Assembly: GCA_030603635.1 (NCBI GenBank)
Contig: JAUVXK010000003.1
Coordinates: forward strand, 1-64,000
Source of the DNA: Burkholderiales bacterium
GTDB lineage: Bacteria; Pseudomonadota; Gammaproteobacteria; Burkholderiales; Burkholderiaceae_C
Length of the DNA stretch: 64,000 bases
Direction: 5' to 3'
The position numbers and the translations under genes were made by a program. The notes under the pieces were generated by a model. That model saw nothing but the letters and a program-made list of their open reading frames with translations, searched no databases and was not told where the DNA came from. Of the stretch, positions 1 to 64,000 are shown piece after piece (position 1 is the stretch's first letter; each line of letters opens with the position of its first letter).

Positions 1-1532
1 GTGCGACAGTCGAAGATCGGCTGGAAGTAGGGGATGACCCGGTCTTCCTTCAGCGCCTGGCGCAGCTTTTCCACCAGGTCGCGGGTCATGCGGTTGTTGC
101 GCAACTGCGTGCCCACGGACTCCATGGTGCCGATGGTGTCCTTGCCCTGTTCCTTGGCACGGTACAGTCCCATGTCCACGCCGGCCATGAGGTCGGAGAC
201 GGTGTCGGCATCGCGCGGGTAGGTCACCACACCCACCGACGTGGTGACGTGAAAGCGCTTGCCATCCGGGGACAGGTAATGCTGTTCCTTGAGGCGCCGG
301 CGCAGCTTTTCTGCCGCTACCTGGGCGCCCTCGCGCCCGGTTTCGGTGAGCAGCAGGATGAATTCGTCGCCACCCAGTCGGGCCGACAGGTCGCCCTTGC
401 GGGTTTCCGCCTGGAGGCTTTCGGCGATCCGGCGCAGCACCATGTCGCCGCAGGGGTGGCCCCAGGTGTCGTTGACGTCTTTGAAGTCGTCCAGGTCCAG
501 CATGAGCAGCGAGAATTCGTGGTCATGTCGCTTGGAACGGCCGACCTCGTACTCCAGCATTTCGTTGAAGTAGCGCCGGTTGTGCAGGCCAGTCAGAGGG
601 TCGTGGCTCGAGTAGTACTCGAGTTCCGAAAGTGTGCGTCCCAGGGCCTTGCTGGAGCCGACGACCATCACCATCACCGCCAGGATGGAGCGGATGATGG
701 CGATCTCCTGCATGCCGGGTCGCCGGGTGCTGGCATAGGCCACCCCAAGCAGGCCCGCGAGGTTGACGTTCTCGATCTCCGGCACGGAGACCATGATCAT
801 CTCCACGTCATCGACCCGGTCCTGTTCGTGATGGCTGTCGATCTCGAACTCTTCGATGTCGAGCGGTGCGTCTTCCGGCAGCTTGAGCTCACGCAGCATT
901 TCCCGGGCAAGGCGGTCGCGGGCCAGTCGCTTGTTTTGTTCGCTCGGGTGACCCACATAGTAGAGATTGAGCGAGAGGCCGTGTGCTTCGCCGAAGGCGA
1001 TGAAGAAGAACTGGAACGGAAACACCTCCTGGAAGCTGTTGAGGATTTCCTGCACGAAGGTCTTCCACTGGGTCACCTTCTCGTGGGAGAGGATGATCTG
1101 CTCCAGCACCGTGCTCTGACGCTCCAGCAGCTCCTTCTGCACCATGGTGCCGGCCAGCTTCTGGGCCGTGTCGTCAAAGCGCAGCAGGATGCTGCGCAGG
1201 TCGGTCCGGTTGGCCATGGCCCGCAGTTTTCGGGTCTGCACCAGCAGGGGCAGGGCCGATTCCAGGTGGTTGCATCGCTGAATGGCCTGGTTGAGCCCGT
1301 CCAGCAATTCATGGCGTTGCTGGTCCGACAGCTCCAGCTTGCGCAGGCTCTGGACCGTACGCTCCAGATGCACCATGAGGTCGTTGTGCACGTCCGACAC
1401 CATGGACGAGATCGCGTTGGCGAAACGCTGGTTGCGCATCTGGTTTTCGAGCAGCCCGGCGAAGCGCTGCACCATCTGGAGGCGCAGGTCGGCGATGCTC
1501 TGGGGCTGGGCGGGCAGGCCAGCGGCGTTCAT
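1..1532 (-). CDS. GGDEF-EAL protein (diguanylate cyclase/phosphodiesterase), C-terminus beyond window edge
   Basis: Manual minus-strand translation from ATG at 1532 (MNAAGLPAQPQSIADLRLQMVQRF...) gives ...SSHDPLTGLHNRRYFNEML...LMLDLDDFKDVNDTWGH...ARLGGDEF..., ending ...LKEDRVIPYFQPIFDCR (start of an EAL domain). Missing from the ORF track because it has no stop in the window. Confidence 0.9.
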   Translation of the reverse strand, partial: MNAAGLPAQPQSIADLRLQMVQRFAGLLENQMRNQRFANAISSMVSDVHNDLMVHLERTVQSLRKLELSDQQRHELLDGLNQAIQRCNHLESALPLLVQTRKLRAMANRTDLRSILLRFDDTAQKLAGTMVQKELLERQSTVLEQIILSHEKVTQWKTFVQEILNSFQEVFPFQFFFIAFGEAHGLSLNLYYVGHPSEQNKRLARDRLAREMLRELKLPEDAPLDIEEFEIDSHHEQDRVDDVEMIMVSVPEIENVNLAGLLGVAYASTRRPGMQEIAIIRSILAVMVMVVGSSKALGRTLSELEYYSSHDPLTGLHNRRYFNEMLEYEVGRSKRHDHEFSLLMLDLDDFKDVNDTWGHPCGDMVLRRIAESLQAETRKGDLSARLGGDEFILLLTETGREGAQVAAEKLRRRLKEQHYLSPDGKRFHVTTSVGVVTYPRDADTVSDLMAGVDMGLYRAKEQGKDTIGTMESVGTQLRNNRMTRDLVEKLRQALKEDRVIPYFQPIFDCR

Positions 1533-1534
1533 GA

Positions 1535-2296
1535 TCAGGACTCCCGCACGATTTCAGGCAGAAGGTCCATGCCACACTGCAGGTCACGGAACCAGTTCAG
1601 GAATGCAGGCACCGCCGCGCCCCGGTACACGGGACCGTGCTGGGGTGCCAGCATGGAGATGTCGAGTTTCGAGACCCGGTCCACCCAGGCGCGTGCCGCA
1701 CGGTTGCCGCACATGTACCGACGGTGAAAGCCCAGGATGTTGGGCAGGTGGGTGTCGAAATCGTCGACATAGGGCACGTCGACTTCCTGCGGCATCATGG
1801 CCGCCCCGATGTCGCCCGTGAACAGGATTTTGGAGACCGGATCGTACACATTGATCTGCCCCTCGGAGTGCAGGAAATGGGCGGGCACCAGTTGCAGGTC
1901 GAAACCCGGTGAAATGGTCAGCTTCATGCCGGTGTCGGGCACGGGTTCGAAGCGCTGCATCTCCTCGATGCCGTAGTGCGGCACGAAACGCGTCCAGATG
2001 TGGGAGATGTAGACCGGTGCCTGCGTCAGTTCCAGCCAGGTGGTGATGCCACCGACGATGTCCGGATCCTGGTGCGAGAGGATGATGGCCTTGACCTTGT
2101 CCGGGGGGAGGTAGCGCAGCAGCTCGGTCAGTACCCGGGGCATGACGCCAAACCCGCCCGGGTCGAGCAACACGCCCTCGTCGCCATGCTGCACCAGGTA
2201 CTGGTTGGAGCGCACACCGTCCTCTTCGCCGGGTTCGCTCTCGTTGAGCAGGACGAAACGGTGGTCGCTGAAGTCGTAGAGTTCGATGTTGTGCAT
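1535..2296 (-). CDS. MBL-fold oxygen-binding diiron (ODP/flavodiiron-like) protein
   Basis: 253 aa; metal-ligand motifs SHQDPDIVGG, HFLHSEGQ, FTGDIGAA, APQHGPVY; no flavodoxin domain. Confidence 0.85.
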   Translation of the reverse strand: MHNIELYDFSDHRFVLLNESEPGEEDGVRSNQYLVQHGDEGVLLDPGGFGVMPRVLTELLRYLPPDKVKAIILSHQDPDIVGGITTWLELTQAPVYISHIWTRFVPHYGIEEMQRFEPVPDTGMKLTISPGFDLQLVPAHFLHSEGQINVYDPVSKILFTGDIGAAMMPQEVDVPYVDDFDTHLPNILGFHRRYMCGNRAARAWVDRVSKLDISMLAPQHGPVYRGAAVPAFLNWFRDLQCGMDLLPEIVRES

Positions 2297-2507
2297 GCCA
2301 CTGGCCTGAGTGTCGGGAAAAACCCTGTTGCTGTATCGGTTTTAAGGGTGGCAGTATAGCGGCACCGCCTGGCAATACTTTGTGTACAAAGAATCCATGA
2401 GGTGAATCGGCTGCGGGAAGGCCAATGTCCGTCGGGCGACAAAGTTTCTGAAGATAATTATTTCTGAAAATATTCGGGTGAGTTTGGGAGGTCCGTTGGG
2501 AATCAAG

Positions 2508-4106
2508 ATGAATGCATTGAAGCGGTTCAGGATCGGGACGAGACTGAGTGTCGGGTTTTTCATCCCCGTCATTTTTCTGGTGGTCAACGGTGTCCTCAGC
2601 CTGGGGGCACTCAGCCAGCTGAACACCAACACCCATGCGGTTTACGATGATCGAGTGGTTCCGTTGCAGGGCCTGAAGAACATCGCGGACGCCTATGCGG
2701 TCAATGTCATTGACGCCGTGAACAAGGCCAACGCCGGGCTGATTTCGGCCAACGATGCGGCGCGTGATGTGGCAGCGGCCCGGCAGACCATACAGCGCGA
2801 GTGGCAGGCCTATATGGCCACCACGCTCACCCCCGAGGAGGCACGGCTGGCTCAGGAGGCCGATCGCTTGTTCGGCCCTGCCAACCAGGGCATCGATCGT
2901 CTCGAGTCGAGTCTGCGTTCCCTGTCAGGCAACGTGGAGGGTCAACTCGGCGAGTTCGATGGCCCGTTGTATAGCGCCATTGACCCGATCAGCGAAAAAA
3001 TCACCGAACTGGTCGATTTGCAGTTGCGTGTCGCGAAGGAGGTCGCCGAGCAGGCTGACGTGCAGTACCGGCAGGCAATTGCGATCACCAGTGCCATGGC
3101 CGTGGTGGCGGTTGTCATCGCGGCTTTCATGGGATGGTGGATCACTCGCTCCATCACCGTCCCTATTCACGAAGCGGTGGCCCTGGCCAACACTGTGGCC
3201 AGCGGTGACCTGACGTCCCAGATTCAGCCCGATGGCAAGGACGAAACAGCCGATCTCCTGCGGGCGCTGAAGGCAATGAACGACAGTCTGGTGAAGGTGG
3301 TCGCTGAGGTGCGGCAGGCCAGCGATTCGATTACCACCGGATCGGCGGAAATTGCCACGGGCAATGCCGATCTGAGTGCGCGAACCGAAGGTCAGGCGTC
3401 CAGTCTGGAGGAGACTGCCGCCTCTATGGAGGAACTCACGGCGACGGTGAATCAGAACGCAGAAACCGCTCGTCAAGCCAGTCAGATCGCACGTCATGCC
3501 AGCGAAGCGGCGGAAAAGGGTGGCGTGGTTGTCGGGCAGGTGGTCAGCACCATGCACGAGATCAGTGGCAGCAGCCAGAAGATCGCCGACATCATCTCGG
3601 TGATCGATGGCATTGCGTTCCAGACCAACATTCTGGCCCTGAATGCGGCGGTTGAAGCTGCACGGGCCGGTGAACAGGGCCGAGGTTTTGCCGTGGTTGC
3701 CGGTGAGGTGCGCACACTGGCGCAACGGAGTGCGTCAGCGGCCAAGGAAATCAAGGAACTCATCCACAAAAGCGTGGAGCGTGTTCAGGCCGGATCGACC
3801 CTCGTGGGTGCGGCAGGTGAAAGTGTGAACGACATCGTGGTTCAGGTGCGGCGGGTTTCGGACCTGATAGCCGAGATCACGGCGGCCAGCCATGAGCAGG
3901 CGGGTGGAATCAACCAGATCGGAGATGCTGTTCAGCAATTGGATCAGGTCACTCAACAGAATGCCGCGCTGGTGGAGGAGAGCGCTGCTGCTGCCGAAAG
4001 CCTGAAGTTACAGGCCGCGCGGTTGTCGGAACTGGTCAGCGTTTTCAAACTGGCCCATGGTGGCGATACCTTCCGCCCGAGGCTGACCGCTACTTCGGCC
4101 CGGTAG
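2508..4106 (+). CDS. Methyl-accepting chemotaxis protein (4HB sensor, HAMP, MCP signalling domain)
   Basis: Two TM segments; hairpin tip IISVIDGIAFQTNILALNAAVEAARAGEQGRGFAVVAGEVRTLAQRSA. Start at 2508 preferred over the GTG at 2478. Confidence 0.95.
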   Translation: MNALKRFRIGTRLSVGFFIPVIFLVVNGVLSLGALSQLNTNTHAVYDDRVVPLQGLKNIADAYAVNVIDAVNKANAGLISANDAARDVAAARQTIQREWQAYMATTLTPEEARLAQEADRLFGPANQGIDRLESSLRSLSGNVEGQLGEFDGPLYSAIDPISEKITELVDLQLRVAKEVAEQADVQYRQAIAITSAMAVVAVVIAAFMGWWITRSITVPIHEAVALANTVASGDLTSQIQPDGKDETADLLRALKAMNDSLVKVVAEVRQASDSITTGSAEIATGNADLSARTEGQASSLEETAASMEELTATVNQNAETARQASQIARHASEAAEKGGVVVGQVVSTMHEISGSSQKIADIISVIDGIAFQTNILALNAAVEAARAGEQGRGFAVVAGEVRTLAQRSASAAKEIKELIHKSVERVQAGSTLVGAAGESVNDIVVQVRRVSDLIAEITAASHEQAGGINQIGDAVQQLDQVTQQNAALVEESAAAAESLKLQAARLSELVSVFKLAHGGDTFRPRLTATSAR

Positions 4107-4154
4107 GCTTGATACAGGTCTTCTTTTCGGTCATCTGGGCGAGGAGGTGCGCGC

Positions 4155-4622
4155 TCATCCCAGACGCTTTTCCATGAACACGCTCAACGGGTCCGGGCGG
4201 TAGCGGCCGAACGGTTGTCGTTCCGTGTAGCCCCGCTGGCGATACAGCCCGAGTGCCTCTGGCTGGTGAATGCCTGTCTCCAGCCTGGCCACGTGCACGC
4301 CCTGTTTCCGCAGCCACTCTTCCAGCCCCTCCATGAGGCAGCGGGAAAAGCCACGTCCCCGGTGTCCTTCCCGAATAAACACGCGCTTGATCTCGCCGTA
4401 GCGGCCATCGTCGTTCATGAGCTTCACCGCCCCGCAGGCCACAAGTTCCCCGGCCAGGTAACCGCCCAGAAAGCACACACCCGGTCGGGCCAGTGCCTCG
4501 GGGCTTTCCAGGTGGTTGCTTTCCGCCGGGTAAAGGGCGGCCATGTAGCGGTCGGCGTCATCCAGCAATGCCCGGGCGGCCGGGCAGAAAGGGTCCAGGG
4601 GGCGGAGGTGGAGGGTTTCCAT
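4155..4622 (-). CDS. GNAT family N-acetyltransferase
   Basis: [20 protein letters not shown]...[31 protein letters not shown]; acetyl-CoA loop motif. The longer ORF to 6761 is antisense to uvrB. Confidence 0.85.
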
Positions 4623-4655
4623 GGGTCGATTGTCGCCTTTGGGCCCGGTGGCACA

Positions 4656-6746
4656 ATGCCTGCCATGTCCGAATCTTCTGGCTCGCTCGTCACCTTCCCC
4701 GGCTCGCCGTTCGAGCTGTTTCAGCCTTTCCCCCCTGCAGGAGACCAGCCCACGGCCATTGCCCAACTGGTGGAAGGCATTCAGGACGGCGAGGTGTTCC
4801 AGACCCTGCTGGGCGTGACCGGCTCGGGCAAAACCTTCACCATGGCCAACGTGATCGCTCAGCTGGGCCGGCCGGCCATCATCTTCGCGCCCAACAAGAC
4901 GCTGGCGGCGCAGTTGTATTCTGAGTTCCGCGAATTCTTCCCCAGGAACGCGGTGGAATACTTCGTCAGCTATTACGACTACTACCAGCCCGAAGCCTAC
5001 GTGCCGCAGCGCGACCTGTTCATCGAAAAGGACAGCGCCATCAACGAGCACATCGAGCAGATGCGCCTGAGCTGCACCAAGAGCCTGCTGGAGCGGCGCG
5101 ATGTGGTGATCGTGGCCACGGTCTCGGCCATCTACGGCATCGGCAAGCCCGAAAGCTACCACCAGATGATCATGACGCTGCGGGTGGGCGACAAGATGGG
5201 CCAGCGCGACATCATTGCCCAACTGGTGCGCATGCAGTACCAGCGCAACGAGCAGGACTTCTCGCGCGGCAAGTTCCGCGTGCGTGGCGACACCATCGAC
5301 GTGTTCCCGGCCGAACACTCCGAACTGGCCATCCGCATCGAGCTGTTTGACGACGAGGTGGAGACCCTGCAGCTGTTCGATCCGCTCACCGGGCGCATCC
5401 GGCAGAAGATCCCGCGCTTCACCGTGTACCCCAGCAGCCACTACGTGACGCCGCGAGAACAGGTGCTGGCTGCCGTGGAAACCATCAAGGTGGAGCTGGC
5501 CGACCGGTTGAAGGAACTGGTGGGCATGGGCAAGCTGGTGGAGGCCCAGCGACTGGAGCAGCGCACCCGCTTTGACATTGAAATGCTCAGCGAGGTAGGC
5601 CACTGCAAGGGCATTGAGAACTACACCCGCCACCTGAGCGGTGCGGCGCCTGGCGAGCCGCCCAGCACGCTGACCGACTACCTGCCCAGAGACGCGCTGA
5701 TGTTCCTGGACGAAAGCCACGTGATGATCGGCCAACTGGGCGGCATGTACAACGGCGACCGCGCCCGCAAGACCACCCTGGTGGAATACGGTTTTCGCCT
5801 GCCCAGCGCGCTGGACAACCGGCCGTTGAAGTTCGAGGAGTTCGAGCAGCGCATGCGGCAGTGCATCTTCGTGTCGGCCACCCCGGCGGATTACGAGAAG
5901 CGGCACTCGGGCCAGATCGTCGAGCAGGTGGTGCGCCCCACCGGCCTGGTGGACCCGGTGGTGGAGGTGCGCCCTGCCACCCACCAGGTGGACGACGTGC
6001 TGCAGGAAATCCGCCTGCGTGTGGAGAAGGAGGAGCGGGTGCTGATCACGACGTTGACCAAGCGCATGGCCGAGCAGCTCACCGACTACCTGACGGAAAA
6101 CGGCGTGAAGGTGCGCTACCTCCACTCCGACGTGGACACGGTCGAGCGCGTGGAGATCATCCGCGACCTGCGCCTGGGGACGTTCGACGTGCTCGTCGGT
6201 ATCAACCTGCTGCGCGAGGGGCTGGACATCCCTGAGGTGTCGCTCGTGGCCATTCTGGACGCCGACAAGGAGGGCTTCCTGCGCGCCGAACGCAGCCTGA
6301 TCCAGACCATTGGCCGCGCGGCGCGCAACCTCAACGGCAAGGCCATCCTCTATGCGGACCGCATCACCGAATCGATGAAGAAGGCGATGGACGAGACCGA
6401 GCGCCGCCGCGCCAAGCAGATCGCCTTCAACGAGGCGCACGGCATCACGCCCAAGGGCGTGGTCAAGCGCATCAAGGACCTGATCGACGGCGTGTACAGC
6501 GAGAAAGCGGGTGAGGAGGCTCGCAAGCTTGAGCAGGCCCGGCAACATCTGGCGGAGGTCGAAGACATGAGCGAAAAAGACCTGGCCAAGGAAATCAAGC
6601 GGCTGGAAAAGCAGATGCTGGAGCACGCCCGGAACCTGGAATTCGAGCAGGCCGCCCGCGTGCGCGACCAGCTTGCGCGCCTGAAGGACCGGGTGCTGGG
6701 GGCGCACGGCAGCGACAACGTTGTGCCCTTGCGGCCGGCGGCCTGA
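4656..6746 (+). CDS. uvrB: Excinuclease ABC subunit B
   Basis: [66 protein letters not shown]-terminal UVR motif. Confidence 0.98.
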
Positions 6747-6804
6747 CGTTGCCTCCCTCATTCAGGTGAGGCGAGACGTTCCCGGCTTGACGGAAAATTC
6801 GATC

Positions 6805-7461
6805 ATGGCCGGCATCACGCGCATCTATCTGATCGAGGACGATCGCAGCATTCTCCAGTTCGTGGAGAAGGCGCTGGAGCTGCGCCCGGACTGGCGCCTT
6901 GTCGGCCATTCGGATACCTTTGCCCATGCCCGGCTCATGGCGCCCATCAGCATGGCCGACGTGTTTCTGGTGGACCTGGGGTTGCCCGATGGCCGTGGAG
7001 AAGACATGCTGCGCCAGTTGGCCGTGGCCAAGCCTGAGGCCGAACTGCTCGTCTTCACCGTGTTTGGTGATGAGTCCCGACTCATCACCGCCTTACAGAT
7101 GGGAGCCACCGGTTATGTGCTCAAGGGCTGCAGCACCACCGAGCTGATCGAGGCCATCGAACAGATCCAGGGGGGTGGAGCCCCGATCTCACCGCTGTTG
7201 GCCCGGATGCTGCTCAAGCAGTTCCGCTCGGGTGGGGGAGCATCGGCCGATCTGGCCAGCGTGGACATGCCCCCGCTGTCGGATCGTGAGATCGACGTCC
7301 TCAAGCTGGTGGCCCAGGGGTATGTGAACAAGGAGATCGCCAGCCGCCTCGGCATCGGCACGGCCACCGTCAGCACCCACATCAAGAACCTGTATCGCAA
7401 GCTGGCGGTCCATACCCGGGTCCAGGTGGTCCGGGTGGCCCAGGAGCGGGGCCTGATCTGA
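6805..7461 (+). CDS. NarL/LuxR-family response regulator
   Basis: Receiver domain (IYLIEDDRS, FLVDLGLPDG) and C-terminal LSDREIDVLKLVAQGYVNKEIASRLGI HTH. Confidence 0.93.
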   Translation: MAGITRIYLIEDDRSILQFVEKALELRPDWRLVGHSDTFAHARLMAPISMADVFLVDLGLPDGRGEDMLRQLAVAKPEAELLVFTVFGDESRLITALQMGATGYVLKGCSTTELIEAIEQIQGGGAPISPLLARMLLKQFRSGGGASADLASVDMPPLSDREIDVLKLVAQGYVNKEIASRLGIGTATVSTHIKNLYRKLAVHTRVQVVRVAQERGLI

Positions 7462-9401
7462 TGCCACCCGCGCCGTTGCCTCTGTCGGCCGGCTGGCGCC
7501 AGCTTCCGCATTACGTCTGGGTCGGCCTGATGCTGCTGGGCCTGCTGGTGGCGTTGCACTGGGTGTCGCGGCCGGGCGCCGTGCCGGGGGCCGTGAACGT
7601 CGACCGCATCGAAGCCTCGGTGCTGGGCCGTGACGACATTCCGCCGAAGCCTGTCGGGTTGCCGCATGTGCTGGACGACGAATCCCCCGTCTGGCGACAT
7701 CGCGTGGCCTATCGGCTGGACTGGCCCTCGGCGCTGGATTACCCGAGCCGTGAAGGGCAGCGCCTGGCCCTGCTGCTGCCCCGTGTGGATGCGCGATTCC
7801 GGGTCCTGCTCAACCAGCAGGAGGTCTACAGCGTCGGCTGGTACGCCTCTGCCGACCGCACCATCCTGTCTGGTCTGTTCCCCTACCATATTCCCTTGCC
7901 GGCAGGCCTGCTCGCCGATCGGCCGCAAGACAACGTGCTGGTCATCGAGGTGCAGGGAGTGCCGCTCGAACGCAGCGGCCTGTCGCCATTCCAGATTGGC
8001 GAGCACGACCCCCTGTTCGACCGCTACCGGGTGCTGGAGGTATGGCAGGTGATGGGAGGCTGGATGATGGCCATCGCCTCCGTGTTCATGGGCCTGATCT
8101 CGCTGTTTCTCTGGAGTTCGCTCAAGGAACGGCTGTTCTTGCTCATGGCGGCTGCGTCCCTGGCGCATGTGGTGCGCCTGCTGCTGCTGCTCATGCTGGA
8201 GTCGCCGTTGTCGCCAGAGTGGCATTTCTTCGTTTATCGGCTCGCGTTCAACCTCTATGTGGCCTTCTTCTGCCTGTTCATCGAAGAACTGTTCGGGTTG
8301 CGAATGCGCGTCGTTCGCTGGCTCGCGTACTTCCTGCTGGTTTCCGGCCCCCTCTGGCTTTTGGCGGCGCTGTACACCGAAAGCTACACCTACGCCCGGA
8401 TCTGGGCGGGGGGGCTGGCACTGCTTGCCGGCGTGAGCCTGGCCATGCTGTTCGTTCGGGTGGAGTGGGGGCGGCGCATCAACCAGGATCAGACGCTGGT
8501 GATGGTGGTGGCGCTGTTCACCCTGATCACCGGTGTCCGGGACTTCCTGGTCCTGCAGCTCCATTTCCCGGGAGACGCGGACATCCGCTGGATGTCCATA
8601 GGCAGTCTCGCCCTGATGTTCACCCTGGGTTGGGTGCTGGTCCAGCGCGCCACGGCCTCCACCCGGGAGGTCTACCGTCTCAACCAGTCGCTGGCAGAGA
8701 TCGTGGCCCGCCGGGAATCCGAGCTCAGGCAGGCGTTCGAACAGCTCCGGGTGTCCGAACAGCAGCGCGCCGTGGAAGGCGAACGGCGACGGCTGATGCG
8801 TGACATGCACGACGGGCTCGGCAGCCAGCTGGTCCAGACGCTCAACATGGTGCGCAGCCACCGCGGCGTCCTGGACCCTCAGTCGGTGGAGGCGATGATT
8901 CACCATGCCCTCGAGGAATTGCGGATGACGCTGGACTCGCTGGAGCCGATGGAGGGGGATCTGCCCACCATTCTGGGTACGTTCCGGCAGCGGATCGCTC
9001 CGGCACTGGACTCGGCCGGTATTGCGCTCGTTTGGGATGTCCAGGAGGTGCCTGCTCTGGGTGGCCTGGATTCCAGGGGCATCATGCACCTGTTCCGTTG
9101 TATGCAGGAGATCTTTGCCAATGTGGTCAAGCACTCGCGTGCCACCGAGGTCACGGTGCGTACGGCCAGCGATGATCAGGCGGTGTACCTTTATGTCGAG
9201 GACAACGGTGTCGGAATGTCGCGCGATGCCACAGGGGGAGGTGGCGGCCGAGGACTTGGCAATTTACGGGTCCGCGCCTCCAAGCTCGGAGCCAGGATAC
9301 GTTTTTACAACGCAAATCCAGGAACTGGCGTAGAGTTCAGGTTTCCAATGCAACACCCGGCCCCCACGGAATGGGCCGATACCGGGTCCGGCGCAGTTTA
9401 G
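7461..9401 (+). CDS. NarX/7TMR-DISM-like sensor histidine kinase (HisKA_3)
   Basis: Multiple TM helices; H-box MRDMHDGLGSQLVQTL; HATPase motif VEDNGVGM. Start overlaps regulator stop (TGATG). Confidence 0.9.
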   Translation: MPPAPLPLSAGWRQLPHYVWVGLMLLGLLVALHWVSRPGAVPGAVNVDRIEASVLGRDDIPPKPVGLPHVLDDESPVWRHRVAYRLDWPSALDYPSREGQRLALLLPRVDARFRVLLNQQEVYSVGWYASADRTILSGLFPYHIPLPAGLLADRPQDNVLVIEVQGVPLERSGLSPFQIGEHDPLFDRYRVLEVWQVMGGWMMAIASVFMGLISLFLWSSLKERLFLLMAAASLAHVVRLLLLLMLESPLSPEWHFFVYRLAFNLYVAFFCLFIEELFGLRMRVVRWLAYFLLVSGPLWLLAALYTESYTYARIWAGGLALLAGVSLAMLFVRVEWGRRINQDQTLVMVVALFTLITGVRDFLVLQLHFPGDADIRWMSIGSLALMFTLGWVLVQRATASTREVYRLNQSLAEIVARRESELRQAFEQLRVSEQQRAVEGERRRLMRDMHDGLGSQLVQTLNMVRSHRGVLDPQSVEAMIHHALEELRMTLDSLEPMEGDLPTILGTFRQRIAPALDSAGIALVWDVQEVPALGGLDSRGIMHLFRCMQEIFANVVKHSRATEVTVRTASDDQAVYLYVEDNGVGMSRDATGGGGGRGLGNLRVRASKLGARIRFYNANPGTGVEFRFPMQHPAPTEWADTGSGAV

Positions 9402-9437
9402 ATTTTTGTCGTTGACAAAACGTCTTTTTTGCGAAGG

Positions 9438-9486
9438 TCGACCAAAAAAGTCGGTTTTTTGGTATACTCGACCGAAACAGTCGGTT
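9438..9486 (+). promoter_or_regulatory. Tandem inverted-repeat operator upstream of iscR (probable IscR sites)
   Basis: TCGACCAAAAAAGTCGGTT at 9438-9456 and TCGACCGAAACAGTCGGTT at 9468-9486, 30 bp apart, flanking TATACT at 9463-9468. Confidence 0.65.
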
Positions 9487-9564
9487 ATTGACTGTGCTGG
9501 CGAGTGATCCCGGGCGGCCTTTGTGGCGGGGTCCGTTGTTGATCATTCCTCCAAGGAGCTTGAG

Positions 9565-10098
9565 ATGCGCCTCACGACCAAAGGACGGTTTGCCGTCACC
9601 GCAATGATAGATCTGGCGTTGCGCCAGTCGGGCGGGCCTGTGACCCTGGCGGCCATCAGCCAGCGGCAGCATATTTCGCTGTCGTACCTGGAGCAGCTGT
9701 TCGGCAAGCTGCGCCGACACGATCTGGTGGAGTCCACCCGTGGGCCGGGGGGTGGCTACACCCTCAGCCGCAAGGCGTCGGAAATCACCGTCGCCGATAT
9801 CATCGTGTCGGTGGACGAGCCCATTGACGCCACCCAGTGCGGCGGCAAGGAAAATTGCCATGGCGACGGCGCCCGTTGCATGACCCACGAGCTCTGGTCC
9901 GCCCTGAATGCGAAGATGGTGGACTTCCTGGATTCCATCACTCTGCAGAAACTGGTGGACGAGCAGTTGGCCAAGGGCGTGGTGGTGGAGAATGCGCCGA
10001 CCATCAAGCGGGCGATATCCTCGGCTCCGGTGGTCAAGCCCATCCGCGTGAACGCGCCGAATTCCGTGTTTGCGCTCGGGGCTGTGGCCTCCAAGTGA
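9565..10098 (+). CDS. iscR: Rrf2-family Fe-S cluster regulator IscR
   Basis: [21 protein letters not shown]; three-Cys Fe-S region [14 protein letters not shown]. Confidence 0.96.
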
Positions 10099-10137
10099 CT
10101 CCGATCTGACCGTGGCCTCACGCCTCACGAGACTTTC

Positions 10138-11358
10138 ATGACCATGACCCCTCACTTTCCCATTTACATGGACTACAGCGCCACCAACCCGTGCGACCCG
10201 CGCGTGGTGGACAAGATGGTGCCGTGGCTCTATGAACATTTTGGCAACCCCGCCTCGCGCAGCCACGCCTGGGGCTGGGAAGCCGAAAAGGCCGTGGAAA
10301 ATGCCCGTGAGCAGGTCGCCGCGCTGATTGGCGCCGACCCTCGCGAGATCGTGTGGACCAGCGGGGCCACCGAGTCCGACAACCTGGCACTCAAGGGCGC
10401 TGCGCACTTCTACCAGGGCAAGGGCAAGCACATCATCACCGTCAAGACCGAGCACAAGGCCGTGCTGGACACCTGCCGCCACCTGGAGCGTGAAGGCTTT
10501 GAGGTGACCTACTTGGACGTGCAGGCTGACGGCCTGGTCAATCTGGATGCCTTCCGCGACGCCATCCGTCCCGACACCATTCTGGCCAGCGTGATGTTCG
10601 TGAACAACGAGATCGGCGTGATCCAGGACATCGCCGCGCTGGGTGCCATCTGCCGTGAGAAGGGTGTGATCTTCCACGTGGACGCCGCCCAGGCCACCGG
10701 TCGCGTGGACATCGATCTGGCCACCTTGCCTGTGGACCTGATGAGCCTGACCAGCCACAAGACCTACGGTCCCAAGGGCATTGGCGCCCTGTACGTGCGC
10801 CGCAAGCCGCGCGTGCGCATTGAGGCCCAGATGCACGGCGGCGGCCATGAGCGCGGCATGCGCTCCGGCACGCTGCCCACCCACCAGATCGTGGGCATGG
10901 GCGAGGCCTACGCCATCGCCAAGGCCGAGATGCACACCGAGCTGCCGCGCATCCAGGCGTTGCACGACCGCATGCTGGCCGGCCTGTCCACCATCGAAGA
11001 GGCGTTCATCAACGGCCATGCCACCCAACGCGTGCCGCACAACCTGAACATGAGCTTCAACTTCGTGGAGGGCGAATCGCTCATCATGGGCATCAAGGGT
11101 GTGGCGGTGTCCAGCGGCTCGGCCTGTACGTCGGCCAGCCTGGAGCCCAGCTACGTGCTGCGCGCCCTGGGCCGCAGCGACGAACTCGCCCACAGCAGCC
11201 TGCGCATGACGATTGGCCGCTGGACGACGGAACAGGAGATCGATTACGCGGTCCAATCCATCAAGGACAATGTCGCCAAATTGCGCGAACTCTCGCCCTT
11301 GTGGGAGATGTACAAGGACGGCATCGACCTGTCCACCATCCAGTGGGCAGCGCATTGA
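10138..11358 (+). CDS. iscS: Cysteine desulfurase IscS
   Basis: [30 protein letters not shown] (PLP Lys), [17 protein letters not shown]. Confidence 0.98.
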
Positions 11359-11370
11359 AGGAGTATCACC

Positions 11371-11757
11371 ATGGCATACAGTGACAAGGTCATCGACCAC
11401 TACGAAAACCCCCGCAACGTCGGCAGCTTCGACAAGGGTGACGACACCGTCGGCACCGGCATGGTCGGTGCTCCGGCCTGTGGCGACGTGATGAAGCTGC
11501 AGATCAAGGTCAACCCCGCAACGGGGCTGATCGAGGATGCCCGCTTCAAAACTTATGGTTGCGGTTCGGCCATCGCCTCCAGTTCCCTGGTGACCGAATG
11601 GGTCAAGGGCAAGACGCTGGACGAAGCCGCCCAGATCAAGAACAGCCAGATCGCCGAGGAACTGGCTCTGCCGCCGGTCAAGATCCATTGCTCCATCCTG
11701 GCGGAAGACGCCATCAAGGCCGCCGTGGACGATTACAAGAAAAAGCATGCGCACTGA
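11371..11757 (+). CDS. iscU: Fe-S cluster scaffold IscU
   Basis: MAYSDKVIDHYENPRNVGSFDK; GAPACGDVMKLQI; HCSILAEDAI. Confidence 0.98.
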   Translation: MAYSDKVIDHYENPRNVGSFDKGDDTVGTGMVGAPACGDVMKLQIKVNPATGLIEDARFKTYGCGSAIASSSLVTEWVKGKTLDEAAQIKNSQIAEELALPPVKIHCSILAEDAIKAAVDDYKKKHAH

Positions 11758-11784
11758 ACGCGCCAGGGATCGAAGGTGAGTGGA

Positions 11785-12108
11785 ATGTCCGTGACTGTGA
11801 CCGAAGCCGCAGCCAAGCACGTGAACAAATACCTGGCCCGTCGGGGCAAGGGAGTGGGCGTGCGCCTGGGTGTCAAGACCACCGGCTGCTCCGGCCTGGC
11901 TTACAAGCTGGAGTATGCCGACGAGGTCGCGCCCGAGGATGTGGTGTTCGAAGACCACGGCATCAAGATCCTGGTCGATCCCAAGAGCATGCCGTACATC
12001 GACGGCACCCAGCTCGATTTTGTCCGCGAGGGGCTTAACGAGGGATTCCGTTTCAACAACCCGAATGAACGGGATCGTTGCGGCTGTGGCGAGTCCTTCC
12101 GTGTCTGA
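11785..12108 (+). CDS. iscA: A-type Fe-S carrier IscA
   Basis: [18 protein letters not shown] and CGCGESF. Confidence 0.96.
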
Positions 12109-12625
12109 AGGTCTGAACCTTCAGGCTGACGACTTCTCCCTGTTTGGCCTCCCGCCCCGCTTTCGGCTCGACCGGGCCGCGCTCGACGAGCGCTGGAAAC
12201 AGCTCCAGCGCCAGGTGCACCCCGACCGCTTCGCCACCCAAGGCGCGGCGGCCCAGCGTGTGGCCATGCAGTGGTCGGTGCGCATCAACGAGGCCTACGG
12301 TCGCCTGAAGGATCCGCTCAAGCGGGCCGCCTATTGGTGCGAACGGCAGGGTGTACCGGTGAATGCAGAGAACAACACCGCCATGCCTGCCGCTTTCCTC
12401 ATGCAGCAGATGGAATGGCGTGAGGCCCTGGACGAGGCGAACGACGAGGCTGCGCTGGAGCGGCTTCTGGCCGAAACCCGCCAGGCCCGCGACGCCGGGC
12501 TGAGCGAACTCGCCGTGGCCATCGACGACCGGGGCGACGCCCAGGCTGCCGTCGGGCAGGTCCGAGCCCTGATGTTCGTCGAGCGGTTTGCCGAGGAAGT
12601 GCACAATCGCCTGGAACGGCTTTGA
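12101..12625 (+). CDS. hscB: Fe-S co-chaperone HscB
   Basis: GTG start, overlaps iscA by 8 nt; J-domain with HPD (QVHPDRFA) and HscB C-terminal domain. Confidence 0.93.
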
Positions 12626-12632
12626 ATCCGAG

Positions 12633-14531
<1,899 letters not shown>

Positions 14532-14544
14532 GCCGTTTTCCGCC

Positions 14545-14883
14545 ATGCCCACCATCACCATTCTGCCACACCCCGAATACTGCCCCAAGGGCACCCAGAT
14601 CAAGGCGCTGAGCGGCACCACGCTGTGCGAAGCCCTGCTCGACAACGACATCGAAATCGAGCACGCCTGTGACATGAGCTGTGCCTGCACCACCTGCCAC
14701 GTGATCGTGCGCCAGGGCTTCGAGACGCTTAACGAAGCCACCGAGGACGAGGAGGACCTGCTCGACAAGGCCTGGGGTCTGGAGCCGCAATCCCGCCTGA
14801 GCTGCCAGGTGCAGCTGGGCAGCAACGACCTCACCATCGAGATTCCGCGATACACCATCAACCACGCTCGCGAGCAGCACTGA
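14545..14883 (+). CDS. fdx: 2Fe-2S ferredoxin (Isc type)
   Basis: CDMSCACTTCHVIV cluster motif; distal gene of the isc operon. Confidence 0.96.
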   Translation: MPTITILPHPEYCPKGTQIKALSGTTLCEALLDNDIEIEHACDMSCACTTCHVIVRQGFETLNEATEDEEDLLDKAWGLEPQSRLSCQVQLGSNDLTIEIPRYTINHAREQH

Positions 14884-14889
14884 ACACTC

Positions 14890-15597
14890 ATGCGCCAGAT
14901 CGTCCTGGATACCGAAACCACCGGCCTGTCGGCACAGGACGGTGACCGCATCATCGAGATCGGTTGCGTGGAACTGCTCAACCGAAAGCTGACCGGCAAC
15001 AACCGACACTACTACCTCAATCCCGAACGCGACATTCATGAAGACGCGCTGCGGGTGCACGGGATCTCCCTCGACTTCCTGGCTGACAAGCCCAAGTTCG
15101 CCGAGGTCGCCAATGACCTGTTGGACTACCTGGCCGGTGCGGAACTGATCATCCACAACGCACCGTTCGACCTGGGCTTCCTCGATGAGGAGTTCCGCCG
15201 TCTCGGGCATGGCCGCACTCGCCAACTGGTGAGTGGCGTGATCGACACCCTGGTCATGGCCAAGGAAATGTTCCCCGGCAAACGCAACGGTCTCGACGCC
15301 CTGTGCGACCGCCTGGGCGTGGACAACTCAGGGCGTACCCTGCACGGCGCCTTGCTGGATGCCGAATTGCTGGCCGACGTGTACATCAACCTGACCCGGG
15401 GCCAGGATGCCTTGGTCATGGAGATCGATGCGCCGGGCAGTACCCAAGCCGAAGTCCGGTCGCTCGACCTTTCCCGGTTCGAGTTGCCGGTGATCAAGCC
15501 CAGCGAACAGGAAACGCAGGCGCACGAGGCCTTGCTCGCCGACCTGGACAAGGCCAGCAAAGGAAAAACCGTGTGGCGTTCTCTGGAGGCAGCCTGA
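14890..15597 (+). CDS. dnaQ: DNA polymerase III epsilon subunit
   Basis: MRQIVLDTETTGLSAQDGDRIIEIGCVEL (Exo I DxE), HNAPFDLGFLDEEF, HGALLDAELLADVY. Confidence 0.96.
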   Translation: MRQIVLDTETTGLSAQDGDRIIEIGCVELLNRKLTGNNRHYYLNPERDIHEDALRVHGISLDFLADKPKFAEVANDLLDYLAGAELIIHNAPFDLGFLDEEFRRLGHGRTRQLVSGVIDTLVMAKEMFPGKRNGLDALCDRLGVDNSGRTLHGALLDAELLADVYINLTRGQDALVMEIDAPGSTQAEVRSLDLSRFELPVIKPSEQETQAHEALLADLDKASKGKTVWRSLEAA

Positions 15598-15623
15598 TTC
15601 CGATATATAATTTAAGACTTGAT

Positions 15624-15698
15624 GGGTGATTAGCTCAGCGGTAGAGCACTGCCTTCACACGGCAGGGGTCACATGTTCGATCCATGTATCACCCACCA
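15624..15698 (+). tRNA. tRNA-Val(CAC), first copy, CCA encoded
   Basis: Acceptor GGGTGAT/ATCACCC, anticodon arm CTGCC-TTCACAC-GGCAG, T arm ACATG-TTCGATC-CATGT, ACCA end. Confidence 0.95.
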
Positions 15699-15708
15699 TC
15701 CCCATACC

Positions 15709-15783
15709 GGGTGATTAGCTCAGCGGTAGAGCACTGCCTTCACACGGCAGGGGTCACATGTTCGATCCATGTATCACCCACCA
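15709..15783 (+). tRNA. tRNA-Val(CAC), second copy, CCA encoded
   Basis: Identical 75 nt to the first copy; 10-bp spacer. Confidence 0.95.
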
Positions 15784-15788
15784 CATGC

Positions 15789-15822
15789 AAAAGGGCTCAG
15801 GGGCGATCCTGAGCCCTTTTGT
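15789..15822. terminator. Bidirectional intrinsic terminator
   Basis: AAAAGGGCTCAG-gggcgatc-CTGAGCCCTTTT; terminates the tRNA unit and the convergent minus-strand operon. Confidence 0.85.
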
Positions 15823-16172
15823 CAAAAGATGGTCTGCTTGTCCATCTTGTGCGACACGATGAAGTCCACCACCTTCTGCTCACGCTTGTTGGCACGCATG
15901 CAGTGGCCTTTCTGGAACTTGTCGGTCACCCAGATCACGAATTTGGCCCAGCGTCTTTCATGCCGAACCCGCCAGGCATGCGAAGAAATCGATTCCCAAG
16001 CATAGCCATTGAACACCGTGGCGTTCACAAAGTGGTCCAGCGCCCGAACACCCGCTCGGCCACGTGAATTGGGCCCGAAAATGCCCACCCACCAAAGAAT
16101 CAGGTAACCCACAATCGCCAGTGGTACCACGGCGCACATGAGCACGAATCCGGCCATTCGCTCCTTGATCAC
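15822..16172 (-). CDS. Small conserved hypothetical protein with N-terminal TM helix
   Basis: 116 aa, start overlaps the P450 stop by 4 nt; LDHFVNATVFNGYAWESISSHAWRVR...WVTDKFQKGHCMRANKREQ. Confidence 0.75.
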   Translation of the reverse strand: MIKERMAGFVLMCAVVPLAIVGYLILWWVGIFGPNSRGRAGVRALDHFVNATVFNGYAWESISSHAWRVRHERRWAKFVIWVTDKFQKGHCMRANKREQKVVDFIVSHKMDKQTIF

Positions 16173-17557
16173 ACGTCTCTCCTGCGATGCAACTCCAGCC
16201 TTACGCCATTGGCGGATCGTATGGTCAGGCGTCCTACAGGTTGCGGCACATGCCCGGGCACTGCACGCAGTTCATACAGCCGCACCAGGCTGGCGAGTAT
16301 CAAGGTGGCCTCTTGGAGCGCAAAAGCCGCCCCGAGGCACACGCGGGGCCCCATCCCAAAAGGCAGATAGCCCTGTTTTAGGGCTTCGCGTGAGCCCTCA
16401 TTGGCGTAGCGGTCTGGGTTGAAGGCATCTGGTTCGGGCCAGATCTCCCGGTGCCGCTGAATCAGCCACGGTGCCACCACCACGGTTGCTCCTTCTTTGA
16501 CTTGTTTGTCACGCATTGGGCAATTTGTGGATGCCTGGCGGGCCATGAACCCCACGGGAGGAAACAGCCGCAAGGTTTCACGAAACACGTTGCGGGTCAG
16601 TTCCAAGGCCTTCATGTCAGCCACTGCGGCAGGTCGGTCACCCAGTTGCGCGTGCACCTCATCGTGCATGCGTTGCTGCACCTCGGGGGCATTGGCCAAA
16701 AGGTGTGCGGCCCAGGTCAAGGCACTGGCCGATGTTTCGTGGCCAGCCAGGAACAACATGGCCACCTGGTCCACCAGTTCCTTGAACGCAAAGGGTTGGC
16801 CTGTGCGCGGGTCGGTGGATTGCAGAAACGATTGAAGGATGTCGCTGTGCCGGGCAGGGTGGCCAGCCACATGAGCCTCGTAGCGGGGGCGTATCAGTTT
16901 TTCCAGCAAGCCACGGATCTCGCGCGCCGCTCGTCGGCTGCGCCATACGTCCCACGGCCACACCAGCCAGCGCACCCCGTAAATTGATGGCAGCAACAAG
17001 CGCGGGGCGAGTGCCTGGAAGCGCGCAAACGCCTCAAAAATCCGGCGTGCGTCCTCGCCTTCCATCGGGACCGAGAAGATGGTCCGAAAAATGATGTCAG
17101 CCGTCACGTGGGTCATCTCCACTTCCACGTCGTGCTCCGCACCATCGGGCAGGGCCGCCAGACGCTGCATCATGTCTTCGGTGGCTGCCCGCATGACCGG
17201 GAAGGCCACGTTGAGCCGAGCCTGGGCAAACGCCGGGTTCATCATGTCGCGTTGGCGCCGCCATTGTTCACCGTTGGTCGTGAAGATGCTTTCTCCCAGC
17301 AAGGGCTCCAGCGCCTCGCCAAGCAAAGGGCTTTTCGGAAAGTCAGAGGCATCGGTGTCCATCACCTTCCGAACAAGTGCCGGGTTGTTCACCATGTACA
17401 GGTCCAGGCCCGGCAAGTGCACTTCGCCCATCTGCATCCGGTAACTGCGTTCGTACAGGGCGTCCAGCCAAGAGCGGCGGGCGCTGAAGAACATCAGCAA
17501 GGCCGATGCCTTGCTTTTGCGCGGTTGAGGGTAATGGGGGCAGAAATGGGAGCTCAC
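16169..17557 (-). CDS. Cytochrome P450 (paralog A)
   Basis: I-helix LFLAGHETSASALTW, ExxR ETLRLFP, heme loop FGMGPRVCLGAAFALQEA. Confidence 0.95.
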   Translation of the reverse strand: MSSHFCPHYPQPRKSKASALLMFFSARRSWLDALYERSYRMQMGEVHLPGLDLYMVNNPALVRKVMDTDASDFPKSPLLGEALEPLLGESIFTTNGEQWRRQRDMMNPAFAQARLNVAFPVMRAATEDMMQRLAALPDGAEHDVEVEMTHVTADIIFRTIFSVPMEGEDARRIFEAFARFQALAPRLLLPSIYGVRWLVWPWDVWRSRRAAREIRGLLEKLIRPRYEAHVAGHPARHSDILQSFLQSTDPRTGQPFAFKELVDQVAMLFLAGHETSASALTWAAHLLANAPEVQQRMHDEVHAQLGDRPAAVADMKALELTRNVFRETLRLFPPVGFMARQASTNCPMRDKQVKEGATVVVAPWLIQRHREIWPEPDAFNPDRYANEGSREALKQGYLPFGMGPRVCLGAAFALQEATLILASLVRLYELRAVPGHVPQPVGRLTIRSANGVRLELHRRRDV

Positions 17558-17558
17558 T

Positions 17559-18899
17559 TCAGCGTCTCTTCAACAGAACCCGTATCCCCTTGTCGGAGCG
17601 AACGGTCAGGCGGCCAACGACGCGTGGCCTGTGCTCGGGAATGGATGCAAAATCAAAGTGCAGAAGCAACTGGCTGAGGATGAGTGCGGCTTCCTGCATC
17701 GCAAAGGCGGCACCAATACAGGCACGGGCCCCAAGGCTAAAGGGCAGGTATGTCCCTCTCAGAGGGGCTTTTGAACGCTGTGGGCCAAAGCGTTCAGGGT
17801 CAAAGGCGTCGGGGTTTGTCCACCAGCGACGGTGGCGGTGCATCAACCAAGGAAATACCAGCAACGCATCGCCCTTGCGTACTTTCGTTCCGCGGATTTC
17901 CTGGTCTTCCATGGCCTCGCGAGGAAAGTAGCCTACGGGCGGATACAAGCGAAGCACCTCGCGGAACATCGCGCTTACTCGCTCCATGGACTTCAAATCG
18001 TCTGGATTTGCGAACGCCTCGGCCCTCAGGCGCTCTTGCAATGCAGGGCTTTCGCCCAGCAGGTACAGGCACCAGCTCAAGGCACTGGCTGACGTTTCGT
18101 GACCTGCCAGGAACAGCATGCAGATCTGGTCGAGCACCTCTATTTCGCTCAGGGTTGTGCCATCTTCAGGGTCAACCGCCAGTCGCAGGCCGGCCAGAAT
18201 GTCCGCTGCCTGTTGCTCGTCCTCACGGGTGCGGTCAGCAAAACGCTGCCTGACCTTGCTTGCCAGAAAATCACGGATTACCCGGGCTTCTCGCTCACGG
18301 CTGCGGTTGAACCACATTGGCGGCAACCTACACAACTTCAGTACCGTGGCTTTCTGTGACAAATTCTGGTAGCGAACAAATGCGCCAAAAAGAGTGTCCG
18401 CTTCCTCTGCCGTCAAAGGTTCGGAAAAAATGGTCCTATACACAATATCCGCAGTCACATGGGTCATCACTGCGTCGACGTCGAGTGCGGTTGGCGAGGG
18501 CAGGATCTGCATGCGCTGAACCATGTCAGCGCATGCCGCCTGCATCAAAGGCAGTACCAGGTTGAGCCGGGCGGCTCCAAAGGCTTGGTCGAGCATGCGG
18601 CGCTGACGCTGCCACACTGCCCCGTTGGTGGTGAACGGGCTGGAACCAATCAATGGCTCCAGTGCTTCATGCATGAAGCGGTGTTTGGGGTAACGGTGGG
18701 GCTCCTTCACCAGGATACGTTCTACCCAAGCCGGGTCGTTCACCACAAATACCCTCATGGCAGGCAGCCAGAAATGCCCCAGCAGCATCTCGTAACTTCT
18801 GGCTGTCAGGGCATCTAGCCAGGAGTCGGCTACTCGCATAAATCCCAGCAGCCCGATCCGTTTTCGAGCCAGTGGTTCAGGCCTGGGAGGTATGTGCAT
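17559..18899 (-). CDS. Cytochrome P450 (paralog B)
   Basis: I-helix LFLAGHETSASALSW, ExxR EVLRLYP, heme loop FSLGARACIGAAFAMQEA. Confidence 0.95.
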   Translation of the reverse strand: MHIPPRPEPLARKRIGLLGFMRVADSWLDALTARSYEMLLGHFWLPAMRVFVVNDPAWVERILVKEPHRYPKHRFMHEALEPLIGSSPFTTNGAVWQRQRRMLDQAFGAARLNLVLPLMQAACADMVQRMQILPSPTALDVDAVMTHVTADIVYRTIFSEPLTAEEADTLFGAFVRYQNLSQKATVLKLCRLPPMWFNRSREREARVIRDFLASKVRQRFADRTREDEQQAADILAGLRLAVDPEDGTTLSEIEVLDQICMLFLAGHETSASALSWCLYLLGESPALQERLRAEAFANPDDLKSMERVSAMFREVLRLYPPVGYFPREAMEDQEIRGTKVRKGDALLVFPWLMHRHRRWWTNPDAFDPERFGPQRSKAPLRGTYLPFSLGARACIGAAFAMQEAALILSQLLLHFDFASIPEHRPRVVGRLTVRSDKGIRVLLKRR

Positions 18900-20091
18900 G
18901 TGGCAACAGGCTCCATTGGGTCGAGAAGGGGTGTGGTCCGTAGAGAACGTCCATCAGGTGAAAGTTGCCGGGCCGGTCAGGGGTCATCAGATACAGGAAG
19001 TGCGTAAGCAGCTTGTCTTTTTTGATCTGCTGCCAATGTGCTTCTTCGTACATCTGGAAGAACTTGGCCGGGAACAGCAACGGATTGGGTGCGCCGGCGT
19101 GAGGCACCCCGGATCTGACCAGCGGGTGTGCGTTGTAAAAGCACAGCGGGTCGATGCGCGACGTCACATCCACCCACAGGAGCCGGGTGTCAAACGACAG
19201 CTTTCGCAGCGTTTCGCGAAACGCGTGGGCCCTGGGCACCATGGCCACGAAGGGGTAGCACTGTCCCAGTGTCAGCATCCGGGTTCTCCGGTCTGCCAGC
19301 ATCTGCTGCCAGCGCTTATCGTTCAGCAGCATTTCCACTGCTTCCACCATCACCAGCGTACCAACGCTGTGCCCCAGCAGCACCACCTCGTCCACAGGGT
19401 CGGCCTGCTGTGCCTGCACCATCTGCTCCACCCATTGGTGGGTTCTCTGTTCCAGGCCGGCAATGGGGCCTCGGCCCATCAAGATGATGAAGTGAAAAAT
19501 TCGCAGCAGCCAGAACAGACCCTTGCTGGCTCCGTACCCCCAAGCCGCAGCCACGGTACCTGCAGCCAAGACCCAGATGGCGCCAAGTACAAAGCCATGC
19601 GCAGAAGGCACCCAGACAGCCGTTAGCCAGTGGCCCAAACCCCCAAGCAACAGCCCCATCAATAGGGTGCCCAGCAGATAGACAGCGGGAAGGACGCCCG
19701 TCACAAACGCCGTTTTGTAGATGCTGCGCGTCCGCTTCAGACTCACGTCTGCCAGTATTCCCCGATAGGTTCGGAAAAACTCCAGCAACAGCGTCCATGG
19801 GTTGCGGCTCCAGTGGGCGCGAATGATGTCGTCCCAACCCATGAACACATGTTCGGTCACCACATGGGGGCCTGCATCTGTGTCGGAGGGCTTCCAATGT
19901 ACCTGCCATTGGGCCAGTCCGCCTGGCATTTTGCGCCTGCGGCCTACCTCGAGCACACCGCCCTGTGGTTGGGTCTTCGAGGCCTCCTGCCGCGTCAGTC
20001 GATGGTAGTAAGCCGCACCACGCGGATCAAAGCCGCTGAAATAATGCACCCTCCTACGCTGCACTCCCTGCATGTCTTTGGTTTCAATCAC
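18877..20091 (-). CDS. Membrane-associated alpha/beta-hydrolase-fold protein
   Basis: VHYFSGFDPRGAAYYHRLTRQEA; TM helices about residues 130-220; nucleophile elbow LLGHSVGTLV. Overlaps P450 B by 23 nt. Confidence 0.75.
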   Translation of the reverse strand: MIETKDMQGVQRRRVHYFSGFDPRGAAYYHRLTRQEASKTQPQGGVLEVGRRRKMPGGLAQWQVHWKPSDTDAGPHVVTEHVFMGWDDIIRAHWSRNPWTLLLEFFRTYRGILADVSLKRTRSIYKTAFVTGVLPAVYLLGTLLMGLLLGGLGHWLTAVWVPSAHGFVLGAIWVLAAGTVAAAWGYGASKGLFWLLRIFHFIILMGRGPIAGLEQRTHQWVEQMVQAQQADPVDEVVLLGHSVGTLVMVEAVEMLLNDKRWQQMLADRRTRMLTLGQCYPFVAMVPRAHAFRETLRKLSFDTRLLWVDVTSRIDPLCFYNAHPLVRSGVPHAGAPNPLLFPAKFFQMYEEAHWQQIKKDKLLTHFLYLMTPDRPGNFHLMDVLYGPHPFSTQWSLLPHAHTSQA

Positions 20092-20156
20092 ACCCGGTTT
20101 TCCAGTTGAAGGGCTGGTACACCGTCAAATTTTCTCATACGTCGCGTATCGCGGCA

Positions 20157-21254
20157 TCAGCCCAGGTAGGCTGTGGCGAGAATTCGTGCCTTTCGCCACT
20201 GTCTGCGCCACCAACCCGTCTTTAGCCGGTGCAATTGACCGGTTTCCTCCAAACGCTGCCGGGTTTCTCGCAGCCGGTGCAGGACGGCCATGCAGGTGGT
20301 GTACCCTTTGAGCTCCCAATCCCAATAGATGGGATAGCGAAGCAGGGTGCCGGCCACCAGTTCGTCCAGTTCCAGTACCCGCGAGCGGCGGGCCAGGGCA
20401 GGGTGGCCGGTGAGGTGGTCTCGGGTCAGTCCCCAGCCGGCGTAAAACGGCATGCCGTATGTCACCACCTCTTTGTGGCGCAACAACGCGTCAAATCCCG
20501 TCAAGGACGTCATGGTGTGTACGGCATCGCAGGCGTCCAGGCAGCTCACCACCGAGGCATCGGTTTCCACATGGTCGGCCCAACGGCTTGCTTGTTCCAA
20601 CGCCAGGCACCCACGCCGGTTGCCGCTCATCACGTCTGGGTGTGGCTTGTAGACCAGGAACGCATCGGGTTCGGCCTGGCGTACCGCTTCCAGCAATGCG
20701 GCGTTGGTTCGAATGTCTGCGCAGCCCAGTCGTATGGAGGCATCGTCTTCCACTTGTCCGGGTATCAGCACCACCTTGCGGTCAGTCGTGGGCCAACGAA
20801 GGGCGTGGCGGGGCTCCAGGTTGTACTTGGTCAATCCATGGGCCACCATGAACTCCCTTGCCTCTTGGGCCGCTTGCAGTTCTTGTGGCGTGAAATGGGC
20901 TTCCGCCAACACCTGTTCCAGGGCACTCGGTTGGGTGGGGTCAAAATAAATGCCCACAGGGTCCAGGACCAGCGACAGGGGGCGAATGAGGTCTGAACCC
21001 AGACCGACCGAGCGCACAAAGCCGTCTTCCAGCCGCAGCAGCGTGCTTCCCGTTGCAACGGCCAGTTCCTGCAGTCCTTTGGGAGGGATGGCACCCCAGA
21101 AGGCCAGCGTATCACCAGGAACTGGCGAGAGACTGGAAGCCACCTTTGCAGATGGTACAAAAAACACCCTTTCAGGGTGCAAGGAGAGCATGGGTTTCAG
21201 ATTGGCTGCCTTCCAGCGCCTGAAACCCACACAGATCATTCTGGTGGGCAGCAT
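20157..21254 (-). CDS. KpsC C-terminal-module-like beta-Kdo transferase
   Basis: MICVGFRRWKAANLKPML, LEDGFVRSVGLGSDLIRPLSLVLDPVGIYFDPTQPSALE, YKPHPDVMSGNR, MTSLTGFDALLRHKEVVTYGMPFYAGWG. Confidence 0.85.
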   Translation of the reverse strand: MLPTRMICVGFRRWKAANLKPMLSLHPERVFFVPSAKVASSLSPVPGDTLAFWGAIPPKGLQELAVATGSTLLRLEDGFVRSVGLGSDLIRPLSLVLDPVGIYFDPTQPSALEQVLAEAHFTPQELQAAQEAREFMVAHGLTKYNLEPRHALRWPTTDRKVVLIPGQVEDDASIRLGCADIRTNAALLEAVRQAEPDAFLVYKPHPDVMSGNRRGCLALEQASRWADHVETDASVVSCLDACDAVHTMTSLTGFDALLRHKEVVTYGMPFYAGWGLTRDHLTGHPALARRSRVLELDELVAGTLLRYPIYWDWELKGYTTCMAVLHRLRETRQRLEETGQLHRLKTGWWRRQWRKARILATAYLG

Positions 21255-21269
21255 CGATCAGCAGAAAAG

Positions 21270-21299
21270 AACAGCAAAAGAGCGCCCTGGGGCGCTCTT
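21270..21299 (-). terminator. Intrinsic terminator/attenuator hairpin
   Basis: Minus-strand AAGAGCGCC-CCAG-GGCGCTCTT followed by TTGCTGTTCTTTT. Confidence 0.7.
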
Positions 21300-21327
21300 G
21301 GACATCAAGCCACTAAGGTGCAAGACA

Positions 21328-21855
21328 TCAGAACTTCATGCCGACGCCGATCGTGTAGCCATGGACCTTCAGGCCTTGCTTGCTGAAATAGTTCATGTAA
21401 TCGGCATTCAGGCTCCAGGTGGGGTTGAGCTGATAGCTCAGGCCCATGCCGTAGGCGAAATCGGTGGCGGAACGCGAACCCGCATTGCCGCTGGTGCTGG
21501 AAGCAGCCATTTTGCTGCGGGCCCAGCCCACACGGCCGAAGAGTTCCACATTTTCACTCACCTTGACTCTGGGCTTCAAGAACAGGCCAAACGAATTCTT
21601 CACTTTGGCCGTGACGGTGCTGGTGCCTGTGTTGACGCTGCTGTCGCTCAAGCCCAAACCCAGGATGCCTTCGGCGGCGAGGAATTCGTTCACCTCGTAA
21701 CCCAGAACGAAACGCATGGCGTCTGGCTTGACGGTGAAGCCGTTGGCCTTGGCCTTGAGGCCGCTATAACCTACTTCGGCGTACAGGCCTTGCGCCTGAG
21801 CACCTGCCGCCACCACGCCCAGCGCGACGACCACCAACCATTGACGAGCTTTCAT
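21328..21855 (-). CDS. Small outer-membrane beta-barrel protein with signal peptide
   Basis: MKARQWLVVVALGVVAAGAQAQGLYAEVGYSG...; alternating strands; terminal ...TIGVGMKF. Confidence 0.8.
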   Translation of the reverse strand: MKARQWLVVVALGVVAAGAQAQGLYAEVGYSGLKAKANGFTVKPDAMRFVLGYEVNEFLAAEGILGLGLSDSSVNTGTSTVTAKVKNSFGLFLKPRVKVSENVELFGRVGWARSKMAASSTSGNAGSRSATDFAYGMGLSYQLNPTWSLNADYMNYFSKQGLKVHGYTIGVGMKF

Positions 21856-21974
21856 AAAACCTCCTGAAATCAACACAGCAAAACCATACCACAGGATCAT
21901 GCCGTGTGGTTGAAGTGATCTCGAAACTATCATAACCGTTCAGCCAACTCGCCTGTAGTGGCACACTGAAAAGT

Positions 21975-22250
21975 TTAGCGGTCTTCTCTGGTATGCCACA
22001 ACCGCAACACGTAGATGATCGAATCCTGAAGTTCGTAGCGAACCTCGTACTGCCCGACCAGAATTCGCCGTACCTCGCGCGGCTCGAACTGGAAGAGTTG
22101 CTCGCCGATGCGGGGGTTGGTCAGCAGAATGGTGGGGGCCTTGGTCAACGCCTGCACCGCCCGTGCGGCGGCGTGCTTGTTCAACGGAGCCAGGAATTCA
22201 TACAAGCGCGCCAAATCGGAGAGCGCCTTGCTGGTCCACTTCAGCTCCAT
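21975..22250 (-). CDS. RelE/ParE-family toxin
   Basis: MELKWTSKALSDLARLYEFLAPLNKHAAARAVQAL...RRILVGQYEVRYELQDSIIYVLRLWHTRED. Confidence 0.88.
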   Translation of the reverse strand: MELKWTSKALSDLARLYEFLAPLNKHAAARAVQALTKAPTILLTNPRIGEQLFQFEPREVRRILVGQYEVRYELQDSIIYVLRLWHTREDR

Positions 22251-22516
22251 CAGCGCGGCACCGGCAGTGGTTGGTCAGTGCCAAGGCTCTCTGCCCACGC
22301 TTGCACGGCTTGGTGATCGATGACGTGGCCGGCGTCTACGTCAGCCAGCGCTTCCTGGGTCAGTCGGTCGCGCTCTTCTTCCTGGGCGATCCAGGCGGAA
22401 AGCGCCTGCTTCATGACCCAGCCGCGCGAACGTTCAAGCTTTGAAGCTATCTGATCTACCTTGTCGGCCAGCGGAAGCGGCACGTGTGCTGTCAGCACTT
22501 TGGTGGTTGCGGTCAT
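22250..22516 (-). CDS. RHH (ParD/CopG-like) antitoxin
   Basis: N-terminal RHH TTKVLTAHVPLPLADKVDQIASKLERSRGWVMKQALSAWI; TGATG overlap with toxin start. Confidence 0.85.
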   Translation of the reverse strand: MTATTKVLTAHVPLPLADKVDQIASKLERSRGWVMKQALSAWIAQEEERDRLTQEALADVDAGHVIDHQAVQAWAESLGTDQPLPVPR

Positions 22517-22651
22517 GTTGCACCTCCATCGTTCTCACTGCGTTCCCAGTCCAGGTCCTTTTGGTTGCTCGTCGCGGGTGAGCGGAAGTTCTCCATCGGG
22601 GAAGATCCTTCATGATGTGGTTCTATATTTTTTAATCATAGTGATTTATTT

Positions 22652-23662
22652 CTAATCGATCAAGAGGCTCGCCATTCGCCGCTGCCGCACCAGCCAGTCG
22701 ATCACGTCGAGGATGGTGCCGCGCTGGTGGGTGACGGGGTTGAGGTAGCGGGCGTAGTGCAGGTAAGCGGCGGCAAACAGTTCCGGCACCGTGCGCTGGC
22801 GGGTGCGGCGGGGGAAATGGCTGCGGGGCAGGCGGTCTTGCGTGGCGCCCCAGCCGGCGTACCAGGGGGCGCCAAAGCAGGTGACGGGTTTGCCCGCCAG
22901 CAAGGCCTCAAAACCCATGGTGGAGGTGGCCACGTACACTGCGTCCATGTGCTGCAGCAGGCTCAGCGGTTCTATGGCCTGGCGCAGCACCACCACGCGC
23001 TCCCTGTTTTGCAGGTGGGCAAAGTGCCCCCTCTTGCGGCCTGCGGACACCTCGGGGTGGGTTTTCACGTAGACCGTGGCCTGTAGGTGCTCGGTCAGGG
23101 CGGCTTGCAGCATGGCCTCGAAGGTGGCCGCGCTGGCGCCGCCCAGGGCAATGCTCAGGTCGCCGGCTGTCTGGTCCACCACCAGCACGCGCTCACGGTC
23201 TGCCGGGCGCAGCAGGGGCTGGCCCAACGCCGCCTCCACCACCGCCAAAGGCGGCGCGTGGTTGTACTTGCTCAGGCCGTGGTGCAGTATGCGTGCACGC
23301 GCTTCAGCGGCCAGGGCTTCCTGGCCGGCTAGCACATCGGTATCGCTCTGCAGCAGGATTTCCAGTGCGCTGGGGCGGGTGCTGTCGTAGTAAATGCCCA
23401 CGGCGTCCACCACAATGGACAATGGCGGAAAACGGTCACCCGTGCCGTAGGAGCGCAGGAAGCCGTCTTCCAACGAAAAGAAGGGTGTGCCATGCTGTTG
23501 TGCAAGTTGCCTCGCGCGCCTGGCATACGGGCTGCAGCCCCAGCCCAGGGTGCCGTCCAGCCCGCTGGCGGGCCATAGCCAGTGGTGGCTTACCACGGCT
23601 CCCAGCAACGGGCCCAGCAGTGGGACACTAGCCAGCCCGCTGTTGAAAATGCCCAAGCGCAT
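22652..23662 (-). CDS. KpsC N-terminal-module-like beta-Kdo transferase
   Basis: MRLGIFNSGLASVPLLGPLLGA, LEDGFLRSYGTGDRFPPLSIVVDAVGIYYDSTRPSALE, VYVATSTMGFEALLAGKPVTCFGAPWYAGWG; TGATG overlap with upstream gene. Confidence 0.85.
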   Translation of the reverse strand: MRLGIFNSGLASVPLLGPLLGAVVSHHWLWPASGLDGTLGWGCSPYARRARQLAQQHGTPFFSLEDGFLRSYGTGDRFPPLSIVVDAVGIYYDSTRPSALEILLQSDTDVLAGQEALAAEARARILHHGLSKYNHAPPLAVVEAALGQPLLRPADRERVLVVDQTAGDLSIALGGASAATFEAMLQAALTEHLQATVYVKTHPEVSAGRKRGHFAHLQNRERVVVLRQAIEPLSLLQHMDAVYVATSTMGFEALLAGKPVTCFGAPWYAGWGATQDRLPRSHFPRRTRQRTVPELFAAAYLHYARYLNPVTHQRGTILDVIDWLVRQRRMASLLID

Positions 23663-24639
23663 CAAGCCACCATCTCCATGATTTGCCGTAGCCGGTGCGC
23701 CCAGGTGTGGTGCTTCAATACATATTCAGCCCCCGCCAGGGCTCTGTCGCGGTCGTGCCGGCTGAGCCCATCTCGCGCAATCCGCGCCATCACGTCATTG
23801 GCCTCTTCGGCGTTGTGCACCACGGTGCAGTAATCGGCAAAGTAACGGCTTACCGCCGGAGATGGGTTGGTCACGGCCAGGCCGCCGCAGGCAATGATCT
23901 CCACCAGCCGGCGCGAATACATCGATGCTGAGTCTTCCACCGTGTTCACATTGATCGACACCGCGTGCCGGCGGTAAATGTCAGCGGTCTTCTCGTAAGC
24001 CACGGCTGGGCGCACGTCCATCCAGGGCAGCGGCGGGTAGCGATAGCGCTCGGCCTTGCGGCCGGAATTGCGGTCATGCACCGTCAGGCCCAAGGGTTGC
24101 GCTGCCTGAAACAACATGTCTTGCCACTCGCGCCGCCGGTCGTGAATGTGCCGGCTGTAGCTGCCCACAAAGTTGGCCCGCCGCAGCGAAGGCTCGCCCG
24201 CCACCGGGTGGTGAATGGCGGGCTGCACCGCAAACGGCAGCACCCCCAGCTTCACGTTGGGCCCCAGCCGCTCGCGGTATCGCGGCAAGCAGTTCTCGTC
24301 GACCGTTAGCACCACATCGAACAGCGACGCGCTGTCGATGAAGCGCTCGAAATGCACCCCGTCTTCCTTGTTCCAGAACACAGTGGGAATGCCTTTGTCC
24401 CGTGCGCGCGCCACCAAGCGCCGCAGCGCGTTGTTGTTGCGCGAAGGCTCGTCTGGGTAGGACGCGATCTTGTATTTCCAACTGTTCCAGCGACCGAGCC
24501 AGGCGGATTCGACGAATAGTAGGTCGGGGCTAAAAAACTGAAATCTATATTCGGCAAGGTTTGATGAAATGGATTTTGTCCAGCATTGTTTGCTGATCGA
24601 TTTTGCTGTAAGGGGGTCGCAGACGGCAATTATATGCAT
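23662..24639 (-). CDS. CgeB-like glycosyltransferase
   Basis: LLFVESAWLGR..., GIPTVFWNKEDGVHFERF, NFVGSYSRHIHDRRREW, C-terminal RRLVEIIACGGLAVTN. Confidence 0.82.
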   Translation of the reverse strand: MHIIAVCDPLTAKSISKQCWTKSISSNLAEYRFQFFSPDLLFVESAWLGRWNSWKYKIASYPDEPSRNNNALRRLVARARDKGIPTVFWNKEDGVHFERFIDSASLFDVVLTVDENCLPRYRERLGPNVKLGVLPFAVQPAIHHPVAGEPSLRRANFVGSYSRHIHDRRREWQDMLFQAAQPLGLTVHDRNSGRKAERYRYPPLPWMDVRPAVAYEKTADIYRRHAVSINVNTVEDSASMYSRRLVEIIACGGLAVTNPSPAVSRYFADYCTVVHNAEEANDVMARIARDGLSRHDRDRALAGAEYVLKHHTWAHRLRQIMEMVA

Positions 24640-24659
24640 TGCGTACGTGTGCTAGCTGC

Positions 24660-26852
24660 TTAGTCGAGGGTTGATGGATTAGCCATCGAATTTAATGCAT
24701 TGTTTAGTGTAAAGAGCTTTGCCTCTTTGCTCCCGACTGGCATTACGCAGAAACTGTTCCGGGTCGAGGAGAAGTCAACAATGTTTGGCTTTTGGTCAAA
24801 TTTGTATGCGTACCTTATGCCAGCCTCAAAGCAGTTTTGATCGATCCACCATTGTTTGGATGATTTTGTTGTCAGTGATTCGGCGGCTCTTGCAATGCGC
24901 TGGGTAATGAATAGTCCATTTTGTGTCGGGTAAAACAAGGCGAACCCTCCGGTATATCTTTCCCAAGGGGCGATGCCACCCTTCAAGACGCGTGAGCAGA
25001 TATCCGCGCCCTTATTGTTCTCCACGATGGGTGAGAGAGGCTTGAGTATTAATGAGTCGAGATCCATTACAAAAATAGGAAGTCCAATGCTCATTAGTAA
25101 TTCATGCAAAACGCAGAAGCGCAAGAGGGATGCAATTGGCGCTTCGTTCTCTCCGCAATCCAGCCCGACGACTGAGGCTGATGTGCTTTTGGCGCCCCAG
25201 ATCTTAAGCAGTTGATTAGCATCATTGGCTTCTCCGCTGGTGATTAGAATATGCAGGTGAGCTTCATGAGCACAATTTAAAGAGAATGACTTGACTATGA
25301 ACTCGCCATACGTTCTGAGATAGTTTAGGTCGCAGGATACACTAACAATATATTTTGCATCGTTGCTCGGTTGCGAATTGCACACGATCGGCGTGCCAAG
25401 GATTTTGGGTGTGTAGTTTTCGTTGTACGCCTCAAGCGGTTTTGTGTCGGTCACTACCGTAGAGACAGGGATGGTCAGGTACGGCGTGAAGTCTGGACTT
25501 TTTGTGTCGAGGAATTTTTTGATTTCACTTTCGTAGCCATCAAAGTCTCCATTGTCGTATTTAACGATTCCTTTGAATATGTTTGCGATATTTGCAACTT
25601 GTTTGTCGATGCATGCCGAATGAATTTCATCTATTCGGCGTAGCGTATCCTCGGGGCGGTGGTTTGAAACGGTGCCCCTGCAGAGATAGATGAAGGCTTC
25701 GAGCGATTGTTTTCTTTTGAAAGCCTCGGTTGCTGCGACTAACAGTTCTGAATTGAACGAGTTGTTCCAAAGTTTCACCATACTACAGATTTTTAATAGC
25801 GGCCAATCGGCTTGCTTATTCAATTCTGCCGCAGCGTAAAGAAGCTCTCTTGCTTCTTTATAGTTGACGGTATCTTCAGGCGTTCGGGTATATTTGATTT
25901 TTGATGCGGCGCTGATTCCGGCGTCTAGTGTCGTTTTGTAGTCATTTTTTTGCGGGGGTGAATTTTTGTCATCGTCGATTTTCGCGATCAGGGTTGAGGG
26001 TGTTCGTGTATGGTGACTCCACCCTCGCAGTAGCGCGCTCTTGATTATTTTGATTGCGACTGAAGTCGTAAGTGGCTTATGGCCAGCAGATTCGGCTCTG
26101 CACGTAACTGATAAGTCGCCGACAACCTCTAGAATTGGACGAATATTCCTGATTTCTGTCAAAAATGTGATGTGCTCGCTACATGCGGGATCAGCATCAT
26201 TTGTGATGATCTCAATCGATGGCATGCTCCTTTGCTCAATAAATCGATCTATTACATTAATCTGTTCTTTTCTTTTTGTATAGAAGTTATTTATTGGACA
26301 TTTGTTGAAGTGAGTTTCCTCTAATTGGCGCAGTGAGGAGCTGATGTAGTATTTCCTGAGATCTATTTGTGGCACCTCTGCTATTACCAGCGATTCAGGA
26401 ATGTGTGCGCCAGACATCAGTGCGCCAAAGCCGCCCATAGATGAGCCGTACAAAACAATTTTGTTTGGCTCAATGCTGAGTTTGCTTGCGAGAATTTTTA
26501 TAAAGTCGGCAGTTATCCGAAAATAATCGTGCCCTGCTTTTGATTGAAACCAGTTGGCATGTAAAGTGGATTCATGTAGGGCTGGATCGCTCAAGGAGAT
26601 GGTGTGGGCTTTTTCAAGCTGGTAGGCCCACGTCCATCGATGAAAAACAGGATTTAACCGCTCGATATTTGCCTGTTGTGCAGATGGGAATAGGCATATT
26701 AAATGCTCGGCTTTTTGTGGGAATCTTGCAAAGCAATCAATTATAGCTCCACTTTCTAACTCTTGCCTTATTTGAAGTTGCTGGCCATTGCTGTGCGTGT
26801 CGGAGTTGAACTCTTCGAGTGTCAGATTTAGTGGATTTAGTTCGATCGACAT
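24660..26852 (-). CDS. Alpha/beta-hydrolase plus GT-A-like glycosyltransferase fusion
   Basis: 730 aa; elbow IVLYGSSMGGFGAL in N-terminal third; C-terminal third VSVSCDLNYLRTYGEFIVKSF...LPIFVMDLDSLILKPL (DxD-like). AT-rich. Confidence 0.65.
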   Translation of the reverse strand: MSIELNPLNLTLEEFNSDTHSNGQQLQIRQELESGAIIDCFARFPQKAEHLICLFPSAQQANIERLNPVFHRWTWAYQLEKAHTISLSDPALHESTLHANWFQSKAGHDYFRITADFIKILASKLSIEPNKIVLYGSSMGGFGALMSGAHIPESLVIAEVPQIDLRKYYISSSLRQLEETHFNKCPINNFYTKRKEQINVIDRFIEQRSMPSIEIITNDADPACSEHITFLTEIRNIRPILEVVGDLSVTCRAESAGHKPLTTSVAIKIIKSALLRGWSHHTRTPSTLIAKIDDDKNSPPQKNDYKTTLDAGISAASKIKYTRTPEDTVNYKEARELLYAAAELNKQADWPLLKICSMVKLWNNSFNSELLVAATEAFKRKQSLEAFIYLCRGTVSNHRPEDTLRRIDEIHSACIDKQVANIANIFKGIVKYDNGDFDGYESEIKKFLDTKSPDFTPYLTIPVSTVVTDTKPLEAYNENYTPKILGTPIVCNSQPSNDAKYIVSVSCDLNYLRTYGEFIVKSFSLNCAHEAHLHILITSGEANDANQLLKIWGAKSTSASVVGLDCGENEAPIASLLRFCVLHELLMSIGLPIFVMDLDSLILKPLSPIVENNKGADICSRVLKGGIAPWERYTGGFALFYPTQNGLFITQRIARAAESLTTKSSKQWWIDQNCFEAGIRYAYKFDQKPNIVDFSSTRNSFCVMPVGSKEAKLFTLNNALNSMANPSTLD

Positions 26853-26865
26853 GTTTGGTTCCTTT

Positions 26866-29800
26866 TTAGTTTGGTACTAATAGATTAATTTCTTTCTGTA
26901 TGAGATAATTTTCTGATCTATTGTTTTTTATCTCTATTGGTGCTTTGGCAGAAATTCTTGAGAATAGCTCGGGGTTCCTGTAGATCTCTGTAAGGGCTGA
27001 CGCGAGAGCTTGCCCATCAGCGGACGTAAGTAGCCCACATTGTTCATTTACATACTCTTGCACTGCTCCAGCCGCGTTCGTGATTGGCACCAGCCCGGAC
27101 GCCATTGCCTCATCCCGCGAAACCCCCTGTGTGTCCATGCGCGTAGGGCATAAAAAGATTCCGTATTCCTTATGAAGTTGCGCGATTTCTTGTTGTGTCA
27201 GAAATCGCCTTTCAATGATCACATTCGGAAACTGCCGCAGTGGTTCTAGCACGCTGTCGAACAGTTTGCCGTCGCCGATCATGCGGAATTCGAGCTCGTG
27301 GAAGAACGGCTCTTTGGAAAGTTCAAGAATGGCGGCAACGCTCAGATCGTTGGCATAAATGCGTGAGGCGTAGGGCCGTATCGACAATATCTTTTTACGC
27401 TGCTCGGGCGGTTTGGGCTGGTAGCTGAACAGATCGGTGTCGATGGGGTTGGGAATGATGGTGTAGCCATCTTCCGGTAGGCGTATGCCCAGATCTTCCA
27501 TGCTGGTTTCGGCCAAGTAGCGCGACACAAACACGAGCTTGAGGTTGGCGGGCATGGGTTGCAGAAACTGGCGCCAGAAGGCGATGCGTTCGTCGCCGCG
27601 CGTACGTGCTACCTGGTGTTCCTGCTCGGTGTCGTAAGCGAAGGCGCGGCGGTGGTAGGGCTGAATGTCCGCCCCATGCACCCACACCACGACCCGAATC
27701 CGGTCGATGTGTTGCCGCAGTACTTCCCACATGGCCGGGTCAAGGAAGTGCACAAGTACCGTCTTGTACTTTCCAGTGGAAAGAAGGCGGTGCAGGGCTT
27801 CTTGAGAGCCGGTCACCACGTCGATGTTCTGGTACTCGTGGTAATTGGTGGGTTTGTCGGCGCGCAGGCGGAACACGTCCACCGCCAAGCCACGCTCGCG
27901 GTAGGCCGTTACGCGGCTGTGCACGAAGCCGTTGCGGTACAGGTCGTCGTATGAGGGGTAGTGGTTGGTGACCAGCAGGTGCTCGCCGTGTGTGATCAGT
28001 TCCGAAGGTTCCAACGAGCGGTGGGCCAGTTGTACGACCTTTATCTCTGATACGCCCGGGCCGTAGGCCCGCAAGCCCAGGCGCAGCTTGGTCGTTGATG
28101 GGGGAATATCAACCTGGTGGTTGCGGTTGCCCACCTTCACGACATGGCCCAGCTTGTGGCCTTTGGCGTCAAGAAACAGCCACACCAGTTGGAGGTTGAG
28201 CCCGGGGCTCGCGTCCATGTAAAACTGCAGGCTGTCTGCCCTCAAGTTCAATGTAGCCAGATCCAGATCGCGGGTGGCATATACGTATTCGTGTTTGCCG
28301 TCTGCCAGGGTGGACTCCACCCGCAAGCAGCCGCCTACCATGGCCATTTGAACCGGGCTTTGGGCGGGCCGCTTGGCAAACATGGCGGCCAGTTCTGCCG
28401 CGCTGATGGCGGGGCCGTTGCTTTCTTCTGCCAGCGGCTCAATCTGTTCCGTACGCTGGATCAACTCTTGAAGGCCAATGCCTTGCGACAGTGCATCGAG
28501 GTCGTCGGTTTCGGCTCGGTCTTGTTCCGACAACCCGCTTAGCCCCACATTGCGGCAGTAGTTGAATTCATCAATGGACAAGGCTTTCGGATGTTCAAGC
28601 CGTGCGGTGTGGAGTGTGATGATCCAGTCTCGCACAGGGGTAGTGGCCAGCACCTGGCTTTGGATCAAGGCTGAGCGGGCATGAACCACCGGCACTTGCT
28701 TGTAGGTCAGGCCCCGATCTTTAAGCCACGGGCCGGTATCGGCCGAACAGACGAAGTGCCCTGCCTTGCCGATGACGGGGCCTGGCGCAAAGCGGGTGGC
28801 CACCACCATGTCAGTGAGGTAATGTGCGCCGTAATGGTCATCAGCAAGCATGGGGGCCAGCCATTCACCCGGTTGTGCAAGGTCAGACCAGTTAAGGTTT
28901 GCCACAGCCGGACCCGTCATGACTTCAACGTCTGGCACAGCGCCCAGCAGGCCGGATTCAAACCCCCCGGGTACCACCAGCAACAGTCGCTTGTTGGTGT
29001 AGTGCTGGCTGCGGTAGAGCGCCACCACACGCTGTACGCTTTCGGCGCTGTTGGCATAGCTCACTACCAACACCTTGGGCAATTGCACCTTGCCTTGGGT
29101 GTAGCCCAGCGCTTTGGCGGCCACGTAGCACAGCCTGTCTTGGTAAGTGTGTTCCCCCATCACTTTGCGCAAGGCAGCCAACCGGACCTTGCGGGCCCGG
29201 GTTTCGTCTTTAGCAAGGGTTTCCAGGCGGCGCACGGCTTCTTTACCGCTGTCGGTGGTGACGACCAGGTCTTCAAACAGCACGCGTATGCCACGCGAGA
29301 AATTGCTGACCGTGAGCGTGTTCGACGCCATCAGTTCGAATACCCGGCGCGCAAACATGGTTTGCGACTGTTTGACCGAGTTCAGGTTGATGGCGTAGCG
29401 GTAACCTTTGTAGGCCTTGTCGATCTGGTCGTAGGGCAGCGTCCCGACAATGTAGGGCTTGTAGTCTTCGGGGAAGGCGTAGTTGGGGTCTTCTTTGCCG
29501 TGGTTGCGGTCATAAATTTCGATAGGCCGGAAAGCTGGCAGGTGCTCGAGGAAGTCGTTGAGGTCGCGCGTACGGTCTGGGTACTTGACGTAGTAGGCGC
29601 CTGCGAAACAGAAGGCGTCTTTGCGGTCGTAGGTTTCGATGGGGTTGTTGACGGCGGGTTGTGCCGCAAACGGCAACAGGTATACCCGTTCGTGCCCAAG
29701 CGCGCCCTTGTAGCGGTGGATACAGTCGAGGTCTGTGGTGAAGACGTGGTCAAAGAGTTTGGCGGTGCTGAGGAAGGTTTCGAAATGCACCGGGTCTTCT

Positions 29801-30315
29801 TTGTTCCAGAAAACGGTGGGTATGCCACGGTGGCGGCACCACCCGACAATGCCGCGCAGTTCCTGGCTGGTATGGCCGACCTTGCTGCCCCACAGTTCGT
29901 CTTTTCCGCGCCAAGCGGACTCGATGAACAGCAGCTCGGGCTGAAAACCTTCCAGTTCCTGCTCCCAGTCATGGGGAGTCAGCTGCAGAAGGTTGCACTC
30001 GAACTTGTATGAGCTGTAAGTGAACTCGTCCATGACCGCGGCTACACGCAAGGTCTTGAGCCGACTGGTGGTGAGCGGTGCTTCGGCAACGGGGCCGCTT
30101 GGCAAGCGCAGCGCCGGTTCTCTGCCTTGTGTGCTACCAGGTGACATCTGCTCGAGCTTCTTCTGGCACAGCAGAATGTTGGCACTGAAGAGCCGATCAC
30201 CCAGAATGCTTCCGAGCTGACGGTAGAGCGTGAGCGCGGTTTTGAAATCACCCTTGCGAAATGCTTCTGCGGCTGTGCTGGCCAACAGTGCATCTTTTTT
30301 TTCTTGAACCAGCAT
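26866..30315 (-). CDS. Multidomain glycosyltransferase (CgeB-like N-terminal, beta-sandwich middle, GT4-like C-terminal)
   Basis: LLFIESAWRGKDEL, GIPTVFWNKEDPVHFETF; C-terminal GIFLCPTRMDTQGVSRDEAMASGLVPITNAAGAVQEYV. Confidence 0.82.
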   Translation of the reverse strand: MLVQEKKDALLASTAAEAFRKGDFKTALTLYRQLGSILGDRLFSANILLCQKKLEQMSPGSTQGREPALRLPSGPVAEAPLTTSRLKTLRVAAVMDEFTYSSYKFECNLLQLTPHDWEQELEGFQPELLFIESAWRGKDELWGSKVGHTSQELRGIVGWCRHRGIPTVFWNKEDPVHFETFLSTAKLFDHVFTTDLDCIHRYKGALGHERVYLLPFAAQPAVNNPIETYDRKDAFCFAGAYYVKYPDRTRDLNDFLEHLPAFRPIEIYDRNHGKEDPNYAFPEDYKPYIVGTLPYDQIDKAYKGYRYAINLNSVKQSQTMFARRVFELMASNTLTVSNFSRGIRVLFEDLVVTTDSGKEAVRRLETLAKDETRARKVRLAALRKVMGEHTYQDRLCYVAAKALGYTQGKVQLPKVLVVSYANSAESVQRVVALYRSQHYTNKRLLLVVPGGFESGLLGAVPDVEVMTGPAVANLNWSDLAQPGEWLAPMLADDHYGAHYLTDMVVATRFAPGPVIGKAGHFVCSADTGPWLKDRGLTYKQVPVVHARSALIQSQVLATTPVRDWIITLHTARLEHPKALSIDEFNYCRNVGLSGLSEQDRAETDDLDALSQGIGLQELIQRTEQIEPLAEESNGPAISAAELAAMFAKRPAQSPVQMAMVGGCLRVESTLADGKHEYVYATRDLDLATLNLRADSLQFYMDASPGLNLQLVWLFLDAKGHKLGHVVKVGNRNHQVDIPPSTTKLRLGLRAYGPGVSEIKVVQLAHRSLEPSELITHGEHLLVTNHYPSYDDLYRNGFVHSRVTAYRERGLAVDVFRLRADKPTNYHEYQNIDVVTGSQEALHRLLSTGKYKTVLVHFLDPAMWEVLRQHIDRIRVVVWVHGADIQPYHRRAFAYDTEQEHQVARTRGDERIAFWRQFLQPMPANLKLVFVSRYLAETSMEDLGIRLPEDGYTIIPNPIDTDLFSYQPKPPEQRKKILSIRPYASRIYANDLSVAAILELSKEPFFHELEFRMIGDGKLFDSVLEPLRQFPNVIIERRFLTQQEIAQLHKEYGIFLCPTRMDTQGVSRDEAMASGLVPITNAAGAVQEYVNEQCGLLTSADGQALASALTEIYRNPELFSRISAKAPIEIKNNRSENYLIQKEINLLVPN

Positions 30316-30318
30316 TTT

Positions 30319-31593
30319 TTATCCCTGTAAGCCCACAATGTCCAGCACACGGCGGTGCTGGGCTATTTCTGCTTTCTTTTCAATGAATAGTCGGTGCTTG
30401 ACCAGTATGCAAGCCAGGTCGGCATTGTTTAGCGCCTCTTCGAGTGAGGACAACTGGGCTCTCCCTTGATTCAACTCTGCTGGCAGAGTCTCAATGTTGG
30501 GTTCAACTGCAAGTACCTGGCAGCCCAGTTTGGCGATGTTTTGGGTGATTTCTACGGCGGGGCTTTCGCGCAGGTCGTCGATGTCGGGCTTGAAGGCCAA
30601 GCCCAGGCAGGCCACCTTGATGTCGGCCAGGGTGCTACCGGGCTTGCGCGCCAGTGCGTCGGCAATGGCGGCTTTCACTTTGCCCAGCACCCATTCGGGT
30701 TTGTGGTCGTTCACCTCGCGCGCGGTGCGGATGATGCGCGCTTCTTCGGGCGTGGTGTCCACAATGAACCAAGGGTCCACGGCAATGCAGTGCCCGCCCA
30801 CGCCGGCGCCGGGCTGCAGAATGTTGACGCGCGGGTGCCGGTTGGCCAGCGCAATCAGCTCCCACACGTTGATCTGCAGCTTGTCGCAGATCATGGAGAG
30901 TTCGTTGGCAAAGGCAATGTTCACGTCGCGGAAGCTGTTTTCGGTCAGCTTGCACATTTCGGCCGTGCGCGCGTTGGTGACGATGCACTCGCCTTCTACA
31001 AAGGTTTTGTAGAGTGTAACGGCCATGTCGCTGGCCTTGCGCGTCATGCCGCCAATGACGCGGTCGTTACTCACCAGCTCACGCACCACATGGCCGGGCA
31101 GCACACGCTCGGGGCAGTGGGCCACTTGCACGTCGGCGGCTTCGCCGGCTTGCTGGGGGAAGGTCAAGTCGGGCCGGGCAGCGGCCAGCCAGTCGGCCAT
31201 TTGTTCGGTAGCACCCACGGGGCTGGTGGATTCGAGCACCACCAAGTCGCCCTTTTTCAGCACGGGGGCTATGCCTTGCGCAGCGGCCTGGATGTAGCTG
31301 AGGTCGGGCTTGTGCCCGTCGGTAAACGGGGTGGGCACCGCAACCAAGAAGGCGTCTGCCGGCTCGGGTTTTGTGGTGGCGCGCAGGTAACCTTCGGTCA
31401 CGGCGGCGTGCACCAGCATGTCGAGCTCGGGCTCCACGATGTGGATCTTGCCCTGGTTGATGGTGTCAACCGCATGCTGGTTGACGTCAACGCCAATGAC
31501 TTTTTTGCGGCGCGAAGCAAACAGTGTGGCAGTGGGCAGGCCGATGTAGCCCAGTCCGACCATGGAGATGGTGTTGAAGGTAGGGTGTGACAT
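30319..31593 (-). CDS. wecC: UDP-N-acetyl-D-mannosamine dehydrogenase
   Basis: MVGLGYIGLPTATLFASRRKKVIGVDVN; GAGVGGHCIAVDPWFIV; CLGLAFKPDIDDLRESPA. Confidence 0.93.
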   Translation of the reverse strand: MSHPTFNTISMVGLGYIGLPTATLFASRRKKVIGVDVNQHAVDTINQGKIHIVEPELDMLVHAAVTEGYLRATTKPEPADAFLVAVPTPFTDGHKPDLSYIQAAAQGIAPVLKKGDLVVLESTSPVGATEQMADWLAAARPDLTFPQQAGEAADVQVAHCPERVLPGHVVRELVSNDRVIGGMTRKASDMAVTLYKTFVEGECIVTNARTAEMCKLTENSFRDVNIAFANELSMICDKLQINVWELIALANRHPRVNILQPGAGVGGHCIAVDPWFIVDTTPEEARIIRTAREVNDHKPEWVLGKVKAAIADALARKPGSTLADIKVACLGLAFKPDIDDLRESPAVEITQNIAKLGCQVLAVEPNIETLPAELNQGRAQLSSLEEALNNADLACILVKHRLFIEKKAEIAQHRRVLDIVGLQG

Positions 31594-31606
31594 GTGATAG
31601 GCGGTT

Positions 31607-32443
31607 TTAATTATTCAGCTTGCGTTTGCTGCCACTGCGCCATCCGTTCGGCAATACTTTGCGGGCTGGGCAAGAGAGATGCGTAGTCTTGCGGCAGTTG
31701 GGGCACGATGCTGTAACTGGCCACGCCCAATGGGCGGCCAGCGGTGCGCAAGGCGTATTCGACGACGGTTTTGTTTTTACTGCGGCAGATGATGATGCCG
31801 ATGGGTGAGGCTCGGTGAGGAACTGGCGCAGGTTGGCCACCAAGGCCTGTTCAAGCTCACGCTCACCGTGTTCTTCGGCCAGTTCCAGGAAGTCGAAGGT
31901 GTAGTGGTCTTTGACCGCCAAGGCGGCCTGGGCCTTGATTTCTTCCGGCAGGGCTTGGTCGAAGTTGGTCTGGTTGAGCAGGTATTTCTGGTAGCTCTGG
32001 TTGTCTATCTGGTGCTGAAGAACGGCCTTGGTCCAGCCAAAGCGGGCGGTGGCACGCAGGTAGAACTCGCGTTCCAGTGGGTCTTTTACCCGGGCGAGGA
32101 TGACGAGATTTTTGGCCCAGCTGATTTCTGCAACCAGTGGTTGCAGTTTTGGTTGCTCGCAATAGCTGCGGTAAAAGTCCAGAATATTCCACAAATTGCG
32201 TGCAGATAAACCGTTGCGGCCTGGAAACTCGGCTTGCAAGTCGCGCGCAAGCGTTTCCACCACGGCTTTGCCCCAACCTTGTTCTTCCTGTTTCTGGTGA
32301 ATGGCTTCGCCCATTTCCCAATACAGGGCCACGAGTTCGCGGTTAACCGCACGCAGCGCCTGGAACTGGCCCTGGCGAATGCTGGCCTTCAACTGGGCCA
32401 GAAACTCGCGATAACCTGGGGTAGGAACTGCGTCAGGCACCAT
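31607..32443 (-). pseudogene. DUF1016 (YhcG-like) nuclease relic: catalytic core deleted, then frameshifted
   Basis: N-terminal domain intact to ALVANLRQFLTEPHP; beyond about 31806 the native C-terminus IGIIICRSKNKTVVEYALRTAGRPLGVASYSIVPQLPQDYASLLPSPQSIAERMAQWQQTQAE* reads in another frame (stop at 31611). Confidence 0.87.
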
Positions 32444-33554
32444 GCAGGGCTTTCAGTATTCGGCCGGCAGCCAGGCCGTCGCCATACGGGTTGTGGGCCA
32501 TGGCCATGGCGTTGTACGCATTGGCGTCGTCGAGCAGGCGGTTGGCTTCGGCCACGATGGTGGCCTGGTGGGTGCCTACCAGCTTGACGGTGCCAGCGTC
32601 CACGGCTTCAGGCCGTTCTGTGGTGTCGCGCATCACCAGCACGGGCTTGCCCAGGGAAGGCGCTTCTTCCTGCACGCCACCCGAGTCGGTGATGATGAGG
32701 GTGCTGCTGTCCATGAGGTACACGAAGGGCAGATAGTCCAGCGGCTCCAGCAGCGTGACATTGGGCACACCCGCCAGAATGCGTTTGACGGGCTCCTGCA
32801 CATTGGGGTTGAGGTGCACGGGGTAAACTACCTGCACGTCGCCCCGGCGGGCCAGGGCGGCCAGTGCATGACAAATGGCTTCGAATCCTCCGCCAAAGTT
32901 TTCGCGGCGGTGGCCGGTGACCAGAACCAGCCGCTTGGTGGGGTCGAGGAAGCCAAAGCGTTCCTCGAACTGGCTGCGCAGGGCCGCGTCGTTGCGGATG
33001 CGCTGCACCACATCGAGCAGAGCGTCGATCACGGTGTTGCCGGTGACGTGGATGGAGCCATCGGCCACGCCTTCCATCACCAGGTTTTGCCGGGCTTTGG
33101 AGGTGGGGGCAAAGTGAACGTCGGCCACCGCGCCGGTGATGCGGCGGTTCATTTCCTCGGGCCAGGGGGCGTATTTGTTGAAGGTGCGCAGACCGGCTTC
33201 CACATGGCCCACCTTGACGCGGGCGTAGTAGGCTGACAGGCTGGCCCCGAGGGTGGTGGTGGTGTCGCCATGCACCAGGATGATGTCGGGCAGCCATTGC
33301 TTGAACACCTCGCGCATGCCCAGCAGCACGTTGCTGGTGATGTCGCTCAGGTCTTGCCCAGGCTTCATGAGGTTGAGGTCGAAGTCGGGCTGGATGCCAA
33401 ATAGGTCGAGTACCTGGTCGAGCATTTGCCGGTGTTGCGCGGTGACGCAGACTTTGGCTTCAAACGCCGGGTTGGCGGCTAGAGCCTTGACCACGGGGGC
33501 CATTTTGATGGCTTCGGGCCGTGTGCCGAATACGGTGAGAACTTTCAATTCCAT
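32433..33554 (-). CDS. wecB: UDP-GlcNAc 2-epimerase (non-hydrolysing)
   Basis: [80 protein letters not shown]. Confidence 0.97.
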
Positions 33555-33573
33555 CCCTGTTTTTGTTGGTTTC

Positions 33574-35568
33574 CTAACTGACTTGCAAGAGACAAGCCTT
33601 CTTTTCGAGCTTGTTGTAAGTGGTTACCTCAACGGTTTTGCCTAGGGCGGTGAGTTCGGCCTGCCAGGCATTGACGATGTTTTGTTCGTCGGCCCTGAGG
33701 TAGTCGTCCATCAAAAAATGGATGCGACACGCAGGCCCAAAATGCTCCAACACCCGAGCCATGGCAGGGTACCGGGCCATAGGCCCAGTGCTCGCCGGCG
33801 GCCCGTCAACCACCACCAGAATTTTAGGTGAAGGTATTTGCAACGCTTGTGCAAGGGCAGCCAATACACTGCCACAGTCGTAGTAATTGAATGCCTGCCC
33901 GGTAGGGCTTTGCCATGGCACCAAGGGCGCAAGAGTCACCTGATTGTTGAGTTGCAGGCCCGCTTGGTTCAGCAATTGGATTGTTTGCTGCTGGTACTGA
34001 GGGAGGTGGTCGAAGCTCAGCAGCGGGGCGGGGGTCAACTGCATCCGCTGGGCGACTTTTTGCAAGGCCTTGGCAAGCACCACGGTCGATGAGCCGGAGC
34101 CGAATTCGATGACGGCATCGTAAGCGTGCTGCTCGATCAACTGGATGAGCAGCACTGCAAAGTCCGGGCTCACGGGCCAATTGTGCATGTCTGGCGCCAA
34201 AACGTCTGCGCCAAGGTACTGCTGCAGTCGCACGAAGGATTCGATCTGCCGCACGGCGTTCTGCACTTCGTCGGCCTGGTGCTTTTCGAGTTGCAGCAGC
34301 TTCTCTTCGACTGCGCCGAGCGCGCCGGGGTTTGGGTCTTCCCGTAAATAAAGGCGCGACTTGTCGATTTGGATTATCCCTTGCCCACTGACGCGAATGC
34401 CCACAGCAACCGAGCGTGCGCTGCTTTTGCTGGTGAAACGCAGGCGAAAACGCCCGTCGGGCGGCAGTGACAGGTTGTTTGAGTCAATCCGCTCTGCTTC
34501 GTCGTGCTGAAAAAGCCAGAGCTGTGGAGGGGTGGCCGATTCGTAGGCGATGCAGCCAGACAGGATGTACGCCGTGTTGCCATCAACCGGGAGTTGGGTG
34601 GCGCTACCGGGTTGGGTGAAATTCCCGCTTGAGGTACTGACCAGATACAGCGGCGAATTGCCTTCTGCACTGAAGCCAAGCACATTGGCGCTGGCGCTGA
34701 CCCATTCCGGCCGTGTGGCGTTGAAACACAAAGGAACTGGAGCAGCCCAATCAACCTGCGTTTCGATGGAAAACAGGTGAGGAAAGCGCGGTGGGGCTTT
34801 TTGTAAAGCGGCGTTGAGTCTTTGCTGCAGTTCGGCCTTGGTCTGCGTGAGCTCAGCATTGGCTTTGGCCAGTTCGTCGCGTTGCTTAAGGGCTTCGGCC
34901 TTGGCGGCAGACTCTTGCTGGTGGGCCTCGGCTTCAAGGGCCACGTCGCGAACCCAGATGCTGTGACCTATGCTGGGGTGGCGACCTGGTAAATGAGTGA
35001 TTAGTCGCAGCCCGGTGGTAACGACTGGGTTGGCTTCGGCTGTGCTTAGCCTGCAAACAAGCACTTGCAGTTGGGGCAGGACCTGGGCAGCACCTTGCAG
35101 CAGCTCGGTGCTGGCGTTGCAGTCGAGAATCAGCCAATTGGTTTGGGGCAGGTGGCTGGCAGCCAGTTGGTCGATGGTGATGGGGTCTTCCACCCACGCG
35201 CTGCCTGTTTGGGTAAGATGGGGCCAGAGTTTTTGCAAAGGCTCCAACGCGAGCAGCCCGTTTTCAGCAGGGTTGCTGTAGTGGTGGAACGAAGTAGGGG
35301 ACGGGCTGGGGGCCACCACTTCGCGGAGCACGTGCAGGTTGGATCGCGCTTCGGCAAGGTGTTGTAGATGGAGGTGTTGGGCCGGATCGCCTTCAACCAC
35401 GACGCTGGGAGCAGGCGTGTTAGCGAGCCATTGCACCAGCGCACCCGTGCCATTGCCAGCACCCACCAGCAGAATGCCGGTGGGTGGCACGGTGGTGGCC
35501 AGCATGCCCAACCAGGCGGTGATGGGCAATGGCTGTGGAGTGGCCTGGGTTGCGGATGGGGTGTTCAT
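33574..35568 (-). CDS. Capsule-locus multidomain protein: Rossmann-like, coiled coil, beta-sandwich, C-terminal methyltransferase-like
   Basis: [17 protein letters not shown]; central coiled coil; C-terminal [19 protein letters not shown] and [22 protein letters not shown] overlap with upstream gene. Confidence 0.65.
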
Positions 35569-37505
35569 GCGTGGCCGTTTTCTTGCTTCCAGGCTTTGGC
35601 GGCTGCATGCAAGGCGAAGGGCAGCATGGGCCACTTGAAGGGGTTATAGCCCGCACGGCGTACGACCATTCCGAGTCTGTACGAAAGGTGCTGCTGGGCG
35701 CGTTCGGCCTCATGCGCATCTGCGTATTGGTGGATGGGTGGCAGCTTGTGGTCGGTACGCTGGGCTTGCTCACGCTTGAAGGCACGGGCTTCGCTCCACA
35801 GGGCGGGAAGCAGCCACACCTTGCCCCAGAAGGTCTGGTTTTGCTGGATGACGCGAGCGCCCAACCGGTAGGTGAGTTGCTGCTTGACGCGTTCGGCCGC
35901 GCCGTAGTGTTTGGGTTTGGCCGGTTTGGCGTTGGCAGCGGCTTTGAGTTTCTGGTTTTCGAGGTAGTAGCGCTCGAGCTCTTCCTGCACCTGGTGGAGC
36001 TGGTTCAGCAGAAGATCGTTCTCTTCTTTATGTTCAGCCAATGCTGCGGTTTGCTGCTCAGCGCGGGCATTGGCGTCGTTCAGCACCTGCTCCAGATTGC
36101 GCCTGGCTGTCAGAAGTTCATCGTTGGCCTGGCGGAGTGCATCGCGCTCTTGCAGGGCCCGGGCATTGGCAGCCACCTGGGTTTGTTGTTCCTGGGCCTC
36201 CTGTTGCAGTCGCGCTTCGAGGTCGGCCACCTTTTGGGCCTGCAACTCGCTGGTTTTCTGTAGCGTCTGGTGCTGGGCCTGTAGGACTTCGATCTGGCCA
36301 TGCAGGCCGGACTTGACCGCGAACTGCCGCTCGAGCTCTTCCTGCACCTGGTGGAGCTGGTTCAGCAGAAGTTCGTTCTCTTCTTTATGTTCGGCCAATG
36401 CTGCGGTTTGCAGCTTGGCCTGGTTTTTTGCGTCTTGAAGGGTTTGCTCTAGCTGTTGCCTAAGCGCACTGATTTCGAGCTGCTGTTCACTCACCAGTTG
36501 CTGGGTTTGGCTGTGAGCTTGTTCTTGCAGGAGACGTGTGCTTTGCGCCGTCTGGTTTTGCTCAAGCAGTTGCCGGATCTTGTCGGCACTGCGTTCGTGC
36601 AGCTCAATGAGGTGCGCAAGCGTGTTGATTACTGTCTGACGGTGCTGCAAAAAGGCTTGCCAAGCCAATGCAGGGTCTGGTTTATGGGCTTGGGTGTGCG
36701 CAGGCGGCAAGCTGGCGGCGGATTGCAGTTCGGCATACAACTGCAGGGCCGACGGGTAGCGTTTGAGCACGTCGTCAATCAGGTATGACTCCATGGCAGG
36801 TACCTGCCACAGGGTTGCCACGACTTCCGGTGCGACATCCAGCAAGCCAGCGGCCGACTGCAAGGGTGCTGGCAAAGTTGGTGCGGGGGCAGGTGCAAGG
36901 TGGTCAGCGCTTTCGGGCGCGGTGAGAAGTGTAGGCCTCTGCAACTTTTGGCCCATTTGCTGCAAGTAGGCATCGAGCGCCTGGTGCATGTGCTCGGCAC
37001 TGAAAAGCAGACACCTATCGGGGTGGCGCAGGTAAAAACGCAGCAGTGCGCCGTTGTAAGCACTCCAGTTGTCGAGCGGGTTGTGCAGGTCGGCCTCGAC
37101 CAGGTGGGCGCCATGGGTGTCAGCCCACTGACACAGGGCGCTGCCAGGGTGGTCGTACACCAGCACAAAAACGAGGTGGGGGTCGAGTTCGCGCCAGTAT
37201 TCCAGCAAGTAAATAGTGTTGGGGTCGGCCCAGCCCCAGAAGGGTTGGTCAAGATTGCCCAGCAACAGGTCCAGCGCCATGCCGTGCCAAACTGGCCCCG
37301 TCTTGATTGGCGCCAGAGCAGACTCGTCTGTAACAAACTCAACGGGCTCGCACTGGTGTGCTTTGAGTAGCGCTTGGGTAATGTCAAGCGGCGTCATGCC
37401 GTCGCGCCGGGATGGCTGCGGCGGCAGCATGCCGCATTGGCGCAGCAGTCTTTCAACCTCATGCAAGCCACAGGTCGGGTGACCAACGATGCAAACCTTG
37501 TTCAT
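35565..37505 (-). CDS. Coiled-coil protein with sulfotransferase-like N-terminus and duplicated C-terminal YRLG module
   Basis: MNKVCIVGHPTCGLHEVERLLRQCGM; long Gln-rich coiled coil with internal repeats; RVKQQLTYRLGARV and RAQQHLSYRLGMVV. Confidence 0.6.
   Translation of the reverse strand: MNKVCIVGHPTCGLHEVERLLRQCGMLPPQPSRRDGMTPLDITQALLKAHQCEPVEFVTDESALAPIKTGPVWHGMALDLLLGNLDQPFWGWADPNTIYLLEYWRELDPHLVFVLVYDHPGSALCQWADTHGAHLVEADLHNPLDNWSAYNGALLRFYLRHPDRCLLFSAEHMHQALDAYLQQMGQKLQRPTLLTAPESADHLAPAPAPTLPAPLQSAAGLLDVAPEVVATLWQVPAMESYLIDDVLKRYPSALQLYAELQSAASLPPAHTQAHKPDPALAWQAFLQHRQTVINTLAHLIELHERSADKIRQLLEQNQTAQSTRLLQEQAHSQTQQLVSEQQLEISALRQQLEQTLQDAKNQAKLQTAALAEHKEENELLLNQLHQVQEELERQFAVKSGLHGQIEVLQAQHQTLQKTSELQAQKVADLEARLQQEAQEQQTQVAANARALQERDALRQANDELLTARRNLEQVLNDANARAEQQTAALAEHKEENDLLLNQLHQVQEELERYYLENQKLKAAANAKPAKPKHYGAAERVKQQLTYRLGARVIQQNQTFWGKVWLLPALWSEARAFKREQAQRTDHKLPPIHQYADAHEAERAQQHLSYRLGMVVRRAGYNPFKWPMLPFALHAAAKAWKQENGHA
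35971..36411. repeat. In-frame pair of 84-bp near-identical direct repeats
   Basis: 35971-36054 and 36328-36411, 2 mismatches seen; offset 357 bp (119 codons). Confidence 0.9.
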
Positions 37506-37515
37506 GATCAACCGT

Positions 37516-39183
37516 TCAGAGCCCAAAGACGACTTTGGCGCTCACCGCTATTTGGTAAATGATTTGCGTCATGTCTTTCCAGAACTGGCGTTGTTTTTCA
37601 TCCACCTTGGGTAGCACCAGGATCTGGTCCCCAGGCTGCACGCGGATGCGGTCGAGGCTTCTGGGGTCTTCAGATTGCTCAAAGCTGCCGTCAAGCCGGG
37701 CCACCACAATTCGGGAATTGTCGGCCCGCTGGGTGTATCCGCCGGCGCGGCTGATGTAGTCCCTCAGCGTGAGTTGGGGTTGATGCGCCACGGCGTTGGG
37801 GAACAGCACTTCACCGTTGATGAGCACCAGGGCGTCTTTGGTGGGGATGCGGACGATGTCGCCGTTTTCCAGCATGATCTGGTCACGACCGGCTGCTTCG
37901 GCAATGAGCACCTGGCCCAGCGGCTCCACCTGCTTGGCACGCTCCACCCACTGCAGGGTGAGGTTGGCTTCTTCGGTGCGCAGGCGAGCTTCGTCGCTGC
38001 TGCCGCTGCGGGCCGTGAGCAGCGCGGCTTCCAGGCTGCGCAGGCTGGTGGCGAGCATGTCTTTTTGCCGCTGCTTCACGCTTTGGCGAAACAGCTGCAC
38101 GTTCTGGATTTGCGACCGTTCGTTCAGTTGAATGCGTTGCAACAGTTCACCCAGCTGGCTGCCATAGGGCAGCACATATTCTTGCGGGCTTTGGTGCTCG
38201 CCTTCCACCCGAACGGTGATGGTGCCGGGTTTTTTGTCGGCGGTGAATTCCACTTCGTCGCCATTGCCCACGGCCAACTGGCTGGCCTGGGCGAGTTCAT
38301 GGTATTCCACATTGCGCACAGTACCGGTGTTGCGAGTGATGCGCACATGGGTGGCAGCTGCTTGCGGTTTGGCCAACTGGGTGAGCTGGGGCAGGGGCAG
38401 CGTATTGCCTGTGAATTCAAAGCGTTTGGCATTGGCGGCCAAGCCATGGACCTTCACGGTGCTGGCCTTGGGCGGGACAAAGATCACGTCGCCCGTGGCC
38501 AGTTGCACCTGAGGCATGCGCCCGCTGAGCAGAAAGTCGTACAGGTTGACGGTGGCGCGAACTTGTTCACCGCGTTTGACCTGCAAGGCCAGGAAGGTGC
38601 CCCGGTCGGGGTCGATGCCGCCGGCCTGGTCGAGGTAGTGGAGCAGGCTGTCCATGCTGGTGCCACTGTACAAGCCAGGGCGTGGCACGAAGCCGCTCAC
38701 AAACACGCGCACGGGCTGGGCTTCGGCCAGGCTGGCGTAGCTGTTGACGTTGGCGCGGTACACGCGACCAAGGGCGGCAGCCACGGTGGCTTGCAAATCG
38801 GCGTTGCGCACGCCGCGCACCTGTACGGGCCCCACGTTAGGCACAAAAATGTTGCCCTGGGGGTCCACCACAAGGCTGGCGTCGAACTCGAAGGCGCCCC
38901 AGAGGCGGAGTTGCACCGTGTCGCCGGTAGCGACGAGGTAATCCGGGTTGAACACGGTGGCACCCTCGCGCGCAAAGGCACCGGTGAAGAGCTGGGCGCC
39001 GAACACATCGCTCACCATGGGGCGGAGCGGGGCGGCAGGAGCCGTGACGTGAGCGGGGGCCGTTGGCGGAGCCGGTGGCGTTTGGGCTTGGGTTGCCGTT
39101 GTGAACAGGCTCAGAAGCGTGACCAACCACGCCCTGCGCCAGGCAGCGAGATGGAGTAGGGGAGGCGAAGAGGGGGGAAGCAT
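37516..39183 (-). CDS. kpsD: Polysaccharide export outer-membrane protein (Wza/KpsD-like, SLBB)
   Basis: Signal peptide; YLVATGDTVQLRLWGAFEFDASLVVDPQGNIFVPNVGPVQVRG; SLBB segments. Confidence 0.88.
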   Translation of the reverse strand: MLPPSSPPLLHLAAWRRAWLVTLLSLFTTATQAQTPPAPPTAPAHVTAPAAPLRPMVSDVFGAQLFTGAFAREGATVFNPDYLVATGDTVQLRLWGAFEFDASLVVDPQGNIFVPNVGPVQVRGVRNADLQATVAAALGRVYRANVNSYASLAEAQPVRVFVSGFVPRPGLYSGTSMDSLLHYLDQAGGIDPDRGTFLALQVKRGEQVRATVNLYDFLLSGRMPQVQLATGDVIFVPPKASTVKVHGLAANAKRFEFTGNTLPLPQLTQLAKPQAAATHVRITRNTGTVRNVEYHELAQASQLAVGNGDEVEFTADKKPGTITVRVEGEHQSPQEYVLPYGSQLGELLQRIQLNERSQIQNVQLFRQSVKQRQKDMLATSLRSLEAALLTARSGSSDEARLRTEEANLTLQWVERAKQVEPLGQVLIAEAAGRDQIMLENGDIVRIPTKDALVLINGEVLFPNAVAHQPQLTLRDYISRAGGYTQRADNSRIVVARLDGSFEQSEDPRSLDRIRVQPGDQILVLPKVDEKQRQFWKDMTQIIYQIAVSAKVVFGL

Positions 39184-39195
39184 CTTGGGGTCCTG

Positions 39196-40299
39196 TCAGT
39201 CCTGATGGTCGCGCACAATGGCCAGCAACAGTTGCAGTACGCCCGCCAGCAGCATGGCCGCCAGGGCATACACGGCGGTGTTGTAGAGGCGGCGGGGTTG
39301 AAGAGGGTATTCGGGCAGGTTGGGGGCTTGGAGGACCTGGACTTTCTTGAGTGTGCGCGCGGCGTCTACCCGGCCACGCTCGAGCGATGTGAGAGCGGTG
39401 GTGAGCACCTGCTGCGCGAACTCGGCGTCGAGCTGCAAGCGCTGGAATTCTTCGACTGCGGTGTTGAGGGTGCCGCCCTGAGGGGCGGCAAGGCGTGCGC
39501 GCTCACGCGCGAGCTGGTTTTCCACGGCAGCAATCTGACTGTTTACCTCCACCAGTTGCGTGGCTTGTGGTTGCAGGAAGCTTTGCAGGCCGGTGCGGCG
39601 GGTTTGCAATTCGGCGAGCTGGCCTTCAAGCCGGGCCACGATGGCTGCGAAGTTTTCGGCGGTAGCCTGTGGAGACACCAGCCCCTTGCGGTTCTGGTAG
39701 GCGAGTAAGGCCGAACGGGTGGCTTTGACGCGTTCGTTGAGTTCCTGCACCTGCACTTCGAGGAACCGCACCTGTTCCTGGGCCAGTTCATGGCCCAGGG
39801 CGTTCATGTGGCGTTCGCCTTCGGCCAGGAGGCGTGCCGCTATGGCCTGGGCCACTTCGGGCGTATAGGCCTGCGCACGGATGACGAGCACTCCGGCAAA
39901 TTCGTCCAGTTCGATGCTGACGCGCCGCATGAAGTAGCGGTGGAAGGTTTCGAGCGGGGCGTCGGTCTGCCAGAGGCGAGAAAGCCAGTCGCCATGGCTG
40001 CTGTAATGGGCGCGCAGTTGAAGTTCGGTGTCGAGGGTTTGCAGGATGTCAAGCGAGCGGAGGTGATCGCGCAGCAGGAGCTGGTCGGCCCGGGTGTTGC
40101 CAGTGGCACCGCCGAGCAGGCTGGCAAAGTCCATGGACTGACCGCTGGACAGATCAGCCCGGCTGAGGGTGACCCGGGCTTCCGAGACGAAGCGGTCGGC
40201 AGCACCCAGAAGCCAATAAAAACTGCTGAGCACTATGAAGCCTGTTGCAACCCAAAGGAAGGGGGCTTTGCGAAGCACCGATGAAATGGAGGAGCTCAT
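39196..40299 (-). CDS. kpsE: Capsule export inner-membrane protein KpsE-like
   Basis: Terminal TM helices; SEARVTLSR; periplasmic coiled coil; C-terminal PEYPLQPRRLYNTAVY. Confidence 0.88.
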   Translation of the reverse strand: MSSSISSVLRKAPFLWVATGFIVLSSFYWLLGAADRFVSEARVTLSRADLSSGQSMDFASLLGGATGNTRADQLLLRDHLRSLDILQTLDTELQLRAHYSSHGDWLSRLWQTDAPLETFHRYFMRRVSIELDEFAGVLVIRAQAYTPEVAQAIAARLLAEGERHMNALGHELAQEQVRFLEVQVQELNERVKATRSALLAYQNRKGLVSPQATAENFAAIVARLEGQLAELQTRRTGLQSFLQPQATQLVEVNSQIAAVENQLARERARLAAPQGGTLNTAVEEFQRLQLDAEFAQQVLTTALTSLERGRVDAARTLKKVQVLQAPNLPEYPLQPRRLYNTAVYALAAMLLAGVLQLLLAIVRDHQD

Positions 40300-40961
40300 G
40301 CGGGGATGGTTTTCTGGTAGGCCTGGATGGCGTCTTCTATCTGGTCGAACCAGTGCGCTTGCCCTTCATGCAGCCAAATGCCTGCGGTGCAGAATTTTTT
40401 GAGTGTGCCGGTGCTGTGTGATGTCATGATGAGGCTGGCGCGACCGGTGAGATTGTGAAAAGCCTCTCTGGCTTTGGCCTGGAAGGCCGCGTCGCCCGTG
40501 GAGGTGACTTCGTCGGAAATGTAGACGTCGAAGTCGAACGCAAGCGACATGCCGAACTGGAGGCGTGACTTCATGCCACTGGAGTAGGTTTTCACGGGCT
40601 CGTCAAAGTAGGGGCCGATGTCGGCAAAGTTTTCAATGAAGGCGACACGATCGGGCAGGTCGGCTTCATGACCGTGGAGGCGGCACACGAATTTGGCGTT
40701 TTGACGCCCAGTGAGCGAACCTTGCAACCCTCCGCCAAATCCCATGGGCCATGAGACTTTGCACAGGCGTTGAACCCGGCCTTTGCTGGGCTGGTCGATG
40801 CCACCGATAAGGCGCAGCAGGGTGGATTTGCCCGCGCCGTTGCGACCAATGAGCCCGACGCTGGTTTTGGCTGGGATGGTGAAATTGATCCCGCGCAACA
40901 CCCACGGGCCGGCGCCATGGTCGGTTTGATAGCGTTTGTAAACATTTTGCACCACGATCAC
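40296..40961 (-). CDS. kpsT: Capsule ABC exporter ATPase KpsT
   Basis: Walker A GLIGRNGAGKSTLLRL; YSSGMKSRLQFGMSLAFDFDVYISDE. Confidence 0.94.
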   Translation of the reverse strand: MIVVQNVYKRYQTDHGAGPWVLRGINFTIPAKTSVGLIGRNGAGKSTLLRLIGGIDQPSKGRVQRLCKVSWPMGFGGGLQGSLTGRQNAKFVCRLHGHEADLPDRVAFIENFADIGPYFDEPVKTYSSGMKSRLQFGMSLAFDFDVYISDEVTSTGDAAFQAKAREAFHNLTGRASLIMTSHSTGTLKKFCTAGIWLHEGQAHWFDQIEDAIQAYQKTIPA

Positions 40962-41737
40962 AGAGCCACCAATCTGCGCTGGAAGCGTACATGCAGGGCG
41001 AGGCCTAAAAAGAGCACCACCAGGGTGAACCCATGCAAATAGGCCAGGCTGAGCTCGGGGACAGCATGGTAAAAAGGCGCAATGCCCGCGCGTACCCCTT
41101 CAACACCATGGGCAATGGGGTTGAACATGATCCATTCCCTCCATGGGTAGGGGATGGCGGACAAGGGGAAAATGACCCCGGAGATGAGCATGAGCGGCAT
41201 CATGAGCATACCGAGGATGTTGCCGAGTTCTGGCACCAGCTCGGCAGCGACAGAGGTCGCCAGGCCCCAGGCCATTCCAAGCCCCCAGAGCCCGACCAAG
41301 GCGCTGGCCACCGTGAGCGGGGCGTGCAACTGAAGCGGTATGCCCCATAGTCCTGCGCCTGTGAGCACGATGGCGGCCACGATGAACATGAGCAGGCCCT
41401 CCAGAAGGCCACGAACCAACACCGAATCAACGGGTTTGACCTGCCGGTAAGCATACAGTGCCTGGTTGGCTCCCACAGCGGCCTGCCCCTGGATCGCGGT
41501 TCGCCGGAACAAGAAGAAGGCCAGCATACCGGTGATGATCCAGAGGGCCGTGTCCATGCCACCCACGTGCCGCATGCGCAGGACGGTGAAGATGAACACG
41601 AAGAACGCCATGTGGGCGACAGGTTCCAGCAGGAGCCAGAACAGGGCTGCCCGGCGACCGAAGAGCCGCGAGACGGCTTCGCGCAGCAGCAGCGCACGCC
41701 AGACAGCGAGGGTGACTTGCCAGGGTGGGCGGGTCAT
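40958..41737 (-). CDS. kpsM: Capsule ABC exporter permease KpsM
   Basis: ABC-2 permease; LRMRHVGGMDTALWIITGMLAFFLFR; MFNPIAHGVEGVRAG. Confidence 0.93.
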   Translation of the reverse strand: MTRPPWQVTLAVWRALLLREAVSRLFGRRAALFWLLLEPVAHMAFFVFIFTVLRMRHVGGMDTALWIITGMLAFFLFRRTAIQGQAAVGANQALYAYRQVKPVDSVLVRGLLEGLLMFIVAAIVLTGAGLWGIPLQLHAPLTVASALVGLWGLGMAWGLATSVAAELVPELGNILGMLMMPLMLISGVIFPLSAIPYPWREWIMFNPIAHGVEGVRAGIAPFYHAVPELSLAYLHGFTLVVLFLGLALHVRFQRRLVAL

Positions 41738-43032
41738 GCCGACTGGCCTTCCCGGGGTGGCATGTGCCAGAGCAGGGGCTCGGTTGGCAGGCCGTAGACG
41801 TTGCAGGGTACCTGAGTGAGGTGGATGATCTGTGCCAGTAACGATGATGTTTCGGGTTCTGCTGGCGGGTGGTGGTGGGCCCAGAAGTCATTGAGCTCAC
41901 CACCGAAGGTCACGCCCGGTTGTTTGTAAAGCGCTTCGCCCATGACCATGAGTGGTTTGCGGTGCACGAGGCTTTGCATGCCCACCGTGCTGTTGATGAC
42001 CAGAACGCCCTGTGCATGGCGCACCAGCGTAGGGGTGTGCCCTTCGACCAAGGCTTGCACTCGGTTGGAAATGCCCAGCTCCCTGGCAAGGCTCCGAATG
42101 AAAGCGATATGACCGGGTCCCCCACGGGAAAAGGGATGCTGTTTGAAAACCAGTGTGGCTTGTGCCGGTGCATGCTGTGCGAAGGAGCACATGACTTCAA
42201 TGATGAAGTCGGTGTTTTCGGTAAAGCGGCTGTGATGGGTGATCTGAGAGTCACCGTCATGTTGCAAGGCGACGAGGAAGTAATGGTTGTTGGCGAGCAG
42301 GCGGACTTGGCGGTTATCGTGGAATTGGTGTATTTGCTTGCGCAGCCATGAACGCACCCAGTAGGCCGCATGCCGAGCGATGGATGTGGGTTTGTGATGG
42401 CTGTAGTGGGGGAACTCGGTAGACGCCCAACGCATGTGCAGGTAGTGGCGCATGGCAAAGAGGGCCATTTGCCTGAACTGGTGTTTGGTGGTGGGCGGGT
42501 GCTGCAGGGTTGGGGCGGCGTTCGCAGGTTCCCAACGGTAGCGCTTCAGCGTGGTGGAGTAGCCATTGACCCCACCCAATTCCATGGTGATGTAGCCAGG
42601 GCGGACATAGCCTTCTTCCAACACCACAATGGGGATGCCAGCCTGATTGGCCGCTTCAATGGCGTGGACATGGTAGAAGCGCGTTTGTCCGAACAGCACC
42701 ACGCAGCAGGGTTGGAGCGCTTGGAGTTGCTTTGCAATGAATGGTGCCCACTCCTCGGGTGGTGCCGTGTAGGTGATGGGTGCTATGCGGCGGGTGTCGG
42801 CCAGGTCGCCGCCTTGCAGGGCGATACGGTGCACACGGGTGCCACGTTCCTGCAGCCAAGCGGTGAGTCGATCAAAAAAGGGCCCTACGGGGCCCTGCAG
42901 GAGAAGCACCGTTCGAGACTGAGACAGTAACACCAGGGCCGGATTGATGGTTGTAAGTTCCTGATCGGATGGGGAGGACAAACAACGTCCGGTGGGCCCG
43001 TGGCGAGGCCCGGTGTCGATGATTCTGGCCAA
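41734..43032 (-). CDS. kpsS: Capsule linker beta-Kdo transferase KpsS-like (start uncertain)
   Basis: TVLLLQGPVGPFFDRLTAWLQERGTRVHRI; FGQTRFYHVHAIEAANQAGIPIVVLEEGYVRPGYITME; FKQHPFSRGG. Confidence 0.85.
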   Translation of the reverse strand: MARIIDTGPRHGPTGRCLSSPSDQELTTINPALVLLSQSRTVLLLQGPVGPFFDRLTAWLQERGTRVHRIALQGGDLADTRRIAPITYTAPPEEWAPFIAKQLQALQPCCVVLFGQTRFYHVHAIEAANQAGIPIVVLEEGYVRPGYITMELGGVNGYSTTLKRYRWEPANAAPTLQHPPTTKHQFRQMALFAMRHYLHMRWASTEFPHYSHHKPTSIARHAAYWVRSWLRKQIHQFHDNRQVRLLANNHYFLVALQHDGDSQITHHSRFTENTDFIIEVMCSFAQHAPAQATLVFKQHPFSRGGPGHIAFIRSLARELGISNRVQALVEGHTPTLVRHAQGVLVINSTVGMQSLVHRKPLMVMGEALYKQPGVTFGGELNDFWAHHHPPAEPETSSLLAQIIHLTQVPCNVYGLPTEPLLWHMPPREGQSA

Positions 43033-43123
43033 AAGTCTGTCCCTCCGTTGACAGAAAAAACTCCGTTCTTATTTTATAGGGAGAATCGCTGAAACCGGCC
43101 GCTCAGCAGGGCGGCCGTGGTGA

Positions 43124-43897
43124 TTACTGAATCCGGGCCTTCGCGCGCAGGTTTTCCTGGAAGTCCACCAGCTTTTGCTGCTGCAGTGACTGCTCGATCT
43201 GGGGGCGTAGTTCGTCTACGCTGGGGAGTTCAGCCTGGCGGATGTCGTCCACGCGGATGATGTGCCAGCCGAACTGGCTGCGCACGGGGGTTTCGGTCAT
43301 CTGGCCCTTGTTCAGCTTGATCATGGCTTCAGAGAATTCAGACACGAACACGTTGGCGCCTGCCCAGTCCAGGTCGCCGCCGGCTTGGCCGGATCCCGTA
43401 TCCAGCGAACGGGTGCGGGCCAGTTCTTCGAAGCGGGCGCCCCCCTTGATCTGGGCGATGAGCGTCTTGGCTTCGGCCTCGGTTTCGACCAGGATGTGGC
43501 GGGAGCGGTATTCCTGGCCACCGTTGGCGGCCACGAACTTGTCGTATTCGGCCTTGATTTCGGCGTCGGTGACGGGGTTCTTGCGCTGGAAGTCGTTGAA
43601 GAGCTCGCGGATCAGGATGGTCTGGGCGGCCAGTTCGACCTGGGCGCGGTACTCGGGCTGAGCCTTGATGCCGCGCTTTTCCGCTTCCTGCACGAAGATT
43701 TCACGCAGGATGACCTCTTCCCGGAGCTGCTCGCGCACGGCGGCATCGACCGGGCGACCGGAGCGCTCGATCTGCTTGGCCAGGGCGTCCAGCCGGGAGG
43801 AAGGAACGGGCTTGCCGTTGATGATGGCGATGTTCTGGGCGTGGGCGGGCAGGGCCAGTATGGTGGCCAGGGCCACGGCGGTGAGCAGACGTTTCAT
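43124..43897 (-). CDS. Parvulin-type peptidyl-prolyl isomerase (PpiC/SurA-like)
   Basis: Signal peptide; RHILVETEAEAKTLIAQIKGGARFEELARTRSLDTGSGQAGGDLDW. Confidence 0.93.
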   Translation of the reverse strand: MKRLLTAVALATILALPAHAQNIAIINGKPVPSSRLDALAKQIERSGRPVDAAVREQLREEVILREIFVQEAEKRGIKAQPEYRAQVELAAQTILIRELFNDFQRKNPVTDAEIKAEYDKFVAANGGQEYRSRHILVETEAEAKTLIAQIKGGARFEELARTRSLDTGSGQAGGDLDWAGANVFVSEFSEAMIKLNKGQMTETPVRSQFGWHIIRVDDIRQAELPSVDELRPQIEQSLQQQKLVDFQENLRAKARIQ

Positions 43898-43921
43898 GAG
43901 GGGGTGGTCGTTGACAGAAAA

Positions 43922-44197
43922 CTAGCGTTGGATGTCGATGGCCAGGGCGTGGAGCCCGGCGTCGATATAAGGTTGCAGTGCATCATACACAAGCCGGTGG
44001 GCGGCCACGCGGTTTTGGCTGGCGAACAGTGGTGAGGCGATGCGTACCCGGAAGTGCGTGCCGTAGCCCAGCCCGTTGGCGCCGGCGTGGCCGGCGTGGG
44101 CGGCGCTTTCGTCCAGAACCTCCAGTGCCGTGGGGGACAGGCGCTCGCGCAGGGTGGCTTCCAGCGCGGCGGCGGTAGGAACGCTGGGTAGGCTCAT
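43922..44197 (-). CDS. BolA-family protein
   Basis: [28 protein letters not shown]...[29 protein letters not shown]. Confidence 0.9.
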
Positions 44198-44739
44198 GGC
44201 TTTTCGGCGCTGGGCTCTTCCTTCAGGTGGCGTGCCACGTAGAGCCCTTGGCCGACCAGGAAAAGCACCGGGAATATGTAGCCCCACAGCTTGAAGTTGA
44301 CCCAGGCCTCGGTGGAGAAGTACGCCGCCACATAGGCGTTGATGCCGGCCATGAACAGGAAGTAGAGCACCCAGGCCACGGTGAGGCGTGCCCAGACGTC
44401 ATCAGGCAGCTTGAGCTGGCTGCTCAGGAGCATCTGCAGGAAGTTCTTTTTCCAGACCCACAGCGCCGCGCCCAGCACGATGGCCATGCTCGTATACATG
44501 ACGGTGGGCTTCCACTTGATGAAGCGCTCGTCCTGGAGCAGCAAGGTGAGGGCGCCGAACACCAGCACCAGCAGCAGGGTGACTTTCTGCAGGGTCTGCA
44601 GGCGGCGGTCGATGCCATAGATGAGCGCGGTCTGGACCACGGTGGCACCCATCAGCACGGCGGTGGCGGCGTAGATGTCGTGCATCTTGTACGCCACCAC
44701 GAACAGGGCAATGGGGAAAAAATCGATGAGAAGACGCAT
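44194..44739 (-). CDS. yciB: Inner-membrane septation protein YciB/IspZ
   Basis: [51 protein letters not shown]. Confidence 0.93.
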
Positions 44740-44746
44740 CCCCCGA

Positions 44747-45154
44747 TTATCGCGGCTTCAGCTCCAGGGCGGCGGAGTTCATGCAATACCGCAGGCCGGT
44801 GGGGTGAGGCCCGTCTTCAAACACGTGGCCCAGATGGGCGCCGCACTGGCTGCACACGGTTTCGGTGCGGACCATGCCATGGCTGGTGTCGGTGATTTCG
44901 GTGATGGCGCCAGGAACGGCCTCGTAGAAACTGGGCCAGCCGCAGCCGGCGTCGAACTTGGTGGCGCTGTGGAACAGGTGGTTGCCGCAGCAGATGCAGT
45001 GGTAGCTGCCATCGGCCCACACCTGCTCGTACTTGCCGGTGTAGGGGCGCTCGGTGTGGGCCAGGCGTGTCACGTGATAGGCCAAGGGCTCGGCGCCCTT
45101 GGTGGCCAGCAGCTCGCGCCAGGCTTCGTCGGGTTTCTGGATCGGGAAGGTCAT
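44747..45154 (-). CDS. msrB: Peptide-methionine (R)-S-oxide reductase
   Basis: [57 protein letters not shown]. Confidence 0.96.
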
Positions 45155-45155
45155 G

Positions 45156-45983
45156 TCAAGGCAATTGTGCGTCGCTCGCGGAAGCCTTGATGCGGACAGG
45201 GTTGGCGAGTTGTTCGAGTGCCTCCTCGTTGAGGATGTCCACCCGCCCGAACTCCAGCGACACCCAGCCCTGGGCCTCGAACTGCTTGAGCACGCGGTTG
45301 ATGGTCTGGCGTGACAGCCCCGCCAGGTGACCCAGGTCTTCCTGGGACAAGGTGATCTTGCGCACCCCCGACCAGAAGAAGTGGCTCAGGTACTGGGCCA
45401 CGCGTTCGTCGGGGCTGCGCAGCCGCCCGGACTCGATGGCGGCCATGGCCTGCCCCAGCCGCATGTTGAGGTGTTCGATGAGAAAGTGGGCGAACGGCAG
45501 GCTGTGACGGTAGAGGCGCTGGAACTGCGCCAGCGGCATGCCGATGAGGGTGGTGTCGCGCAGGGCGATCACGTCGTAGCGCCAGACCCCGCCCTTGAGC
45601 ACCGAGCCTTCCCCGAACCACTCGCCGGCTGGCACACCGAGAAACGCCGACAGCCGCCCGTCGGGCGCCTTGGTCTGCAGCTTGGCCATGCCGGAAAGCA
45701 CCCCGTACCAGCCGTCGATCGGATCGCCCTCGGCCAGCAGGACTTCGCCCTTGCCGGCCTTGCGCAGCACCATGGCGTCCAGCAGTTCGTTCTTTTCCTG
45801 GGCCGACAGGGTGGTGAACCAGGGCTGGGCGTGCAGGAAAACGCTGGCGGGTGAACGGGGCTCTAGCAGCATGGGTGTGGTGTCGGCTGGGGAGATGTCG
45901 GCTCTGCGACAGATTCTGACGGGCTTTCGGGTTTCCCATGATGCCAGAGAACCGGGAACACCAGATAGTTCTATCGGTTCCAT
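45156..45983 (-). CDS. Crp/Fnr-family regulator (start may be 45872)
   Basis: Cyclic-nucleotide-binding-like fold; C-terminal [31 protein letters not shown]. Confidence 0.88.
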
Positions 45984-46007
45984 GCAAAGACACCAACGGA
46001 GACACAG

Positions 46008-47645
46008 ATGCTAGGCTTGATGCAAGACCAGCCCTTGCTGATTTCGGACCTGATCGAACACGCGGCCCGTCACCACGGGGATGTGGAGATCGTTTCGCGG
46101 CGTGTGGAGGGCGACATCCACCGCACCACTTACCGGGAGGCGGCCGGTCGTTCGCGCCAGTTGGCCGGCGCTCTGGATGCCCTGGGCCTGGCCCAGGGCG
46201 ACCGCGTGGCTTCACTGGCCTGGAACGGCTATCGCCATTTCGAGATGTATTTCGGTGTGAGTGGCTCCGGGCGGGTGTTGCACACGATCAATCCGCGCCT
46301 GATTCCCGACCAGATCGCCTGGATCGTCAACCACGCCCAGGACCAGGCACTGTTTTTCGACGTGACGTTCTGGCCCGTCATCAAGGCCATCCACGACAAA
46401 TGTCCCACCGTCAAGCGCTGGGTGGCCCTGTGCGACGACGTCCACCTGGCCAAGATCACGGAAGGGGGAGGCATTCCCCACCTCGTGAGTTATGAAGCCC
46501 TGATTGGCGGGCAGGCCACCGACTACGCCTGGCCCCGGTTCGACGACCAGACCGCTTCCAGCATGTGCTACACCAGCGGCACCACCGGCCACCCCAAGGC
46601 GGCGCTGTACAGCCACAAGTCCACCATCCTGCATGCCTATGCCGCCGCGCTGCCCGACGTGATGTGCCTCAGCGCCCGCGACAGCGTATTGCCCGTGGTG
46701 CCGATGTTCCACGTCAATGCCTGGGGGATTCCCTATTCGGCCTGCGCGGTGGGCTGCAAGCTGGTGTTCCCCGGCCCGGCCATGGACGGCAAGTCCATCT
46801 ACGAACTTCTGGATGGCGAGCGTGTGACCTTCGCGGCCGGCGTGCCCACGGTGTGGCAGATGCTGCTCACCCATATGGCGCAAAACGGTCTGAAGCTGCC
46901 GCACCTGACGCGCACCGTGATCGGCGGCTCGGCCTGCCCACCCGCCATGATCACGGCCTTCCGTGAGCAGTATGACGTGGACGTGCTCCACGCCTGGGGC
47001 ATGACCGAGATGAGCCCGCTGGGCACGTTGTGCACGCTGAAGAACAAGCACCTTGTGCTGCCGGAAGACGAGCAGATGAAGATCCGTCTCAAGCAGGGGC
47101 GTGCGATCTTCGGCATCGACATGAAGGTGGTGGGCCCCGATGGCCGGGAACTGCCCTGGGACGGCAAGTCCTCGGGCGATCTGCTGGTCAAGGGGCCTTG
47201 GATCATCCGTGACTACTACAAGGGCGAGGGCCCGCCCCCGCTGGTGGACGGCTGGTTCCCCACCGGCGACGTGGCCACCATCGACGCCGATGGTTTCATG
47301 CAGATCACGGACCGCAGCAAGGACGTGATCAAGTCCGGCGGGGAGTGGATCAGCTCCATCGACGTGGAAAACATTGCCATGGCACATCCTGCGGTACTGA
47401 TGGCGGCTTGCATCGGCGTCAGGCACCCGAAGTGGGACGAGCGCCCCATCGTGGTCGTGGTCAAGAAGCCCGGCCAGGAGGTGACCCGCGAAGAATTGCT
47501 GGCCTTCTACGAAGGCAAGATCGCCAAGTGGCAGATCCCGGATGACGCTGTGTTCGTGGAGGCCATTCCGCTGGGCGCCACCGGCAAGATGCAGAAGATG
47601 AAGCTGCGAGAGCAGTTGGCCGACTACCGCCTTCCGGGGCTGTGA
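46008..47645 (+). CDS. Acyl-CoA synthetase (AMP-forming)
   Basis: [66 protein letters not shown]. Confidence 0.95.
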
Positions 47646-47756
47646 TGCCGGGCCACGCAGTCACTCAGGCGATAGGGGCTAGGGCTATCCCTGAGAGCGT
47701 GTTTGAAAGACCCCAGTAAGCTTTGTTCGTTCCACCACCACCAAGGAGACATACCG

Positions 47757-48992
47757 ATGAAACTGATGATCAAGGCCCTGACCGGCGCTGCCATGCTGAC
47801 CTGCGCCTTCACGGCGTTCGCCCAAAAGGGCGAAACGGTGAAGATCGCCTGGATCGACCCGCTGTCGGGCCTCATGGCCCCGGTGGGTACCAACCAGCTG
47901 CGCAGCTTCCAGTTCTTCGCGGAAAAATTCAGTGGCGACGCCAACCCCGCAGGGGTCAAGTTTGAAGTGGTTGGCTTCGACAACAAGCTCAGCCCTGCCG
48001 AAAGCCTCACGGCCCTGCAGGCTGCGATCGACCAGGGGGTGCGCTACATCGCCCAGGGCAACGGTTCCTCGGTGGCCGGCGCCCTGATCGACGCGGTGAA
48101 CCGCCACAACAGCCGCAACCCCGGCAAGGAAGTGGTGTTCCTCAACTACGCCGCCGTGGATCCGGACTTCACCAACAGCAAGTGCAGCTTCTGGCACTTC
48201 CGCTTCGATGCCGACACGTCCATGAAAGTGGAGGCGCTGACCACGTTCATGAAGGACGATCCGACGATCAAGAAGGTTTTCCTGATCAACCAGAACTATT
48301 CGCACGGCCACCAGGTGGCCAAGTACGCCAAGGAAAACCTCAAGCGCAAGCGCCCGGACATCGAGATCGTGGGCGAGGACCTGCACCCGCTGGCCCAGGT
48401 GCGTGACTTCGCACCCTACATCGCCAAGATCCGGGCTTCGGGGGCCGATTCGGTGATCACCGGCAACTGGGGTTCCGACCTCGCGCTGCTGGTGCGCGCC
48501 GCCAATGAGGCCGGCTTCAATGGTCGTTTCTTCACCTACTACACCGGCGTCACCGGTACACCCACGGCGCTGGGCACCAACGCCGAAGGCCGGGTCTATC
48601 AGGTGGCCTACAACCACTACAACATGGGCGGCCAGATGGACAGGTGGATGGCCGAGTTCAAGCAGCGGTTCAACGACGACTTCTACACCGGGTCTGTGGT
48701 CAACATCTACAAGGGGCTTTCTCAGGCGATGGCCAATGCCAAGTCCACCGATCCGGTGAAAGTGGCCCAGGCGTTTTCCGGGATGAAGTTCCAGGGCTTC
48801 AACGGCGAAGTGGAGATGCGCCGCCTGGACCATCAGCTCCAGCAGCCGCTGTACCTGACCCGCTGGCAGAAAACCGACGCCAAGCACCCGTACAGCCCCG
48901 AGAACACGGGCATGACGCTGGTGCCGGTGCGTGAATTCCCGGCGTACGTGGCCAGCACGCCGACGAGCTGCCAGATGCGGCGCCCGGGCTGA
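47757..48992 (+). CDS. Branched-chain amino-acid-type ABC transporter substrate-binding protein
   Basis: Signal peptide; Peripla_BP_6-like IAWIDPLSGLMAPVGTNQLRSFQFFAEKF. Confidence 0.93.
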   Translation: MKLMIKALTGAAMLTCAFTAFAQKGETVKIAWIDPLSGLMAPVGTNQLRSFQFFAEKFSGDANPAGVKFEVVGFDNKLSPAESLTALQAAIDQGVRYIAQGNGSSVAGALIDAVNRHNSRNPGKEVVFLNYAAVDPDFTNSKCSFWHFRFDADTSMKVEALTTFMKDDPTIKKVFLINQNYSHGHQVAKYAKENLKRKRPDIEIVGEDLHPLAQVRDFAPYIAKIRASGADSVITGNWGSDLALLVRAANEAGFNGRFFTYYTGVTGTPTALGTNAEGRVYQVAYNHYNMGGQMDRWMAEFKQRFNDDFYTGSVVNIYKGLSQAMANAKSTDPVKVAQAFSGMKFQGFNGEVEMRRLDHQLQQPLYLTRWQKTDAKHPYSPENTGMTLVPVREFPAYVASTPTSCQMRRPG

Positions 48993-49131
48993 CGATCGTC
49001 ATGTCCCGATGCGGAGCCTGGCCAGGCGCCAGGCTCCGATTTAAGCTTCCAGCCTGTGTGATCCGACTGCAAGTCGTGCAGTCCAGGGCTGTTTTTTTCC
49101 TCCGAGAGGCTGGCTACCCGCCAGAAACGAT

Positions 49132-50163
49132 GTGACGCTGGAATTTTTCATCATTTCCATGCTGAACGGGCTGAGTTACGGCTTGCTGCTGTTCATGCTC
49201 AGTTCCGGTCTGACCCTGATCTTCAGCATGATGGGTGTGCTGAACTTCGCGCATGCCAGCTTTTACATGGTCGGCGCCTACCTGGGCTATTCGATCGCGC
49301 AGGTGGCGGGGTTCTGGGTTGCGCTGTTCCTGGCGCCTGTGCTCGTGGGGCTCATGGGCGCGGGGTTCGAGCGAACCAGTCTGCGCAAGGTGCACAAGTA
49401 TGGCCACGTGCCCGAGCTGCTGGTCACCTTCGGTCTGTCGTACATCATTCTGGAATTGGTCCAGCTGGTCTGGGGCCGTTCGGCCGTGGAATTCCGGCCG
49501 GCTGAAGTTCTGCAGGGTTCGGCTTTTACGTTGATGCACTATGCCGACGACACGATCGGGTTCATGTTCGGCCGCGCACCAGCCGATCTGTGCAGTGCTG
49601 CTGCAGGCACCATCTGTTCGTATTTCCCCGCCACACGGGCCTTCATGATGCTGGTGGCCGTTGTGATGCTGCTGAGCCTGTGGCTGTTGATCACCCGCAC
49701 ACGGGTGGGCATGGTGATCCAGGCCGCGTTGACGCACCCAGAAATGGTGGAAGCCCTGGGCCACAACGTGCCCCGAGTGTTCATGCTGGTGTTTGGCGCG
49801 GGTACCGCGCTCGCCGGGCTGGCCGGGGTGATCGGTGGCAGCACCTTCGTCACGGAGCCGGCGATGGCGCTGACGCTGGGTTCGCTGATTTTCGTGGTGG
49901 TGGTGGTGGGCGGGCTGGGTTCGCTGTCCGGAGCCTTCCTGGCGTCGCTGCTCATAGGCGTGATCCAGACCTTTGCCGTGGCCCTGGACCATTCACTGGC
50001 CGGGGTGTTGCAGAACATGGGCGTGGAATTGTCGGATGCAGCGCGCCAGAACGATCTGCTGCGCCTGACCATTTCGCAGGTGGCCCCGATCCTGCCGTAC
50101 CTGTTCCTCGTGCTGATCCTGATCTTCCGCCCCAGGGGCTTGCTGGGTAACCGTGAAACCTGA
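49132..50163 (+). CDS. LivH-type permease
   Basis: LNGLSYGLLLFMLSSGLTLIFSMMGVLNFAHASFYMVGAY. Confidence 0.93.
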   Translation: MTLEFFIISMLNGLSYGLLLFMLSSGLTLIFSMMGVLNFAHASFYMVGAYLGYSIAQVAGFWVALFLAPVLVGLMGAGFERTSLRKVHKYGHVPELLVTFGLSYIILELVQLVWGRSAVEFRPAEVLQGSAFTLMHYADDTIGFMFGRAPADLCSAAAGTICSYFPATRAFMMLVAVVMLLSLWLLITRTRVGMVIQAALTHPEMVEALGHNVPRVFMLVFGAGTALAGLAGVIGGSTFVTEPAMALTLGSLIFVVVVVGGLGSLSGAFLASLLIGVIQTFAVALDHSLAGVLQNMGVELSDAARQNDLLRLTISQVAPILPYLFLVLILIFRPRGLLGNRET

Positions 50164-50175
50164 GGCTGCACACCC

Positions 50176-51468
50176 ATGACTACCGCTTACTACAGTTTCA
50201 AACCCTACAACGTCGGTCGCTGGATCATCTGGTCGCTGTTTGCGCTGGTGCTGATCTTCGCTCCACGTGTGTTCGACAGCAACCTGTCGGTCAGCATGCT
50301 GGCGCAGATGGGTATTGCCATCATTGCCTGCCTGTCCTACAACATGCTGCTGGGGCAGGGGGGTATGCTGAGCTTCGGCCATGCGGTCTATACCGGGCTG
50401 GGCTCTTATGTGGCCATTCATGTGCTGCTGCGCGTGTCCGATGGGCTTATGACCCTGCCGGTGAGCATGATCCCGCTGGTAGGGGGATTGGCCGGCTTGT
50501 TCTTCGCCATTCTGTTTGGCTACGTGACCACCAAGAAGGCAGGTACCACGTTCGCCATGATCACCCTGGGGATGGGCGAGCTGGTGTTTGCCATGTCGCT
50601 CATGTTCTCTGACTTCTTCGGTGGTGAAGCCGGCATCTCGGCCGACCGGGTGGTGGGAGATGCGGTGTTCGGCATCACTTATGGGCCCAACGTGCAGGTG
50701 TATTACCTGATTGCGGTGTACACCTTCATCTCCGTGGCGCTGATGTATGCATTTACCCGTACGCCGCTGGGGCGCATCATCAACGCGGTGCGAGACAACC
50801 CTGAGCGGGTGGAATTCATCGGCTACAACACCCAGATGGTGCGTTACCTGGTGTTCATGATTGCCGGCTTCTTTGCCGGGATCGCCGGGGGGCTGGCCGC
50901 TATCCAGTTCGAGATCGTCACGGCCGAGGTGGTGGGGCCTATCCGTTCGGGGGGCTACCTGCTGTTCACCTTTCTGGGCGGCGCCACGTTCTTCTTCGGG
51001 CCGATCATCGGGGGCGTGCTGATGGTGCTGGCCTTCGTGCTGTTCTCGGAAATCACCAAGGCCTGGTTGCTGTACCTGGGGCTGATCTTCCTGTTCATGG
51101 TGATGTACGCGCCGGGAGGCATTGCCAGCCTGATCATGATGAACCTGCGGGTGGCCATGTTCGGTCGGCTGCGGGAGCTGTGGGTGAGCTATCTGGCGCT
51201 GGCGCTGACCGCGCTGGTGTTCCTGGTGGGAGCGGGGGCCATGATCGAGATGGTCTACCACCTGCAGCTCAACACCGCGCTGGGTGATCAGGTGCGCTTC
51301 CTGGGTGTGTCGCTGAACGCCCGCGAGGCATCGAGCTGGTTTGGCTCCCTCTTCGTGGCGTTGACGGGGCTGGGGCTGTTCGAGCTCACACGCTACCACT
51401 TCCGCCAGCAGTGGGCCGAGATCCAGACCTACATCGAGAAAGAAATCAAACGCCGGGAGACTTCCTGA
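50176..51468 (+). CDS. LivM-type permease
   Basis: LSYNMLLGQGGMLSFGHAVYTGLGSY; RTPLGRIINAVRDNPERVEFIGYN. Confidence 0.93.
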   Translation: MTTAYYSFKPYNVGRWIIWSLFALVLIFAPRVFDSNLSVSMLAQMGIAIIACLSYNMLLGQGGMLSFGHAVYTGLGSYVAIHVLLRVSDGLMTLPVSMIPLVGGLAGLFFAILFGYVTTKKAGTTFAMITLGMGELVFAMSLMFSDFFGGEAGISADRVVGDAVFGITYGPNVQVYYLIAVYTFISVALMYAFTRTPLGRIINAVRDNPERVEFIGYNTQMVRYLVFMIAGFFAGIAGGLAAIQFEIVTAEVVGPIRSGGYLLFTFLGGATFFFGPIIGGVLMVLAFVLFSEITKAWLLYLGLIFLFMVMYAPGGIASLIMMNLRVAMFGRLRELWVSYLALALTALVFLVGAGAMIEMVYHLQLNTALGDQVRFLGVSLNAREASSWFGSLFVALTGLGLFELTRYHFRQQWAEIQTYIEKEIKRRETS

Positions 51469-52250
51469 TGTCCGCACCTTACGTTCTGGAATTGAAAGAC
51501 CTGCGCAAGAACTTCGGCAAGACCGAGATCATCCGTGGCGTGAACCTGGCGGTGACCGCTGGCGAGCGGGTGGCCATCATCGGGCCGAACGGGGCGGGCA
51601 AATCCACGCTGTTCAACCTGATCAGTGGTCGTTTCGCCCCCACTTCGGGAGAGGTGTGGCTGAATGGCCAGCGCATTGAAGGCAAAAAGCCTTTCGAGAT
51701 CAACCGGCTGGGGCTGTCGCGCAGCTTCCAGATCACCAACATCTTCCCCAAGCTCAGCGTGTTCGAGAACCTGCGCTGCGGGGTGCTGTGGAGCCTGGGC
51801 TACAAGTACACCTTTTTCAAGTTCCTGGCGGACCTGGAGGACGCCAACGAGCGGGCCGATGAGCTGCTGGAGATGATCCGCCTGGACAAGAAGCGCGATA
51901 CGCTGGCCATGAACCTGACCTATGCAGAACAGCGGGCATTGGAGATCGGTATCACGATTGCGGGTGGGGCCAATGTGGTGTTGCTCGACGAACCCACGGC
52001 CGGTATGAGCAAGAGCGAGACCAAGCGCTTCATCGAATTGATTCGCGAGATCACGGTGGGCAAGACCTTGCTCACTGTCGAGCACGACATGGGCGTGGTG
52101 TTCGGTCTGGCGGACAAGATTGCCGTGGTGGTCTATGGCGAAGTCATCGCCTACGACGTGCCCGAGGCGGTGCGCGCCAATCCGCGTGTGCAGGAAGCCT
52201 ACCTGGGCTCGGTGCTGGCCGAGGAGCAGGCCGCAGGCGCGGCGCATTGA
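51468..52250 (+). CDS. LivG-type ATPase
   Basis: Walker A GPNGAGKSTLFNLI; LDEPTAGMSKSE. Confidence 0.94.
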   Translation: MSAPYVLELKDLRKNFGKTEIIRGVNLAVTAGERVAIIGPNGAGKSTLFNLISGRFAPTSGEVWLNGQRIEGKKPFEINRLGLSRSFQITNIFPKLSVFENLRCGVLWSLGYKYTFFKFLADLEDANERADELLEMIRLDKKRDTLAMNLTYAEQRALEIGITIAGGANVVLLDEPTAGMSKSETKRFIELIREITVGKTLLTVEHDMGVVFGLADKIAVVVYGEVIAYDVPEAVRANPRVQEAYLGSVLAEEQAAGAAH

Positions 52251-52264
52251 AGGAAGCGAAGAAC

Positions 52265-52960
52265 ATGCTCGACATCAACAACCTGCACGCCTACTACGGC
52301 AAGAGCCATGTGCTTCACGGGGTGCATTTCAAGGTCGGTCAGGGCGAGATCGTGGCGCTGCTGGGGCGCAACGGCTCGGGCCGCTCCACGACGGCCAAGG
52401 CCATCATGGGGCTGGTCGACGCCGAGGGCGAGATCGCCTGGAAGGGCCAACCGATTCGGGGGATGAAGCCTTTTGAGGTCGCGCACCTGGGACTGGGCTA
52501 CGTGCCGGAGAACCGCGACATCTTCCCCAAACTCACGGTTCACCAGAACCTCATGCTCGGGCAGAAGGGCAGTGGCAAGGGCAGCCGCTGGTCGTTCGAC
52601 GACATGTACGCCATGTTTCCTCGCCTGAAGGAGCGCCAGCATACCGAAGCCGGTGTGATGTCGGGTGGCGAACAGCAGATGCTGACCCTGTGCCGCACGC
52701 TGATGGGCGACCCGGAACTGATCATCATCGACGAGCCCACCGAGGGCCTGGCGCCGAAGATCGTGGAGCAGGTGGCCGAATTCCTCAAGAAGCTGAAGGA
52801 AAGGGGGGTGTCGGTGCTGCTGATTGAACAGAAGCTGACGATCGCGCTCAACATTTCCGACCGGGCACTGGTCATGGGACACGGCAGCATCGTGTTCGAC
52901 GACACGCCCGCGGCGCTCAAGGCCAACCCTTACGTCCGCAAGGAGTGGCTGGAGGTCTGA
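52265..52960 (+). CDS. LivF-type ATPase with Arg at the Walker A Lys position
   Basis: LLGRNGSGRSTTAKAIMGLVDAEG; signature MSGGEQQMLTLCRTLMG; IIIDEPTEGLAPKIV. Confidence 0.93.
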   Translation: MLDINNLHAYYGKSHVLHGVHFKVGQGEIVALLGRNGSGRSTTAKAIMGLVDAEGEIAWKGQPIRGMKPFEVAHLGLGYVPENRDIFPKLTVHQNLMLGQKGSGKGSRWSFDDMYAMFPRLKERQHTEAGVMSGGEQQMLTLCRTLMGDPELIIIDEPTEGLAPKIVEQVAEFLKKLKERGVSVLLIEQKLTIALNISDRALVMGHGSIVFDDTPAALKANPYVRKEWLEV

Positions 52961-53039
52961 TCGCCGGTTGATTCCGGAGACAAACAGGTGACAGGTGTCC
53001 CTTCCGGAACCGGGCAGACTTCCTACAATGCAATAACAC

Positions 53040-53051
53040 GAACGGTCGTTC
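53040..53051. promoter_or_regulatory. TetR-type operator-like inverted repeat
   Basis: GAACG-GT-CGTTC just downstream of TACAAT (53024-53029), upstream of the FadB-like gene. Confidence 0.5.
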
Positions 53052-53094
53052 TTTTTGGGCCGTTCTTCCCGCTACCGCCAGACTAGGAGACTGC

Positions 53095-55218
53095 ATGACC
53101 GCGCATTACCAGAACCACGGCGACGTGGCCGTCATCACACTGGACAACCCCCCGATGAACGGGCTGGGTCTCAGCACCCGGCAAGGCATCGTGCGGGCGC
53201 TGGAGCAGGCCAATGAAAACCCGGCCGTCAAGGCCATCGTGCTCACCGGGGCCGGCAAGGCGTTCTCGAGTGGCGCCGACATCAAGGAGTTCGGTTCTCC
53301 CAAGGCCTATCAGGACCCGAACCTCATCAGCGTGATCAACGCGCTGGAAGCGTCTCCGAAGCCGGTGGTGGCTGCGCTGCACAGCGTGGCCATGGGCGGT
53401 GGGCTGGAGTTGTCGCTGGGTTGCCACTACCGCATCGCGGCGCCCGGCACCAGTGTCGCCCTGCCCGAAGTCAAGCTCGGCCTCATCCCCGGTGCTGGCG
53501 GCACCCAGCGCCTGCCGCGTGCGATTGGGGTGGAGCCTGCGCTGAATCTCATCGTGAGCGGAGAGCCCGTCAAGAGCGAACTGCTGGCCCAGATTCCCGG
53601 CCAGAAGCTGTTCGACAAACTGGCCGGTAGCGCGGACAGCCTGATGGACGAGGCGCTGGCGCTTGCACGTGAGGTGGCCGCGAAGCACGCCGACGGCAGT
53701 GCCCTGCCACGTGTGCGCGATCTGCCTTGCAAACACCCGAAAGGTGACGCCTACTTCCAGTTCGCGCGCAACATGGTCAAGGGCATGGCCAGGCACTTTC
53801 CCGCGCCGGCCAAATGCGTCGACGCGGTCGAATCCGCCACGAAGAAAAAGTTTGACGACGGCATGGCCTATGAGCGTGAACTCTTCGTCAACCTCATGAT
53901 GACGCCCGAGTGCATGGCCCTGCGCCATCTGTTTGTGGCCGAGCGCGCCGCCAGCAAGATCCCCGACGTACCCGCCGACACCCCGCAGCGAACCATTGCC
54001 AAGGTGGCCGTGATCGGCGCTGGCACCATGGGTGGCGGCATCAGCATGAACTTCCTGAATGCCGGCATACCGGTGCAGATTCTGGAGATGAAGCAGGAGG
54101 CGCTGGACCGGGGCATCACCACCATCCGCAAGAACTACGAAGCCCAGGTGGCCAAGGGCAAGCTGAAGCAGGACAAGTATGAGCAGCGCATGGCGCTGCT
54201 GTCGACCACGCTGAACTACGCCGACATCGCCGACGCCGATCTGGTGATCGAAGCGGTGTTCGAAGACATTGGCGTGAAGGAGCAGGTGTTCAAGCAGCTC
54301 GACGCCGTGATGAAGCCCGGTGCCATCCTCGCCTCCAATACCTCCACGCTGGACGTGGACAAGATCGCTGCCTTCACTCAGCGCCCGCAGGACGTGGTGG
54401 GCATGCACTTCTTCAGCCCGGCCAACGTGATGAAGCTGTTGGAAGTGGTGCGTGGGGCCAAGACCGGTAAAGATGTGCTGGCTACGGTGATGACCATCGG
54501 CAAGAAGATCAAAAAGACGTGCGTGGTATCGGGCGTCTGTGACGGCTTCATCGGCAACCGCATGATCGAGCAGTACAGCCGTCAGGCGGGCTTTCTGCTT
54601 GAGGAAGGCTGCACCCCGGCACAAGTGGACAAGGCGATCGAGAAGTTCGGCTTTGCCATGGGCCCGTTCCGCATGGGCGACTTGGCTGGCAACGACATTG
54701 GCTGGTTCATCCGCAAGCGTCGCTACGTGGAAAAGCCCGATCTTCGCTACAGCAAGACAGCCGACCTGCTGTGCGAGATGGGCCGCTACGGGCAGAAGAC
54801 CGGTGCCGGCTGGTACGACTACGCCCCGGGCAAGCGCGATGCCATTCCCAGCCAGGTGGTGGTGGACATGATCGAGCAGCACCGCAAGGCGCTGGGCATC
54901 ACCCCACGCAAGATCAGCGACGAAGAGATCGTGCAGCGGCTGGTGTATTCGTTGGTGAACGAGGCCGCGCACTTGCTGGAAGAAGGCATTGCCAGCCGCC
55001 CGAGCGATATCGACATGGTCTACCTGACCGGCTATGGCTTCCCCATCCATCGCGGCGGCCCGATGCACTACGCCGATTTCACGGGCCTGTTCAACGTGGC
55101 AGAAGCCATGAAGCGCTTTGCGAAGAACCCGCACGACGACGCCAGCTTCTGGCAACCGGCGCCGCTGATCCAGCGTCTGATCGCCGAAGGCAAGACCTTC
55201 GCCGACCTCAACCGCTGA
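53095..55218 (+). CDS. Bifunctional enoyl-CoA hydratase/3-hydroxyacyl-CoA dehydrogenase (FadB/FadJ-like)
   Basis: Hydratase ([16 protein letters not shown]) plus dehydrogenase ([39 protein letters not shown]). Confidence 0.96.
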
Positions 55219-55246
55219 TGCCACAGAAGTACACGGAGACCCCAAC

Positions 55247-56422
55247 ATGACCAACGCCGTCATCGTATCGACCGCACGCACCCCGCTGGCCAAGAGCTGG
55301 AAGGGGGCCTTCAACATGACCCATGGCGCGACGCTCGGCGGCCACGCGGTGCAGCATGCCATCGCGCGTGCCGGCATCGACGCCGCTGCGGTGGAAGACG
55401 TCATCATGGGCTGCGCCAACCCCGAAGGCGCCACCGGCATGAACATCGCGCGCCAGATCGCGCTCGCGGCCGGCTGTCCCATCACCACCTCCGGGATCAC
55501 CGTCAACCGCTTTTGCTCCTCCGGCCTGCAGACCATTGCCCTGGCGGCGCAGCGCATCATCGCCGGTGAGGGCGACGTGTACGTGGCCGGTGGGGTGGAG
55601 AGCATTTCCTGCGTGCAGCAGGAGATGAACATGCACATGGCTTTCGACCCCGCGCTGCAGAAGAAGAAGCCCGAGATCTACTGGAGCATGCTGCAGACCG
55701 CCGAGCAGGTGGCCAAGCGCTACGGCATTGGCCGCGACGTGATGGATGAGTACGGCGCCGCCAGCCAGCAGAAGGCCTGTGCGGCACAGGCCGCCGGCCT
55801 GCTGGATGCCGAAATCGCCCCCATCACCGTGACCATGGGCGTGGCCGACAAGACCCTGGGGCTGATCACGAAGCAGGTGACCGTGAGCAAGGACGAAGGC
55901 ACCCGTGAGGGTACGACGAAGGAAGGCATCAGTGGCATTCGCCCGGCGCTGCCTGGCGGGTTGATCAGTGCCGGTAACGCCAGCCAGTTCAGCGACGGTG
56001 CAGGCGCCTGCGTGGTCGTGGGAGAAGACTACGCGAGCAAGCACAACCTGCAGCCGCTGGGACGCTTCCTGGGCTTTGCGGTGGCCGGTTGCGAGCCCGA
56101 CGAGATGGGCATTGGGCCGGTGTTTGCGGTACCCAAGGTGCTGAAAAAGCTCGGCCTGAAGGTCGAGGATATCGACCTGTGGGAGCTGAACGAGGCCTTT
56201 GCGGTGCAGGTGATCTACTGTCGCGACCACCTGGGCATCCCCAACGAGCGCCTCAACGTGAACGGTGGCGCCATTGCGCTGGGTCACCCCTATGGCGTGT
56301 CGGGTCAGCGGCTGACTGGCCATGCGTTGATCGAGGGCAAGCGCCGGGGCGCCAAGCGGGTGTGCGTGACCATGTGCATCGGTGGCGGCATGGGGGCAGC
56401 CGGCGTGTTCGAGGTGTTGTGA
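55247..56422 (+). CDS. Acetyl-CoA C-acyltransferase (thiolase)
   Basis: [57 protein letters not shown]. Confidence 0.96.
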
Positions 56423-56435
56423 CGACGGAGAGATC

Positions 56436-58289
56436 ATGAGCCTGCGCCCCACCGTCGATTTCCTGTTGTACGACTGGCTGGGGGCGCAGACCCTCGGCGA
56501 GCGTGCGCGTTTTGCTGACCACAGCCGCGAGACCTTTGACGCGGTGCTCGATACCTGCGAGCGCATCGCTCGCGACAAGTACGCCCCTTTCAATCGCCTG
56601 GTGGACACCCAGGAGCCGCACTTCGATGGCGATAAGGTGATCTTGCCCCAGGCCACGAAAGACGCCTGGGATGCCTATGCCGAGTCCGGCATGCTGAGCG
56701 CGGCCCAGGACTACGACGTGGGCGGCATGCAGCTGCCTTACACGGTGGAGGCGGCGGGCAATGCGTTCTTTGCCATGGCGTCGGTCAGCATCGGGGCGGG
56801 CATGCTCACGGTGGGGAACGCCAACCTGTTGATGGCACACGGTTCGCCGTTGCAGCGCGAGGTGTTTGCCCTCAACGAATTCAGTGGTCGGTTTTCCGGG
56901 ACGATGTGTCTGAGCGAGCCGCAGGCGGGTTCGAGTCTCAGCGACGTGGCCACCCGCGCCACACCGGACGGTGAGGGCTTCGAGGCCGATCCCCTGGGGC
57001 CCCGCTACCGCCTGCGCGGCAACAAGATGTGGATTTCCGCCGGTGAGCACGAGCTGACCGAAAACATCGTCCACCTGGTGCTGGCCAAGATTCCCGGGCC
57101 CGACGGCAAGCTGCCGCCGGGGGTCAAGGGCATCTCCCTGTTCATCGTGCCCAAGAAACTGGTGGACGCCGAGGGCCGGTTGACCGGCGTGCGCAACGAC
57201 GTGGCGTTGGCGGGTCTGAACCACAAATGCGGCTGGCGCGGCACCACCAACACCTTGCTCAATTTTGGGGAAGGCCGGTTCCCGGTGCGTGGCAACACCG
57301 TGGGGCCAGGCCTGGACGGGCAAGGTGCCGGGGCCATAGGCTATCTGGTGGGGGAGCCGGGCAAGGGCCTGGGCTACATGTTCCACATGATGAACGAGGC
57401 GCGCATCGGGGTGGGCATGGCGGCCACCATGCTGGGCATGGCTGGCTACCACGCGAGCCTGGACTATGCGAAAAACCGTCCACAGGGAAGACCCATGGGC
57501 GCCAGCGGCAAAGACCCGACCCAACCACAGGTGCGCATCATCGAGCATGCCGATGTGAAGCGCATGTTGCTGGCCCAGAAGGCCTATTGTGAGGGTGCGC
57601 TCGCATTGGAGCTGTACTGCGCCCGCCTGGTGGACGAGCAGCATACCGGCGCACCCGATGCGGCCGATGATGCCCGCCTGCTGCTGGAAGTGCTGACCCC
57701 CATCGCCAAGAGCTGGCCCAGCGAATGGTGCCTCGAGGCCAACAGCCTGGCCATCCAGATTCACGGCGGTTACGGATACACCCGTGACTTTCCGGTGGAG
57801 CAGTACTGGCGCGACAACCGCCTGAACATGATTCACGAGGGCACGCACGGCATCCAGGCCATGGACCTGCTGGCGCGCAAGGTGCTGATGGAAAACGGCA
57901 AGGGCCTGAAGCTGCTGGCTGCGCGGATGCAGGGCACGATCGAACGCGCGCTCCGGGTGCCCGAGCTTGCCCGCGATGCGAACGACTTGGCCCAGGCCTT
58001 GCAGCAGGTCGGGGCTGCTACCCAAGCCGCGTGGGCGACAGGCGAGCCTACCGAAGCGCTGGCCAATGCCGTACCCTACATGCAGGCGTTCGGACACACG
58101 GTGCTGGCGTGGATCTGGCTGGACGTGGCGCTGGCGGCTTTGAAAGCGGCGGTCACGCCGGCCCAACGGGGACGACTGGCCGCCTGCCGCTATTTCTTCC
58201 GCTACGAACTGCCCAGGATCGGCGCCTGGTTGCAGGTGGTGTCCAGCCGCGACATGACCTGTGCCGAACTGGCCGAAGACGCATTCTGA
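56436..58289 (+). CDS. Acyl-CoA dehydrogenase
   Basis: GTMCLSEPQAGSSLSDVATRA; IQIHGGYGYTRDFPVEQYWRDNRLNMIHEGTHGIQ. Confidence 0.95.
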   Translation: MSLRPTVDFLLYDWLGAQTLGERARFADHSRETFDAVLDTCERIARDKYAPFNRLVDTQEPHFDGDKVILPQATKDAWDAYAESGMLSAAQDYDVGGMQLPYTVEAAGNAFFAMASVSIGAGMLTVGNANLLMAHGSPLQREVFALNEFSGRFSGTMCLSEPQAGSSLSDVATRATPDGEGFEADPLGPRYRLRGNKMWISAGEHELTENIVHLVLAKIPGPDGKLPPGVKGISLFIVPKKLVDAEGRLTGVRNDVALAGLNHKCGWRGTTNTLLNFGEGRFPVRGNTVGPGLDGQGAGAIGYLVGEPGKGLGYMFHMMNEARIGVGMAATMLGMAGYHASLDYAKNRPQGRPMGASGKDPTQPQVRIIEHADVKRMLLAQKAYCEGALALELYCARLVDEQHTGAPDAADDARLLLEVLTPIAKSWPSEWCLEANSLAIQIHGGYGYTRDFPVEQYWRDNRLNMIHEGTHGIQAMDLLARKVLMENGKGLKLLAARMQGTIERALRVPELARDANDLAQALQQVGAATQAAWATGEPTEALANAVPYMQAFGHTVLAWIWLDVALAALKAAVTPAQRGRLAACRYFFRYELPRIGAWLQVVSSRDMTCAELAEDAF

Positions 58290-58319
58290 ACCGGGCCACG
58301 GCCCAACTAGGAGACACAC

Positions 58320-59111
58320 ATGACACGAACCATCCAACAGCTGTTCGATCTCAAGGGCCAGGTGGCCCTGGTGACGGGTGGCTCCCGCGGGCTGGGCCTG
58401 CAGATGGCCCACGCGCTCGGCGAGGCCGGTGCGCGGGTGCTGGTTTCGGCTCGCAAGGCCGACGAACTTGAAGACGCGGTCGCCCAGCTCAAGGCCGCCG
58501 GCATCGACGCGCAGTGGATCGCGGCCGACTGCGCCAAGGAGGCAGACATCCATCGCCTCGCGGCAGAAACCCTGCAGCGCATGGGTGCGGTGGACATCCT
58601 CGTGAACAACGCCGGGGCCGCCTGGGGAGCGCCTGCCGAAGACCATCCGATCGAGGCGTGGGACAAGGTGATGAACCTCAACGTGCGCGGCTACTTCATC
58701 CTGAGCCAGTACCTGGCCAAGCACCACATGATCGCCAAGCGCAAGGGCAGCATCGTCAACGTGGCCTCCATCGCCGGACTGGGGGGCAACCCGCGCGGCA
58801 TGAGCACCATCGCGTACAACACCTCCAAGGGGGCCGTGATCAATTTCACCCGGACCCTGGCGGCCGAATGGGGGCCTTACGGCATTCGTGTCAACGCCAT
58901 CTGCCCAGGTTTTTTCCCCAGCAAGATGACCAAGGGCACGCTGGAGGCTCTGGGCGAGGAGCGACTGACCACCCATGCGCCCCTGGGCCGTTTGGGTGAC
59001 GACGAAGACCTCAAGGGCCTGACGCTGCTGTACGCGTCGGACGCCGGCAAGCACATCACCGGTCAGTGGCTGGCCGTGGACGGCGGTGTGAGCATCGTCA
59101 CGGGAGGCTGA
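58320..59111 (+). CDS. SDR-family oxidoreductase
   Basis: ALVTGGSRGLGLQMAHALGEAGARV; NNAGAAWG; YNTSKGAVINFTRTLA. Confidence 0.94.
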   Translation: MTRTIQQLFDLKGQVALVTGGSRGLGLQMAHALGEAGARVLVSARKADELEDAVAQLKAAGIDAQWIAADCAKEADIHRLAAETLQRMGAVDILVNNAGAAWGAPAEDHPIEAWDKVMNLNVRGYFILSQYLAKHHMIAKRKGSIVNVASIAGLGGNPRGMSTIAYNTSKGAVINFTRTLAAEWGPYGIRVNAICPGFFPSKMTKGTLEALGEERLTTHAPLGRLGDDEDLKGLTLLYASDAGKHITGQWLAVDGGVSIVTGG

Positions 59112-59552
59112 GTGGAATTTCAGGTCCGCATTCCTTTCGTGGAGCATTTGGGCTTCGCTCTGCAGCACTGGGCAGATGGCATGGCCGAGATCACCTTCGA
59201 CCCGGCGCCCGAGCACCTGAACTCCTTCAACGTGGTGCACGGTGGCGCGACCATGACGCTGCTGGACGTGGTCATGGCCCATGCCGCGCGCAGTGTGCAG
59301 CAGGACATGGGTGCCGTGACCATCGAAATGAAGACCTCGTTCATGCAGGCGGCCAAGGGACTGCAGCGCGCACGTGGCCGACTGCTGCACCGCACGGCGA
59401 CCATGGCCTTCACCGAAGGCCAGGTGTTCGATGCCGATGGCAGGCTCTGTGCCCATGCCACCGGCACCTTCAAGTATGTGAAGCGTCTGCCGGTCGGAGC
59501 CAAGGGGGTGCACGAACTGAACTCCCCAGCCACCGGCATTTCCACCGACTGA
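59112..59552 (+). CDS. PaaI-type hotdog thioesterase
   Basis: LNSFNVVHGGATMTLLDVVMAHAAR; GTG start. Confidence 0.88.
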   Translation: MEFQVRIPFVEHLGFALQHWADGMAEITFDPAPEHLNSFNVVHGGATMTLLDVVMAHAARSVQQDMGAVTIEMKTSFMQAAKGLQRARGRLLHRTATMAFTEGQVFDADGRLCAHATGTFKYVKRLPVGAKGVHELNSPATGISTD

Positions 59553-59596
59553 TTTCACGACACCCACCGGGCCCGAGCGCCCGACCAGGAGACACC

Positions 59597-60613
59597 ATGC
59601 CCATGAACACCCGTATCCTGCTGGACAACCGCCCCCAGGGCGAGGCCAGCGTCAGCAACTTCAAGATCGAAACGGTGGACACCCCCGCGCTGGCAGACGG
59701 CCAGGTGCTGGTGCGAAACCATTACCTGAGCCTGGACCCTTACATGCGCGGCCGCATGAACGACGCCAAGAGCTATGCGGCACCGCAGCCCCTGGGGGAG
59801 GTGATGATCGGTGGCACGGTCGGCGAGGTGGTCGATAGCCGCCATCCGCGTTATGCCCCTGGTGACCATGTGGTCGGCATGGGCGGCTGGCAGCAGTACA
59901 GCGTGGTCGATGCGTCCCAGCCGGGGGCGTTGCGCAAGGTGGACACGACCAACGTCCCGTTGAGCCACTACCTGGGCGCGGTGGGCATGCCGGGCGTGAC
60001 GGCCTGGTATGGTCTGGTGAAGATCATCGACCCCAAGCCCGGCCAGACGGTGACAGTGAGTGCCGCCAGCGGGGCTGTGGGCAGTGCGCTGGGCGCGCTG
60101 GCGAAGGCTCGCGGTTGCCGGGTGGTGGGGATTGCAGGGGGCGAAGACAAGTGCGCCTACGTCAAGAACGAATTGGGTTTCGACGACTGCATCGATTATC
60201 GCGTGCACAAGGACTATGTGTCGTTGGCCAAGGCACTCAAGCAGGCGTGCCCCCAGGGCATCGACGGGCACTTTGAAAATGTCGGTGGCATGGTGCTGGA
60301 CGCCGTGATGCTGCGATCCAACGCGTTTTCGCGCATCGCGGTCTGCGGCATGATCGCCGGCTATGACGGCCAGCCGCTGCCGATGGCCAATCCTGCGCTG
60401 ATCCTGGTCAACCGCATGCGGGTCGAGGGCTTCATTGTCAGCGAGCACATGGAGGTCTGGCCTGAAGCCCTGGCCGAACTGGCGGAGCTGGTGGGCAGTG
60501 GGCGTTTCCGCCCCCGTGAGTCGGTGGCGCAAGGCATTGAGTCGGCGCCCGAGGCCTTTCTGGGATTGTTGAAGGGCCGCAATTTCGGCAAGCAGCTGGT
60601 CAAGCTGGTCTGA
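59597..60613 (+). CDS. MDR-family NADP-dependent oxidoreductase (CurA-like)
   Basis: LSLDPYMRGRMND; VTVSAASGAVGSALGALAKARGCRVVGIAGG; GHFENVGGMVLDAV. Confidence 0.93.
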   Translation: MPMNTRILLDNRPQGEASVSNFKIETVDTPALADGQVLVRNHYLSLDPYMRGRMNDAKSYAAPQPLGEVMIGGTVGEVVDSRHPRYAPGDHVVGMGGWQQYSVVDASQPGALRKVDTTNVPLSHYLGAVGMPGVTAWYGLVKIIDPKPGQTVTVSAASGAVGSALGALAKARGCRVVGIAGGEDKCAYVKNELGFDDCIDYRVHKDYVSLAKALKQACPQGIDGHFENVGGMVLDAVMLRSNAFSRIAVCGMIAGYDGQPLPMANPALILVNRMRVEGFIVSEHMEVWPEALAELAELVGSGRFRPRESVAQGIESAPEAFLGLLKGRNFGKQLVKLV

Positions 60614-60632
60614 TGGCCGGGCAGGGGGCCTT

Positions 60633-62285
60633 ATGAATGCCACCCATCAGGTCTTCAACCAGGCAGAGCCTCTGGTTGACCTGAACCTGTTCGAAGGCCA
60701 TCGGGGCATGCAGGATGCATTGCGGCTGCATGCCCCCACACTGGACACCGCCCCCCTGCACCGGCTGGGAGCGCTGGTCGGCAGTGCGGAGATGCAGGCC
60801 CATGCCCGATTGGCGAACGTGTTCACCCCTGAGCTGCGCACCCACAGCCGCCATGGGCACCGGATCGACCGGGTTGAATTCCACCCAAGTTACCACGCCC
60901 TGATGGGTGCGGCCACGGCGGCGGGCTTGCACGGCACGCCTTTTGCCGACGCCGAGCAGGCCAGTGGACATGCCCACCTGAAGCGGGCGGCTGGCTTCAT
61001 GCTGTTCACGGAGCTGGAGCCTTCCACGCTGTGCCCGATTTCCATGACCTATGCCGCCACGCCGGCGTTGCGGGGGCAACCGGCGATCTACCGAGACTGG
61101 TCGCCGCAACTCACCAGCCGAGCCTACGATCCGGACCTGCGTCTCTGGAAAGACAAACCTGGCGTGACCATGGGCATGGGCATGACGGAAAAGCAGGGCG
61201 GCTCCGATGTGCGTGCCAACACCACACGCGCGGAGCCTGACGGCAGTGACGGCTGGGGAGCGCGATATCGGGTCACCGGGCACAAGTGGTTTTTCTCGGC
61301 CCCGATGTGCGATGCCTTCCTGATTCTGGCGCAGACGACCGCAGGCCTGTCGTGTCTGTTCCTGCCGCGCGTGTTGCCGGACGGTTCGCTGAACGCCCTG
61401 TGCATCCAGCGTCTGAAAGACAAGCTGGGCAACAAAGCCAACGCCAGTGCGGAGGTGGAATTTCAGGGGGCAACGGCCTGGCTGGTGGGCGAAGAAGGGC
61501 GGGGCGTGCCGCAAATCCTCGCCATGGGAACGATGACACGCCTGGACTGCGCCTTGGGCACCAGCGGGCTGATGCGGCAGGCCGTGTCGCTCGCTATCGA
61601 CCATGCCCGTCAGCGCAGTGCCTTTGGCAAGAAGCTGATCGAGCAGCCGCTCATGAAGAATGTGCTTGCCGACCTGGCACTGGAGTCTGAAGCGGCGACG
61701 GCGCTGGCCCTGAGGCTGGCGCACAGTTTCGACCGGGCCTCGGTTGACGAGCACGAGCGCGTGATGCAGCGGCTGCTCACGCCGGTGGCCAAGTTCTGGA
61801 TCTGCAAACGCGGCAGCCTTTTCGCACAGGAGGCGATGGAGTGCCTCGGGGGCAACGGTTACGTGGAGGAACAGGGCGAGGGCGTCATGGCCCGGATCTA
61901 CCGCGAAATGCCGGTCAACAGCATCTGGGAAGGCGCCGGCAACATCATGGCCCTGGACCTGCTGCGGGCGTTGCGTCACGCTGATACGGCGGCTGCACTG
62001 GCTCAGGAACTGGCCCCTGCCCGTGGGATGCATGAGGCGCTGGACCGCTGGGTGGAGCGCCTGCCGCAACGGATGGAGGCCATGGCTCATGAGGGTGAGG
62101 CCCGTCGTCTGGCGGAGGCGGTCGCGCTGACGGTGCAGGCCACCTGGCTGGCGCAAAGTGCCCCGCCGGCCGTGTTCGGGGCGTTTTGCGATTCGCGGAT
62201 CGCTGGCACGTGGGGGCACAGTTTGGGCTCGCTGGGCGCGGGCATCGATATGGATGGGATCATCGCGCGGGCCCGGCCGCGCTGA
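60633..62285 (+). CDS. AidB-like acyl-CoA dehydrogenase
   Basis: GMGMTEKQGGSDVRANTTRA; GHKWFFSAPMCDAF; ECLGGNGYVEEQGEGVMARIYREMPVNSIWEGAGNIMALDLLRAL. Confidence 0.93.
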   Translation: MNATHQVFNQAEPLVDLNLFEGHRGMQDALRLHAPTLDTAPLHRLGALVGSAEMQAHARLANVFTPELRTHSRHGHRIDRVEFHPSYHALMGAATAAGLHGTPFADAEQASGHAHLKRAAGFMLFTELEPSTLCPISMTYAATPALRGQPAIYRDWSPQLTSRAYDPDLRLWKDKPGVTMGMGMTEKQGGSDVRANTTRAEPDGSDGWGARYRVTGHKWFFSAPMCDAFLILAQTTAGLSCLFLPRVLPDGSLNALCIQRLKDKLGNKANASAEVEFQGATAWLVGEEGRGVPQILAMGTMTRLDCALGTSGLMRQAVSLAIDHARQRSAFGKKLIEQPLMKNVLADLALESEAATALALRLAHSFDRASVDEHERVMQRLLTPVAKFWICKRGSLFAQEAMECLGGNGYVEEQGEGVMARIYREMPVNSIWEGAGNIMALDLLRALRHADTAAALAQELAPARGMHEALDRWVERLPQRMEAMAHEGEARRLAEAVALTVQATWLAQSAPPAVFGAFCDSRIAGTWGHSLGSLGAGIDMDGIIARARPR

Positions 62286-62294
62286 ACAGGAGAC

Positions 62295-63209
62295 ATGGAC
62301 ATGATGCAGACTTTCAAGGGCAAGACCGCCGTGCTGACCGGTGCGGGCTCGGGGTTCGGGCTGGAGGTGGCGCGGATCGGCGCTGCGCGGGGGATGAACC
62401 TGGTGCTGGTGGATGTACAGGCCGATGCGCTGGAGCGTGCCCGCCAGGCTTTCGAGGCCGAGGGGGTGCTGGTGCTGGCCCGTCGGGTGGATGTGTCCAA
62501 CGCCGAGGCCATGGAGGCGCTCGCGGTGGAGGTGCAGGAGCGTTTTGGGGCGCCACACTTCGTGTTCAACAACGCGGGGGTGGCGGCGGGGGGGCTGATC
62601 TGGGAAAACACCGTGGCCGACTGGAACTGGGTGCTCGGCGTCAACCTGTGGGGCGTGGTGCATGGGGTGCGTGTGTTCACCCCGTGCATGCTGGCTGCCG
62701 CCCAGTCAGACCCCTCTTACCGGGGCCACATTGTCAACACCGCCAGTATGGCGGGCCTGCTCACGCCGCCCAACATGGGCGTGTACAACGTGAGCAAGCA
62801 TGCGGTGGTGGCCCTGACGGAAACGCTGTACCAGGACCTGGCGCTGGTGACCGATCAGGTGAGTGCCAGCGTGCTGTGCCCGTATTTTGTGCCGACCGGC
62901 ATCAGCCAGAGCCAGCGCAACCGGCCGGGTGAACTGGCAGGCGGGCAGCCCACGCGCAGCCAGATGATCGGCCAGGCCATGAGCGACAAGGCGGTGGGCA
63001 GTGGCAAGGTCACGGCGGCCGAAGTGGCGGCGCGGGTGTTTGACGCCCTGGAGGCAGGGACGTTCTACATATACAGCCACCCCAAGGCGCTGGGCAATGT
63101 GCGCACGCGCATGGAGGCCATTGTTTCGGGCGTCAACCCGCCTGATCCGTTTGCCGAGCGGCCCGAGGTGGGCGAGCAGTTGCGCGCAGCGCTGCGCACT
63201 GCAGCATGA
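62295..63209 (+). CDS. SDR-family oxidoreductase
   Basis: AVLTGAGSGFGLEVARIGAARG; NNAGVAAGG; YNVSKHAVVALTETLY. Confidence 0.92.
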   Translation: MDMMQTFKGKTAVLTGAGSGFGLEVARIGAARGMNLVLVDVQADALERARQAFEAEGVLVLARRVDVSNAEAMEALAVEVQERFGAPHFVFNNAGVAAGGLIWENTVADWNWVLGVNLWGVVHGVRVFTPCMLAAAQSDPSYRGHIVNTASMAGLLTPPNMGVYNVSKHAVVALTETLYQDLALVTDQVSASVLCPYFVPTGISQSQRNRPGELAGGQPTRSQMIGQAMSDKAVGSGKVTAAEVAARVFDALEAGTFYIYSHPKALGNVRTRMEAIVSGVNPPDPFAERPEVGEQLRAALRTAA

Positions 63210-63223
63210 GGCCCGCCTGAGAG

Positions 63224-64000
63224 TTATCCGCCCCACCGGGTCGGGCGGGTTCGCGCGGCGTGGGCCTGGCTGGCGGTGCGCAGCGTATCGCGCGGGGATT
63301 CGCCGTAGCAGCTCTGGTAGGCGAGACTGAAACGGCCCTGATGGGTGAACCCCCACTTGAGCGCCACATCGGCGACGCGGGTGCCCGCGTCGGCGGCGAG
63401 GAGGTCCTGGCGCGCCCTTTGCATGCGGACCTGCCGCAAGAAACGCATGGGGCTGATGCCCCGGTAACGGTGGAAGCCCAGGAACAGGCTGCGCACGCTG
63501 ACGCCGGCCAGTTGGGCCAGGGTTTCGGGGGTGAGTGGCTGGTCGCAGTGCGCGACCACGTGGTCCTCGATCAGGCGCACGCAGCGTGGCGCGACGGGCG
63601 GGCAGTGTGCCTGCAGGGCGTCGAGAACATCGTGCGGCTGGCTGGTGAACAGGTTCACCAGCAACTGGTATTCCAGTTGCACCGCCGATAGCGGCAAGGC
63701 CTGGGCTGTGTTCGGTCCTCCAGCGGCTTCGCCGAGGTGAATGAGTTGCTGCATCAGGTCCAGCAGCCGTGGCTGCCGATCCAGCAATACCTGGGGCTGG
63801 AAGGTGGGCAGCCGGCGCACCGGTTCACCGGTCCAGGCGCTGATGAAGCGCTCCACGGTTTCGGCATCGATGCGTAAGCACAGCTGCTCGTTGTCGGCCC
63901 CCCAATGCATGCGCAGATCGGGTGCAGGGGAAAGCAGGCTGGCACATCGAGCGTCGGAAGTGAAGAGGTGTTCACCGGATTCGATGCCGGCACGCCCTTG
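63224..64000 (-). CDS. AraC-family regulator, N-terminus beyond window edge
   Basis: HTH AQLAGVSVRSLFLGFHRYRGISPMRFLRQVRMQRARQDLLA...VADVALKWGFTHQGRFSLAYQSCYGESPRDTLR; same frame stays open to 64000. Confidence 0.9.
   Translation of the reverse strand, partial: QGRAGIESGEHLFTSDARCASLLSPAPDLRMHWGADNEQLCLRIDAETVERFISAWTGEPVRRLPTFQPQVLLDRQPRLLDLMQQLIHLGEAAGGPNTAQALPLSAVQLEYQLLVNLFTSQPHDVLDALQAHCPPVAPRCVRLIEDHVVAHCDQPLTPETLAQLAGVSVRSLFLGFHRYRGISPMRFLRQVRMQRARQDLLAADAGTRVADVALKWGFTHQGRFSLAYQSCYGESPRDTLRTASQAHAARTRPTRWGG

Follow-up and report, generated by a model that had tools for sequence, protein, structure and literature searches.

Four genes on the minus strand of the window, as we call the whole 64,000-nucleotide stretch of DNA that was analysed, code for a membrane-anchored alpha/beta-hydrolase-like protein (18877..20091, 404 aa), the cytochromes P450 B (17559..18899, 446 aa) and P450 A (16169..17557, 462 aa), and a small protein with one TM segment (15822..16172, 116 aa). 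The hydrolase and P450 B genes overlap by 23 nt, P450 B and P450 A are separated by 1 nt, and P450 A and the small protein gene overlap by 4 nt (GTGA). These positions and junctions, as well as the motifs of the encoded proteins, are exactly as given in a preliminary description of this DNA. A GC-rich 14-bp hairpin with T's at its end (15788..15821, minus strand, -26.1 kcal/mol, z -6.0), which is a probable transcription terminator, lies directly 3' of the last stop codon. A sigma-70 scan of positions 15500-21500 found no promoter inside this region, which is consistent with a single transcript, but not proof of it. A tandem of two identical tRNA-Val(CAC) genes (15624-15783) adjoins the end of the block and is a possible integration site of the capsule island.

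The preliminary description had placed the block beside a capsule locus. The nearness stands, but the genes are not merely beside it, since the hydrolase gene starts 65 nt past a KpsC gene on the same strand: the four-gene block is the tail of a group 2 (KpsMTEDCS-type) capsule locus. Both Kdo-transferase modules of KpsC are encoded on the minus strand, split over two proteins, a C-terminal-type module of 365 aa next to the block (20157..21254; PF05159, 7e-42; best PDB match KpsC, 6mgd, 3e-65) and an N-terminal-type module of 337 aa (22652..23665; PF05159, 1e-51; best PDB matches KpsC, 6mgb/6mgc, 2e-77). Separate KpsC modules have been termed unusual in Thermosulfurimonas dismutans (PMC10148158). 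Between the two modules lie a ParE-type toxin gene with its likely partner (22250-22516) and a gene for an outer-membrane beta-barrel protein. A KpsS-like Kdo transferase is encoded at the opposite end of the locus (41734..43032; PF05159, 2.5e-65), and from there the genes for the capsule ABC transporter proteins KpsM (40958-41737) and KpsT (40296-40961), matched by PF00005 and PF01061, for a KpsE-position protein (39196-40299), named by position and homology only, and for a KpsD-like export protein (37516-39183; Poly_export/SLBB), sugar and glycosyltransferase genes and the two KpsC modules all follow on the minus strand. With KpsS and KpsC recognised through PF05159, together with KpsMT and KpsD/KpsE, the run has the gene set of a group 2 capsule locus. 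The KpsD-like/KpsE-position pair (37516..40299) has homologs at L023, L071 and L073. A gene of the DUF1016/YhcG-like nuclease family (31607-32443) is located within the run, between UDP-sugar epimerase and dehydrogenase genes. The G+C content drops to about 0.50 at 24660-28000, with flanks of 0.58-0.65, in a segment spanning a 730-aa XcbB/CpsF-like protein and the end of a 1149-aa glycosyltransferase gene; by this composition these are likely to be recently acquired capsule-type genes.

Proteins encoded by the block

The hydrolase possesses an N-terminal FDPRG signature and a GHSVG motif with the predicted nucleophile Ser242, followed downstream by candidate residues Asp308/Asp314 and His364, and thus has the GxSxG nucleophile and the downstream Asp and His of the alpha/beta-hydrolase superfamily. 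Among 28 homologs, Ser242 is kept in 27 (one has Cys), Asp308 and Asp314 in all 28 and His364 in 27. All Pfam matches are below threshold (DUF676 with 16.0 bits, cut-off 20.3). As the model of the fold is of poor quality (mean pLDDT 62.5) and a PDB fold search with it returned chance-level matches only, none of them significant, the alpha/beta-hydrolase assignment rests on the motifs. Related plasmid genes are annotated as 'lipase' or 'alpha/beta hydrolase'. At L023 (9031-14720), Cys takes the place of the nucleophilic Ser (GHCVG), and the hydrolase and P450 genes are separated by one for a phytanoyl-CoA-dioxygenase-like protein. The hydrophobic stretch of the window protein, at about residues 127-186, is predicted to form a two-TM hairpin with K/R residues on both flanks and none in the loop, suggesting by the positive-inside rule that both soluble parts are cytoplasmic.

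Both P450s match the cytochrome P450 profile PF00067 (P450 A, 1.5e-75; P450 B, 1.5e-69) and contain the I-helix motif AGHETS ([AG]Gx[DE]T[ST]), ExxR and FxxGxRxCxG. The preliminary view that they are paralogs of each other is borne out by 43% identity, the shared motifs and the tree, which support a single module-associated family with P450 B as its divergent paralog. P450 A is closest to the P450 of nearly all Burkholderiales modules, with 53-78% identity to most relatives and 47-50% at L022/L023. P450 B forms a separate branch with only three carriers, the window, Hydrogenophaga (L007) and L074. As a general rule, the sequential oxidation by two P450s put forward in the preliminary description does not hold, since most related modules encode a single P450, the place of a second often being taken by a further hydrolase and a GT1-type glycosyltransferase; we rejected it as a defining feature because P450 B is found in only these three carriers. 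Neither P450 has an N-terminal membrane segment, and the coupled small protein has one. The best PDB sequence matches of both include the lipid- or fatty-acid-acting enzymes CYP102, CYP4, CYP46 and CYP97, from which the block P450s are distant, lack a reductase domain and are too far removed for a transfer of substrate. The earlier statement that no ferredoxin or reductase is adjacent is correct in that the operon contains no redox gene, with the qualification that a [2Fe-2S] ferredoxin gene of an isc operon is located on the plus strand at 14545-14883, about 1 kb beyond the last gene. Its surroundings look like a housekeeping neighbourhood, and we set it aside as a dedicated P450 partner since it sits with isc-type genes on the opposite strand.

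The small protein is hydrophobic in one N-terminal segment (residues 1-34), is 66-77% identical in the aligned related modules and has no match in Pfam or NCBIfam; its structure prediction is of low confidence (mean pLDDT 54.8). The profiles phrog_34710 and phrog_3342 match the window protein with E values of 1.1e-6 and 4.9e-5 and its Sphaerotilus ortholog with 8e-10 and 2e-8, respectively. Judged by these profiles, the small protein is distant kin of two phage protein families of unknown function. This kinship is visible through profiles only, as a tblastn search with the small protein returned no phage record directly. Within the phage family (L027, L028, L029; PHROGs 34710/3342), the pattern D..NA..G...E..SS.A.R...RW...HC is conserved.

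Conservation of the module and its association with capsule genes

The preliminary description had proposed looking for the block in other genomes and asking whether it tracks kps loci, and both searches gave a positive answer. The block is a conserved, translationally coupled module: the hydrolase is found with one P450 and the small protein in 20 Burkholderiales loci, the 4-nt overlap of the P450 and small protein genes (ATGA/GTGA) is kept in 15 of them, and the same array (BPRO_RS24650 to RS24635) follows a KpsC-like gene on plasmid 1 of Polaromonas sp. JS666, NC_007949.1. A scan of public genomes with the hydrolase led to Hydrogenophaga sp., Sphaerotilus natans and one MAG. Among 399 genomes of the order, strong matches (E<1e-60) to the hydrolase and to the small protein were found in exactly the same five genomes (p=1e-11), and the small-protein profile picked out 14 strong carriers among 301 genomes of the family, clearly apart from weak phage-like matches. 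Hydrolase, P450 and small protein genes lie together in every neighbourhood that was mapped, with the contig of L008 ending inside the P450 gene. The commonest order is hydrolase - P450 - small protein - second hydrolase; that of Hydrogenophaga sp. is KpsC - hydrolase - P450 B - SGNH/GDSL-like protein - P450 A - small protein. A GT1/GT28-type glycosyltransferase gene is frequently located before or behind the module in relatives, and the GT1-type enzyme beside the Polaromonas module is annotated with 'lipid glycosylation'. The GT1 gene had no match in the genome of the window or in six others, and it was dropped as a core gene because of its absence from the former. In the class sample, the module was not seen outside Burkholderiales.

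The association of the module with the capsule is shown by its co-occurrence with KpsC and KpsS. PF05159 (KpsC/KpsS-type) proteins are encoded in 46 of the 301 family genomes, and a strong KpsS match is found in 25. All 14 module carriers fall within the 46 (hypergeometric p=5.7e-13) and also within the 25 (p=1e-17). Counted by genus, 10 of 10 carrier genera fall within 34 of 141 (p=2e-7), and PF05159 was present in all 19 Burkholderiales carriers tested, including Hydrogenophaga and Sphaerotilus natans from other families. The module thus tracks capsule genes even when unlinked to them. Of the 20 loci with sufficient flanking sequence, 12 have the module at most about 10 kb away from kps genes and the other eight have it far from them (12/21 as computed, which includes the truncated L008). 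With random placement, well under one linked locus would be expected; if the target fraction is taken as 1.25-3%, the binomial probability is about 1e-13 or lower. In one genome (G156), the module is flanked by KpsS on one side and KpsC on the other. In a tree of KpsS, presence of the module requires six changes, at least four of which are forced by well-supported branches, indicating that module and capsule genes are not one inherited block and that their association came about repeatedly. No hydrolase match was obtained either for eleven genomes of the family that have a strong KpsS match and no module, in a search without an internal positive control whose profile finds the known carriers in a separate search. 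As E. coli-type capsules also function without the module, these results indicate that it is not required for capsule export.

Distant relatives of the hydrolase are encoded on alphaproteobacterial replicons. In Paracoccus, Pseudorhodobacter and others, the hydrolase gene is directly followed by a P450 gene from the same family, and no gene for the small protein is present. In the phylum sample, PF05159 was found in 13 of the 16 hydrolase-positive genomes outside Burkholderiales, and the three without it are among the weaker hydrolase matches. The 13 include all eight alphaproteobacterial genomes with the hydrolase-P450 tandem, each with KpsS/KpsC, a count that we take as supportive only. At L116 (Pararhizobium) and L123 (Bradyrhizobium), distant hydrolase relatives directly precede an isoprenylcysteine-methyltransferase-like gene in place of a P450 gene, which suggests a wider lipid-modifying family.

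A possible role at the lipid end of the capsule glycolipid

We propose that the block is a conserved accessory module of the group 2 (ABC-transporter-dependent) capsule pathway, in which it remodels the capsule glycolipid at its lipid end, and give this proposal about even chances. The preliminary description had read the nearness to kps genes as raising, though not showing, a lipid-anchor or surface-lipid role. The capsule link behind that reading is upheld by the co-occurrence, including that of the unlinked loci, and the anchor role is now the leading interpretation, with a substrate and chemistry that we infer. The capsule anchor is (lyso)PG in mono- or diacyl forms (PMC7694667, PMC10148158), and KpsS and KpsC act on (lyso)phosphatidylglycerol at the cytoplasmic face (PMC7694667, PMC10148158, PMC11666461). 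In our model, KpsS and KpsC build poly-Kdo on this lipid at the inner membrane, on its cytoplasmic side. There the hydrolase, anchored in the membrane and with its soluble parts predicted to be cytoplasmic, would cut or exchange an acyl chain of the capsule anchor or of the PG feeding it, and the P450 would hydroxylate a fatty chain, either of this lipid or of the acid set free. As a guess, the coupled small membrane protein might tether the soluble P450 to the membrane. In those relatives that encode it, the GT1/GT28-type glycosyltransferase could decorate the new hydroxyl, and electrons would be supplied by a generic ferredoxin or reductase encoded elsewhere. The choice of the Kdo-lipid and its acyl chains as substrate, the order of the reactions, the tether and the electron source are all parts of what we infer. 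More tentatively, and with less than even confidence, we speculate that the Kdo-capsule anchor is oxidatively remodelled by P450s and the hydrolase in many environmental proteobacteria, so that the PG anchor would be variable, hydroxylated and sometimes glycosylated and the hydrolase would be a candidate source of the lyso-form.

Alternatively, the product of the module could be a glycolipid or hydroxy-fatty acid distinct from the capsule anchor and of use to cells with a capsule or sheath. Fatty-acid P450s are paired with GT1 glycosyltransferases in sophorolipid-type pathways, a GT1 gene often adjoins the module, as do an acyl-CoA ligase gene and a metallo-beta-lactamase-fold gene at L068 and L072, and the eight unlinked loci would also be accounted for. 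We consider such a product rather unlikely, since the GT1 gene, unmatched in seven genomes, is not core, and since the strict co-occurrence with KpsS/KpsC and the insertion between the two would be unexpected for an independent product. That the P450s and the hydrolase tailor the polysaccharide or acyl substituents of the capsule repeat, and not the anchor lipid, would agree with the position of the block at the end of a capsule operon, and tailoring genes are common in capsule loci. However, the module is found with capsule loci of differing glycosyltransferase content and often unlinked, which fits a conserved terminus better than a serotype-specific sugar, and the hydrolase is membrane-anchored, making this reading improbable. 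Two hydrolases around one P450, as seen in many modules, could also point to a quality-control function, in which the hydrolase releases or recycles lipid-linked capsule and the P450 degrades the freed fatty acid; nothing specific speaks against it, but by the positive-inside reading the catalytic domain would be cytoplasmic and not where the exported capsule is, and we consider it still more improbable. Transposases, an integrase or a conjugative plasmid near some copies might suggest an unrelated detoxification or lipid operon hitchhiking beside capsule islands on mobile elements, which is very improbable given that the co-occurrence holds for kps-unlinked modules and across ten genera of the family.

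With the group 2 KpsMTEDCS pathway and its (lyso)PG-poly-Kdo anchor, the window shares KpsS, the split KpsC, KpsM, KpsT, KpsD-like and KpsE-position genes, whereas P450s, hydrolases of this family and the small protein are absent from the described systems found in the literature. A search of the open-access literature found no paper linking kps genes with P450s and none describing the module. In rhizobia, the genes rkpA and rkpGHIJ (rkp-1) make and modify a lipid specific to the K-antigen; they resemble our block in that additional genes of lipid metabolism serve a group-2-like capsule, but they are described as fatty-acid-synthase-like, whereas the block encodes a hydrolase and P450s (PMC3557214). 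For the Vi antigen, PMC9597891 describes a dedicated beta-hydroxyacyltransferase for the anchor, a likeness in that dedicated enzymes tailor a capsule lipid anchor by hydroxyacyl chemistry; the Vi antigen differs in being without KpsS/KpsC according to a review, and no P450 is mentioned (PMC12220298). In the barley Cer-cqu wax cluster, a lipase-type hydrolase and a P450 lead to hydroxylated aliphatics, but this is a plant cluster with a polyketide synthase, likened here by gene types and not by sequence (PMC4861019).

Taken together, the module is a new, testable accessory of a known capsule pathway. That a conserved hydrolase-P450 module was found only together with KpsS/KpsC points to a step of capsule-anchor maturation not yet described. 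Across Gram-negative capsules, the KpsS/KpsC glycolipid counts as highly conserved; both mono- and diacyl anchors have been described, in reports that name no enzyme for the difference. The module names candidate enzymes, and environmental, non-pathogenic organisms, in which anchor maturation can be studied. If our reading is true, this would be the first role for a P450 family without a known substrate.
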